Source of the DNA: Eucalyptus grandis
Lineage: Eukaryota; Streptophyta; Magnoliopsida; Myrtales; Myrtaceae
Assembly: GCF_016545825.1 (NCBI RefSeq)
Contig: NC_052614.1
Location: forward strand, 46,007,212 to 46,071,211
Length of the DNA: 64,000 bases
Reading direction: 5' to 3'
In this document: positions 1 through 64,000 of the stretch, piece by piece
How the letters are laid out: each line of letters starts with the position of its first letter
Position numbering within the stretch: position 1 is the stretch's first letter
Made by a program: the position numbers and the translations under genes
The notes under the pieces: generated by a model
The model's input: the letters and a program-made list of their open reading frames with translations, nothing else
Databases searched by the model: none
What the model was told of the DNA's origin: nothing

Positions 1-3000
1 CCAACATCTGAAGAGCGTTAACTTGGACAAATGTTTCAAATATTTCAAATTGGAAAAGAGTGGCTGTTTTATCGGTGACTGGACATCTCTCAATTCCAAA
101 AGAGAGAGACTAGAAGGAAGCCCAGTGAGAGATCGGGGATCATCGCAATATATGTCAAGTGCCCAAAGCTGAGGAGGCCATGTGATACTCCAATCCTTCA
201 TTTTTGCTGACTTCTCCCTCCACTTGGATGGAGTTTGTCTTGGGGTGCCGAGCACAGTCCCCGCTCCAAAACAGAGAACTTTTAGGCTTGCTGGAAGTTC
301 TGGCAACCTTTCAAGCTTATGACAATCTCCGAAATGAAGTTCTTTAAGATTATAGAACTGATTGATGGTGGTTGGCACTTTGCTCACCTTCCTACCAGCA
401 ACGTCTAACACCTCCAAAGAGGATGCTCGCCCAATCTTGCTCGGGATCTCCCCGTCGAGATTTTTACAATTGTGGAAATCCAATACTTTAAGATTCTCCA
501 GCATCCCTATGCCCTTCGATAACTCTCTTATCTTACTCCCAGCCATAAATAAGCATTCAAGCCTTTTAAGATATCCAATAGAAGTGGGCAATTTTGTAAT
601 CTTTGTATGCTGCAAGTTTAAGTTGAGCAATGCTTTTAGTTGGCCAATGGAGCTTGGTAGCTCCCTTATCTGAGAAAATCTCAGATTTATTTCCTCCAAC
701 CTTTTTAGATCTCCAATAGTATTAGGTAATTTTTTGATTCTTGTGTAGAGTAAATTCAACTGGAGCAATGACCTCAATTTCCCAATAGATTCCGGAAGCT
801 TTCTAAGCCGATGACAACCACTTAAAGACAAGCATGTCAAGCCCGCCATCTCTCCAATAGATGGATGAAGCTCTCGCATGCACTGCCCCTCTAGCTTTAG
901 ACTTGATAGGTATTTCAGACCACACATTGCAGAAGGCACAGCGAACAAGTCAAAATGGAGGCCTGTTGACAGTCTTGATGGCTGAAGTTGGGCTGCAATT
1001 AATTCCAAACGCTTTAGGCGTTCTAGCTTATGGATAGAGCTGCTAATTTGTAGCGAATTTGGACAATGTCCATCAAGAACCAGTATCTTCAAATTCAAGC
1101 ATGTTGAGAAGTCAGGAGTTGTCGAGAGTTGGCATTTCATAAGATGTATAACTTTCAAGTCACGATTTGCCTAGAAAACAAAGTAGAATTAGAAAAGTAA
1201 GCAAAGAAAATCCCAACAAAGTCACATATGTGTTATGAAACCATACCAAGCATGGCCCCAGCCATTCCAATTCCCTGAAATGTCACTATCTGAAAGCTTA
1301 AGCACGATTAAGTTCCATAAACATAGATTGACCGCCTGCAACTCTGAAGGGCAACGATGCCAAGAGAGCCATCTTAGACTTGAGAGAAGATTCTTAAAGT
1401 CTCCAGCCAAGTTTCCCCCCTCTAATTCCAAGAACCTTAAGCTAGGAAAACTTGCAAACTCATCACTTGTAAAGTCACGCTCTTTGGAAAGTCTAGTTAG
1501 TTTGAGTGCTACGATGTTCTTTGTTCCCTGGTAACATGAAAAGGCATACATTTAACTTTCTACAGCGAAAAAAATAAAAGATCACATTCCACCAAATTAT
1601 TCTGATTGATTCTATTTTCAGATTGTAAATGTAACCTATTATCATCTTTTACTATATATAAATGATGATATTACCTTAATTTCACTCAAATTAAATAAAT
1701 TTAGTTTAATGCGATACGGAACACATTAAAAAGAACACATTGAGGAATATTCTAAACTTCAAGTTGATGTTCCCTTGGTTGAGAATACATTCGCTATGAA
1801 TAAAATTTACCTTTCTAGTCTGCATTACGTTCAATGCAACTTTGGGACACCATAGCCTACTACGTTTCTCAGGAACATTGAGGTTTTCTTGTCGAACAAT
1901 TTCTCTTCCAAGATCTCTGAGAAGGTCATGCATCAATAATCTATCATCAACAATCTTTATCAAAGACATACGGGTAAGAACAATGATATCACTTCTTGGA
2001 AAAAAATCCAATGCTTTCCACACATAATGTGGATGGATTCTTTCTTCACCAATGAAGTAACATGCAATATCAAGAAAAATTTCTTTCTGTGTATCCTCTA
2101 GCATTTCAAAACTTATCTTTAATTTGTCAAGGACATCCTGCGTGGGAACTAAATTTAATTTCTTCAATGTATCTTTCCAAAGTTGTTTGCTTTTGCAATA
2201 AAGAGAGGAACCGATGACTTCAAGAGACAAAGGATGTCCACTAGCTTTGCGAATGATATCGCAAGAAATATCATCATAGTCATATGGAGGGGAATCCATT
2301 CTGAAAGCATGTTTACTAAAAAGCTGATGAGCATGGCGATAGTGCAATTCTCTCATTTGATAGATTTTAAACTCTTCAAAATGCATTGGGACACTACTTT
2401 GTTGGTTCTCATCTTTGATCGGCAAAAAGTTGGTGTCCCTCGTTGTAATGATAATTCTGCTCCCTTGACCAAACCAATCACGCTTTTCTGCAAATTTTGT
2501 GAGCTGGTCCCACTTATTTAGGTCATCAAGAACAATGAGGACCTTTTTGTCCCGGAATCTCCTTTTAATTTGGCTGATCCCTGCGTCAAAGTCAGAAATC
2601 TCCACTGGTTTGAAGTTTAGAATTTCTAACAATAGTTGTTTTTGCAATTGAACAACTTTGCCACCCTTTGAAGCTTCTTGAACATTTGAAAGAAAGCTAC
2701 AGCCATGAAATTGACTAGAAATTTGGTTAAAGACAACCATAGCAAGAGTTGTCTTACCGATTCCCCCCATACCGTGGATTACAATATAACGTACTTCAGG
2801 AGAACCTTCATCTAGTAGGCGCACAACGTCTTCAACATAATCATGCATTCCTACCAATTGATCTGGCAGATTTTTGTCTCTTCTATTTAACTTGATCAAA
2901 ACTTCAGCAACGATTAATCTAATGAGTTCACCTTGGCTGTCATATTTGATAAAAGAAGTCTAGTTAGAAAGATTGTAGATAGAATCACAAGCCAGCCAAG

Positions 3001-4094
3001 AAGAGAGAGAGTAGGCAAGTGTGGGCGGCCGCGCCCCTCCCAGAATATTTTGAATGCACATGTTGCAAATTTATAGGAAGAAAATCAATTATAATTTTGG
3101 CTCTGTTTATTTTTGAAAAAAAAATTGAATAATGTTTCTTAAAAATAGTCTTTTGTGTTGCTTATAAAAATGAATGAGTGGAAGATATATTCATCATTTA
3201 TGAAAATGTTTTGGCATAAATTTTTGTTGATAATAAAAATGTTTTTCATTAATTAATTGTTTCAAGCAATTATTTAAAAAAAAATCTTTTCCAATAGTTC
3301 ATTTTCCGCAAAACAAACCCACCATAAATCGCTCCACTTCCTCATCAACAATAATATTAATCTCTATTACTAAAAAGTAATCTAATATTAACTCCCTGCT
3401 GGGGCAGTTATTAAGTATGTGTGAATTGAGTGATAAGTTGATGAAGGAGAGAGCGGTGGGTAGTTCTAGCTTTTGATGCGAGGATGAAAATCTTTCTTGT
3501 TTTTATATATTTATATCAAGTAAAAATCTAATTAGGAAAAAGAAAAAAAGAAAAGCTGAAAGCTTACCCTCGATTTTTCAGATCCCATCCTTTGAGAAGA
3601 CCAACCTCCCTCAGAGCCTCTTTCCATCGCTGCACTACATCACAGCCGAACTTTTGCTCGTGCTTCTGCAGAGCGTCATGGTACAAACCGGTTTTGAGTT
3701 TGACATCGTCAGTATTCACGTCAAAGAAAACTGGTAGGATCATCTTTTTGCCGTCTTTGTTTTTCAAGCAATCCACCATATATGCAAGCTCGCGAAGACA
3801 CCATGCACTGGACGTGTAATTTCTAGAAAAGATAGGCATACATATTGCGGAACTCTTGATCGCATGCTCCAGGCTGCCTTCAATCGCTTCGCCTTTTCTG
3901 ATCTCTTCATCGTCTCTAAAAACACGAATCCCAGCTCCATCCATGAAGTGATAGAGGCAATCGGCAAAATTCAGGCGAGTATCAGGCCCTCTAAAATTCA
4001 AGAACACCTCGAATTCTGTCCCTAGCAACGACTCGACATCACCTCTATCAGTCGTTGACACCGTTCTTCCATCCAATGAGTCCCTCCTGTCCAT
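1..4094 (-). CDS. TNL1: TIR-NB-ARC-LRR immune receptor gene, 3' end beyond the window
   Basis: A cytoplasmic plant immune receptor read right to left. Exon 1 (4094-3568, ATG at 4094) encodes the TIR domain, about residues 28-170. The NADase glutamate is present at about E102 in the motif WCLREL. Exon 2 (2936-1811) encodes NB-ARC: P-loop GMGGIGKTT at about 231-239, Walker B VLIVLDDL, RNBS-B GSRIIITTRD, a GHPL variant of GLPL, and MHD at about 511-513. Exon 3 (1527 to about 1250) starts the LRR part. Exon 4 (1170 to the left edge) is open throughout and carries leucine-rich repeats of the LPxSIGxLxxLxxL type. Donor and acceptor sites and phases fit for exons 1-2 (GG|GTAAGC and ACAG|CC) and exons 2-3 (AAAG|GTAAAT and CCAG|GG). 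The exon 3-4 junction is one base out of phase at the obvious GT donor, so the gene may carry a frameshift, a GC donor or an assembly error. Recognition of TIR, NB-ARC and LRR is firm; functionality is open. Confidence 0.9.
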
Positions 4095-5363
4095 CTTCAG
4101 GAGCTGAAGTATACTGATCGAGTTCAAGAGAAGTGTCCAACCTATGAGATTCTGAAGGATTTACGGACGAGCCAGAGAGTCACGGAAGACCCCTCCGTTG
4201 CTTTGCGTTTTTTTTTTTCTGGGAAGAGCCGGAGAAATTTCCTATGAACAGAAATTATTCTACCAACTTTTCTAATCGATAGTAAGAATGGAACTCATGA
4301 GGCATGCCTTAACTTTCCAATGTTCACACTGATTGAGTGCGAGAATCTTTTGTGTGGCTCGACTTTCTCCAAGACCGAATTCAATGAGAAACTCGGGTCG
4401 ATTTCAATTGGCTTCTGAAGTGCATAACGTGTTTCTGAGACACGAGTTTCGCCACAATTTCCGTGGTTTGATGGGTGTCTATTGGGTGGCTGTAATCTGT
4501 CCGACTCAATGCTCTTCCACCAGTACTTTCCTATAAATGTATCCGGAGACTTCGGAGGGCAATTTCGGTCCACCCATTGGCATAAAATGTCTAATTACTG
4601 GGTCCCAGAGTACTGTCATTCAGATGTGCATTTGATTAAAAGCATCCGTAACCCGCCATTCAAAGGAACGATTAGAGAAAATTTCTTTGAACAAATCTTA
4701 TGAATTTGATTAGCCTTCAAAACAGATAATACAAAATTCCAATTGATTTGACGTTCTAATTTATTAAAGTAAAAACTTTTCCTCAGGTCACAACAGGACA
4801 GAGGCTACTTAATTCAGACGGCTAACAATGCACCGACGCTCGTGAACTTTCATAGATCCCTATCGTCAGACGTTCCTTCGTTGTTCCCATCTATGATTTG
4901 TTCTATTAGTTCAATTTTAAATCTGATTTGGCAAACTCATCTCATTTATTCGCACCGTGAAACTAGAAGACTTATTTGAGCTTGTAAGTTTGTGGTTTGG
5001 CTCTAATAATGGATTCTCCAATGAATTTCATTTTTCATTAAACACCAGAATTTCTTTCAAGTGATTTTCCGCAAAATCAACCACAAGAAAACAACTCATT
5101 TTTCCTTAAAAAATTTTCTTGATAATATTTTCCATTGATCAGAAAGTATATCAATTGATTTTACTCCATGTTCTAATTGGTCATATGAGTTTGATTACCC
5201 TTCAAAATAGAAAATACCTAACTTCAATTGATTCCACTTTACATATTAATTTATTAATCTAAAAACTTTTGCGCATCCAATTCGACTTGTTGGGTTGAGT
5301 ATAGAAAGACACGTATTTGAGTGGGTTAACTAACAAAAAAGTATATCAAAAAAGTGTTCTCAT
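4095..5363. other. TNL1 upstream region, non-coding, with duplicated segments
   Basis: No convincing gene was seen. The stretch should contain the TNL1 promoter and 5' UTR. Positions 4700-4822 (a GATTAGCCTTCAAAA-like segment, then GGTCACAACAGGACAG) resemble 5180-5275 plus 5962-6008, and also 14365-14470 upstream of TNL2. The TNL and its upstream flank therefore appear to have been copied together. Short minus-strand ORFs around 4295-4573 show no domain and are not called. Confidence 0.5.
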
Positions 5364-5372
5364 TTCATAAAA

Positions 5373-5890
5373 GAGTCAATACCTTAAAAAATCCCAAATT
5401 GGTACACCTATGACAAATTTATCTCAAATTAATTTTTTGACTACCAAAAACCCTAAATTTGTATATTTTTGACAAATTTACCCCAATCTAGTATACTTGT
5501 GACAAATTTACCCTCTATTAGTTTCCGTTAAATTTTACTATTAGATTACTAAATTGAATGACACATGACTAGTTAACTAATGTACCGATTTGAAATTTTA
5601 TTCTTTGTTTGTTATAGTTATACAATTTTTGTGATTTTTTGTAGTATTAATCTTATTTGTAACAAATATATTAGTTTGGGGTTAAATCTACTAGTTTGGG
5701 GTTTTTAGTAGTCGAATAAATTAGTTTTGGGTAAATTTGTCACAAATATACCAGTTTATGGTATTTTATGATTAGTCGGGGTAAATTTATCGCGGCTATA
5801 TCAGTTTGGAGTTTTTCATAGTCAAAAAATTAATTTTGAGTAAATTTGTCACATGGGCATTAGTTTGAGATTTTTTTAGGATATTAGCCC
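5373..5890. mobile_element. Non-autonomous Mutator-like element (MULE/MITE) with long inverted ends
   Basis: The two ends are long imperfect inverted repeats, about 200 bp each. The left end starts GAGTCAATACCTTAAAAAATC and the reverse complement of the right end starts GGGCTAATATCCTAAAAAAA. Both share a stretch like CAAATTAATTTTTTGACTA. An exact 9-bp direct repeat, TTCATAAAA, flanks it at 5364-5372 and 5891-5899. Long terminal inverted repeats with a 9-bp target duplication are the hallmark of Mutator-like elements. At 518 bp it has no room for a transposase. The family name is inferred from structure alone. Confidence 0.8.
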
Positions 5891-6059
5891 TTCATAAAAT
5901 AATAGTTTCATGAAAAGTTTAGAAGCTATTGCAATTCTGCCACTGTCTCGTGTTGTTCCCCTGATGTCACAACAGGACAAGGGCCATCTCATTCAGACGG
6001 CCAAATGACTCCTCCAAGGAAGTGATTGTCATACCAGAAGCCTTGATAGTTGCACAAAT

Positions 6060-7090
6060 GGTGAGTCAGGGTGCGCATGGATTTATTTCTGTGCTTTTTT
6101 TTGTTCCTGGAAACAGAAACAAAAAAGTGTTTCCTTAAAAATTTTGAATAAAAGAACGCGTTTGGTAACGTTTGGTCCGGGAATAAAATGAACAGAAACA
6201 CGTTTGGTTAAATTTTATTATTTTTTTGTTTCTTTTAATTTTTAAACATTTTTTATTATTTTTTATTTTTTTCCTTTCTTTTTATTTTTCTTTTTTTCGG
6301 CCGGTCACCGGCCTCCGCGACGGGGCCGACGGCCGGCCCTCGCCCAGCCACCTGGCGAGGCTCGCGGCCCACGGCGAGGCCGAGCCTCGCCGTGGTGGGC
6401 GAGGCTCGCCGCTTGGCGGGCGAGCTCGGGCTCGCCCAGATCCGGCGAGGCCGAAGCGCGGCCCCGGCGAGGCTCGGCTCGCTGGATCTGGGCGAGCTCG
6501 AGCTCGCCCGGCATGGCGAGGCTCGGGCTCGCCGGATGGCGAGCCCGAGCTCGCCCGGCCAAGGCGAGGCTCGGCCTCGCCGGCGCGGGCAACGCCGAGC
6601 CTCGCTTTGGCCGGGCGAGCTCGGGCTCGCCTTTGATCCGGCGAGCCCGAGCCTCGCTGGGGCCGGCGACGCCGGGCGTCGCCCAGCTAAGGCGAGGCTC
6701 GGCCTGCCCCGCGCCGGGCGACGCCGAGCCTCGCCGGGGCCGCGACGCTCGGCTCGCCGGATCCGCGAGGCCGAGCCTCGACGGCCGTCGCCGGCCATAC
6801 GAGGGGCCGGCGACCGGCCAAAGAAAAATAAGAAAAAAAAAGAAGAAAAGAAGAAGAGAAGAAGAAGAGAGAGAAGAGTCGTTTTGTTCTTTTGTTCTTC
6901 CGAGAAGTGTTCCTTTCGGAGAAACAACTTTTTTGTTTTTTTTTTCTGTTCCTATTTCGTTCCGAAAAAAAAAAAAGGAACAAAACGCAACCAAACGCGT
7001 TTCTGTTCCTTTTTTGTTCCCGGGCACACTTTCCGTACAAAAGTGTGCCGGAAACGTTTAGAAACGTTTCCATGCACGCCTCAACCGCCC
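6060..7090. mobile_element. Foldback-type element with inverted arms and GC-rich core
   Basis: The arms are imperfect inverted repeats. The left end starts GGTGAGTCAGGGTGCGCATGG and the reverse complement of the right end starts GGGCGGTTGAGGCGTGCATGG. Both arms go on with AAACAGAAAC, TTTTGTTCC and AACGCGTTTGG-like words, then AT-rich tracts, then the GC-rich core. No target duplication was found at these limits, so the exact ends and the superfamily (MULE-like or another DNA element) are uncertain. ORFs across it are low-complexity artefacts. Confidence 0.55.
6297..6820. repeat. GC-rich palindromic minisatellite-like core (GGCGAGGCTCG family)
   Basis: About 520 bp built from variants of GGCGAGGCTCGG, GCTCGCCGG and GCGAGCTCGGGCTCGCC. 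The words occur in both orientations, so the region can form many short hairpins. It is flanked by AT-rich tracts (poly-T on the left, A/G-rich on the right) and lies inside the foldback element. All six frames are partly open because the base composition avoids stop codons. Arg/Ala/Pro-rich ORFs here are not genes. Confidence 0.75.
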
Positions 7091-7390
7091 TCCTTCTCGA
7101 GAAAATATGATGAGATGGCTACCTCTCCTTTTTCTGCTTGTTGACATTCCAGGGCAATTTGTTCCTTAAGAAGCTCTTCTCGACTGGAGAGATCAGAAGC
7201 AACAGCGTTTGGCACCTGTCAATTTAGATGGATGGAAATGTTTAGAGCTTCTTCTTTTTCACTGATTAATGACAGCGTCAAGGCTTGATTGCGATTTATA
7301 GAGTAAAAGGGATAGTAACAAAATACACATCACAGCTAAAAGGATAAAACATCTTTGATTTTCATGTAGATAACAAGGGCATTTTGTAAA

Positions 7391-7412
7391 AGAAGAGAGA
7401 GAGAGAGAGAGA
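7391..7412. repeat. (GA)n microsatellite
   Basis: A short uninterrupted run of AG/GA dinucleotides in AT-rich intergenic DNA. Confidence 0.85.
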
Positions 7413-8810
7413 TTTGCACTTATAAAACTACGGAAAGCCTTGTTTAATGACTAGCCTTGCTGCACTCCTAGGGTGCACATGACAAAATTTCTAGAACAAA
7501 AATTGATTTCTGGTCAGAAATTTATTTCTCAATTTCTATTTCAAAATTGAGAAGTTAAAAATTTTAGCTTTTGATTTCTTTTTCAAATCTATTTTAGAAT
7601 AGAAATCTCTTCCAAAAATAGAAAAATCAAATTACGTTACTAAACAGATTTATGTTCCAAACCTATTCCGGAGAACAGAGAAACAAAGAAATAGAGAAGT
7701 ATAAATTTTATCATGCGCGCCCCTAGTAGTAAAGGCAAATCATCTTAAATATGTTAACTTTGGAGGCTTATCATAATCCAATAAAATGTTTCTTCTTACG
7801 CGATCATTAGAAAATAGTAGAAAATAGTTGTGGTAGGGACAAAATGTGCTTAGCGCAAGATTAATTAAATTAGGTACACTTTATAGTTCATCACATTTTA
7901 ATCAACCTAAACCCTAAAACCTCAATTAATTTAACATAATCACAATCCCTAAATCCTAAACCCTAAAACCCTAAGCTCTCATTGACATTACTAATGATAT
8001 TTATATATAATATAACAATATTTTCTTGTGGAGCCTTATACAAACGTTTGAAATTTGCTCACTCTTACAGGACATTGACAACTCTTATTCGAGTCCATTT
8101 GCCAATATTAGTCCATTTATGTGGAAGGATAATTCGCTGTAAAACTTTTTTAACTTACTTAAAATATAATTCTCAGCTTAATACCTGTCAAATTGTATAT
8201 ATAAATCAAACCTCATCTATAAATTGGTTATTTAATAATTCTGAGATAAGCATGAAAGGTATTAGATAATAAAGTGAAAGATCAATGATTACATATTCTT
8301 TGAGAAGCTTATAATTTTCAAAATTATTTTAGTCACAATAACGTCTAAACGAAAGAAATTAGGGATGCAGGCCGGATTTTTGAATATACAAACTCTTAAC
8401 TAAGTAGTAATAATCTACATTTAGCTCTAAACTTAATAGAACCAATATGAATTAGTCAAGAGTATAAAGAGGCGAGTAAGTAAACCCATGCATTGGCATC
8501 TTTACCTGATCTCGTATTTTTTTATTTTTTTCCATTTCAAATGATATGAGATAAGGATATTGAAAGTGCCAATGACGCATAATTTAGTATCAAATTTTAC
8601 AAATAATCACTCTGAAATATTTTAAGCTTGTTTGCTTAGTTCAAGATCAACAACTTAGCTTGTTCATAGATCCTATCTCACATTATGTTAAAATATAAAT
8701 AAGATTAATGATTAATTATGATGTACATCATCAATGTAAAATAAATAATTACACAAGTGGCCTTATCCACAATTGATTTGAAAGAGTGAGTAGTTATGAT
8801 CCTCAAAATC
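7413..8810. other. AT-rich intergenic stretch with degenerate telomere-like motifs
   Basis: No gene was recognised. Positions 7906-7920 and 7944-7975 contain several AAACCCTA-type words (for example CCTAAACCCTAAAAC). These are short telobox-like motifs, not a telomere tract. The 95-residue ORF at 7982-8269 has no recognisable domain and is not called. This is where an LRR part of TNL2 would lie if it had one, and none was seen. Confidence 0.5.
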
Positions 8811-9539
8811 AATGATGGATAACTTCAAGAGCAAAAGGAAGTCCATCAACTTTACTAATAATATCACAAGAAATATTTATGTAGTCATATGGAGGGGAAC
8901 CCATTCTAGAAGCATGCTTACTAAAAAGTTGAAGAGCATGATGATAGCATAATTCTCTCATAGATTCTAAACTCTTCAAAACACGTTTGGACATTCTTTT
9001 CTCCGATCTCCTCTTTGATTGGGAAAAAGTTAGTGTCTCGTTTTGTAATAATGATTCTACTTCCTAAACCAAACCAATCACACTTCTCTACAAGTTTGGA
9101 GAGTTGATCCCACTATCCAAGTCATCAAGCATGATGAGAATTTTTTTGTTGCGGAATCTTCTTTTGATTTGGTTAATCCCTGCATCAAGGTTAGAGATCT
9201 CCATTGGTTTGAAGTTGAGAATATTTGACAATAGCTCTTTTTGCAATTGAATGATTTGGCCAACTTGTGAAGCTTCTCGAACATTGGAAAGAAAGCTGCA
9301 CCCATGAAAATGACTATAAACTTGGTTAAAGACAACCTTGCTAAGATTCTTCTTACCAATGCCACTCATATCATGATTACTATATAACGTACCTCAAGAG
9401 AACCTTCATCTAATAGGCACACAACGTTGATAACATATTTAACACAATCATGGATACTAACTGATTAGGCAGATTTTTCTCTCTTTTATTCAGCCTGATC
9501 AAAACTTCAGCTGTGACTGATTTAATGAGTTCACCTTGG
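8811..9539 (-). pseudogene. TNL2 pseudogene, NB-ARC exon fragment
   Basis: Homologous to exon 2 of TNL1 from the acceptor (GATAG|CCAAGG at about 9539) to just after the GLPL motif (GLPFALEVIHH, then stop). It is clearly broken. A frameshift and stops lie between LPNQLVSM and VCLLDEGSLEVRYIVI. The P-loop has become GMSGIGKKN, losing the TT pair. Another frameshift follows LIMLDDLD, after which DWFGLGSRIIIT-like residues read in another frame. No RNBS-D, MHD or LRR follows. Its TIR exon lies 4.2 kb upstream at 13702-14190, with a solo LTR in the intron. The intron flank near 9620 still resembles TNL1 intron 1 near 3010, supporting a tandem duplicate. Confidence 0.85.
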
Positions 9540-10532
9540 CTATCATATTAAATACAAAGGGGTCTCTTCAGAAAGATCAAAGATACAATATTAAGTTCAT
9601 GAATATTGTTAAAAACACAAATTAGCCATGGAGGGAGAAGGGGCAAGCGGGGCCAATCATCCCCCTCTCAAAAAATTGAACATATTACTCCACAAAAATA
9701 AAAGGAAAAAAGATCAATTTTAAGAAAATCGCCCCCAACCCAATGTTAATTCAGTTAAATAAAAAGTAATCTCATATGTAGTTTCAAGCTCTAACTCTAT
9801 TTTTATTAAGAGAGTCGATCAAAGTCTATGCCAATTATACTTGAAGGGTTACAATTATGTATTGTATCCAATAGCCAGAGATGTAAATTGTTAAGATAAG
9901 AATGAAGTGTTAAACTTATAAAAGATACTCCCTCATCCTTAAATTGTAACATCGAAACCTTTGCATTATGTTCCTTTAAATACATGCAAAGGATTTGTTT
10001 ATTCCTTTTTATTGCTCACATACAGTGTGTGCTCTCTTCCCAAGTTTCGCATGGATAAAACTAATAATAATTAGGTATATTATTTTCTATATTAAACCTT
10101 CATAAAATTAATTTAGAAATTTAAAAAAAGTATTTATATGGTCTCTAAAAATGCAAATCAATATTGAATTCAATTGGATTTATCATGGCATAGTAGAGAA
10201 ATCATCTTGCATATATTGTTCTACATCTTGCCTTTTTATGTATTAACAATTTTTTTATATTCTTTATTTCTTAGTATTATTTATTTTGTAAGAAATTAGT
10301 TCTTCTTAACAACAAATTTTAAAATTCATATAATTAAAATCATGACAACTATTTATTTATTTATTTAATATATTGCCTTTGATACTTCGGAATGAAATGG
10401 AATCATACAAGGGAACATAATATGACTACAATACTTTTTGGTTGGTGAATCATGGGAATAATGTAAATTTTTATAGTTGTATCCAATGAGAGTATGCTGA
10501 TGAATTCCGACAAATTCAATTTCCATGGTACT
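9540..10532. other. Remnant of TNL2 intron 1, AT-rich
   Basis: Positions 9600-9700 resemble TNL1 intron 1 around 3000-3070. The rest is AT-rich with no coding signal. It ends at the solo LTR. Confidence 0.55.
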
Positions 10533-11412
10533 TGTCACGCCCCGACCCTCAGGCACGCACACATCCCTTACTTTTGGTCGATTTAAAAAATGCGATATCC
10601 CAGGAACTATGTATCGCCGACCATTTCATTTATATATGCACATGCGGAAGCAATTATAATTCCCCAGACAATAAAGCAATGGGATAGAAAAGTAGGCCAT
10701 ACATTTTTCATACTGAAAGTTCACAACTACATCTTATTACATTCAAACAAGGTCTGACAAGACAGGATAGGATCTCGGTCCTCATCCGGGTCATACTCGA
10801 TGTCATACTCGGGGGTCCTCCTCCACGTACTCTCTTTGGGTTCCTCAACAGGGGATCTCCTCATCGATTCATGCTTCTTAGGCTCCTCATCCAGTCCCGA
10901 AATGGTTATTCAATAACCATCGGACCACGTCTCACAGTCTACTTCCTAAGACCCGATTAGTAAACTAATACACCTTAGGGCCGCTATACACAACATGAGT
11001 CGAGGACTTACCTTGGCCTAGATTCCACCTGCATGTTAGCACATATCAAATAGGCACACAAGCAATTACATCACGATCGAAGCATCGATCTAATCGACTT
11101 AGCCGATTTCACATCAGAAGACCACTCACGATCATCTCCCTTCAATCATTCAATTCACAACATCAACCCAAGGCAATGCATCACATCAAGTCACATTCAG
11201 ATCGAATAATCGATCAATCGACCTAGTCGATTACAAGTCAATCAGATCATCTCATGGTCATTTCCAATCAATCTGCCCATTCATAACACCAGATCAAGCA
11301 ATGATCAATCGACCTAGTGATTATATATCAACAAGACCACTTCCTAGGTCATTTCAACTATTCCAATTCAATTCCCAATTATGAATCACTGGCCCTTAGG
11401 ACACAACTTAAT

Positions 11413-11722
11413 TATAGGTGGTAATCATGGCCCCACCAAGCAATTTTCTTAGATTTAGTGGCATCACTTTTACCCACCCTAAGAACTTTTAATATGTAGT
11501 GGCATCACGGCCCCACTCGGAATGCTATATGTAAATGGCATCACGGCCCCACTCGGCAATGTTATATGTAGTGGCATCACGGCCCCACTCCTAAACTTCA
11601 ATACGTAAGTGGCATCACTACCCCACTCGCAATGTCATATGTAGTGGCATCACGGCCCCACTCGGCAACTTTCAATATGTAGTGGCATCACGGCCCCACT
11701 CGGCAATTATGTATGTAGTGGC
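11413..11722. repeat. Tandem repeats inside the solo LTR (GTGGCATCACGGCCCCACTC)
   Basis: Around eight imperfect copies of a roughly 40-bp unit with core GTGGCATCACGGCCCCACTC and an AT-rich spacer (for example GGCAATGTTATATGTA). A related but diverged block is at 44625-44790 in another LTR of the family. Upstream, 11080-11320 has a looser repeat containing ATCGATCAATCGACCTAGT. Confidence 0.85.
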
Positions 11723-12369
11723 ATTATCAACCGATGCCCTGCTATTCTTCAATTAATAACCAAAGATGATTCAATTTAGGAATAAATCCTAAAATCATTG
11801 ATAAATCAATTTAGCACAAAATCAAGCTCAATTAAATAAACAGACCGTACAACGACAATCAGTACGAAATTTCGGTCGTCAAGCATCCTTATTGAATTTT
11901 CGGAAAATAAATAATTAAACAATTAATTCCGAAAATTAAATAAATACATACAATAAATTCAATTTAGCATAATATAAAATTCAATTAAATAAACGGACTG
12001 CACCACGATCATTAGCATAAAATTTCGGTTCCAGACCATCTCAGTTGAATTTTCGGAAAATAAATAAATAATTAATTAATTCCGAAAAATAATATTAAAA
12101 TACCAAAAATCTCACTTATGCCCGAATTGCCTAATTAACACCCGATAAGGGTCGGGAAAAATCCCACGAAGCATCCAATAAATACTACATGCAATTCTCT
12201 ATCTAATTACACTAATCACATCACTAATATACAAAGCAATTAACTAATAATCACTAATCAATTCTAATCTAACAACCTAATTACACTTAATTAACACTAA
12301 TCAACCTTTAAGTATAATTAGCAAACTAAGAAGGCATTAGTGAGTAAAACTCACTCAAAACGACGGGCT

Positions 12370-13290
12370 CGACGCGAGGATCAACTTTCCTCAAAGCGGG
12401 CCGAGCATCCGGGCTCGGGGAGGCGGCCAAAACGGGCCAAAACCCCTCTGCGATACCCATTTCTGCACTCTCTGTGCGCGGCTGGTTGAGGCCGTTCCGA
12501 GGTCGATTGAGGTGGCCAAGGGCAGCTAGAGTCCGGTGGAGCTCCGGTGGGTTGAAGTGGCGGCGCATGGTGGCCGGAGGTGGCTGAACCGTGGCTTGTG
12601 CTGGCCAAAATGGAGCTGAACAGAGGCGGAACAGGGGTTGGACAGCAGCTCTGGAACAGCGAGTTGGGCGAGAGGGAGACCGAGCTGAGCGGAGCAGCGG
12701 CGGAGCGCACGGCGTCGCGCTGGCGGCGGTGCGGCAGCTCCGGTCCAACAACGCCAGCTGCTGCCCCAACTCCGGTGTCTTCCCAGATCTGAGATCCCGA
12801 GCAGCAAACGGAGGGGAAGACAGAGGGTGGACGGCGTTCAAGCAGGCGAGCAGGAGACGGACGGTGGCAGCGTTCCGGCACGACGGCGAAGGCAGCTCCG
12901 GCGCGATTGTAGCTCCTTCAAGCAACGCCGATCGCTGCTTCTACTTCTGCTAGTCGGTTCTGTTTGAACCAGAGGGAGGAGAGGGGCGGACGCACGCGGA
13001 CGGCAGCTCGGCGGGCGGCTCGGGTGTGCGAGCAGCTCCGGTGCTTGCGGGCGTGCGATGGCGGTGGCGAGAGGCGGCGACGGGCGAAGCTGCTATTGCT
13101 GCTTCGGCTGCTCTGGTCTTCGCACAGCCATGGCACGAGCAGCAAGAAGAGGGAGAGAGGGTGTCGACGGGAGAGAGAAGAGAAGAAGAGAAAACCAAAT
13201 TTTCTTTCTTTTTCTCTCACTCTCTCTCTTAGGTCAGCCATACGTGGGCCACCATGGCTGTCATCCACCCACCTTTCAAGCCCCAAAATA
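12370..13290. other. GC-rich part of the family-1 solo LTR
   Basis: GC-rich and open in several frames, but with no recognised domain. Equivalent blocks are at 45490-46060, 20080-20775 and 30660-31050 in other LTR copies, where the reading frames are not conserved. It is treated as LTR sequence and not as a gene. Confidence 0.7.
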
Positions 13291-13701
13291 ACCCTTCTAG
13301 AAGACTTTAGGTAGTTTAAAATATTGGGTCTATGGGCATACGAATTTGTTAGGTTTTCTTTCCAATTAGGCCTTAATTCCTCTTGAATTAAATCAAATTG
13401 ACCCCATTAATTTATGCAACACCTCATCATTCCAATTGGTATTTTTCCTACCAATATAGCCCACTTGCATTCCACTTTCACAATCCCCGCTTTAATTGAA
13501 CGAAAACGGCTCTATTTATCCAAATAATTAAAACCCGAAAATCTGATGTCACAAGATTTATATGTATTATTCATAGCATCATTGTATTTAAATTAAGCTA
13601 ATATCCTTTTATAATTACAGTAGAATAGTATATTAAGGAATTTTTCTTAAATATGATTTAGAATTATTGGTCCTTTAGGAAAAAGAAAGCTCAAGCCTTA
13701 C

Positions 13702-14190
13702 CCTCTATCTTTGAGATTCCATCCTTTGATACTAGCAACCTCCCTCAAAGCCTCCTTCCATCGTTGCACGACATCGCATACAAACTTCTGCTCGTGCTTC
13801 TGCAAAGCGTTATGGTATAGCACAATTTTGAGCTTGACATCATGGGTATCCACGTTGAAGAAGGTTGGCAAGATCATTGCTTTGTTGTCTCTATTTCTCG
13901 AGCAATCCACCATGTATGGAAGGTTGCGAAGACACCGTGTGCTTAATGCATAGTTTCTAGAAAAGATTGTGGATCTCTTGATTGTATCCTCCGATTTGCC
14001 TCCGATGGCTTCACCTTTTTTGATGTCTTCATCATCTCTGAAAATGTGAATCCCAGCTCCATCCATGGAGTGATAGAGATAGTCAGGAAAATCAAGACGA
14101 GTGTCAGGTCCTCTGAAATTCAAGAACACCTCGACATCTCTTCTATCGGTCGTTGACGCTGTTTTTCTGTTGAATGAGTCCCTGCTCTCC
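13702..14190 (-). pseudogene. TNL2 pseudogene, TIR exon
   Basis: Homologous to exon 1 of TNL1, ending at the same donor type (GAGG|GTAAGG). TIR signature FLNFRGPDTRLDF is present. Damage: the ATG of TNL1 is replaced (CTG at the equivalent site, with an in-frame TAG just upstream). About eight residues are missing before VFLNFRG and several before FSRNY. The catalytic motif WCLREL has become RCLRNL, so both the tryptophan and the NADase glutamate are lost. Together with the broken NB-ARC exon at 8811-9539 it is a dead copy. Confidence 0.85.
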
Positions 14191-15030
14191 AGCTAAAGTA
14201 TACTGATGGAGCTTAATAATGAGAAGAGAGATGTTGGAGTACTAACTAATCCATATGATTCTCGTGGATTTATGGAAGAGCTAGAGAAGTCTCCTTCGAT
14301 GCGTTGAAAACTAGGAAGTGGTGGAGAAATTTTACAGTGTCAATCATTCTATAAACTATTGTACTTGATAATATGAGTTTGATTTCCCTTCAAAAAGAAA
14401 CTGAAAAGTTTCCCCCAGGTCACAACCCGACAGGCCATTTGATTAAGAATGCCAACAGTGCACCGACGCACAAAATGCATGACCTCTTCCCTGATTTCAA
14501 TACCCGAAAAACAAATAGATGATATACACTTGGCATCAGGGAATATATATTGTATACTTGTGGTTAACGTCAATCTGCAAAAGCGAGAGGACTGGTCGCC
14601 AGGCAAATATGAGGTGCCCCGTGATGGACAATTGTGAAAGGACTCATCTAGAAACAAGAAACAGATTGCCTTTCTCATTCGGCAAATGGGGATGGCTTAA
14701 CTTGACCAACCAGGACTACTAAATTATAGAGCAAAGAAGCTTGAAGTGGAAGCTCTTAACAATACTTGTATTTTTTAGGTAATCCAAACCCTAACATTGA
14801 TGAAATCTCTGCACCTAACTATTAATACCTAAATTTTGATTAAATATTTATATAGAAAATTGTGAATCGATTTAGCCCTAACAAAAATAGATTTTCCCAC
14901 CATGTAGGCATAAATAAATATTTTACCAAATAAATAAATAAATCCGTGTTTATTATTTCTAGTTTATTACCCTTTTTACATTATTTTCGGATAAATAAAA
15001 ATTTATAAAAAAGAAAAGAAAAAAATTTCA
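14191..15030. other. TNL2 upstream flank, non-coding
   Basis: Positions 14365-14470 repeat the segment found upstream of TNL1 (GAGTTTGATTTCCCTTCAAAA, then CAGGTCACAACCCGACAG). A 109-codon minus-strand ORF at 14349-14678 overlaps this repeat. It has no recognised domain and may be residue of the same unidentified upstream gene. The remainder to 15030 is AT-rich. Confidence 0.45.
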
Positions 15031-15039
15031 AAAAAAGGG

Positions 15040-15790
15040 GCGCCCAGCGCCCCCTTCTTCTTCTCCCTCCACCCAAGCGGGCCCGGGCCTAGCTCGCCCA
15101 AGCTCCCCTTTCCTCATGGCCCGGCCCATCCCCTCCTTCTTCCTTCTTCCTTCTCCCTTCCTCCTGCCTTCTCCGCCTCTGCAACTCGCGCACGGAGGCC
15201 TCGACGCGCAGAGGACGACGCATGCAAGTGAAGTAGGGGAGTGACCGGCGAGATATCCGGGCCGATGGGACGCGAATCGAAGCGCCTTTAATGCTGCCGG
15301 ATGGAGGAGCAGCTCGGGCAGCCGGCGACGCACGAGGGGGGCAGCGGGCCGGAAACGTCCGCAACGTTGGGCCAGGCCAGCCGCGCCTTGGGGACCCGAC
15401 GCCCTTGCCGCCGCGTGCAACGTTGGTTGCTTGGCCCGACGCCGCCGCTGTTCGGCCACCGACAACACCGCCCGCTCGCCCTGCCACAAGCCCAAGTCCC
15501 TGCTGTTCGCGACCCACCGCTCGAGCCAACGACGACCAAGCCTCGCCGCCCCAACCGTCTCCACGACCCAGCCGCTCACTGATCACAGCCGAGCCTCACG
15601 CCGTCGAGCTCGCCGTCGTCCCTGCTGCCACCCGCCGCCTTGTCGTCGCGTCTGCCGGTCCCACGATGGTCGGTGCTGCTCGCAACGGCTAGGCCGTGAC
15701 GCGATCGGCCCGCCCGATGGGCGCCGCGGAGAGGTGGAGAATGGGAGAGGCGCGAGTCAGGTTGGCCGGGTCGGACGCAAGGATCCGATC
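15040..15790. other. GC-rich block without a recognisable gene
   Basis: A sharply bounded GC-rich block between AT-rich flanks. ORFs are open on both strands at once (about 183 codons on minus and 133 on plus), as expected from composition. No domain, splice structure or homologue was recognised. It may be an LTR or leader region of a retroelement, but I could not match it to others in the window. Confidence 0.4.
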
Positions 15791-16119
15791 GGGGGCATTT
15801 AGGGTCTGGTTTTTTAGGCTAAGATGAATTAGGCCTGTTGGGCTTATTCTGTTTTCTTGGGCCAGATTTGGGTTTCTGTTTAGCATATGGGCTTGACTAA
15901 TTCCTCTTTTTATTTTCCTTGGGCCAAGCTAACCGCTCCCATTAGCCGGACTCAGCCCAACCGAGGAGCCCGGGCCTTGCCCCAGGCTGGTCCCAACCCG
16001 GGTCGGATATGGAGGCCTGACCTGCGTCCGGTTGATTATATGAAATTTCAAAATTTGAGGCATTTTCAATTACTTGTTCTTCATCAACAAGGCTTACAAA
16101 TTGTATTCAAAAGAGAAAA

Positions 16120-16400
16120 ACACAAGAATAGTGACTTAGTGAGGAAAAAAAGTCATCCATTAAGTGTTTCATACTCAAAATATTATATTTCTCTATTGAT
16201 ACCTTAGTGAATTTCAGCGTGGGAGAGTGGACGTAGATTTGACCTAAGCCGAACTACTATAAGTCTCGTGTTCAATTTTCTTTTCTCTTTAACTCTTTTT
16301 GATTTGTTTGTTATAATCTTTTTCTGAATTTATCAAATTTCTAAACCATCTCTAATTAAGTTTGAATTTATTTCAGAAGTCTAGTGACACTTTTAGTTAG
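16120..16400 (+). repeat. Fragment of a copia-type LTR (3' part)
   Basis: The words CGTGGGAGAGTGGACGTAG, AAGCCGAAC and CACTATAAAT-like CTACTATAAGTCTCGTGTTC match the reverse complement of the solo LTR at 39442-40557, in the same order. AGTGACTTAGTGAGG and AAGTGTTT lie upstream in both. Ends could not be set and no target duplication was found. Confidence 0.6.
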
Positions 16401-19281
16401 ACTTTGTTTGAAATATAACTTATTATGGATTTATTTGTTTAATTTGTTTTTACACCAATTTACCCCATTTAGGTGGTAATATTAGCATTTTCATTTTTAA
16501 CTTTTCCAACAACGTCAGCATGCAAAACATTGTTTTCGGCTTATCTAGGTACGTTAGCGTTTTAGCTTGATTTTTTCGCTGTTAACACTTAACTGATCCA
16601 TTTTGCTATGATTTTAACATTTAAGCATACATTTTTTAATTTTTAGTACTTTTAAGTGTCTTTCCGTACTAAATTTTTGCACTCCAGAGGTACGGGTGTC
16701 CACTTTCCTGGCAGTTCTTTTTCTAGCGCATCCAACAAGTTTGCGTAGGGCAGCCTTCACTGCTGTTCTGACATCTTGGTCTCATTGTTGTCCCTATAGC
16801 GTCCCGGCAAACCAGTGACCTTCAGCAAACCTCCGTCACCTCAGTCGTGATACTGTGGCCTCCCCAAGATCCTTGCAGTCTCGTGGCCAGTTTGGCTTCG
16901 CTCACATTCAATGCCATACCCCACAGCAGCATTATTGTCTATCTCTTACAATTATTCTCCGTTCATTGCCCAGCGTAGCACTGCTCCCCTCTACCGAGTT
17001 CTCAGGCATTTCTCATGACCTGGAAATCTCTGTTGGTCGTCAAATCTGGCCCAGCATCAGAGACTTTAGTCCCGTGTGATTTAGGCGCCCACAAGGGTTC
17101 GCTGTGTAGGTCTCGGTCTTTGACTGGCCTAGAGGGGATTCTTACTATATATAAAAGTGTTCATTTATTCTCTTTAGTTAGTTGATTCCAGTATAGGATT
17201 TTAAATAAGCATTATTAAATATTGCAGCCTAGGTTATCTAATCATGTTTTGATTAACCAAGACGTATTAGGCCTCCCGACCTTTAGACATAAGTCAGACC
17301 CTAATGTCATCTTGCATGACTTGTGATGATTGATTTGATTAAGTTGGAATTCTATTGCTTTGAATTAACATGTTATCAATGAAACGATGAATTTTAAGTA
17401 TGTGTGTTTCATCGTATCACAATATTATCAATCGTCATTGCAACCACTTGCACTTTAGGAGTTTTCATATTTAGGGTCATGCATCATTGTTCTCATAATG
17501 CATATAGACTTGGAGCATGTTAAATTTTAGAAAGCATGTAGATTTAGGACGATTCATCATTTTTGTTAAATATAAAATCAAATAAAAAATGTCACATAGA
17601 TTGCATGTAGACCTAGGGTCAATTTAGTCTCATATCATATGGTACATGTCACGTCATACGAATATTCCTAGGTTATTCGCACTACATAGTTAATATAGTA
17701 CAAAATATATAGGAGTTAGCATCGTACCATGTAATTGTTAGTCATATGGCTAAGTGATTCGAGTCTTGAGATTTAAATTTATCATTTTCATTAAAAAAAA
17801 ATCATAGAATAAAATAGCACTTCATGATTGCATATATGTAAAATGTCCCACCTTGCACATAGAAAACAAAATGTATGCGCATTTAATTTATAGACTTTTA
17901 GGGTAATTTGTCTTTTCATTAAGTAATAAAAGAAAAGGAACAAAAAAATCATATTAGTCAGCCTCATATACATTGCATCAATTAGGAAAAAATAATTTAG
18001 TATAGATTGCATTTCAATTAGTCATATCATGCATAATACTCATGCACTCCGCCTGCATATTTTTCTAAAATAATAATTTGCAGAAAGTTTGTGGTGATGG
18101 ATAGAGATACACTTTGCTTGCTTAACGCATCCAAATTCTCAAAGTTTTCTGTAATTTATTTACTGCATTAATAATTGGATGTTACTTTTCTAAGTGCGCA
18201 CCCGCACCCACATGTTAGCAGCGAAGGAAAAAATGGAAAAAAAGACTGCATGCAAAATATTTTCGAAATAAAGAGAAAATATATCAAAATGGCGTTAGAT
18301 TAATCTAGCATAACTCAATGCCCAAATCCATTGAATCTTTGGTTCATAGAATAAAAATATACTTCCACATTTTAATTGGGTGTCTAATCGACCTTAAACG
18401 ATTAGCGGTTGCTCCAAAAGGTATGATTGAATCGAGTATCAAGTTGTGATTAATAGGATTATGAGACGTGATATGTCAACCTTCACTGACTCGTGTTAAA
18501 CCTAGAAAAAGCTTGAAGCATAATCTTTGGAAACTTAGCCGTCGGACGATGGAAGTGATGAAAACACATTATGCGTGCGGGCCGGGGTTGGCGAATTGGG
18601 AGGCATCGTGGAATGGAGTCCCAAGTAGAATAAAACTATAGCAGAAAAAAAATTATTTTATTTATTATGTAGTAATACGCCTAAGAGAAGAAGAAAAATA
18701 TTTTAACAAGGAAAAGGACATTAAAAGTCCACAACCCATTTTTATTTTGGTTTCAAGGCTTCATTATATAAGTCCTTTTGCAATATTATCATTAAATTTT
18801 CATAACAAATGCATTTCGGTAACGGATGGGAGCAATCCTAAAAGGTTAAATTCTTGAAGATACATAAAATTGCATTTCCAATTAAGTTATGAGTTTTGGA
18901 GTGTACGAGGAGTCTATTTTGTTGTTCATAGGATGGATAAAGTCGTCCATAACAAGAGATTAAATATGCTTTCAGTAATATGTAAGGCCTATTACTTTAT
19001 TAGTGACAAACAAAAGATTAATAATAGATGAAATTTGTTTATTTAGCCTCCATTACTCCTCAATAAATAACCAATTTATTTTTGTAGAATGAGTTCGGAT
19101 AATATCATGTTATTGGAATAGAATGTTGGCAGGCAAGGAGAAATTACCTGTTCGGTTATGGAAGTGATGATCTCATAATTAAGTAAAATCTGCTGTCTAC
19201 CAAGCTTTATTAAGGAAAAATTATTAATTCGTCAATCGAGCTTAATAATTAACCACTGGGGTTTGCTCCAATGGCCACCTT
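16401..19281. other. Intergenic DNA, mostly AT-rich, no gene recognised
   Basis: Positions 16690-17140 are less AT-rich and may be an old repeat, but no domain could be read on either strand. The rest is AT-rich with short meaningless ORFs, for example 17791-18012. Confidence 0.4.
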
Positions 19282-20775
19282 ATGACATCCCAAATTTCTG
19301 ATTCTGTTTTCAATTAAATAAGTTGGGCTTTTCATCAATGCGCCTTTAGCTTTATTTTCCGAGCTAATCACTCACGAGATAACTAGTCTATCAGGTAAAA
19401 CCGTTAAGGACTCTAAACGCAATAGACTTGAGAATTCGACCATGAATCGGTTGCTTGACCGTGCTAGTTTGTAAGGATCATTATGGCACTGTCAGAATTG
19501 AACATAGATTAGAGATAGGTCGATTTGATGGAGATATGTTATTAGAGTGTGGGTGATTTCACTTGATTTCAATATTCTCGTGGATAAGCACTAAATCGAT
19601 TATTCTGTCGTTTTAAGTACCCTGTGTCCGTATTTGAAGTCTTGAGATTTTCACGATAATTAAGAGTCGCCAATGTGTCAAAGATTTATCGTGGCTTGAA
19701 AATAATCAACCACGGGTCAATTGCACTGAAAATTTCTAAAAGCTACCCAGTAAATTAGGACACGCTCAAATCACGCCCGATTGAAATTAACCGCGAATTT
19801 AAACCCGATTTCAGAAATTGAAAGTTTTGTCATCTCATGATTCATTTTAGGAAAGATTTTTTTGCAAACCGAGATTTTCAACGAAAAATCCAAAGTAAGG
19901 GCATTTTGGATCGGGAAATTCGAGGGACTGTTTTTGAGCGCAACCATGGCAATCAAGTTGGTTCAATTGGTGAGAAAAAAAATCATGGAATAAGTGTGGA
20001 CACCTTGGCTGAATTGTTTGGGCTTCAATTGTATATTGAATTGTGGTGGAATTGAATGGAATTGAATGAATTTAAGGAACAAATGTGCAAAATTCGTATG
20101 CCATGGGGGGATGAACATTTGGACTACTTCAGTGGTGTGTTGAGGAAGCTTTGAGGAGAGAGAAAGCTGCCGTGGATGGCTGATGGCTGGTGGGGGCAAG
20201 GCAAGGAAGAATTGGGCAAGTGTTGGAAGCCTAGGAGGCCATTTGGGGTTTCCCTCTTTAGCAGCTCTTCTTCCTCCTTGAAACTTGGCTTTCTCCATTG
20301 TTATGGTCCTTAAAGAGCTCGAGAGAACCAAGAGAACTGAGCAGAGCAGCCCCCTCCACCGTCGTAAAGCCCCGTCGACCTCTTTTCCCTATGTTTTCTT
20401 TCTTCCGCTTTCCGCTCCAGCTTGACCTTTCTAAAAACTAGAGTTAAAAGTTGTCTTCCCGTGCAAATTAGCCTTCGTGCCACCCACCATCATCTTCAGC
20501 ACATCCAAATCGTACGGGAGCACCTCGTTGTTCACCAGAAGGAGTTGCCGATCGACTCGCACACTGGCGAGAAGAAACGGCTCACCAGTCCGTTGGTCCA
20601 CTCACCGAGTGCATTGTTTGGGCGATTTTCTCCATTTTCCTCCCATTCCAGCTCTTCCTCCACCATTCCAACCACTAGCAAGTCCCCCTTGACCCCCAAG
20701 AGCCGCTGGTTGCCGGCCACCCGCTCGCTGTGAGCTTTGATCAACCCTTTCTACCACAGTCTCTGGGTCTCGCTT
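19282..20775 (+). repeat. Family-1 LTR, 5' part, cut by the assembly gap
   Basis: Starts with TATGACATCCCAAATTTCTG, matching the 5' end of the family (TGTGACATC...). It shares CCACGGGTCAA, TTTCTAAAAGCTACCCAGTA and TTTCAGAAATTGAAAGTTTTG with the copies at 30200-30400 and, reversed, at 55100-55300. It then enters a CT/GC-rich block and stops at the run of N. The 3' half is missing from this contig. Confidence 0.75.
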
Positions 20776-20875
20776 NNNNNNNNNNNNNNNNNNNNNNNNN
20801 NNNNNNNNNNNNNNNNNNNNNNNNNNNNNNNNNNNNNNNNNNNNNNNNNNNNNNNNNNNNNNNNNNNNNNNNNNN
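20776..20875. other. Assembly gap of exactly 100 N
   Basis: One hundred unresolved bases, a conventional placeholder length for a scaffold join of unknown size. Sequence character changes completely across it: an LTR on the left and a telomere-like array on the right. Confidence 0.98.
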
Positions 20876-23800
20876 GCCTGGGCCTGGGCCCTGGGCCTGG
20901 GCCTGGGCCTGGGCCCTGGGCCTGGGCCTGGGCCTGGGCCTGGGCCTGGGCCTAGGCCTGGGCCTAGGCCTAGGCCTAGGCCTAGGCCTAGGCCTGGGCC
21001 TAGGCCTAGGCCTGGGCCTGGGCCTAGGCCTAGGCCTAGGCCTAGGCCTGGGCCTGGGCCTGGGCCTGGGCCTGGGCCTAGGCCCTGGGCCTGGGCCTAG
21101 GCCTGGCCCTGGGCCTAGGCCTGGGCCTGGGCCCTGGGCCTGGGCCCTGGGCCTGGGCCTAGGCCTGGGCCTGGGCCTGGGCCTGGGCCTGGGCCTAGGC
21201 CTGGGCCTAGGCCTGGGCCTAGGCCTGGGCCTGGGCCTGGGCCCTGGGCCTGGGCCTAGGCCTGGGCCTGGGCCTGGGCCTAGGCCTAGGCCTGAGGCCT
21301 AGGCCCTAGGCCTAGGCCTGGGCCTGGCCTAAGGCCTGGGAGGCCTGGGCCTGGGCCTGGCCTGGGCCTGGGCCTGGGCCCCCTGGGCCCTGGGCCTAGG
21401 CCTAGGCCTAGGCCTAGGCCTAGGCCTGGGCCTGGGCCTGGGCCTAGGCCCTGGGCCTAGGCCTAGGCCCTAGGCCTAGGCCCTGGGCCTAGGCCTGGGC
21501 CCTAGGCCTGGGCCTGGCCTAGGCCTAGGCCTGGGCCTGGGCCTGGGCCTGGGCCTGGGCCTGGGCCCTGGGCCTGGCCCTGGGCCTGGGCCTGGGCCCT
21601 AGGCCCTAGGCCTGGGCCTGGGCCTGGGCCTGGGCCTGGGCCTGGGCCTGGGCCTAGGCCTAGGCCTAGGCCTGGGCCTGGGCCTGGGCCTGGGCCTGGG
21701 CCCTGGGCCTAGGCCTGGGCCTGGGCCTAGGCCTGGGCCCTAGGCCTGGGCCTAGGCCTAGGCCTAGGCCTGGGCCTGGGCCTGGGCCTGGGCCTAGGCC
21801 TAGGCCTAGGCCTAGGCCTAGGCCTGGGCCTGGGCCCTGGGCCTAGGCCTGGGCCTAGGCCTGGGCCTGGGCCTAGGCCTGGGCCTGGGCCTGGGCCTGG
21901 CCCTGGGCCTGGGCCTAGGCCTGGGCCTGGGCCTGGGCCCTGGGCCCTGGGCCTGGGCCTGGGCCTGGGCCTAGGCCTGGGCCTGGGCCTGGGCCTGGGC
22001 CTGGGCCTGGGCCCTGGGCCTAGGCCTAGGCCTAGGCCTGGGCCTAGGCCTAGGCCTAGGCCTAGGCCTAGGCCCTGGGCCTAGGCCTGGGCCTAGGCCT
22101 GGGCCTGGGCCTGGGCCTGGGCCTGGGCCTGGGCCTGGGCCCTGGCCTAGGCCTGGGCCTAGGCCTGGGCCTGGGCCTAGGCCTGGGCCTGGGCCTAGGC
22201 CTGGGCCTGGGCCTGGGCCTAGGCCTAGGCCTAGGCCTAGGCCTAGGCCTGGGCCTGGGCCTAGGCCTAGGCCTAGGCCCTAGGCCTAGGCCTAGGCCCT
22301 GGGCCTGGGCCTGGGCCTAGGCCTGGGCCTGGGCCTGGGCCTGGGCCTGGGCCTGGGCCTAGGCCTGGGCCTGGGCCTGGGCCTGGGCCTAGGCCTGGGC
22401 CTGGGCCTGGGCCTGGGCCTGGGCCTGGGCCTAGGCCTAGGCCTAGGCCTAGGCCTAGGCCTAGGCCTAGGCCTAGGCCTAGGCCCTGGCCTAGGCCTAG
22501 GCCCTAGGCCTAGGCCTAGGCCTAGGCCTGGGCCTAGGCCCTGGGCCTGGGCCTGGGCCTGGGCCTGGGCCCTGGGCCTGGGCCTGGGCCTGGGCCTGGG
22601 CCTGGGCCCTGGGCCTAGGCCTGGGCCTGGGCCTGGGCCTAGGCCTGGGCCTGGGCCCTGGGCCCTGGGCCTGGGCCTAGGCCTGGGCCTGGGCCTGGGC
22701 CTGGGCCTGGGCCTGGGAGGCCTGGGCCTGGGCCTGGGCCCTGGGCCTAGGCCTAGGCCTAGGCCCTGGGCCTGGGCCTGGGCCTGGGCCTGGGCCTGGG
22801 CCTGGGCCTAGGCCCTGGGCCTGGGCCTGGCCCTGGGCCTGGGCCCTGGGCCTGGGCCTAGGCCTGGGCCTGGGCCTGGGCCTAGGCCTAGGCCTAGGCC
22901 TGGGCCTAGGCCTGGGCCTGGGCCCTGGGCCTAGGCCTGGGCCTGGGCCTAGGCCTGGGCCTAGGCCTAGGCCTGGGCCTAGGCCTGGGCCCTGGGCCTA
23001 GGCCTGGGCCCTAGGCCTGGGCCTGGGCCTGGGCCTGGGCCTGGGCCTGGGCCTGGGCCCTGGGCCTAGGCCTGGCCCTGGGCCTGGGCCTGGGCCTGGG
23101 CCTGGGCCCTGGGCCTGGGCCTGGGCCTGGGCCCTGGGCCTGGGCCCCTGGGCCTGGGCCCTGGGCCTGGGCCCTGGGCCCTGGGCCTGGGCCTGGGCCT
23201 GGGCCTGGGCCTGGGCCTGGGCCTAGGCCTAGGCCTAGGCCTGGGCCTGGGCCTAGGCCTGGGCCTGGGCCTGGGCCTGGGCCTGGGCCTGGGCCTGGGC
23301 CTGGGCCTGGGCCCTGGGCCTGGGCCTGGGCCTGGGCCTGGGCCCTGGGCCTGGGCCTGGCCCTGGGCCCTGGGCCTGGGCCTAGGCCTGGGCCTAGGCC
23401 TAGGCCTGGGCCTGGGCCCTGGGCCTGGGCCTGGGCCTGCCTAGGCCCTAGGCCTAGGCCTGGGCCTGGGCCTGGGCCTAGGCCTAGGCCTAGGCCTGGG
23501 CCTGGGCCTAGGCCTGGGCCTAGGGGCCTGGGCCTGGGCCCTGGGCCTGGGCCTGGGCCTAGGCCTGGGCCTAGGCCTAGGCCTAGGCCTAGGCCCTGGG
23601 CCTGGGCCTGGGCCTGGGCCTGGGCCTGGGCCCTGGGCCTGGGCCCTGGGCCCTAGGCCCTAGGCCTGGGCCTGGGCCTAGGCCTGGGCCTGGGCCTGGG
23701 CCTGGGCCTGGGCCTGGGCCTGGGCCTGGGCCTGGGCCCTGGGCCTAGGCCTGGGCCTGGGCCTGGGCCTGGGCCTGGGCCTGGGCCTGGGCCTGGGCCC

Positions 23801-26800
23801 TGGGCCTAGGCCTGGGCCTAGGCCTGGGCCCTGGGCCCTAGGCCCTGGGCCTGGGCCTAGGCCCTGGCCTAGGCCCTAGGCCTAGGCCCTGGGCCTGGGC
23901 CTGGGCCTAGGCCTGGGCCTAGGCCTGGGCCTGGCCCTGGGCCTGGGCCTGGGCCTGGGCCTGGGCCTGGGCCTGGGCCTAGGCCTGGGCCTGGGCCTGG
24001 GCCTGGGCCTGGGCCTGGGCCTGGGCCTGGGCCTGGGCCTGGGCCTGGGCCTGGGCCTGGGCCTAGGCCTGGGCCTGGGCCTAGGGGCCTAGGCCTGGGC
24101 CTGGGCCTAGGCCTGGGCCTAGGCCTGGGCCTGGGCCTGGGCCTGGGCCTGGGCCTGGGCCTGGGCCTGGGCCTGGGCCTGGGCCTGGGCCTGGGCCTGG
24201 GCCTGGGCCTGGGCCCTGGGCCTGGGCCTGGGCCTAGGCCTAGGCCTAGGCCCTGGGCCTAGGCCTAGGCCTAGGCCTAGGCCCTAGGCCTGGGCCTAGG
24301 CCTAGGCCTAGGCCTGGGCCTGGCCCTGGGCCTAGGCCTGGGCCTGGGCCTGGGCCTGGGCCCTGGGCCTGGGCCTGGGCCTGGGCCCTGGGCCCTGGGC
24401 CTGGGCCCTGGGCCTGGGCCTAGGGGCCCTGGGCCTGGCCCTGGGCCCTGGGCCTGGGCCTAGGCCTGGGCCTAGGCCTGGGCCTGGGCCTAGGCCTGGG
24501 CCTAGGCCTAGGCCCCTGGGCCTAGGCCTAGGCCTGGGCCCTGGGCCTGGGCCTGGGCCCTGGGCCTGGGCCTGGGCCTGGGCCTAGGCCCTGGGCCTGG
24601 GCCTGGGCCTGGGCCTGGGCCCTGGGCCTGGGCCTGGGCCTGGGCCTGGGCCTGGGCCTGGGCCTGGGCCTAGGCCTAGGCCTAGGCCTAGGCCTAGGCC
24701 TAGGCCTAGGCCTAGGCCCTGGGCCTGGGCCTAGGCCTGGGCCTGGGCCTGGGCCTGGGCCTGGGCCTGGGCCTGGGCCCTGGGCCTGGGCCTGGGCCTG
24801 GGCCTGGGCCTGGGCCCTGGGCCTGGGCCTGGGCCTGGGCCTGGGCCTGGGCCTGGGCCTGGGCCTAGGCCTAGGCCTGGGCCTAGGCCCTGGGCCCTAG
24901 GCCCTAGGCCTGGGCCCTGGGCCTGGGCCTGGGCCTGGGCCCTGGGCCTGGGCCTGGGCCTGGGCCTGGGCCTAGGCCTAGGCCTAGGCCTAGGCCTAGG
25001 CCTGGGCCCTGGGCCCTAGGCCTAGGCCTGGGCCTAGGCCTGGGCCTAGGCCTAGGCCTAGGCCTAGGCCTAGGCCTGGGCCTGGGCCCTGGGCCTGGGC
25101 CTGGGCCTGGGCCTGGGCCTGGGCCCTGGGCCTAGGCCTAGGCCTGGGCCTGGGCCCTAGGCCTAGGCCTGGGCCTGGGCCTGGGCCTGGGCCCTGGGCC
25201 TGGGCCTGGGCCTGGGCCTGGGCCCTAGGCCTGGGCCTGGGCCTGGGCCTAGGCCTGGGCCTGGGCCTGGGCCCTGGGCTAGGCTGGGCCTGGGCCCTGG
25301 GCCTGGGCCCTGCCCTAGGCCTGGGCCTGGGCCTGGGCCTAGGCCTAGGCCTGGGCCTAGGCCTGGGCCCTGGGCCTAGGCCTAGGCCTAGGCCTAGGCC
25401 TGGGCCTAGGCCTGGGCCCTGGGCCTAGGCCTGGCCTAGGCCTAGGCCTGGGCCCTGGGCCTAGGCCTGGGCCTAGGCCTGGGCCTGGGCCTGGGCCTGG
25501 GCCCTGGGCCCTGGGCCTGGGCCTGGGCCTGGGCCTGGGCCTGGGCCTGGGCCTGGGCCTGGGCCTGGGCCCTGGGCCTGGGCCTGGGCCCTGGGCCTGG
25601 GCCTAGGCCTGGGCCTGGGCCTGGGCCTAGGCCTGGGCCTGGGCCCTGGGCCTGGGCCCTAGGCCTGGGCCTGGGCCCTGGGCCTGGGCCTGGGCCCTGG
25701 GCCTGGGCCTGGGCCCTGGGCCTGGGCCTGGGCCCCTGGGCCTGGGCCTGGGCCTGGGCCTGGGCCCTGGGCCTGGGCCTGGGCCTGGGCCTGGGCCTGG
25801 GCCTGGGCCTGGGCCTGGGCCTAGGCCTAGGGCCTGGGCCTGGGCCCTGGGCCTAGGCCTGGGCCTAGGCCTGGGCCTAGGCCTAGGCCTGGGCCTGGGC
25901 CTGGGCCTGGGCCTGGGCCTAGGCCTGGGCCTAGGCCTAGGCCTAGGCCTGGGCCTGGGCCTGGGCCTAGGCCTGGGCCTGGGCCTGGGCCTGGGCCTAG
26001 GCCTGGGCCTGGGCCTGGGCCTGGGCCTGGGCCTGGGCCTGGGCCTGGGCCTGGGCCTGGGCCTGGGCCTGGGCCTGGGCCTGGGCCTGGGCCTGGGCCT
26101 GGGCCTGGGCCTGGGCCTAGGCCTGGGCCTGGGCCTGGGCCTGGGCCTGGGCCTGGGCCTGGGCCTGGGCCTGGGCCTGGGCCTGGGCCCCTGGGCCTGG
26201 GCCTGGGCCTAGGCCTGGGCCTGGGCCTGGGCCTGGGCCTGGGCCTGGGCCTGGGCCTGGGCCTGGGCCTGGGCCTGGGCCTGGGCCTGGGCCTGGGCCT
26301 GGGCCTAGGCCTAGGCCCTAGGCCTAGGCCTGGGCCTAGGCCTAGGCCTAGGCCTAGGCCTAGGCCTAGGCCTGGGCCTGAGGCCTGGGCCTGGGCCTGG
26401 GCCCTGGGCCTGGGCCTGGGCCTGGGCCTGGGCCCTGGGCCTGGGCCTGGGCCCTGGGCCTGGGCCTGGGCCCTGGGCCCTGGGCCTGGGCCTGGGCCTG
26501 GGCCTAGGCCTAGGCCTAGGCCTAGGCCTAGGCCTAGGCCTAGGCCTAGGCCTAGGCCTAGGCCTAGGCCTAGGCCTAGGCCCTGGGCCTAGGCCTGGGC
26601 CTGGGCCTAGGCCTAGGCCTAGGCCCTAGGCCTGGGCCTGGGCCTAGGCCTGGGCCTGGGCCTGGAGGCCTGGGCCTGGGCCTGGGCCTGGGCCTGGGCC
26701 TAGGCCTAGGCCCTGGGCCTAGGCCTAGGCCTGGGCCTAGGCCTAGGCCTAGGCCTAGGCCTAGGCCTGGGCCTGGGCCTGGGCCTGGGCCTGGGCCTGG

Positions 26801-29800
26801 GCCTGGGCCTGGGCCCTGGGCCTGGGCCTGGGCCCTGGGCCTGGGCCCTGGGCCTGGGCCTGGGCCTGGGCCTGGGCCTGGGCCTGGGCCTGGGCCTGGG
26901 CCTGGGCCTGGGCCTGGGCCTGGGCCTAGGCCTGGGCCTAGGCCTAGGCCTAAGGCCTAGGCCTAGGCCTAGGCCTAAGGCCTGGGCCTAGGCCCTGGGC
27001 CTGGGCCTGGGCCTGGGCCCTGGGCCTGGGCCTGGGCCTGGGCCTGGGCCTGGGCCTGGGCCTGGGCCTAGGCCCTAGGCCTGGGCCCTGGGCCCTGGGC
27101 CTGAGGCCTGGGCCTGGGCCTGGGCCCTGGGCCTGGGCCAGGCCTAGGCCTAGGCCTAGGGGCCTAGGCCTAGGCCTGGGCCCTAGGCCTAGGCCTGGGC
27201 CTGGGCCTGGGCCCTAGGCCCTGGGCCTAGGCCTGGGCCCTGGGCCTGGGCCTGGGCCCTGGGCCTGGGCCTGGGCCTGGGCCTGGGCCTGGGCCTGGGC
27301 CTGGGCCTGGGCCTGGGCCTGGGCCTGGGCCTGGGCCTAGGCCTAGGCCTAGGCCTAGGCCTAGGCCTAGGCCCTAGGCCTAGGCCTAGGCCTAGGCCTA
27401 GGCCTAGGCCTGGGCTGGGCCTGAGGCCTGGGCCCTGGGCCTGGGCCTGGGCCCTGGGCCTGGGCCTGGGCCTGGGCCCTGGGCCTGGGCCTGGGCCTGG
27501 GCCTGGGCCTGGCCCTGGGCCCTGGAGGCCTGGGCCTAGGCCTGGGCCTGGGCCCTGGGCCTGGGCCTGGGCCTGGGCCTGGGCCCTGGGCCTGGGCCCT
27601 GGGCCCTGGGCCCTGGGCCTGGGCCTGGGCCTGGGCCTGGGCCTAGGCCTGGGCCCTGGGCCTGGGCCTGGGCCTGGGCCTGGGCCTGGGCCTGGGCCTG
27701 GGCCTGGGCCTGGGCCTGGGCCTGGGCCTAGGCCTAGGCCTAGGCCTGGGCCTAGGCCCTGGGCCTGGGCCTAGGCCTGGGCCTGGGCCTGGGCCTGAGG
27801 CCTGGGCCTGGGCCTGGGCCTAGGCCTGGGCCTGGGCCTGGGCCTGGGCCTAGGCCTAGGCCTGGGCCTAGGCCTAGGCCTAGGCCTAGGCCTAGGCCTA
27901 GGCCCTGAGGCCTGGGCCTGGGCCTGGGCCTGGGCCCTGGGCCTGGGCCTGGGCCTGGGCCTGGGCCTGGGCCTAGGCCTAGGCCTGGGCCTGGGCCCTG
28001 GGCCCTAGGCCTGGGCCCTGGGCCTGGGCCCTGGGCCTGGGCCTGGGCCTAGGCCCTGGGCCTGGGCCTAGGCCTGGGCCTGGGCCTGGGCCCTGGGCCC
28101 TGGGCCTGGGCCCTGGGCCTGGGCCTGGGCCTGGGCCTGGGCCTGGGCCTAGGCCTAGGCCTGGGCCTGGGCCTGGGCCTGGGCCTGGGCCTGGGCCTGG
28201 GCCTGGGCCTAGGCCTAGGCCCTGGGCCTAGGCCTAGGCCTAGGCCTAGGCCTAGGCCTAGGCCTAGGCCTAGGCCCCTGGGCCCTAGGCCTGGCCCTAG
28301 GCCTGGGCCTAGGCCTGGGCCTGGGCCCTGGGCCTGGGCCTGGGCCTGGGCCTGGGCCTGGGCCTGGGCCTGGGCCTGGGCCCTAGGCCTGGGCCTAGGC
28401 CTAGGCCTAGGCCTGGGCCCTGGGCCTGGGCCTAGGCCCTGGGCCTAGGCCCTGGGCCTAGGCCTAGGCCTGGGCCTGGGCCTAGGCCCTGGGCCTGGGC
28501 CTAGGCCTGGGCCTGGGCCCTAGGCCTAGGCCTAGGCCTAGGCCTAGGCCTGGGCCTAGGCCCTGGGCCTGGGCCTAGGCCTAGGCCTAGGCCTAGGCCC
28601 TGGGCCTGGGCCTAGGCCTGGGCCTGGGCCTGGGCCTGGGCCTGGGCCTGGGCCTAGGCCTAGGCCTAGGCCTAGGCCCTGGGCCTAGGCCTAGGCCTAG
28701 GCCTAGGCCTAGGCCTAGGCCTAGGCCTAGGCCTAGGCCTAGGCCTGGGCCTGGGCCCTGGGCCTGGGCCTGGGCCTGGGCCCTGGGCCTAGGCCTGGGC
28801 CCTGGGCCTGGGCCCTGGGCCTGGGCCCTGGGCCTGGGCCTGGGCCCTGGGCCTGGGCCCCTGGGCCCTGGGCCTAGGCCTAGGCCTAGGCCTAGGCCTA
28901 GGCCCTGGGCCTAGGCCCTGGGCCTAGGCCTAGGCCTAGGCCTGGGCCTGGCCCTGGGCCCTGGGCCTGGGCCTGGGCCCTGGGCCTGGGCCTGGGCCTG
29001 GGCCTGGGCCCTGGGCCTAGGCCTGGGCCCTGGGCCTGGGCCCTGGGCCCTGGGCCTGGGCCTGGGCCTGGGCCTGGGCCTGGGCCTGGGCCCTGGGCCT
29101 GGGCCCTGGGCCTGGGCCTAGGCCTAGGCCTAGGCCTGGGCCTAGGCCTGGGCCTGGGCCCTGGGCCCTGGGCCTAGGCCTGGGCCTGGGCCTGGGCCCT
29201 GGGCCTGGGCCTGGGCCTGGGCCTGGGCCCTGGGCCCTGGGCCTGGGCCTGGGCCTGGGCCCTAGGCCCTGGGCCTGGGCCTGGGCCCTGCCTAGGCCTA
29301 GGCCCTGGGCCTAGGCCTGGGCCTAGGCCTAGGCCTAGGCCTGGGCCCTAGGCCCTGGGCCCTGGGCCTGGGCCTGGGCCTGGGCCTGGGCCCTGGGCCT
29401 GGGCCTGGGCCTGGGCCTGGGCCTGGGCCTGGGCCTGGGCCTGGGCCCTGGGCCTGGGCCTAGGCCCTGGGCCTGGGCCTGGGCCTGGGCCTAGGCCTGG
29501 GCCTGGGCCTGGGCCCTAGGCCTAGGCCAGGCCCTGGGCCTGGGCCTGGGCCTGGGCCTGGGCCTGGGCCCTGGGCCTGGGCCTGGGCCCCTGGGCCTAG
29601 GCCTAGGCCCTGGGCCTAGGCCTGGGCCTGGCCTAGGCCTAGGCCTGGGCCTGGGCCTGGGCCTGGGCCTAGGCCTGGGCCCTAGGCCTGGGCCTGGGCC
29701 TGGGCCCTGGGCCTGGGCCTGGGCCTGGGCCCTGGGCCTAGGCCTAGGCCTAGGCCTGGGCCTGGCCTAGGCCTGGGCCTGGGCCTGGGCCTAGGCCTAG

Positions 29801-30070
29801 GCCTGGGCCTGGGCCTGGGCCTAGGCCTGGGCCTGGGGCCTGGGCCTAGGCCTGGGCCCTAGGCCTAGGCCTAGGCCTGGGCCCTGGCCCTAGGCCTAGG
29901 CCTAGGCCTAGGCCTAGGCCTAGGCCTGGGCCTGGGCCTGGGCCTGGGCCTAGGCCTGGGCCTAGGCCTGGGCCTGGGGCCTGGGCCTGGGCCTGGGCCT
30001 GGGCCCTAGGCCTGGCCTGGGCCTGGGCCTGGCCCTGGGCCTGGGCCTGGGCCTGGGCCTAAGGCCTGGG
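20876..30070. repeat. 9.2-kb telomere-like hexamer/heptamer array (CCTGGG, CCTAGG, CCCTGGG, CCCTAGG)
   Basis: Almost every base belongs to units CC(C)TGGG or CC(C)TAGG. Rare variants such as CCTAAGG or CCTGAGG occur. The units match the plant telomere heptamer CCCTAAA with its A run changed to GGG or AGG and often one C lost. The array joins clean CCCTAAA repeats without a break at about 30071. Nanopore basecallers are known to miscall C-rich telomere strands this way (CCCTAA as CCCTGG), so a miscalled telomere is the leading explanation. A true derived satellite remains possible. ORFs giving Gly-Leu or Ala-Trp repeats are artefacts. Confidence 0.95.
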
Positions 30071-30179
30071 CCTAAACCCTAAACCCCTAAACCCTAAACC
30101 CTAAACCCTAAACCCTAAACCCTAAACCCTAAACCTAAACCTAAACCTAAACCCTAAACCCTAAACCCTAAACCCTAAA
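30071..30179. repeat. Plant telomere repeat tract (CCCTAAA)n
   Basis: About 15 units of CCCTAAA, a few as CCCCTAAA or CCTAAA, at the right end of the hexamer array. The C-rich strand reads 5' to 3' rightward, the orientation of the left end of a chromosome whose body lies to the right. It passes directly into LTR sequence (TTATCGACCACGG). Confidence 0.95.
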
Positions 30180-31762
30180 TTATCGACCACGGATAATTGA
30201 ACCCTCGTAATTTTATGACAACCAAGAGTCGTTTACGATTCATAGATCCACTAATGTTGATAAAAAATTATCCACCATGGGTCAAACTTGCTAAAATTCC
30301 TAAAAGCTACTCAATAGGTTAGGTCTTATTAAAATCACTTTCGGTGGATTTTAACCATGATATTGAATTCGGTTACGGGAATTGAACGTGTGAACATGTC
30401 ACGATTCATTTAAAAGACATCGTCCCATCTTTCGGAGAATTTTTGTCAAGTCCAAAATTTTTAGGAAAAATTGATTTCGGACAAAAAGAAAATGAAAGTG
30501 AAATTCGGATGGGCTGATTAAATGGATTATTTGGCTGCCAAAATGGTTTATTTTGTGAGAAATTTTGACTAATTCTCCATTGGATGGCCACAGGACTTAT
30601 TTGGCATGAAGACTTTAAGGGTTTTGCAAGGATTATTTAGATATTTCCCTAGGCTTTCTATTGGTTAGTTCTTTGACTTCCATTTTCCCTCTCTCTCTCG
30701 CTCCCACTTCTCCCTCTCCCTCCATGCATGCAAGCCCTTGTAGAACAGTCCTTCTTCATTTCTTCATTTTAAATTCCTTCACTTCCTCTTTCATTACTAT
30801 TGCAGCATCCCCATCAGAACACCAACAGCCCTCACGCCAGCACAACCAACCACCAACTCCACCCAGCAGCACCACCACCACCACATCACTACTCGACTAG
30901 TAGCTCGATCGAATTGAACCTCCCATCCTTAGTTGAGAGCCTTGTAGGGCCAACCCCACCTCCTCCAAGCCTCCACTGGAGACACGGTTGTCTCAGGTTC
31001 TCACAGCCGTCGAGTTGCCGTCACCGTGAGCCCACCGCCGTCCTAATCCGGTGAGTTAACTCCCTAATCCTTCATTAGGTTGTTAATTGCACTAGGGGTT
31101 AGATTAGTGTAATGATGATTAGTTAGTTAATCCTAGGTTAGTGTAACTAGCTTGGTTAGTGTAATTAGCTTGGTCTGGTTAGTTGGTTTTGTTATGTTAG
31201 CCTACCTTAGTTAGGTTAGTTTACTTAGGTTAGGTTAATTAACCATGGTTAAGTTAGTTAACCATGGCTAGGTTAATTAAGTTGGATTAGCTTAATTAAT
31301 CGCAATTTATTTAAATAATCGTAATTAGCGTAATTAGTGACGGATTAGCGATTTTGTAGAATTGTATGCTCATTCTTGTGGATGAATTTATACGTGAATT
31401 TAATGGCTTATATGTGCTATGATGTGCAATTGAGTGATTGGTGGTAGTTATTAATTTTTAGTAGAAAACTTAGTGTTATGGACTTTTAAATAGAAAATTA
31501 CTAGGTGTCGATTTTTTATGCCAATATTTATGTTCTATATAAAACCATGGAGTTTTAAATTAGGAGCGTACCAAGTTTGACGGTTTGCTTTAAATGCATG
31601 ACCCCGAATGATTATTTTTACCGAGATTTTTACTACGAAGAAAATTAGCAAAATTCATTATTTGAAAATGAGGTATTTGAATGCAAAGCATGGTGATCTT
31701 AGCTGAATATGTGCATGTATGGTCACTATCGGAACCAATCACCCAATGAGAGTTGGGGAGGC
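30180..31762 (+). repeat. Family-1 LTR, 5'-truncated at the telomere repeat, first segment
   Basis: Begins inside the family-1 LTR, equivalent to about 19650 in the copy left of the gap (AAGAGTCG, then CCACCATGGGTCAA, then TCCTAAAAGCTACTCAATA). It continues through the CT-rich block and GGTGAGTTAACTCCCTAATC. It breaks at 31762, where an LTR element inserted, and resumes at 38667. Overlap with 19650-20775 shows the two are separate copies and not halves of one LTR. ORFs at 30661-31054 are not considered genes. Confidence 0.75.
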
Positions 31763-34188
31763 TGTGACGTCCCAGGGCGTCACGTACTAAGCACAAGCGG
31801 AATTATAATTATTATTATCATCTTGCCAAACTTGTAACCTCCTTTACCATTGAAGGTTAGCATGTATAACATAAATTATTTAAAATCTCAAGTTTATGTT
31901 ATGAGGTATCTCTATACCGATAGGTATCCCAAACTTCCGGGGGCATCACCAGTATCTCTGTACTGATGGGTTCATTCACTCACTTATGCACATGTTTCAC
32001 ACCACCACACCTTTGATTAATCCATTTATCGTATGCAAAAGAAAAGACTCCAAAGTATCCAACTATATATATTACTCTCCTGAACCTAGCACACGTGCGT
32101 GTCCAAATTATAAGACAAAACCCATTATGTCATGTCCCATTCCATGGCGAACAGATATTTACCCCATAATCAAGCACTATGCACCGCACTCATTGCACTC
32201 ACATGACACTATATGCACTTATATATCTCAAATAAGATGTGAGACTTACTTTTACACAATTAACATCTATTATGAGGTTTATTATGCTCTATGTGCATCA
32301 CAAAAGCCTGATGTAAAAGACACAACATCTAATATATGTTCTCGGGTCCAGACAGTTTGCTAGCTAAATGTACAGTTTTGGTTTCGGATACAAAAGGCCT
32401 ATCAATTCTTGTCAAAATACTACAACATTTTAGTATGTTATATTTAAGACATATACTGAAAATTCCCATGAAGAAACTTGAGTCTAATTCTCAATGTATT
32501 AAGAGTAACAGTTGCAATAATCTTTACTAGCACCATGTATCGACGTCTAGATTCTTTATCTACAAAGAAAATTGTTTCATTAGCCAACTCTTATCCATTT
32601 AATCTCAAATTTTGACACTTCATTCCCTAAGATGTGTTCTACAATTTTCATTAAGGATTGGAAGTCCATTTCTAACTAGTTAAATACAGAAAATTCGTAT
32701 AATCAATAAAGGTCAAACCGTTTCTCAAAAAACAGTTTACTGGTTTTTACCAAATTCACTTCTATCTCTATGTTTTTATATTCATAAGGTTATAGCTACG
32801 TGTATAACTCGATCTTATAGATGTTCTATCATGTAGAATCGTTTCTTTCTTATTTCCATCAACATACATAAAGAAAATATATACAAACAGAAGACTCCAT
32901 AACTGTTTTCACCTAGAACAGAATAGGTATACACGATTTTCTCACTCCTAGCCCGACCAAACAATTTATTTTCCACAAGTCTCTTCTACAACACTTCATT
33001 ACTTAATCACAGCAACTAAGAGTAACTTCAGCAAGTTTTCTCAACAAAGAATCCTTCCGTAGCTCGGCTCAAGTATATATCCACACTTCAACTCACACAT
33101 CACCACATGCACCTCATTTCTTCACTCGGCAAACATCTCTTCACTTTCCTCAATCAAAACACCCAACTATCATCAGGCTTTCGAAATATGCAAGGCTCAA
33201 AAACAACATGCAATGGCTTCTACCTTCAATCTAACACTTACTAAGCTTAGATTAACCCCAAAACAACTACAAACCAAATCCTTCACTGTTTGCTTAGACC
33301 CGCAAGCTTTCTTGACAAAACAATGGATAACTTTTAATTTAGAGTTGTATCTTTCCTTACCTTGTTCAGCTATTAGACAACACAAAGATGCTTGAAGATC
33401 AACACCAAAATTTTGCATGCAAGAGGAGGAAGGTTGCTGGTTTGCTTCTGGTTTCACCGCTCGACCGAGAGAAAACAGAAAAGAAGAAGATGAAGATGGG
33501 TTTCGGTCTTGAAGAGAGAGAGAGGGTTACGAAAATTAAGAGGGAAATAGGTCTACAAGGCTAATCCCTAGGCTGGACTAATGATGAAATTTGCTAATGA
33601 TTATGTCTCTTGAGTTTACCTGTCTCGGTTTGTAGGAATGAAAATGTCGGTGTCGAGTGCAAGGAGAAACAAGAGAGAGAGATGTTGTGGCCTCCAAGTT
33701 TGTTGTCTCAAATTCAATTTTTTTTCTACTTGATTTCAATTCTTTTATAATTATACAAATTCATGACATATATAACATATCGACTAGTCAATGTTAGTCT
33801 ATAAAGAATTCATCACAAGAAATGCTAACGTTAGAAAGTGAGATTAGCATTATAAACATTAATAAAATTATCATAACTATAATCTATAAAATAAAATCAT
33901 CCGGGCCTAAATATTCATCTCTGGCCCAACAGGCTTAATCTATAACAATCCGGCCCACTAAACTAAATTTACAATCTAATAATTCTGAACCTTGGCCCGC
34001 TTCAAGCCAAGTTCAAGCCCATAATCTCTCATTAGGCTTCTCAAGTCCAATTCGTGTGGCACACTTATTTCTCAAGCCCACACATTTCTCACGAACCATC
34101 GGGTTCACTTTCTAGCCCAATCTAATTAATCTAAGTTCCTAATGATCTAATTACACTAATGAAGGTCGGTGAAATTTGGGATGTCACA
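31763..34188 (-). repeat. 3' LTR of the Tekay-like element (2426 bp)
   Basis: Complete LTR. The minus strand starts TGTGACATCCCAAATTTCACC next to the polypurine tract and ends GGGACGTCACA at the target duplication. Positions 32025-34188 are nearly identical to 36497-38666. Confidence 0.9.
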
Positions 34189-34229
34189 ACTCTCCCCTAC
34201 TTAGAAAATTTCATCCTCGAAATTAGAAT

Positions 34230-35149
34230 TCTTACCTTATAAACTTGAAAAGCTGAGGATATTTCTGTCTGATCTCGTCCTCACTTTCCCAAGTTGCTTC
34301 CTCTGAATCATGGTATCACCACAAAATTTTGGCTAAAGGTATAGTCTTATTCCTCAATACTTGCTCTCCTCTATCCAAAATTTGCACAGGCTTTTCTACA
34401 TATCTAATTCTTTCATCTATTTCTAGTACTTCAAAATCTAACACATGAGTTGGATCCGGCTCATATTTCCTAAGCATAGATACATGAAGAACATCGTGAA
34501 TAATGGATAGCTTCGGTGGTAATGCTATTCTATATGCTAACTCTCTAATCCTTTCTAATACTTCAAAAGGTCCTATAAATATTGGGCTCAACTTTCCTTT
34601 CTTCCCAAATCTTGACACATTCTTCATAGGTGATACTTTCAAAAATACATGATCTCCTACATTGAATTCTAAAGGTCTATGACGTTTGTCTGCATAACTC
34701 TTTTGTCTACTCTAGGCTATCTTGAGTCGTTCTCGTATAGTCTTCACCGCTTCCAAAGTAATTTGAACTATTTCTGGTCCTGTCAGCTTCTGCTCTCCAA
34801 CTTCAATCCAGCAAATAGGGGTTCTACAATTCCTACCATATAGAGCTTCAAATGGAGCCATACTAATGCTTTGTTGAAAACTATTGTTATAAGAAAATTC
34901 CACTAAATTTAATTTCTCATCCCAATTTCCTTTGAAATCAATGACACAGGCTCTCAGCATATCTTCCAATGTTTGTATAGTCCTCTCTGATTGTCCGTCT
35001 GTCTGTGGATGAAAGGAAGTACTATATTGGAGTTCAGTTCCTAAGGCAAGTTGAAGACTTTTCCAAAAATTTGACGTGAATCGCGGATCTCGATCTGATG
35101 TTATGGTCACAAGAACACCATGCAGTCGTACTATTTGTCTAACATACAA
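34230..35149 (-). pseudogene. Integrase core and chromodomain of the Tekay-like element
   Basis: The integrase core reads TSDRDPRFTSNFW and [16 protein letters not shown] with a downstream LNLVEFSYNNS. After a break near 34700 comes a C-terminal part (LSPIFIGPFEVLERI, LHVSMLRKY) and a chromodomain-like end (EKPVQIL, IPLAKILW, then EEATWESEDEIRQKYP). The TGA directly after IPLAKILW is a premature stop inside the chromodomain. Integrase inserts the element cDNA, and the chromodomain directs it to chromatin. This copy cannot make the full protein. Confidence 0.85.
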
Positions 35150-35406
35150 TGCGGCATACTTCTCTAGTGAATAGTCTACTCTTACAGCTAAAAAGTGTGC
35201 TGACTTTGTTAAACGGTCTATTATTACCCAGATTGAGTGATGACCACTTGAAGTCCTTGGTAGTCCTTATACAAAGACCATGGTTATATGTTCCCAATTC
35301 CATTCTGGAATTTCCAATGGCTTTAGTAATCCTATAGGCTTTCGATGTTCAGCTTTCACCTGTTGTCATGTTAGACATATTGCAACATACTTAGCAATAT
35401 CAGTCT

Positions 35407-36496
35407 TCATTCCATTCCACCAAAAAAATATTGACGAAGGTTCCTATACATCTTTGTACTTCCTAGGTGAATACTATAACTACTACAATGAGCTTTAGTC
35501 ATAATTTCTCTCTTCAATTCGTCATTACTAGGCACACAAAATCGTCCATGAAATTTAACTATCCCATCATTCGAGATTTGAAAATCCAACTTCTTTCCCT
35601 TTAGAGCTTTATCTCGAATTTTCAATATTTTAGGATCTGATTGTTGTAAGGTCTTAATGCGCTGTATAACTTCAGGTTCCACTCTCAGTGCAACTATCAT
35701 AGCTATAGATTCACTCACTTCAACCTTGAATTCAGAATTTGAAATTGCTTCCCATAGATTCCATTCTTTAACCATCGTATTGGCTACTCTCATGGCCGAG
35801 TTCCTACTAAGTGCATCTGCCACTTTGTTAACTTTTCCTGGGTGATACAGAATTTCACAGTCATAGTCCTTGAGTAATTCTATCCATCTCCTCTGCCTCA
35901 TGTTCAATTCCTTTTGAGAGAATAGGTACTTTAAACTCTTGTGATCCGTAAAAATTTCAAATCTTTCTCCAAAAAGATAGTGCCTCCAAATCTTTAAAGC
36001 AAAAACAATGGCAGCTAGCTCTAAGTCATGAGTAGGGTAATTCAATTAATGTGGTTTCAATTGTCTCGACGCATACGCTATAACTTTCCCATGTTGCATA
36101 AGAACACAACCTAATCCTTTATGAGAAGCATTACTATACACCACAAAACCTCCAGATCCTATGGGCATTGTTAACACTAGTGCCGTCATCAATCTCCTCT
36201 TGAGTTCGTGGAAACTTTTCTCACATTCCTCTAACCAATAAAATTTTGAATTCTTCCGAGTCAATTGTGTTAATAGTCCTGCAATTCGAGAAAATCCTTC
36301 TACAAATCTTCGGTAATATCCAGCTAAACCTATAAAACTTCATATTTCTGTCACTATCGATGGTCTAGGCCAATCAATCACAGCCTCAACTTTAACTGGA
36401 TCCACTGATATTCCTTCACCAGTCACCACATGTCTTAAAAATGTCACTTGATCCAACCAAAATTCACATTTACTAAATTTAGCATATAGACAAAAC
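35407..36496 (-). pseudogene. RT 3' part and RNase H of the Tekay-like element
   Basis: Begins abruptly at the LTR junction with RT residues [18 protein letters not shown], and FIGLAGYYRRFVEGFS. The RT-RNase H connection follows (KSFHELKRRL), then RNase H ([48 protein letters not shown]) and the integrase N-terminal linker ([15 protein letters not shown]). A stop lies in the RT part (TEI* before SFIGLAGYY) and another before [12 protein letters not shown]. The RT active-site half with YVDD is absent. Confidence 0.85.
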
Positions 36497-38666
36497 CATT
36501 TATCGTATGCAAAAGAAAAGACTCCAAAGTATCTAACTATATATATTACTCTCCTGAACCTAGCACACGTGCGTGTCCAAATTATAAGACAAAACCCATT
36601 ATGTCATGTCCCATTCCATGGCGAACAGATATTTACCCCATAATCAAGCACTATGCACCGCACTCATTGCACTCACATGACACTATATGCACTTATATAT
36701 CTCAAATAAGATGTGAGACTTACTTTTACACAACTAACATCTATTATGAGGTTTATTAGGCTCTATGTGCATCATAAAAGCCTGATGTAAAAGACACAAC
36801 ATCTAATATATGTTCTCGGGTCAAGACACTTTGCTAGTTAAATGTACAGTTTCGGTTTCGGATACAAAAGGCCTATCAATTCTTGTCAAAATACTACCAC
36901 ATTTTAGTATGTTATATTTAAGACATATACTGACAATTCCCGTGAAGAAACTTAAGTCTAATTCTCACTGTATTAAGAGTAACAGTTGCCATAATCTTTA
37001 CTAGCACCCTGTATCGACGTCCAGATTCTTTATCTACAAAGAAAATTGTTTTACTAGCCAAATCTAATCAATTTAATCTCAAATTTTGACACTTCATTCC
37101 CTAATATGTGTTCTACAATTTTCATTAAGGATTGTAAGTCCAATTCTAACTAGTTAAATACAGAAAATTCGTAAAATCAATAAAGGTCAAACCGTTTCTC
37201 ACAAAACAGTTTACTGGTTTTTACCAAAATTCACTTCTATCTCTATGTTTTTATATTCATATGGTTATAGCTACGTGTATAACTCAATATTATAGATGTT
37301 CTATCATGTAGAATGGTTTCTTTCTTATTTCCATCAACATACATAAAGAAAATATATACAAACAGAAGACTCCATAACCGTTTTCACCTAGAATAGAATA
37401 GGTATACACGATTTTTCTCACTCCTAGCCCGACCAAACCATTTATTTTTCCACAAGTCTCTTCTACAACACTTCATTACTTAATCACAGCAACTAAGAGT
37501 AACTTCAGCAAGTTTTCTCAACAAAGAATCCTTTCGCAGCTCGGCTCAAGTATATATCCACACTTCAACTCACACATCACCACATTCACCTCATTTCTTC
37601 ACTCGGCAAACATCTCTTCACTTTGCTCAATCAAAACAGCCAACTCTCATCAAGTTTTTGAAATATGCAAGGCTCAAAAACAACATGCAATGGCTTCTAC
37701 CTTCAATCTAACACTTACTAAGCTTAGATTAACCACAAAACGGCAACTACAAACTAAATCCTTCACTGTTTGGTTAGACCCACAAGCTTTCTTGACAAAA
37801 CAATGGATAACTATTAATTTAGAGTTGTATCTTTCCTTACCTTGTTCAGCTATTAGACAACACAAAGATGCTTGAAGATCAACACCAAAATTTCACATGC
37901 AAGAGAAGGAAGGTTGCTGGTTTGCTTCTGGTTTCACCACTCGACCGAGAGAAAACAGAAAAGAAGAAGATGAAGATGGGTTTCGGTCTTGAAGAGAGAG
38001 AGAGGGTTACGAAACTTAAGAGGGAAATAGGTCTACAAGGCTAATCCCTAGGCTAGACTAATGATGAAATTTGCTAATGATTATGTCTCTTGAGTTTGCA
38101 TGTCTCGGTTTGTGGGAATGAAACCGTGGGTGTCGAGTCCAAGGAGAAACGAGAGAGAGAGATGTCAGGGCGTCCAAGGTTGTTGTCTCAAATTCAATTT
38201 TTTCTACTTGATTTCAATTCTTTTATAATTATACAAAGTCATGACATATTTAACATATCGACTAGTCAATGTTAGTCTAGAAAGAATTCATCACAAGAAA
38301 TGCTAATGTTAGAAATTGATATTAGCATTATAAACATTAATAAAATTATCATAACAATAATCTATAAAATAAAATCACTCGGGCCTAAATATTCATCTTT
38401 GGCCCAACAGGCTTAATCTATAACAATCGGGCCCACAAAACTAAATTTACAATCTAATAATTCCAAACCTTGGCCCACTTCAAGCCAAGTTCAAGCCCAT
38501 AATCTCTCATTAGGCTTCTCAAGTCCAATTCGTGTGGCCTACTTATTTCTCAAGCCCACACATTTCTCACGATCCATCGGGTTCACTTTCTGGCCCAATC
38601 TAATTAATCTAAGTTCCTAATGATCTAATTACACTAATGAAGGTCAGTGAAATTTGGGATGTCACA
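36497..38666 (-). repeat. 5' LTR of the Tekay-like element, truncated (2170 bp)
   Basis: Collinear with 32025-34188 of the other LTR at high identity. About 262 bp corresponding to 31763-32024, which on the minus strand is the 3' end next to the primer site, are missing. The break is fused straight to RT sequence. Confidence 0.9.
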
Positions 38667-39441
38667 GAGGCGATGCCTGATTAAGTTCAAATGCCCCATG
38701 TCAACAGATGCTGAGTTGCAGTGGAGGCTGGGCCGATGCTCCTTTATGGAATGTCATCTAGGTGTGTAGTGCTAGATGTTGCTGTGCCCGACGGAGTGAG
38801 AAGAAGCTCGGTTACACCAAAAGGCCACCGACTATTGAGTTTGCCGTGGCCGATGGGTCATAATAATTAGAACATGCCTACATCGTTGTGTTGTCGTGCC
38901 TGATTATTGGGCAAAATTGTGTGGCACAGTGTGGGATGTGTCATAACGGTTTTACCTTATAATCAAGACCCATGTGAATATTTGAAGGATAAAAATGATG
39001 TGCTCTAGTTATTAACTGCGCTTGTTGTATCTATAAATGCATATGTGATGCACTAACATGCAGGGACGCACCGAGGCAAGGTGAGTTTTGTATGTTGTGT
39101 TTAGGGCCGCCTCAGAGGCAAATTTATGTCCTAATTGGAGTTTAGAGTTTTGACTCATTGAGATTTATCTCACCCCATCGTGGTTAACTTTTTCAAGTCC
39201 TTAGTATAGAGAGACGCGCAGTTTGTTTTGGGTTACCACGGGAGATGGATTATGAGTCTGCCTTCTTCCCTATCCCTGGGACCACCCAGACTCGTGTGTT
39301 AGTGGTGACCATGATTTGGGTCGATGAGGGCCTCCTTCACTTGGTGCCTCATCGCTTCAAGACGTGGTTCATTAACGAGCACAACGGTGCTCGGAAGGGT
39401 CCCCCTCCAGGGTTTTGATGGACCGCCCCTTGGGACGGATG
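38667..39441 (+). repeat. Family-1 LTR, second segment
   Basis: Continuation of the family-1 LTR after the Tekay-like insertion. It contains GCCGATG and GTGCCCGACGG-like tandem words comparable to 11413-11722 in the solo LTR. It ends at the copia LTR insertion. Confidence 0.65.
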
Positions 39442-40557
39442 TGAGAGTGCTAGTATGAACAAAATAAAGGAGTTAAGGAAGAGAATAAGAACACGAGATT
39501 TATAGTGGTTCGGCTTAATCCAAGCCTACGTCCACTCTCCCACGATAACAGCCTTCTTGGCTGGATTCCACTATGCAATCAACAAGAGATTACAACCGAG
39601 TGCAAACACTTAGTAGTAGATCACACTATCTCACTAAGTCACTCTCTTGGTATTTCTCTCACGATTACAAACGTTTAAGCTCTCAAGAGACAAGTATATG
39701 ATCGAAAGTCGCTTAGACTTTGGAATTATAAATTCTACGCTCCGTCTCTTACTTGCTCATCGGTCCATGATCTCCTTAAATACTCCTCCACTTCCAAACT
39801 ACCGTTGGACAGTATCCGGAGAATCGTCTTCCAATATACCCATTGGACAGCTACGTATCTTAGAAGATTTGGTAGCCGTTGAGTGACAAAGGTAAAATCC
39901 CAAATTGATTCCGATCGCCCATACAAACGAAATCTTGGTTTCCATAAGTAAAGCTTCTTCGTATAGAAAGATCTTGTCTTCAACATCCAATTGTCAATCA
40001 AATAGATTGAATCAATCAAATCAATCTTGATGTGGAATCCAAACCGGATCACTAGCCGTTGTATGATTGGGCTTGAGTTACGATTCATCGAATCTGGATG
40101 TAAAGTCGATAGCCATAGACTTTACAATCGAGTCTTTAGACTTTACAATCTGAGTCGTAGACTTTACAATTTGGGTGCAGTAGACTTTAAGGTCTGTACC
40201 CGGTTCGGCTTCAGCATAGAGTCGTCTTACGGTTCGGCATTCACGTTCAATGCGGAATTAGTCGAGTGAACAGACTTCTTATGTAGAACAGACTTTGATA
40301 ATAAAGTCTAGTAGTCTTCAGACTTTGAGTCTTGAGTCGCGGTCTTCGGACTTTGAGTCTCGAGTCGCGGTCTTCGGACTTTGAGTCTTGAGTCGCGGTC
40401 TTGGACTTTGAGTCTTGAGTCTAGCGGTCTTCGAGACTTTGATAATATCCTCTACATGTTCTAACATCTGCATGGCCTATTACTCAACCATCAAATATGT
40501 TAGTAGCCTTTGATTTATTTTGTCATCTTCAAAACATCATAAGGGATTTCCCTAACA
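39442..40557 (-). repeat. Solo LTR of a copia-type element (1116 bp)
   Basis: Flanked by a perfect 5-bp target duplication GGATG (39437-39441 and 40558-40562). The minus strand starts TGTTAGGGAAATCCCTTATG and ends GCACTCTCA. It carries the word GTGGTTCGGCTTAATCCAAG (plus strand) typical of some plant copia LTRs. No internal domain adjoins it. A related fragment is at 16120-16400. Confidence 0.88.
40321..40441. repeat. 28-bp minisatellite in the copia solo LTR
   Basis: About four copies of a unit beginning GACTTTGAGTCTTGAGTCGC and ending GGTCTTCG. It is preceded at 40110-40190 by a looser series of TAGACTTTACAATC words. Confidence 0.85.
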
Positions 40558-40916
40558 GGATGATGGGGAGGTAGCTCACCCCATGGACATCGACATCCCG
40601 GATGATGTCGTGGAGGATCCATAACCCGAGTCAGAGGGGTCTAGGGTGTAGGTTGCTGAGGAGTTCTTTTGAGACAAACTTATGTATATAAACTCCTAGG
40701 GTTAACTTGGTATGTATATAAAGTGCAGTTTGTGAAAAATCATGTTGTGTGTTTTACTATCCCTATGTTTGTTGGTTGGCCGAGTGTTTGTTTAATTCGC
40801 TTCCGCATGTGCTTAATTGAAAGATAAAAAGAAAAGGTCGGCAACACATCCTAGGACGTCGCATTTTTAATCGACCACCAAGGGATGTGCGTGTACCCAA
40901 GGTTCAGGTCGTGACA
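40558..40916 (+). repeat. Family-1 LTR, 3' terminal segment
   Basis: Contains the family terminal block: CTTCCGCATGTGCTTAATT, GGTCGGCAACAC, GGACGTCGCATTTTTAATCG, GGGATGTGCGTG, and the end GGTTCAGGTCGTGACA. It is the reverse complement of the starts of the copies at 10533 and 43659. Only six bases separate it from the next element's LTR. Confidence 0.85.
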
Positions 40917-40922
40917 AAGTTA

Positions 40923-41611
40923 TGTGAATCATTGCGAAATGATCGTTCTACGAATGCTCAGATGATGCGAATTGTGAACCTTGATCTACAATCAAACCTA
41001 TGATTGGCAACCTCAGTATGAATGTGACATGTTGATGAACACATGTCAACCAACCAACGTTATAGACGCCAAAAGTGAAAGAATTTGCTATCTCGCTCGA
41101 TAAGTCAAATCGATCATCATAAGGGAACTTTGATAAGGTCAAGTCCTCAAAAAAAAACAATTGAAGAGAACCTCTCAATATGTTTTCATTCCTCAAAAAT
41201 AAAATCTATCTCCCAAAGAAATTCGGCAAATCCTTAATATAGGCTTTCTAGCCGCCACACAAACCCTAAACCAACCCTAAAAATCTAATGCGTCGTATTG
41301 TAGAATATGCCTAAATAAGAAGATAATTTTTTTTTTTTTACTTGGTCAAATATTTGGTGACTAGATAATCAAATTATGCCAAGATTTCCAATATTCATCA
41401 AAATTTGATTCAAGGTCATCTCCATGCCAAATATTACACCAAGATTTGTAAGATTCTTCAAAATTTGATCCTAAGTCATCTCCACGCCAAAGATCACAAA
41501 CCATGATGCTAGTAGCTTGCCTAAATTGCTTGGCCCGCGCTCGAGTAATCGAACCAGTAGGAATAAACAATGGGTCCCTAGCACCTCCTCCTTGATATGG
41601 CTGGATGTCCA
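40923..41611 (-). repeat. 3' LTR of gypsy element E
   Basis: Matches 58715-59401 along its length (for example GATCGTTCTACGAA, GGCAACCTCAGTATGAA, CAACCAACCAACGTTA). It contains the last codons of the pol frame. Confidence 0.88.
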
Positions 41612-42637
41612 CTTCATTCCCTCCCCCATGCAAAGGATTTACCCTCAAATCATCACTGGCATCAAAAAGAGTCAAGTAAAAAGCGTTAAACATAGCACTA
41701 ACATCATACTCACTTAGAAGATCAAGCTTGTAGGTGTTAATGTTAACTCTTTCCAACACCATGAACGGTCCATCCCCTCGTAGTAATAACTTAGAATGTC
41801 GCTACTCAACATATCACTCCTTGTGCATATGAACCCAAACCCAATCACCGAGTTTAAACACCATTTCCTTGCGCCCTTTGTTGGCTTGCCTTGCATATTG
41901 CTCAGTCTTGCGCTCAATATTTGCGCGCGTCTTCTCATGCAAGACCTTGACAAATTCAGCTTTCTTTGCTCCATTTAAATCCACACGTTCACCAACTGGC
42001 AAATGAGTTTAATCTAACAGAGTTAGCGGATTAAAACCATAGACAACCTCAAATGGTATATATTTAGTAGCTGAATGCGTGCTCCTATTATATGCAAACT
42101 CAACATGTGGTAGACAATCTTCCCAAGATTTTATATTCTTTTTAATAATAGCACGCAACAATACCCCTAAAGTTCTATCACCTACCTTGGTTTGACCATC
42201 GGTCTATGGATGACAAGTAGTAGAAGATAACATCCGTGTTCTTAGTTTTTTCCACAATGCTTTCCAAAAGTAGCTAAAAATTTAGAATCTCGATTTGAAA
42301 CAATTGATCTAGGCATGCCATACAAACGTACAACCTCCTTAAAGAACAAATCAGCAACATGAGATGTATCATCAGTTTTATTACAAGGTATAAAATGAGC
42401 CATCTTTGAAAACCGATCAACAACCACATAAATAGAATCTCTACTATACTTAGACCTAGGCAATCCTAACACAAAATCCATAGAAATATCAGTCCAAGGA
42501 TGCGTTGGAATAGTTAATGGTGTATACAAGCCATCCGGTTTAGTTGTAGACTTCGATTGCTTACAAGCAATGCATCTCTCACAGACACATGTGACATCTC
42601 TCTTCATATGTGGCCAATAAAAATGTTCATGCAGCAC
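41612..42637 (-). pseudogene. Integrase of gypsy element E
   Basis: N-terminal zinc-binding part [13 protein letters not shown] with [11 protein letters not shown]. The core has the first Asp in SMDFVLGLP and [14 protein letters not shown], then IVSNRDSKF where IVSDRD is usual. After breaks comes the C-terminal part (KLGDWVWVHMHKE, NINTYKLDLLSEYDVSAMF). The final part reaches the 3' LTR through GGNEVDIQPYQGG. It is split over several frames and so inactive. Confidence 0.82.
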
Positions 42638-43302
42638 TTAATAAGTCTTATTAATGCCAAAATACCCCATTAAACCACCACTATGCATTTCACGCACCAA
42701 CAATTCATGCAAAGAACACTTAGGCAAACATAGTTTGTTTTCACGGAAAAGATAACCTTCATGTCTATAGAATTTATCAAATGCAGCATGCTCACATGCT
42801 TTGAACACTCTCCCAAAGTCATCATCATCATTATATAAGCCCTTGATATGCTCAAAACCTAGACATTTTGCTTCTAAAGTAGTTAGAATCACATACCTTC
42901 GAGAAAGTGCATTAGCTACCACATTCTCCTTACCTTTCTTGTACTTGATCACATATGGAAAAGTCTCGAAGAACTCCATCCATTTGGCATGTCTTTTATT
43001 CAACTCCTGCTACCCTTTCAAGTACTCAAGGTCTCGTGATTGGTGTGGATCACAAACTCTTTCGGCCATAGATAACGTTGCCAAGTCTCCAGAGCTTGCA
43101 CTAAAGCATACATCTCCTTATCGTAAGTAGGATAATTCAATGTTGCTCCACTCAACTTCTCGCTAAAATAAGTTATGGGACGCCTTCTTCGAATCAACAT
43201 GGCTACAATTCCTGTACCCAAAGCATCGCACTCTATCTCAAAAGTAGCACTGAAATTCGGCAAAGATAACAAAGGAGCATTAGTCAACTTATCTTTTAAC
43301 AA
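42638..43302 (-). pseudogene. RNase H region of gypsy element E
   Basis: [52 protein letters not shown] and [10 protein letters not shown] (THDH changed to TNHE) are the RNase H strand-helix order. They are followed after a stop near 43010 by [21 protein letters not shown] and VANALSRR, the usual end of RNase H before integrase. Confidence 0.82.
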
Positions 43303-43314
43303 ATTAAATGTTTT

Positions 43315-43658
43315 CTATTGCTCTTCTCCCCATGTGAAACCCACGTGCTTTTCGATAACCTCGGTCAAAGGTGTGGCAATGGTGCTGAAATTTCTCACAA
43401 ATCGCTGATATAAACTCGCCAATCCATGAAAACTACGCACCTCTCCTATGGTTTTAGGCATTGGCCATTCACGGATTGCTTTCACATTTCCTTCATCAAC
43501 CTGTATATCATTAGTACTAACAACAAATCCTAGAAATACTAATTTGTTGGTAACAAAAGAGCATTTCTTTATATTAGCATACAATTGCTCGGCCCTTAAA
43601 ACCTACAAGACAGCTCACACATGCTCAATATGGTCATCAGGGCTTCGACTATATATCA
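43315..43658 (-). pseudogene. RT C-terminal half of gypsy element E
   Basis: Starts right at the inserted LTR with IYSRSPDDHIEHV, the codons that follow the RT active site. It continues YANIKKCSF, LGFVVS, WPMPKTIGEVRSFHGLASLYQRFVRNFS, with stops between. The other half of the same RT lies 12 kb away at 55642-56327. Confidence 0.85.
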
Positions 43659-46404
43659 TGTCACGCCCCGATCCTCCGAGCGTGTGCCCATCCTTTTGCG
43701 GTCAATTGAATAGCGATGTCCCAGGACGCATCACCGACCCATTCATTTTAATGAACACACGAAAGCAGATAAATAATCTCCAGACAACAATTCAATGGAA
43801 TAGAAAAGTAGGGTCATAATTTTGAAGACTGAAACCACACACTAATATATACATATCACACCCAGTCATATACGATACAAGCCGAGGTGTATATATATTC
43901 AGGGTCTACAACACAGGGGGGAAGTTTCTTAAAACTATGGGTCCTCATCCTCCTCTTCATCTTCATCTATCTCCCAGTTGAAGCCTTCAGCAGAATACAC
44001 CGGGGACCCTGAAACTGACATGTCCGGCTCCACATCTTCCACTGAACCCTCGGGAGGATCTATTGTGCCTTTCCCAAAGGCTACTTCTAGCACGAAGCTG
44101 GGAATCTCCGACTCAGGTATGGGACCTGCCCTCTCCCCATCTCGAGCCTGGTGATACCATGCTCTGTATTAATGAGGTACCTTATGGGGTAAGGCCTTAT
44201 CGACCCAGACCACGGATTTCATCAGCTCATAGGTCCATCCCCTAACGCTCCCATGTAGCAGGATAAAACACGTTTGCTCTATCACCTTCTTAGGTTGACC
44301 AAAACGCTCAGGAGGAGCTGCCATCTAGGAACCCGAAATGTTATCCCACAATGAAGTGAGACGACATCTCAGCAAGTTCATCCCCCTAAGACTCGACTAG
44401 GAAGAAAATACACCCCTAGGGCTGCCTAAGCACAAGCACAAGTCAGAGGACTTACCTTTGCCTCGATTTCCTTCCTGCAAGTCAAAGCAATTAACAAATT
44501 TATCGAATCACTCCAACAACTTAATTCATCAAAACAGATCGAATCATCAATCAATCAACCCAGTAAATTCCATATCATCAAGACCATCACACGGTCCTTC
44601 CAATAATTACCCATTCCAACCAATAATTACGGCCACACTCGGGCACGGCTTACTAAATGTTCGGCGGTGAATTACGACACAACGGGCACAGCCTGTTCCA
44701 ACTCGGTGGCAAATTACGGCCTAATAGGCACGACTGTGTTTTGGCGATTAATTACGGCCTAACGAACACGGCCATACTTCGGCGGTTTTCTTGATCCATC
44801 CCATATCGTCATGCACAACATACGTTACCTCAACTTTCAATAGTCATCTCACTATGACTATAAATATAATCCATTTTCAACATCTTTATCATACCCGATG
44901 AAAAGTATCGTGTGTGGGTACACGGTCAGCCTCAGTCAAAAATATAATATTTGCACTTTCAAAATTCCCACCATTTATATAGTCGATAAAAACATTTTTG
45001 GCTCTGTAAACTTATTCCCAGTGAATTTTCAATTAATTATTGAAATTAAATAAACTTTGGAATAAAAATCCAAAATCACAAATCACACACAATTAGCACA
45101 AATTAGAACTCAATTAAATAAACAAGTCACACCATTACAATCGGCACGAAATTTCAATCACTGACTATCTCGGTCTAATTTCTGAAACATAAATAAATAA
45201 ATAAATATTATGGAAATTTATTATTAAATGCATATAAATAGAACTTAGGCCTGTAAAGCCTAATTAAAAGCTAAGACGAACCCGGAAGATTTTCAAACCA
45301 CTCTAGATAATTACTAGAGCTTGTCTAGGCTCTAATTGCACTAAACTAGCCACCTAACATGCAATATCGGCTAATTAATTCATTAATCCAATCTAACTAA
45401 CCACCTAATCCCTAATTAAGTTAACTAATCAACCCTTAAGCATCATTAACTTACTAAGTAGGGATTAGTGAGTTAAACTCACTTGATTGACGATCCGCTT
45501 GAATCAAAACGATGAGGACGCGGAGAGGGTCGAGAAAGTCCAAAGAGGGGATGCCTTTTGGGGTCGAGAAAGCCACAAAAATGGGCCAAATAGTGGCTGG
45601 AAACCCAGGGCTGTTCGGTTCTGGTTGGGGTCGAGAAAAGTGGGACCAGTGACTCGGTTGAAGCAGAATCGAGCAGCGGAGAACGGTAGTGGCGAGGCTT
45701 CACGGCAGCAAGCATGCGGTTGAACGGCGATGTGCAAGCTCCGACGGTCATTGGGGGGGCTCGGGGATGCAGCTAGAGCAGAGATGATGGCCACGGATGA
45801 CAGCGATGTGCTGGCTTGCGCCTAAGCACGTGACGGCAACGACGGTGAGCGGTGGTTCCGGCGAGGTTGGCAACGGCTTGGGGAGACGGAGCTGGGGTTT
45901 TCTAGTTTGAGGAAGACTTCCAAGATCTGCAATGGACGAGGGGTCGATGGATGAGGGCGGGGAAAGGTGGGGGAGACCAGCTGCCATGGGGGGACCACTT
46001 TGGTCTCCTCTCTTCTCTTTAGTCCCCTTGGTGTGGTCCCACCAAGGCTTGCTGTCTTCCACAACCAAATTCCAGCCACAACACTCCTTCTAGAAGCCCT
46101 TGAAATGGTCCAATTGTTGTGGGCAAAGGGCCATACGAATTTCACAACATTTTCCCTCAAATTGGACTTCAATTCCTCTTTGAATCAACTCAATTCGGCT
46201 TATAAAAATTCAACTGTCGAGTCCTCAATCAAATTGGCATATTCCTCGCCAATAGAACCCACTTGCATCCTAATTTCGTAATAAAAATGGACCTCTGAAT
46301 TGTTTGGTAAAAAATGGCCTTATCTAGACTTTTTGCCAAAAATCTCAGTTTGTAGAAAAATCTTCGGAGAGTGAGTCGACGTTCCTAAAATGACTTGCGA
46401 CATG
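43659..46404 (-). repeat. Family-1 solo LTR inside element E, first part
   Basis: Plus strand starts TGTCACGCCCCGATCC (minus-strand end GGGCGTGACA), collinear with 10533-13553. It includes the ACGGCCTAAC tandem block (44625-44790), TTAGTGAGTTAAACTCAC at 45466 and a GC-rich block. Interrupted at 46404 by element D, it resumes at 55098. The near-matching 5-mers TATCA (43654-43658) and TTTCA (55642-55646) are a target duplication with one mismatch. ORFs at 45479-46281 are not genes. Confidence 0.85.
44625..44790. repeat. Tandem repeats in the family-1 LTR (AATTACGGCCTAAC)
   Basis: Three to four copies of a roughly 45-bp unit (for example GGCGGTGAATTACG, GGTGGCAAATTACGGCC, GGCGATTAATTACGGCC). 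The position corresponds to the GTGGCATCACGG repeats of the solo LTR at 11413-11722. Confidence 0.75.
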
Positions 46405-49400
46405 TGTCGCGACCCGATCTCGCCGCCCCTAGAGAAGTGTCCAAGGAAGGGAAATGTCGGATTTAGGGGTACTTTGATCTCGAGAGTTCCTTCACGAGAT
46501 CACGAGCTCTCCCAAGCTCATACCCCGCGTGACAGCGAATTTATTTATATGATCTAGGTATTTAACAACCTAAAAAATATACAGGAGTCGCCACTAGCCT
46601 CAACTTTGGGGGTCGGCTAGAAACCCAATCGAGGGTCGGGAGTGTTCCCTCGATTCCTACGCAACCAGATATCTAGGTTCGGGGACTTGGGTTACGCTAA
46701 TATTGCTATTAGCGCCCTTTCGGTACCTAAACAGTATGTTGTGTTTTTCCTAACATGTCCATGCGTTTCTTTTTACATTTTTTAGGATCATCAATTCCTA
46801 GACTAAGTGATCATGCGTGGTTGATCATTTTCATTCTATTCTATTTCTGAGAAATGAAAGGAAATCAAACAATGAAAATGAAAATTAAATTGCAAGATAT
46901 GAAGTAAACAATCAAGAAAAGCAGTAAATCTATCATGCAATTCTAAAAATATAAAAGAGAAAACACAATTAAGAAAAATGAGGGAAAAAGGGAAAACCCG
47001 CAACTCGTCGGGTTTTATACAACAAATGGAGCCCGAGACATATGTCGGGAAAATGGGTATTACATGAAAATGGTCGGAATGGACATCGACCTCCACCATC
47101 TTCACGCCTTCTCCATCTTCAAGGTCCTAATCTAAACCTAATCTAAGAAATTTATGACTAGGTGCATACAAGTGAAAGAAACAATCATCACAACTAAGAT
47201 CAAAACAATTGGGGTAGAAGCCTTGTATGATTGGCACTGAGAAAAAAGCACAGAAATCAAGCATTTTATAAAGAGCAACTTTCATGAATGGAATCTCCTG
47301 AGACGTATCGAGTTCAAGTAAAGTCAAATTCATGGCCGAAAAGCAACAATTGCTAAAGCATGCAAATCAATCATAAGCAAATCAAAGAATGATGCATGAT
47401 AACTGATTTGTTAAGCCACCTAATCAATGCATGAAAATCATGAAATTTGAACATGACGTAGGGTTAAATGTGAAGAAAAAGTTTGATTTAGACATTCAAC
47501 CCTAAATCTGTATGCAAAAGGCCACACAAATCCATTAACATTGATATGTGACTTGTCATTAGAAGCAAAATGCATGACAATTTCAGTTGTGGTATATCGA
47601 CTTGATGCATGGTTTTTACATGGTCAATGATCTTAAAATGAGGCATGCCATACATCATTGCAAAGCTTATGATATGCTCTAAGTATGTCTAGAAAGCATC
47701 AAGCATCAAATATGCTCTTAAGGAACTTGATTGAAGACATTTTCATAGAAACGCAATCAATTAAAATCACAGCAGGGATTGCACAAAACATGGATGATAT
47801 TCATTGAAATGAAGACATAAAGAAAATCTATGAATGTCCAAGTATATAGAAGAAAATTTCCCGATCATCTATCATGAGACATCGAAGTCCTACTTTGCTC
47901 ACAAAAATCTATATGAAAAACATAAACGAAACAGGGCAAAAATCCAACATTACAGATTGCAGCAACTCAAACGTGACTTTATGGAAGCCATTGACCTTGC
48001 TAACGATGATCACTTGATTCAAGCTATACCTTGTTAGAAATTTTATGAAATTTCCAATGACTCATGAAAGATTCAACTCCAGCAAAGCATGTTCACTAAC
48101 TCAAATTTGAGCACACGCCTCAGGTCTCAAACATGACAGATTCTGGACCGAAATTTGGACATGTGAAAACCATATCACATGAGATTCAATCAAGGAATTC
48201 TACAGCTCATTGGAAAGATATTCAAACCATCTTCGACTTTCATGAAGACTTCGAACACAGAAAAACACAATAATCAGCTCATATCAAGTTATTTGCACAG
48301 AAGGTCAGACCAGCGAAAGAAACATAACACATCAGCAGATTAGTGCTCTTTGCAAGAAGCATCAGGCATGGCAAATGATGGCCAAATTGCACATATAATA
48401 TGTCTATGGAAAGCTTGAGAAGTCTATTACAAATCTCTAGAAGACATTAAGTCCAAATAACATCATCTACCAGCTCAGTCCAGTTGAAACAGAAAGTGAC
48501 ATATCAGGCATACGAAATCGCGACACATCAACTATTCCATTTCAATACTAACAGCAGCTAGCCACAGGAAAAAAAAAAAAAACAAACAGCATATCACAAG
48601 CAGCTTTAAGAAGACAACGTTCTCAGATTCAACATGCATATTTTTTCTAAAGAGACTCCAAGAGCCAAGATATATCAATCGGCTAAAACAATCTACACAA
48701 GAACAAGCAAAACAGCAAAACAGAACCAAGCTAAGACATAATTCATCTAATCTATATTTAATCCACAACTTCCAGCATGCAGTTGGAATGGTAACAGAGC
48801 ATACGAGGCTGCAAATTGTGATTGTTTGATGACAAATTGCCATGAAATTGAAGCCATATTTTCTCAGAAGCATGAATGAGTCTACTTGATCAAAATGGCA
48901 TCAATCCATAACCAAACTAGCTTCAAGTTGGAATCAAATGCACACCCAAACATGGTCAGCATACATGGGTCGATTTTCAGTAAAATTTGACTTATCCTTG
49001 ACATAATATTTTTTCCACATGCTTCAATCATAAGCAGCAATTATAGCATACTGATATTCATATATGGCGTGTGTCATGGAAAGTCAAATTTGCATTTGCA
49101 ATAAATAGCAAGACTCGAGCGCAGTAAAGACTATGAACATGCATTTAGTTTAGGCATTTCATCGAACGCTAAATAGGCGCAAGAAAAACGGGGAGCACCG
49201 AGACTGAGCTTGAGTAGGGATTTAAAAACAATCCCAGCATGCACATGGATAAAATCGAAACTCACATGAACAGGACAACGGCGACCTGGTCTAATGATTC
49301 CAAAACTAAGCACAAAGAAGAGACAAAATAAGGCAATCGGTCAAGGGTTCCTACCTGGCTCGCGGCACCAGACAGGAGATAAGATCCGAGAAATCGTCCA

Positions 49401-49880
49401 GAGAGCGAGTCTCCGATCGAGAGAGTTACTAATCTCCGAGAGCGATCCTCAACCAGTCGGAACAGAGAGAATCTCCGATCCTGATGAAGCTAGATCTGGG
49501 CGAGAGCCATCAAGTGTCTGTAAGAAAAAGAGAATTATAGCAGGAAAGAGAATTCCCGAGCGAAAGAGTCAGCTTGAGTCCTAGAGAGCGTGTGAGATCT
49601 GGAGAGCGTCCTCGAGAGAGAGAATCCGTTCGGCCGTTTTTCCTACGAGAGAGAGTCTGAGCCGAGAGCGTTCGTCCGTTCCGTCACGTCGCAAACCCGC
49701 ACCGGCGATATAGGAAATTTAGCTGCGGCTGTCACCGATCGGGGATGGGAATACGCCGAGCGCGAAGATGATCAGCATAGCGAGGCCAACGACCGCTTCA
49801 AGCTCTTCATCTTCGAAGCCAGAAACATCACCGACGATTTCTTCTCATTCTCCATCTTCTCCGACTCTATCTATCCAGAA

Positions 49881-49980
49881 GCACAAACCTCCGAGCGGCG
49901 GAACTCCCGATGGAAGAAACGAGAACCGAAGCACAAACCTCCGAGCGGCGGAACTCCCGATGGAAGAAACGAGAACCGAT
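49881..49980. repeat. Exact 50-bp tandem duplication in the 3' LTR of element D
   Basis: Two adjacent 50-bp units beginning GCACAAACCTCCGAGCGGCG, differing only in the last base. No second copy was seen at the equivalent place in the 5' LTR. Confidence 0.92.
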
Positions 49981-50375
49981 CGCGAGTGGAGATCAACTCT
50001 AGATCTCAGTACCGGAGGCGACAAGGCCAAAGCAATGGTGGAGACGAAGGATGCGACGGTTGGTGACCGGATTGCGGTAGCGGCGGCGCACGAATCAAAT
50101 CTCCGCCGCGATGGGAAGAACTTGAAGATTTGGGATCCGAGTCGAGTGCAGAGAAAGAGAGAAAGCTTGACGATGGAGGATCCTCGATCTAGGGTTTTTT
50201 GGTGTGGTGGAGGAGACGCGAAAGAAAAATCCTCTATCGAAAGAGAGAAAACCCCCCTTTTCTAGCTCGTGATGAAGAGAGCGGGAGCCGGGGAGAGAGA
50301 GAGAGCGTCCGCGAGAGCCAGAAAAGAAAGAATCCCCCCAGTACAGAGAGTCTTTCCCCAGAGCGTCCGCGCGCG

Positions 50376-50490
50376 AACCCCCTTTTTTTTTTCTTTTTTT
50401 TTTCTTTTCTTCTTCTTCTTTTTTTGTTTTCTTTTCTTTCTCTTTTTTTCTTTTTTTTGGCTCTTTATTTATTTATCATTTTTTTTTTTT
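50376..50490. repeat. Poly-pyrimidine tract near the end of the LTR
   Basis: Long T runs with scattered C, matched by a similar tract at 54880-55050 in the other LTR. This is near the LTR 5' end on the minus strand, where it reads as poly-purine. Confidence 0.8.
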
Positions 50491-50799
50491 GCAAAATGGA
50501 TAATTAAAATGTCGATAAAAATTTCGGGTATCAACAATGCGGAGATCCGGTATTTTATGAATCCTTATGTAAGGAATTACAAAAAATATTCTTCCACTAA
50601 AACATTTTGAAACTATAGATCGTGTGAAGGCTCAGGCCTCAAAGCATCATCATAGGACTGATTTAGGCCTCACACGTCTATTAACAAAACATGAGTTTTA
50701 TTAATATGCAAAAATTGCATTTCAACGTATATCATCTTGGATCTAGCAAGTTTATGATCCAGATTATTACAAGCACAAACGAATGAAATTAACAGAATT

Positions 50800-50880
50800 C
50801 TCTCGCAGGGGAGAAATGAATGAAATTCCCTCACAGGGGAGAAATGAATAGAATTCCCTCGTAGGGGAGAAATGAATCGA
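50800..50880. repeat. Three copies of a 26-27-bp repeat in the internal region of element D
   Basis: Units like GAATTCCCTCGTAGGGGAGA and ATGAATGAAATTCCCTCACA repeat about three times between the coding remnant and the 3' LTR. Confidence 0.8.
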
Positions 50881-50919
50881 ATACAACTAAAAATTAAATG
50901 CAAGAACTAGAAACATCTC

Positions 50920-51650
50920 TTACACAGTGAGAATTGTAGGCTCTTCATCTTCACTAATAGTGCCAATCAAACCATCTTCAAACAAATCAGCAAAGTGATA
51001 GACATTGGCCTCTTCTTCTTGTAAGAGCTTCGGTGGTCCAGGAAAGAAATCTTTCAAAGGTGTAGGCAAGAGACGTTGGTAGCTTTTACCTTTGATGTTT
51101 GGGCCTTTGCGATTACCTTGACCCTTACGGTCACCTTGATAACCCAGGCCTTTACGCTTGCTAATTTTGACCACCTTAATAGGATCTATAATGCCTTGGG
51201 CGAACTTACCCAAACCTTTCCCCATAGCAAAACCGTTCTTGAGCAGTTCTCTACTTGCCATCAGGGAGGCTTCTGAGAATCGAGGCTTCCTAATAATCGA
51301 CCCAACAGGCACATGAGTGACATATACCATCTCAAACGAGTGATAGCTCGATTCTCCCTTGACCTCAGGCTCAATGAAAGGTATGGCCGTATTATGGAAA
51401 GTCTCCACATCTCTTTCACGTCGGATGGTCACAATCTTTCAATCGATGGGCAGTTTCATCATCTAATGAAGACTAGAAGGAATGATCCCTGCAGCATGGA
51501 TCCAAGGTCGTCCCAATAGCAAGCTAAAATTGCTTGGGATATCCAGTACTTGAAATTTTTGAGTCATGGTAATAGGGCCAATCGTCAGTGGTAAATTGAT
51601 TTCTCCTATTGTTTCTCTCTTCATCCCATCAAATGCTCGATCCCCAGCGG
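50920..51650 (-). pseudogene. Protease C-terminal part and G-patch region of element D
   Basis: Directly after the primer site the frame reads AFDGMKRETIGEINLPLTIGP and LDIPSNFSLLLGRPWIHAAG, the second half of a gypsy-type aspartic protease. The D(T/S)G active site is missing. A TGA or TAG break near 51465 follows SSLH. The next frame (51432-50920, 170 codons) contains FAMGKGLGKFAQGI, a G-patch glycine motif known in this position in plant gypsy polyproteins, then KRKGLGYQG and an acidic end (ISEDEEPTILTV). No other pol domain follows. It is therefore a fragment retained by an element that must borrow all enzymes. Confidence 0.82.
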
Positions 51651-51658
51651 AGTCGCCA
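51639..51658 (-). promoter_or_regulatory. Primer binding site complementary to tRNA-Arg
   Basis: Minus strand reads TGGCGACTCCGCTGGGGATC, four bases after the 5' LTR end. It is the exact complement of the 3' end of a plant tRNA-Arg (GATCCCCAGCGGAGTCG plus CCA), as I know it for the ACG isoacceptor. It would prime minus-strand DNA synthesis. Confidence 0.88.
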
Positions 51659-51662
51659 AGCC

Positions 51663-54600
51663 TGTTGCGACCCGATCTCGCCGCCCCCCTCGAAATGGTA
51701 TCCAAGGAGGGGAAAGGTCGGATTTAGGGGTATTTGATCTTGAGTTTCCTCACGAGATCACAAACTCTCCCAAGCTCATACCCCGCGCGACAGCGGATTT
51801 ATTTATATGATCTAGGTATTTAACAATCTAAAAAATATACAGGAGTCCCCACTAGCCTCAACTTTGGGGGTCGGCTAGAAACCCAATCGAGGGTCGGGAG
51901 TGTTCCCTCGATTCCTACGCAACCAGATATCTAGGTTCGAGGACTTGGGTTACGCTAATATTGCTATTAGCGCCCTTTCGGTACCTAAATAGTATGTTGT
52001 GTTTTTCCTAACATGTCCATGCGTTTCTTTTTACATTTTTCAGGATCATCAATTCCTAGACTAAGTGATCATGCGTGGTTGATCATTTTCATTCTATTCT
52101 ATTTCTGAGAAATGAAAGGAAATCAAACAATGAAAATAAAAATTAAATTGTAAGACATGAAGTAAACAATCAAGAAAAGCAGTAAATCTATCATGCAAAC
52201 CTAAAAGAAAGTATAAAAGAAAAATAAATGTAAAAAAAAGAGAAAAACCCGCAACTCGTCGGGTTTTATACAACAAATGGAGCCCGAGACATATGTCGGG
52301 AAAATGGGTATTACATGAAAATGGTCGGAATGGACATCAACCTCCACCATCTTCATGCCTTCTCCATCTTCAATGTCCTAATCTAAACCTAATCTAAGAA
52401 ATTTATGATTAGGTGCATACAAGTGAAAGAAACAATCATCACAACTAAGATCAAAGCAATTGGGTTAGAACCCATGTATGATTGGCTCTAAGAAAAAGGC
52501 ACAGAAATCAAGCACTTTATAAAGAGCAACTTTCATGAATGGAATTTCTTGAGGCGTATCAAGTTCAAGTAAAGTCAAATTCATGGCCGAAAAGCAACAA
52601 TCGCTAAAGCATGCAAATCAATCATAAGCCAATCAGAGAATGATGCATGATAACTGATTTGTTAAGCCACCTAATCAATGCATGAAAATCATGAAATTTG
52701 AACATGACGTAGGGTTAAATGTGAAGAAAAAGTTTGATTTAGACATTTAACCCTAAATCCAAGTGCAAAAGGCCACACAAATCCATTAACATTGTGACTT
52801 GTCATTAGGAGCAAAATGCATAACGATTTAAATCACTACATGTCAACTTGAATTCTAAGGTTACTTGACCCTAAAAAATTCTCAAATTTTAACATGGGAT
52901 GGATATGGATATTATGGACAGCTTTCATTGAGAATTTATCCTCAAGATCATTATGTATAAGATCACACGAAATTGGTAGACAATCAGATTCATAGAGACA
53001 AGACAGCACTGCAGGTCAAGACAAATTCAGACTTCAAAACTTGATCTAAAAAAAAGAAAAGCAGGGCAAATGATGGGCAAATTGAACAAACTAGGCATCG
53101 TTAGAAAGCTCAAGGTGTCTTTTATGAATTCATATTAGGTGACAATTGCAATTTAGGTCTTTTTCTAGCTCAAGTAAAGCCATTTGTATAAGTGGTCAGA
53201 TCAGATCATAACAAGCAGAACACATCAGCAGATTAGTGCTCTTTGCAAGAAGCATCAGGCAGGGAAAATGGTGGCCAAATCGCACGTATTATATGTCTAT
53301 GGAACGCTTGAAAAGTCTATTACAAATCTCTAGAAGACATTAAACCCTAATAACATCATCTACCAGTTCATATCAAGCGGTTTATACAGAAGGTCATCCG
53401 AAACAGAGAAACAAATATTTGGCAGATTATGGACCTAACTTTGGACAGGCAAAAACCATATTAAATGAAGTCTGTTTAGGGCATTATATAGCTCATTGGA
53501 AAGATAATCGAACCATCTTCAACCTATTTGAAGACTTCGAACACAGACAACCACAGCAACCCGATCATCTCACGTCATTTTGCACAGAAGGTCAGATCAG
53601 AACACAGAACACAATAAACAACACAGGTTCAGTAACAATGGCACAATGAGTGGCATCAGATCTATATACTCGGTGAATCGACTTCTAAGAAATGTTTCAT
53701 ATCAACACGTTTTCAGATCTGACATTATCATGACCTATTTCTCGCTCATGCTTTTGAGGTATTTCATCAAACACTTCACGTACAACAAAACGATTAACTG
53801 AAGCTATGGAATGGGACTGAAGCCATGTTTTCATCTAACATTCTAAAATCAGTATTAAAATCACAGAACCATCACAAGTCATCTAGTTACAGCTCAAATC
53901 TTAAGTGAATTACACCTGAACTACGTGAACATGATTCTTCTACACATTTCATTGCAACAGAGCAAGAGAGAGGGGAATGAGTTTACCTGGTTTATCAGTG
54001 ATACGGATACTGCAACAAGAGTTCCAGACGAAGAATAAGAGTTTTATGATCGTCCAAGAACGAGGTTGGAACCAGCGATGATAAGTTTGAACAGAAACTG
54101 GATTCGTTGTATCTTAGGGAAGCTGGATTTTCTGACTCTTTTGAGCGATTCGAGTGAGATCAAGCACATGCCAGACCACTACAACACCTTCGGATCGTCG
54201 GGAATTATCAGATTTGGAGAAGTTAAGTTCTGGCAACGGATGGATCCACTGATTGTCCTGATCGGTAGTGATGAGCGTTCGTTTGTTCCGTTACAGCCAC
54301 GGCTGTACTGACCGGCGGAGGAGATTTTGCTGCGGTTGTCACTGATCGGGGATGGGAATATGCTGAGCGCGAAGAGGATCAGCATGGCGAGGTCAACAAC
54401 CGCTTCAAGCTCTTCATCTTCGAGGCTAGGAACATCACCGAACGTGCGAGATCGACCGCGAGTTTGGTTTCTGCGCGAAGAATGGAAGCTCGAAACGACG
54501 ATCGATTGAGAACCAGATTGCTGAGAAGAGGGAGAGATGTCCCGAGCCCCGTCCTCGACCGAGGCTAGGGTTTTCTTCAATCCGCCATCGAAGAGCTCAA

Positions 54601-55097
54601 TTGAGCAGTTACCCAGAGCAGAAGAGAGAATCCCCCTTTCCAGAGAGAGTGCGAGCGTCTCTCTCAGCCAGAGAGAGAACGCTTCAGCCCCCAAACTCCG
54701 ATCTTCGATCCCTCGCCAATGGAGTGAAAACCCTAGCCGATCGAACCGTAGAGAGAGAGAACACTCGATCGAGAGAGAGTCCCCCCGGAGAGCGTTCGTT
54801 CGTGAATATCAGAGAGCCCCCAAAGAGAGAGAGAGAGAGTTCACGGAGAGTCCCTTTCGAAAAGAAGAATCGTCATCCCCTTTTCTATTATTTTTCTTTG
54901 TTTTATTTTTCTCTTTCTCTCCTTTTTTATTTTTGTTTCCTTTTTTGTTTTCTTTTTGTTTTCTTTTTCTTGTTTTCATTCTTTTTCTCTTTTCTTTTCT
55001 TCCTTATTTCTAATTTTTTTTATCTTTTCATTTCAAACAATTTTTTACTTTTGCAAATTATTGTTTAAAATGTCGACGAAAATTTCGGGTGTCAACA
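51663..55097 (-). repeat. 5' LTR of element D (3435 bp)
   Basis: Minus strand starts TGTTGACACCCGAAATTTTC and ends GATCGGGTCGCAACA. It matches 46405-50536 strongly at both ends (for example 51770-52790 against 46515-47520). Confidence 0.9.
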
Positions 55098-55641
55098 ACA
55101 TGACAAAACTTTCAATTTCCGAAATCGGATTCAAATTCATACTTAATTTGATTCGGCGCGATTTTAGCGTGACCTAAGTTACCAAGTAGTTTTCAAAAAA
55201 ATTTAGTGCAAATAACCCGTGGTCAATTTTCTTTGAGCCACAATGAACCTCTTCAACACATTGGCGACTCTCGGTTGTCGTGAAAATCTTGATGATTCAA
55301 ATACAGACATAGGGTACCAAAACGATAGAAAAATCAATTTAGCGCCGGTCCACGAGAATTTTTCAATTTGGTGGAATCACTCACGTTTAATCACACATCA
55401 CAGTCGAACTGACCTATTTCTGATTTTTAATCGATCTTTACTATGCCAAAATGATCTCTGCGGATGAGCACAATCGAGCGGCTGATTCCTGGTTGAATTC
55501 GCAAGTCTATTGCATTAAATTTCCTTAATGACTTCCCTAGATAGTCTAATTATCTCAAGAGTAATGAATAGCACTATAAGCGTCAATGAAATGCCCGATT
55601 AATTTAATTGAAAGCAGGACTAAAAAATTCAGGATGTCACA
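55098..55641 (-). repeat. Family-1 solo LTR inside element E, second part
   Basis: Resumes the LTR interrupted at 46404. It reads ACATGACAAAACTTTCAATT, then AAATCGGATTC, the reverse of the 19282-19850 copy, and ends CAGGATGTCACA, the reverse complement of the LTR start TGTGACATCCTG. With 43659-46404 it makes an LTR of about 3.3 kb. Confidence 0.88.
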
Positions 55642-56327
55642 TTTCAAGATTTCATCGAAATAGACAACCACAAATCGACCAATAAAAGCATGGAAGACAT
55701 GATTCATAAGTCTCATAAACGTGCTCGGTGTGTTAGTTAATACAAATGGCATGACTAACCACTCATAGAATCCATAATTGGTCTTAAATGTAGTTTTCCA
55801 TTCATCACCTTCTTTCATCATAATTTGATGATAGCCACTTTTCAAATCAATCTTAGTGAAAATGCAAGAACCATGCAACTCATCCAACATGTCATCTAAC
55901 CTAGGAATAGGACGTCAATACTTTACCATAATGTTATTGATAGCTCGGCAATCAACACACATTCGCCAAGTTCCGTCCTTCTTTGGCACCAACAAAATAG
56001 GGATGGCGCACGGGCTAAGACTCTCTCCCACATAACCTCACTCCAATATTTGCTGACTTGCTGCTGAAGTTCCTTTGTCTCCTCGAGATTGCTTCGATAT
56101 GCGGGTTGATTAGGTAATGGCGCACCAAGAATCAAGTTGATTTGATGTTCTATGCCTCGAATCAGTGGTATCCCTCTAGTAAGTTCATCAAGAAAGACAT
56201 CTTCAAATTCTTGCAATAAAGGCACAATAGGACTAGGCAAACTTGGGTCAAGATCGTTAGTAGAAAACAAAACCTCCTTGTACAAAAGTACAAGCATTGG
56301 TCGGTCTAGAACTAAAGCTCTCCTCAC
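55642..56327 (-). pseudogene. RT N-terminal half of gypsy element E
   Basis: Reads IRGIEHQINLILGAPLPNQP and YRSNLEETKELQQQVSKY, then, after frameshifts, [38 protein letters not shown], and [10 protein letters not shown]. The active-site box is YFDE where YVDD is usual. The sequence is cut right after DEIL by the family-1 LTR and continues at 43658 as IYSRSP. Confidence 0.85.
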
Positions 56328-56711
56328 TTCACTTGATTTTGCATAAAAAATTATTTTGCCTATTTTCTTTCCTCTCTTCTTTTCCCTCAGTTTTTACCAT
56401 AATCCTTCTCTCGGTCTCTCCTTTTCCTTGCGTCTCAGACACGCCATGCAAGCCCTCGGATTTCTCACCTTTTCTCTCTCTCTCTCGGCTTCTTGTTGTA
56501 ACTTTAACTGATCTTGATATACCTCACTAGGTATCATTGGTACCAAGGTATAAGTCTTTTGATTCATCACTAGTGAATAACAATTGGTCTACCCATCATG
56601 ATGTACCTTTTGATCACATTGACGTGGTCTTCTAAGCAAGATATGACCCGCTTGCATAGGTACAACATCACACTCTACCTTGTCCTTATATCTTCCTATC
56701 TCAAATGGGAT

Positions 56712-56900
56712 TCAAACTTGCTTCGACACTTTCACCTCACCACTATCATTTAACCATTGAAATCTATAAGGCCTAAGGTGCTTTGTCGTCTTCAAACCCA
56801 ACTTATCCACCATAATACAACTTGCCACATTTGTAAAACTACATCCATCAATTATCAAACTACAGATCTTACCATTCATAACACATCTTGTATGAAACAA
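56712..56900 (-). pseudogene. Aspartic protease remnant of gypsy element E
   Basis: CSLIIDGCSFTNVASCIMVDKLGL is the active-site loop region of the gypsy protease, with DGCS where D(S/G)GS is usual. Further residues LRPYRFQWLNDSGEVKV follow. A stop separates it from the gag frame at 56925. Confidence 0.78.
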
Positions 56901-56924
56901 GTTATCTCTTTATTGATGATGCTC

Positions 56925-57773
56925 CTACTCATTTACTTGCACACTAAGAGAATGCCTAATCACCAATAAGTCTCCTTTTATAGCTACTTCTTCATCACTA
57001 GAATTCTCCAACGGTGGCATCTCATCATCCTCTTCTTCCCTTTCACTTTCAGACTCAATAACACCATGTCCAGTCATGATCATCATCCTCCTATTAGGGA
57101 ATTGATTCGCCATATGACCCATGCCCAAACACTTAAAAAATTTAATCTCACAAGTTCTAGTGTTAGGGTTTTCAATTTTACCCAAAGTCGGATTTGTTCC
57201 AACGTTACCGTCCCTCTCCTTCTCCTTTGAGGTTTCGATTTTGGTGTTGTTTCCTCTCCAATTCAGCTTATCATCTCTCTTCCAATTGGATCTCCAATTC
57301 TGATTCGAACCTCCTCCACTCTTGTGATTTCGATCAAATTTCAATTGCCACTCAACTTTGATGGCTTTGTCCACCAAATCCTCCAACTCAACATAGTGTT
57401 GTACCTCCACCACCACATTAGCACGGATCATGACAATCTCCATCTCCTTGTGATACTTTTCCACGCTCTTATTGCCTTGTGTGAGATTTTGTAACTTTTG
57501 AAACAAATCTTGAAGGTAATGACTGGGTACAAAACATCTCCTCATCACTGCCTTCATCTCATCCCACGTCTCTATCTCCCTTTCACCATTGCGCCTCCTA
57601 CTAGTCACAAGTTGATCCCACCAAATTATAGCATAATCAGTAAATTCAATAGCTACAATTTTTACATTTTTGAGCTCAGAGTATCGTTGACAATCAAATA
57701 CCATCTTCATTTGTTTCTCCCACTTTAGATACGCATCAGGATCATTCTTCCATTGAAAGGAAGGAATCCTCAT
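56925..57773 (-). pseudogene. Gag (capsid and zinc-knuckle) remnant of gypsy element E
   Basis: The 282-codon frame starts [20 protein letters not shown] and has the retrotransposon gag pattern [22 protein letters not shown] and [16 protein letters not shown]. The basic linker (about residues 150-200) leads to the knuckle [15 protein letters not shown], in which the first and last cysteines of C-X2-C-X4-H-X4-C are both phenylalanine. An acidic tail ([10 protein letters not shown]) follows. Upstream, 57774-58060 reads as a broken N-terminal gag part with stops. It would bind element RNA in the particle, but the metal site is dead. Confidence 0.85.
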
Positions 57774-58714
57774 CTTGATGTTGCTAAGTTCATTATCTTC
57801 TCAGTGTCTAAACTTTCGACCTCCATTCCACCTTTCAAATCGAGCATCTCGATCATCCTCCATGTTGGCCTCATCATCATCATAATGCCATTGCCTTCTA
57901 TGTCATGTTCTAGAGGCATCTCACTCATGCCAATCCCCATTATTCAGCCACTAAGCTCCTCCACTACGAACCTTAATTGCCGGATGCTTTCCACGAGCAT
58001 TTCATCTCTTCGTTTGGAGTCAACCTCCTTTTGATTCACGCTTTCTTCGTGCAACATATTTTAAACCTGCAAGTAAACGTTAGTCACAAAAATCCTCATC
58101 AATCGCTCGCTCACGTGTTTCTCTCAAGGTGTTTGTTACTCCTCTTTTGTTTAACTCGAGTCTAGGCTTTTTTTTTTTACCCTCAATTAAACTCATACAC
58201 TCTTGCCTTTTCCCTCTCGTATTTCCTTTTCACAAGCTCTTTATCAGACTCAAAACCTGTCTCTCAACCCCTTTATGACAATCAATTTAGCAAGTAACAA
58301 TCTCAAACCAACAAGTACAACTTTCGAAATTCCAATTGAAACCCAAATCACTACTGATTTTGTTTCAATTCGGTCCACTAACAAACGAGTCACCTTCTTG
58401 ATTTTTTGTTTTTCTTTTGGTTCGGCTATTTTTTATTGTATTCTGCCGAATCTTTTTTTTTTTTTTTTTGTGTGCGTTTTCTTTTTTCTTCTTTTTTACG
58501 AACTCAGATACAATTTTAAGATGCTAGGACCGACTTAAGTTACAAAAAAAAAGTAAAACTAACAGCAAACAACCATATATGGAAACACAAAAGCAATCGG
58601 ATCCCTAAATTGGTTAGAACCGAAACCCTAGCCCAATAAATCTCAAATTGCCAAATATAAACAAAAAATTAAAGATAAATAGACCTTGTATAAGCAAGAT
58701 TTGATACCACATGA
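57774..58714 (-). other. 5' leader of gypsy element E, with primer site
   Basis: Between the 5' LTR and gag. Primer site TGGTATCAAATCTTGC is at 58709-58694. Broken gag-like codons lie around 57774-58060 (ESVNQKEVDSKRRDEMLVES). The middle contains T-rich tracts (58445-58500) without coding signal. Confidence 0.6.
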
Positions 58715-59401
58715 TGTGAGTCATTGCGAAAAGATCGTTCTACGAAGGCCCGGATGGTGCGAATTGCGAACCTCGACCTCTAATCAAACCTGTGATTGGC
58801 AACCTCAGTATGAACGTGACTTGTTTATGAACATGTGTCAACCAACCAACGTTACAGACACCACGAGCGAAAGAATTCGCTATCTCACTCGATAAGTCAA
58901 ATTGACCGTCACAAGGGAACTTTGATAAGGTCAAGTCCTCAAAAGAACAATAGAAGAGAACCTCTCAACTTTTTTTTTTGTTCCTCAAAAATAAAATCTA
59001 TCCAACAAAGAAATTCGGCAAATCCTTAATATAGGCTTTCTAGTAGCCACACAAATCCTAAAGTAGCCCTAAAAATCTAATGCGTCATATTCTAGAATAT
59101 GCTTAAACCAGAAGATAATTTTTTTTTTTTACTTGGTCAAATATTTGGTGATCAAATAATCAAATTACGCCAAAAATTCCAAGATTCTTCAAGATTTGAT
59201 TCAAGGTCAACTCCACGCCAAATATTACACCAAGATTTGCAAGATTCTTCAAATTTTGATCCAAAGTCATCTCCACGCCAAAGATCACGAACCATAACGC
59301 CAATAGCTTGCCTGAATTGCTTGGCCGCACTCAAGTAATCAAACTAGTAGGAATAGACAATGGGTCCCTAGCACCTCCTCCTCGATATGGCTCGATGTCC
59401 A
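58715..59401 (-). repeat. 5' LTR of gypsy element E
   Basis: About 687 bp, matching 40923-41611. Its minus-strand start TGGACATCGAGCC lies at 59401. The pol-tail codons inside the LTR are here degraded (SAAKQFRQA). Confidence 0.88.
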
Positions 59402-61267
59402 CATCACAAAGGCTGCTAAGGCTGGGACGCCATCAAAAGGCACTCCGGCGAGCGGTGATTCACATGACAAGGCATGGTGGTGAGGGGTGGAACACGCGCA
59501 CAAGAGAGAGGGAGAGATAATGAAGAGAGAGAGAGGCAAGAAAGAGAGAGATCCCTCTGTGTTTGATCTGAAGATTTGTAAAATGAGCCCCTCATTTTGC
59601 ATTTTGGAGGGAAAAAACCTTTCATACTATAGTCCAATCATCAACTCTTGACCGTCGGTTCGATCCGATAGTCAATTTTGATTTAATGAGCAAATTATGC
59701 GCATTGAGGACCAATCTCACTTAAAACATGTCCCATGACCAATTGGATGGCCCCGATTTGCAAAAATCAAGTTTAAAATGAGAATCACAATTAAGGCCTA
59801 GTTAAGGACAAAATCATAAATTCAAAAAATTCAAGGGTCATTTTGTAAAATCTAGAAAATGTAAGGGCATGGGGGTAAACTACGTACAATAAGGGACGTG
59901 GCACTGGTTGTTGGCATCTTAGAATTGGTTGGCAAGGGGCTTAACCAGCCTGCCTCGCCTGCAGTCGATTGGATCGGTTCACACCGATTCGACCGGTTCT
60001 TGAGTAGTTCTTGCTAGTTCTTAGCTATGTAGTCCCTATGAATTTAAAATTTGTGCAATTTGGGCCCTCAAGGACCAAATTAAGGAGAATTTATTTGATT
60101 TTAATCAAATTAAGCCAATTAAACCTTGTAAATACATTCTATGGGTTTTCTATTAACTTAATTGAATGATTATCATGAAACATAGTGGACCTAGACTATA
60201 GGTATATCTTATTGAACATTATAGGCTAAAACGGGCAATTTTGCAATTTTTCACTCAAAATCGCAAATTAATTGAAATGGAATTCAATTAATATGGCAAT
60301 AAGAGTATTCAAGTAATTACCCATGCTTAGGATAACGTATTGCATTAAAATTGAATTTGAATTGAAGTCATGAGACTTAGGGCAAAAAAGAATCAAGGTT
60401 TAATATTGAAATTGGACCTTGATTGATGAAATTAAATCCTAATCTTGAATGCACGGACTTGAATTTTTCCAATTGAAGCTCGATAGTTCGATTTTCCTAT
60501 ATTCAAGAGAGCAAACTTCCTCAAATTGGGAAGTTCTCAATTGAATTTATGAAAATGGACCCTGACTTTGGACTTATCTCAAGAAAATGAATAGAATGCA
60601 AATGTCCATTCGTAACTCATGAATTATCGATTCAAACCCCTAATCAAGGCTTAAAATGACAATTCACCTTTTGACATGACAATTCCCAAAAATTGAGTAA
60701 ATAAGTTGATTAGAAATATTCCTTAGATCAAATGTCATAAAATAAACTAAACCTATTTGTGACTAAAACAAAAGTAAATTTATTTTTGGCGATTTCAAAC
60801 CTAATACTAAAGAATTAAAAAAAAAAAGGTTCTTAATCGAATTTTTTCAAATTTTCGACTTTAAAGTCAAATTGACACTAAAACAAAATGTTTTGAGGAC
60901 TTTTAATTTCTTTTTAAATTTTTTTGTCAAAGGTTTTAGTAAAAGTTAACTATTTAGTTGAGTTTTCATAAACGGGTTGATTTTTGAATCAAAACTTTGA
61001 AATTTTTGAAAATTGACTTGACTGAAATTAAATTAAATTTATTTGACATCTTTTGGGCAAAAAGCCAACTTTTGACTTGGAGTTGACTTCTGGTCAATGG
61101 GTTGATCAAAAGTCAACCCAAAAGTCAATTATTTGACTTATCGAGTTTTTTTGTTGAAAATGAATAGGAAATTAGGGTTGACCAAAAAGTCATGTTCATC
61201 ACAATCGGAAGCCCTAATCTCTATTTTTTTTTTACCTTTTTGACACGTCTACTAAAAATTAGGTGTC
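59402..61267. other. No gene seen; possible old LTR remnant
   Basis: A GA-rich patch at 59500-59560, then AT-rich DNA with repeated AAAAGTCAACC and TTTGACTT words (60950-61160). At 61261-61270 the plus strand has TAGGTGTCAATA, resembling the reversed start of a long LTR (TRTTGACACC). The stretch could be a decayed minus-strand LTR next to the element at 61268, but no partner copy was found. Confidence 0.35.
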
Positions 61268-61870
61268 AATAAGAATGATCCAATCAAGTATCTTTTGGAG
61301 AAGTCTACTTCAGTTGGAAGGCTCGCCAAATGGTAAATACTACTTTATGAGTTTGACATCTAAAGCATGGCACAAAAGTCCATCAAAGGTTGAGCCACAG
61401 CTGATGTGTTAGCTGAAAATCCTAAGAAATCCATTGATTGGATGAATTTCATGAATGGCTTAACCTTGTTTCACACGACAAGTGGACCATGCTTTTCAAT
61501 GGTGCCATTAATCTTTCTAATTCTAGCACTAGGGCAGTTTTAATATCCCTAACTGATCAACATTATCCGATTGCCGTGAAGTTGGTATTTCCCTACACCA
61601 GTAATATTTCATAATATGAAGCCTGTATCATTGGTCTACAATTGGCCATCGATATGAAGGTCGAAAGAGTTCAAGTCTGTGGTGATTCTACACCCATCAT
61701 TCTTCAAACAGAAGATGAATGGCAAACATTGGATTCGAAGCTGATTCCTTCATCAATATCTTGAAAACCTAGTCAAGGAATTTGATGAAATATCCTTCGA
61801 TTACTTAACAAGATCTCAAAATCAGTTTGCTAATGCTTTGGCAACATTGTCATCGATGTTGTAAGTAGCC
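61268..61870 (+). pseudogene. RNase H remnant of a Tat/Athila-like gypsy element
   Basis: Plus-strand residues, spread over frames, read NDPIKYLLEKSTSVGRLAKW, DVLAENP, YEACIIGLQLAIDMKVERVQV, HQYLENLVKEFDEISFDYL, and NQFANALATLSSML. This matches the RNase H region typical of Tat and Athila polyproteins (EAxxxGLxxAxxM, then ENxxxEFD..Y, then N.FADALA). Several stops and frameshifts are present. Its orientation is opposite to its neighbours. Confidence 0.75.
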
Positions 61871-61964
61871 GACAACTTGAGCTGACAACTTGAGCGTTGA
61901 CCCTCTATAAATTGACATCTTCAGGAAACTTGCTTATTGCATGATGATTGAAGAAGAACCTGAT

Positions 61965-62640
61965 GGTCAACCATGATATTAGATATCATGAATTACCTTC
62001 AAGAAGGTAAATTTCCTCAGGGAAGTCAACCATGGTGTTCTACACGCTCTACCATACAATGCTTCGAAAGGAGCCATCTGAATGCTCTACTAGTAACTGC
62101 TATTGTAGGCAAACTCGACAAGATGAAGCTCTTCCTCCTAGCTTCCCTTGAAATCCAACACGTAAGCTCGCAACATGTCTTCGAGGGTTTGAATCGTCCT
62201 CTCAGATTGGCCATCCGTCGAAGGATGATAAGCCGTACTGTACTGCAGCTTCGTCCCTAAAACAGTCTACAAACTTTTTCAAAAATGCAGTTATGAATCT
62301 CGGGTCTCGGTCTGATATAATCGTCACTGGCACTCCATGCAAACGAACTATTTGACGCACATACAACTTTGCATGCCTGTCTAAATCAAGGTCATTTCGT
62401 ATTACGATGAAGTGAGCTAACTTCGTTAGTCTGTCGACCAATACCCAAATGGAATCATTACCCCTCTGACTCCTCAGTAAGCCCATCACAAAGTCCATTG
62501 TGATTTGTTCTCATTTCCACTGAGGAATCTCAAGAGGTTGTAGAAATCCTCCCGGCTTACAATGTTGTGCCTTCACTTGCTAACACGTTAGACACTTGGG
62601 GACACGCTTGGTGATGTCTGCCTTCATACTGGACCATCAA
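61965..62640 (-). pseudogene. Integrase of gypsy element H
   Basis: Minus-strand zinc-binding region (LRQHY, MKADITKRVPKCLTC, then a stop, VKAQHCKPGG) leads to the core MDFVMGLLRSQRGNDSIWVLVDRLTKLAHFI, VRLHGVPVTIISDRDPRF. A frameshift at about 62215 follows DGWPI, and fragments like SFRSIV and EHSDGS continue in another frame to 61965. The core sequence resembles Tekay/Del integrase. Confidence 0.8.
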
Positions 62641-63050
62641 TAGTGTTGACGTAGGTTCTGATACAACTCCGTACTGCTAAAATAAATGTTATGACTGCTA
62701 TGATGAGATTCTGATAAGATCTCTTCTTTAAGCTCTACATCGTCAGGTACACATAATCGTCCTTGGAACCTTAGTGTTCCATCTTCAAAATTCTGAAAGT
62801 CAACTTTCACTTCTCGATATCCTCTTGCGGGATTTCCTAAATTTCTAAGTTTGTCAACTGCAACGTCTTGATTCTTAGCTGTAAGATTCAAAAGGTGGCC
62901 TACCTCAAACTAGAAAACCGAATCTTGAGCTCTCTCGAGTAAAACCCATTCCTTAACTATCATATGCGCAACTGAAGACTTTCGACTCAGCGCATCTATA
63001 ACTTTTCTTTTCTCAAAAACAGAACTGGTGCTCCCTAAAGTGATGCACTA
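62641..63050 (-). pseudogene. RT start fused to RNase H end, gypsy element H
   Basis: Minus strand reads IIRPSASL(stop)GSTSSVFEKRK, the beginning of RT (usual SPWGAPVLFVKKK). It jumps within about ten codons to IDALSRKSSVAHMIVKEWVLLERAQDS, the RNase H end. The linker to integrase follows (NLTAKNQDVAVDKL, LRFQGRLCVPDDVELKEEIL). Most of RT and RNase H, normally over 1 kb, is deleted at about 63005. Confidence 0.75.
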
Positions 63051-63480
63051 GGGCGTATAATTCCCTTATCTAACAACCCCTGCATCTGCACCTTCAGTCC
63101 CTTCAATTCTGACAACGCCACATGGTAGGGAGCATTAGAGGTTGGCTATGTCCTAAGGGCTAACTAAAACACAAACTCGATGTCCCTTTTTGGGGCAGAC
63201 CGAGCAATTCTCCAGGAAACATCTCAGAAAACTCCTATACCACGGCTATGTTCTCTATCTTCGGTTCCTCATCTGTCACATCCACTACAATTGCCACATA
63301 ACCTTGGCAACCTACATCCAGAAACTGGTTATCTTAAGTGATAAATTTAAAATAATTGAGGGTCCTTCTCGGTTTCCAACAAACTCAAAACTTCCACACG
63401 CTAACGAGTTAAACTGTATTACTTCACAGTAATAGTCCATTACGACAAGATGCTCCTTGGGCCAAACAACCACTCAACAC
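63051..63480 (-). pseudogene. Protease-RT linker of gypsy element H
   Basis: CQGYVAIVVDVTDEEPKIENIAVV, then EFSEMFPGELLGLPQKGT, and CQNLRD-type residues before IRELL. This is the conserved stretch between protease and RT (usual form EFPDVFPEELPGLPP). Stops occur in every part. Confidence 0.72.
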
Positions 63481-63606
63481 AACTCGTTGCTTCTTGAACC
63501 AACCCACTTTAATTACAATAACAAGGTTACACATAAGCAAAGTAGTCGAGTACAAATAGAGCCAGTGATTTTCCTTTTTACAACTTTATTTCAACAAACT
63601 GAAATC

Positions 63607-63960
63607 CTACAAGCTTAACCGAAATTTCCGTTGTGCCACTCTGATCAAATTAACCCTAAAACATTCTTTCTCCTGATCGACGCATAGCTCGGTTTGTTCC
63701 TGTTCCCTTTTTCCATCCAAATGGCATTCTATCTGCGGTGTCTTCCCTCTATATTGTCTCATCATTGGCGGCAGTAGTAGCTGTTGTGATCCTATTTGCT
63801 CGTGCGGACAATCCTTAAACTGGTGGCCTTGCTGGCCACATTTAAAACAAGATCCTGTTCTGAGATGACATGGAACTGAACCATGTCTTTTCCTACAGAA
63901 ATGACACACATCGTTCAAGTTGAGTGCTAACTTTCCAATCCCATCCTTTTTGTTGGGCAT
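63607..63960 (-). pseudogene. Gag zinc-knuckle part of gypsy element H
   Basis: A 117-codon frame with CHFCRKRHGSVPC and CFKCGQQGHQFKDCP. The second is an intact C-X2-C-X4-H-X4-C knuckle, and the first resembles the extra C-X2-C-X3-H motif often found just before it. The rest of gag lies beyond 64000. After the knuckle the frame ends early at 63607. Confidence 0.8.
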
Positions 63961-64000
63961 AATGGGATATCTTCTATCAGATATCGACTTTTTCCCGAAC

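Follow-up and report, generated by a model that had tools for sequence, protein, structure and literature searches.

The window, by which we mean the whole stretch of 64,000 nucleotides that was analysed, lies on pseudochromosome C3 of Eucalyptus grandis. It contains a single run of N, a 100-N assembly gap at 20776–20875. Beyond this gap is a TIR-NLR gene (1246–4094, minus strand) that matches P0001, a 649-residue E. grandis protein named 'RPV1-like'; the gene has three exons in the window, and exact 15-residue words arranged in three blocks cover residues 1–645 of the 649. The same side of the gap holds a second TIR fragment (13698–14192, minus strand) and, in AT-rich surroundings, a GC-rich tandem repeat with units of ~25 and ~128 bases (6381–6784). 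On the other side, a long repeat array starts at the gap edge (20876–30070, plus strand) and is followed by a short tract of clean telomere units (30071–30179, plus strand) and then by non-telomeric DNA of the same contig (30180–64000). The distal end of the array adjoins the gap and is therefore the end of a contig; RaGOO pads joins with 100 N.

The inner flank carries LTR retrotransposon fragments, as judged from its sequence, from Pfam matches to RT_RNaseH, integrase, RVT_1 and gag, and from spaced direct repeats. Two direct repeats at 32019–34019 and 36493–38497, which are 95–98% alike and ~4,475 bases apart, surround RT_RNaseH and integrase fragments; they are probably the two LTRs of a single Gypsy-type element, which would lie ~2 kb inward of the telomere. 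Two further pairs lie deeper in the flank, one at 46484–47284 and 51742–52535 (~5,255 bases apart, 95–96% alike) and one at 40922–41535 and 58714–59326 (~17,792 bases apart, 88–90% alike). At 31136–31299, ~1 kb inward of the telomere, there are tandem repeats of 18–19 bases that contain GTTAGGTTA and GGTTAGTG.

The array at 20876–30070 is a single tandem array. A single G stands at its start; the rest, parsed as a C run followed by a non-C run, comprises 1,493 units, of which 1,432 belong to four main forms, CCTGGG (820), CCTAGG (397), CCCTGGG (175) and CCCTAGG (40), with the other 61 made up of rarer forms. The clean tract at 30071–30179 parses into 16 units, namely 11 CCCTAAA, four CCTAAA and one CCCCTAAA. 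TRF delimits a period-6 array at 20876–30073 and a period-7 CCTAAAC array at 30071–30179, so that the parse and TRF together confirm the initial annotation's description of a 9.2-kb array running into CCCTAAA at 30071. That annotation also took each unit to be the plant telomere heptamer with its A run changed to GGG or AGG and often with one C missing, and this description fits the 1,443 units out of 1,493 that have the form C+T[AG]3. Within these 1,443 units, the first position of the original AAA is G in 1005 and A in 438, and the second and third positions are G in all 1443. The T is retained in 1,491 of the 1,493 units, and the C run has a length of two in 1,259 units and of three in 223. 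No AAA occurs in any of the 1,493 parsed units of 20876–30070 as written. The A-to-G change falls within the A run of the C-rich strand, and this strand reads toward the chromosome interior, as it does at the five chromosome tips described below. The AGGCCT and CCTAGG palindromes in which the array is rich are inherent in the unit sequence.

We searched the whole genome (616,521,434 bases in 36 contigs) for exact matches to a 30-base probe, (CCTGGG)2(CCTAGG)2CCTGGG, a search that detects only arrays holding that word. The probe has 97 exact matches, 10 on the forward and 87 on the reverse strand, and its reversed control has none in the whole genome. The matches group into 11 clusters, a lower bound given what the probe can detect, and a 21.9-kb cluster on C1 may comprise more than one array. 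Five clusters are terminal, at the right ends of C1, C4, C7 and C11 and at the left end of C9. Three are near-terminal, 85–301 kb from a scaffold end, on C2, C8 and C9. The remaining three lie deep inside scaffolds, on C1 at 29.3 Mb and on C3 at 46.03 Mb (the window) and 49.36 Mb. Among the near-terminal clusters, those of C8 and of the right side of C9 match the nearer end in polarity, and the cluster near the left end of C2 has inverted polarity, as expected of a flipped contig.

The outer 10 kb was read at all 22 ends of C1–C11; three of the 22 have N at the tip, leaving 19 readable. The repeat reaches the last base at five of the 19 readable tips, with the C-rich strand pointing inward in all five, and neither the repeat nor clean CCCTAAA is present at the other 14. 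Clean CCCTAAA forms the tip at none of the 19 readable pseudochromosome tips, and the clean units that adjoin an array lie on its inner side (30071–30179 in the window, and likewise in L028 and L051). At C9, C4 and C1, the outer 10 kb consists wholly of the repeat, with blocks of clean CCTAAA within the C1 stretch; the C11 array ends ~9 kb in from the tip. Since the 22 ends at 10 kb each make up 0.036% of the genome, the presence of the repeat at five of 19 tips shows that it marks chromosome ends.

True and miscalled units occur together at the junction in the window and in three other pieces, the arrays of C2 (L028) and C11 (L051) and the piece L041. Inward of the C2 array lies a stretch in which single units of CCTAGG, CCTGGG, CCTAAGG and CCCTAAA take turns; this gives way to a proximal tract in which true-looking CCCTCAA variants stand, cleanly called, among CCCTAAA units, and finally to unique DNA. 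At C11 the array leads into CCCTAAA interspersed with CCCTAGA, likewise a true-looking variant. Such mixing of single units would be expected if the signal admitted two readings, with the basecaller slipping from one to the other until variant or unique sequence held it steady.

We infer that the assembly that contains the window (ASM1654582v1) is the one described in a 2024 paper, which reports 615.89 Mb scaffolded with a scaffold N50 of 58.49 Mb (PMC11146599). It was sequenced on MinION R9.4.1 flow cells and basecalled with Guppy 3.3.0–4.0.15, assembled with Canu, polished with Racon and with Pilon using 150-bp reads, and scaffolded with RaGOO, the scaffolds being ordered by homology to an older reference and not by Hi-C (PMC11146599). 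An error of this technology was described by Tan et al. (2022, PMC9414165), who reported that C-strand CCCTAA is read as CCCTGG across platforms and basecallers, and that HiFi reads from the same cells lack CCCTGG. The current profiles of the two repeats had a correlation of 0.978, and 69.5% of C-strand reads were more than 90% wrong; similar telomere errors were reported for A. thaliana, and repeats of different length were also confused (PMC9414165). The E. grandis array resembles this miscall in that an A run becomes a G run on the C-rich strand, with the same technology and pore generation, and in that it occurs at chromosome ends mixed with true repeats. It differs from the miscall of Tan et al. 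in having a heptamer as its true unit, in the usual loss of one C and in the mixture of AGG with GGG, and 9.2 kb of the error persisted in a finished scaffold. The array also resembles Arabidopsis-type (CCCTAAA)n telomeres in the clean units beside it and in the tip position and polarity of the same repeat elsewhere in the assembly, but differs from them in that 20876–30070 is written without AAA.

Taken together, these data lead us to conclude, with a probability of roughly 95%, that the array is an E. grandis CCCTAAA/TTTAGGG chromosome end that was miscalled in R9.4.1 C-strand reads, its contig having then been scaffolded inside C3. The telomere is almost certainly real and its repeat sequence as written almost certainly is not; the contig is very probably misplaced in the C3 scaffold. 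The first of two readings offered by the initial annotation, a telomere miscalled from nanopore data, is thereby supported by the R9.4.1/Guppy assembly, by the five of 19 tips in telomeric polarity and by the unit-level mixing with CCCTAAA, and also by the published CCCTAA-to-CCCTGG error and by two matters discussed below, a period of ~33 units and a HiFi assembly of the species. In mechanistic terms, the true end would be the Arabidopsis-type CCCTAAA/TTTAGGG telomere of an ordinary chromosome. In R9.4.1 C-strand reads its A run would be written GGG or AGG and one C usually lost, a miscall that would arise from the near-identical current of the two repeats. A Guppy chunk of 2,000 samples (~225 bases) that held only repeat would have nothing to scale against, so that the false reading would hold and drift to give a ~33-unit period. 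The consensus would have retained the error across 9.2 kb. The innermost 109 bp may owe their correct calls to a steadying effect of unique sequence on the basecaller or to 150-bp polishing reads that extend about that far. Reference-guided scaffolding would then have placed the contig inside C3 with its telomere facing the 100-N gap.

The choice between CCTAGG and CCTGGG waxes and wanes along several arrays (the window, L044, L051 and L038) with a period of ~33 units. Averaged over five arrays, the A/G autocorrelation has maxima near lags 31–34, 67–70, 97–100 and 130–133. We scanned periods of 12–80 units in each array against shuffles of 10-unit blocks, 300 for each. The best period exceeds the shuffles in the window (36 units, p 0.003), C4 (32.5, p 0.013) and C11 (31.5, p 0.01), and does not in C9 left (34.5, p 0.39) and C1 (62.5, p 0.33), so that single-array periods range over 31.5–36 units where they are clear. 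A contrast measured at the second to fourth multiples of the period, with bins chosen after the autocorrelation curves had been viewed, is 0.048 for the A/G state over seven arrays, versus 0.000 (sd 0.006) in block shuffles, none of 1,000 of which is as high. Taken singly, four of the seven arrays (window, C9 left, C4 and C11) show it clearly, and the other three do not reach significance (p 0.16 for C1, 0.46 for C7 and 0.14 for the C2 array). The same period is absent over the seven arrays from C-run length (p 0.22), odd units (p 0.72) and unit length (p 0.44); unit length in C9 left alone gives p 0.034.

Nanopore current is sampled at 4 kHz, and at 450 bases per second 33 heptamers (231 bases) correspond to 2,053 samples. 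A chunk of 2,000 samples at this nominal speed holds ~225 bases, or 32 heptamers. The default chunk of Guppy is 2,000 samples (PMC13144457, PMC8892189), a setting from which the E. grandis run may differ, as in one study in which Guppy 3.6 was run with chunks of 1,000 (PMC8575027). Chunks that contain only repeat have been reported to be wrongly scaled and to yield false units, an effect that is gone with large chunks (2026, PMC13144457). The E. grandis array is like these miscalls of long CTG tracts in that false units would come from chunks holding only repeat; it is unlike them in that the repeat is another one and that the excerpted text of that paper does not mention a period. A literature search on periodic chunk effects in tandem repeats returned no title on that subject. 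The ~33-unit period is probably a trace of basecaller chunks: it is loose in phase, comes with no copied sequence and is common to different chromosome ends, and therefore suits a machine better than biology. For a chunk period to survive in a consensus, one read or a small number of reads would have to dominate there.

The second reading of the initial annotation was a genuine variant telomere or telomere-derived satellite, that is, a real (CCTGGG/CCTAGG)n repeat that would have arisen by strand exchange or slippage and would lie distal to CCCTAAA. A precedent comes from Chenopodium, where nanopore reads contain a mixture of (C)CCTGGG and (C)CCTAGG that was held to be real and was accompanied by an image of CCTGGG FISH, with signal in pericentromeric heterochromatin (2023, PMC10521516). 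The genuine version of the repeat can therefore not be called undescribed, as the initial annotation would have had it, both unit pairs having been reported in that paper. Nanopore reads give the same four units for the E. grandis array as for these 'derivative telomere repeats', and CCTGGG is the dominant one in both. The Chenopodium repeats are, however, claimed to be interstitial and to run opposite to the direction of TTTAGGG at four junctions (PMC10521516), whereas the E. grandis array and the CCCTAAA tract that it runs into share one direction; we would expect fold-back reads to yield such opposite-direction junctions. The main argument of the Chenopodium paper for TTTAAAA is that this repeat is missing from two libraries, and the paper's table lists CCTGGG in seven of seven, which by its own criterion would make CCTGGG a method error (PMC10521516).

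Other evidence from E. grandis can be set on either side. A real repeat would accord with the six of 11 clusters that are not at scaffold tips, and with the correlated A/G state of neighbouring units. In the window array the latter has a lag-1 correlation of 0.31 that fades by lag 7, the C-run length has a lag-1 correlation of -0.004 and a slight excess when lags 1–6 are taken together (p 0.026, 2,000 permutations), and odd units are weakly correlated when summed over lags 1–6 (p 0.017); the calls are therefore not independent noise. The C-run lag-1 correlation lies within 0.02 of zero in seven of eight array pieces and reaches 0.13 in C7, and across the eight pieces the share of units with A varies from 0.08 to 0.43 and the share with at least three C from 0.07 to 0.26. 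Repeated-word and autocorrelation statistics, applied to the window and across arrays, revealed no higher-order or block-duplicated structure. The longest repeated word in the window array has 18 units, versus 17.6 (sd 2.1) in 200 second-order surrogates. Sharing among five arrays is no greater than in 40 surrogates for eight of the 10 pairs, and the two exceptional pairs share words of 26 and 16 units that consist mostly of one unit. A genuine satellite with higher-order structure is not supported by these statistics, the A/G state being nonetheless locally correlated and modulated.

Against a real repeat also stand the nature of the changes, which are those of the known nanopore error (PMC9414165), the match of the period to the basecaller chunk, and the lack, runs of a single unit apart, of any higher-order structure or of blocks shared between arrays. 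Moreover, it would have to replace the telomere at five of 19 readable tips, whereas nearly all HiFi ends are of the CCCTAAA type: in the HiFi assembly E. grandis v4.0, which is of a different tree and so bears indirectly on this one, telomeres were found at 21 of 22 and 20 of 22 ends per haplotype by (CCCTAAA)n and (CCCGAAA)n (PMC12239627). We thus regard a genuine variant telomere or satellite as highly improbable. The fuller picture that it implies, in which some E. grandis ends and interior sites carry kilobases of real, palindrome-rich (CCTGGG/CCTAGG)n distal to CCCTAAA, with a real ~33-unit modulation, is in our judgment scarcely credible.

A different alternative accepts the miscall but takes the tract to be truly interstitial, a remnant of an old fusion or an interstitial telomere repeat in C3, with the scaffold order right. 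The scaffold end closest to the window cluster is 26.4 Mb away, and three of the 11 clusters are deep within scaffolds, as this explanation would have it. But the contig stops within the array at a 100-N gap, the scaffolding relied on homology to an older reference without Hi-C (PMC11146599), the array is homogeneous over at least 9 kb, and elsewhere in the assembly this repeat makes up literal chromosome tips. A truly interstitial tract therefore appears unlikely, if far less so than a genuine CCTGGG repeat, and a miscalled chromosome end in a misplaced contig remains the preferred reading.

If a miscalled chromosome end is accepted, at least 11 telomere clusters in the assembly of a major plantation tree are written in false sequence, and three of these lie deep within scaffolds. 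The miscalled clusters would escape telomere finders that seek CCCTAAA, a non-existent satellite may enter the repeat annotation, and doubt is cast on the claim of a real CCTGGG repeat in Chenopodium. If the ~33-unit period derives from chunks, it would allow such artefacts to be recognised from the assembly alone, without reads. Were the repeat real after all, views on the composition of plant chromosome ends would change.

Searches of other genomes, which have little bearing on plants, gave the following. A 24-base probe for the repeat has no matches in viral contigs, in which a CCCTAAA probe finds 17 stretches, and another 24-base probe has one match when one genome per bacterial or archaeal species is searched. 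This match was rejected as an array, as it consists of few units in non-repetitive DNA.

Clean CCCTAAA repeats are also present elsewhere in the E. grandis assembly. Deep inside C2 there is a row of 357 perfect CCCTAAA copies (L029 4552–7050, C2:23209551 onward), in an assembly whose other telomeres are miscalled. Genome-wide, (CCCTAAA)4 has 2,556 matches on the forward strand versus 88 on the reverse, the opposite imbalance to that of the miscalled probe (10 versus 87).
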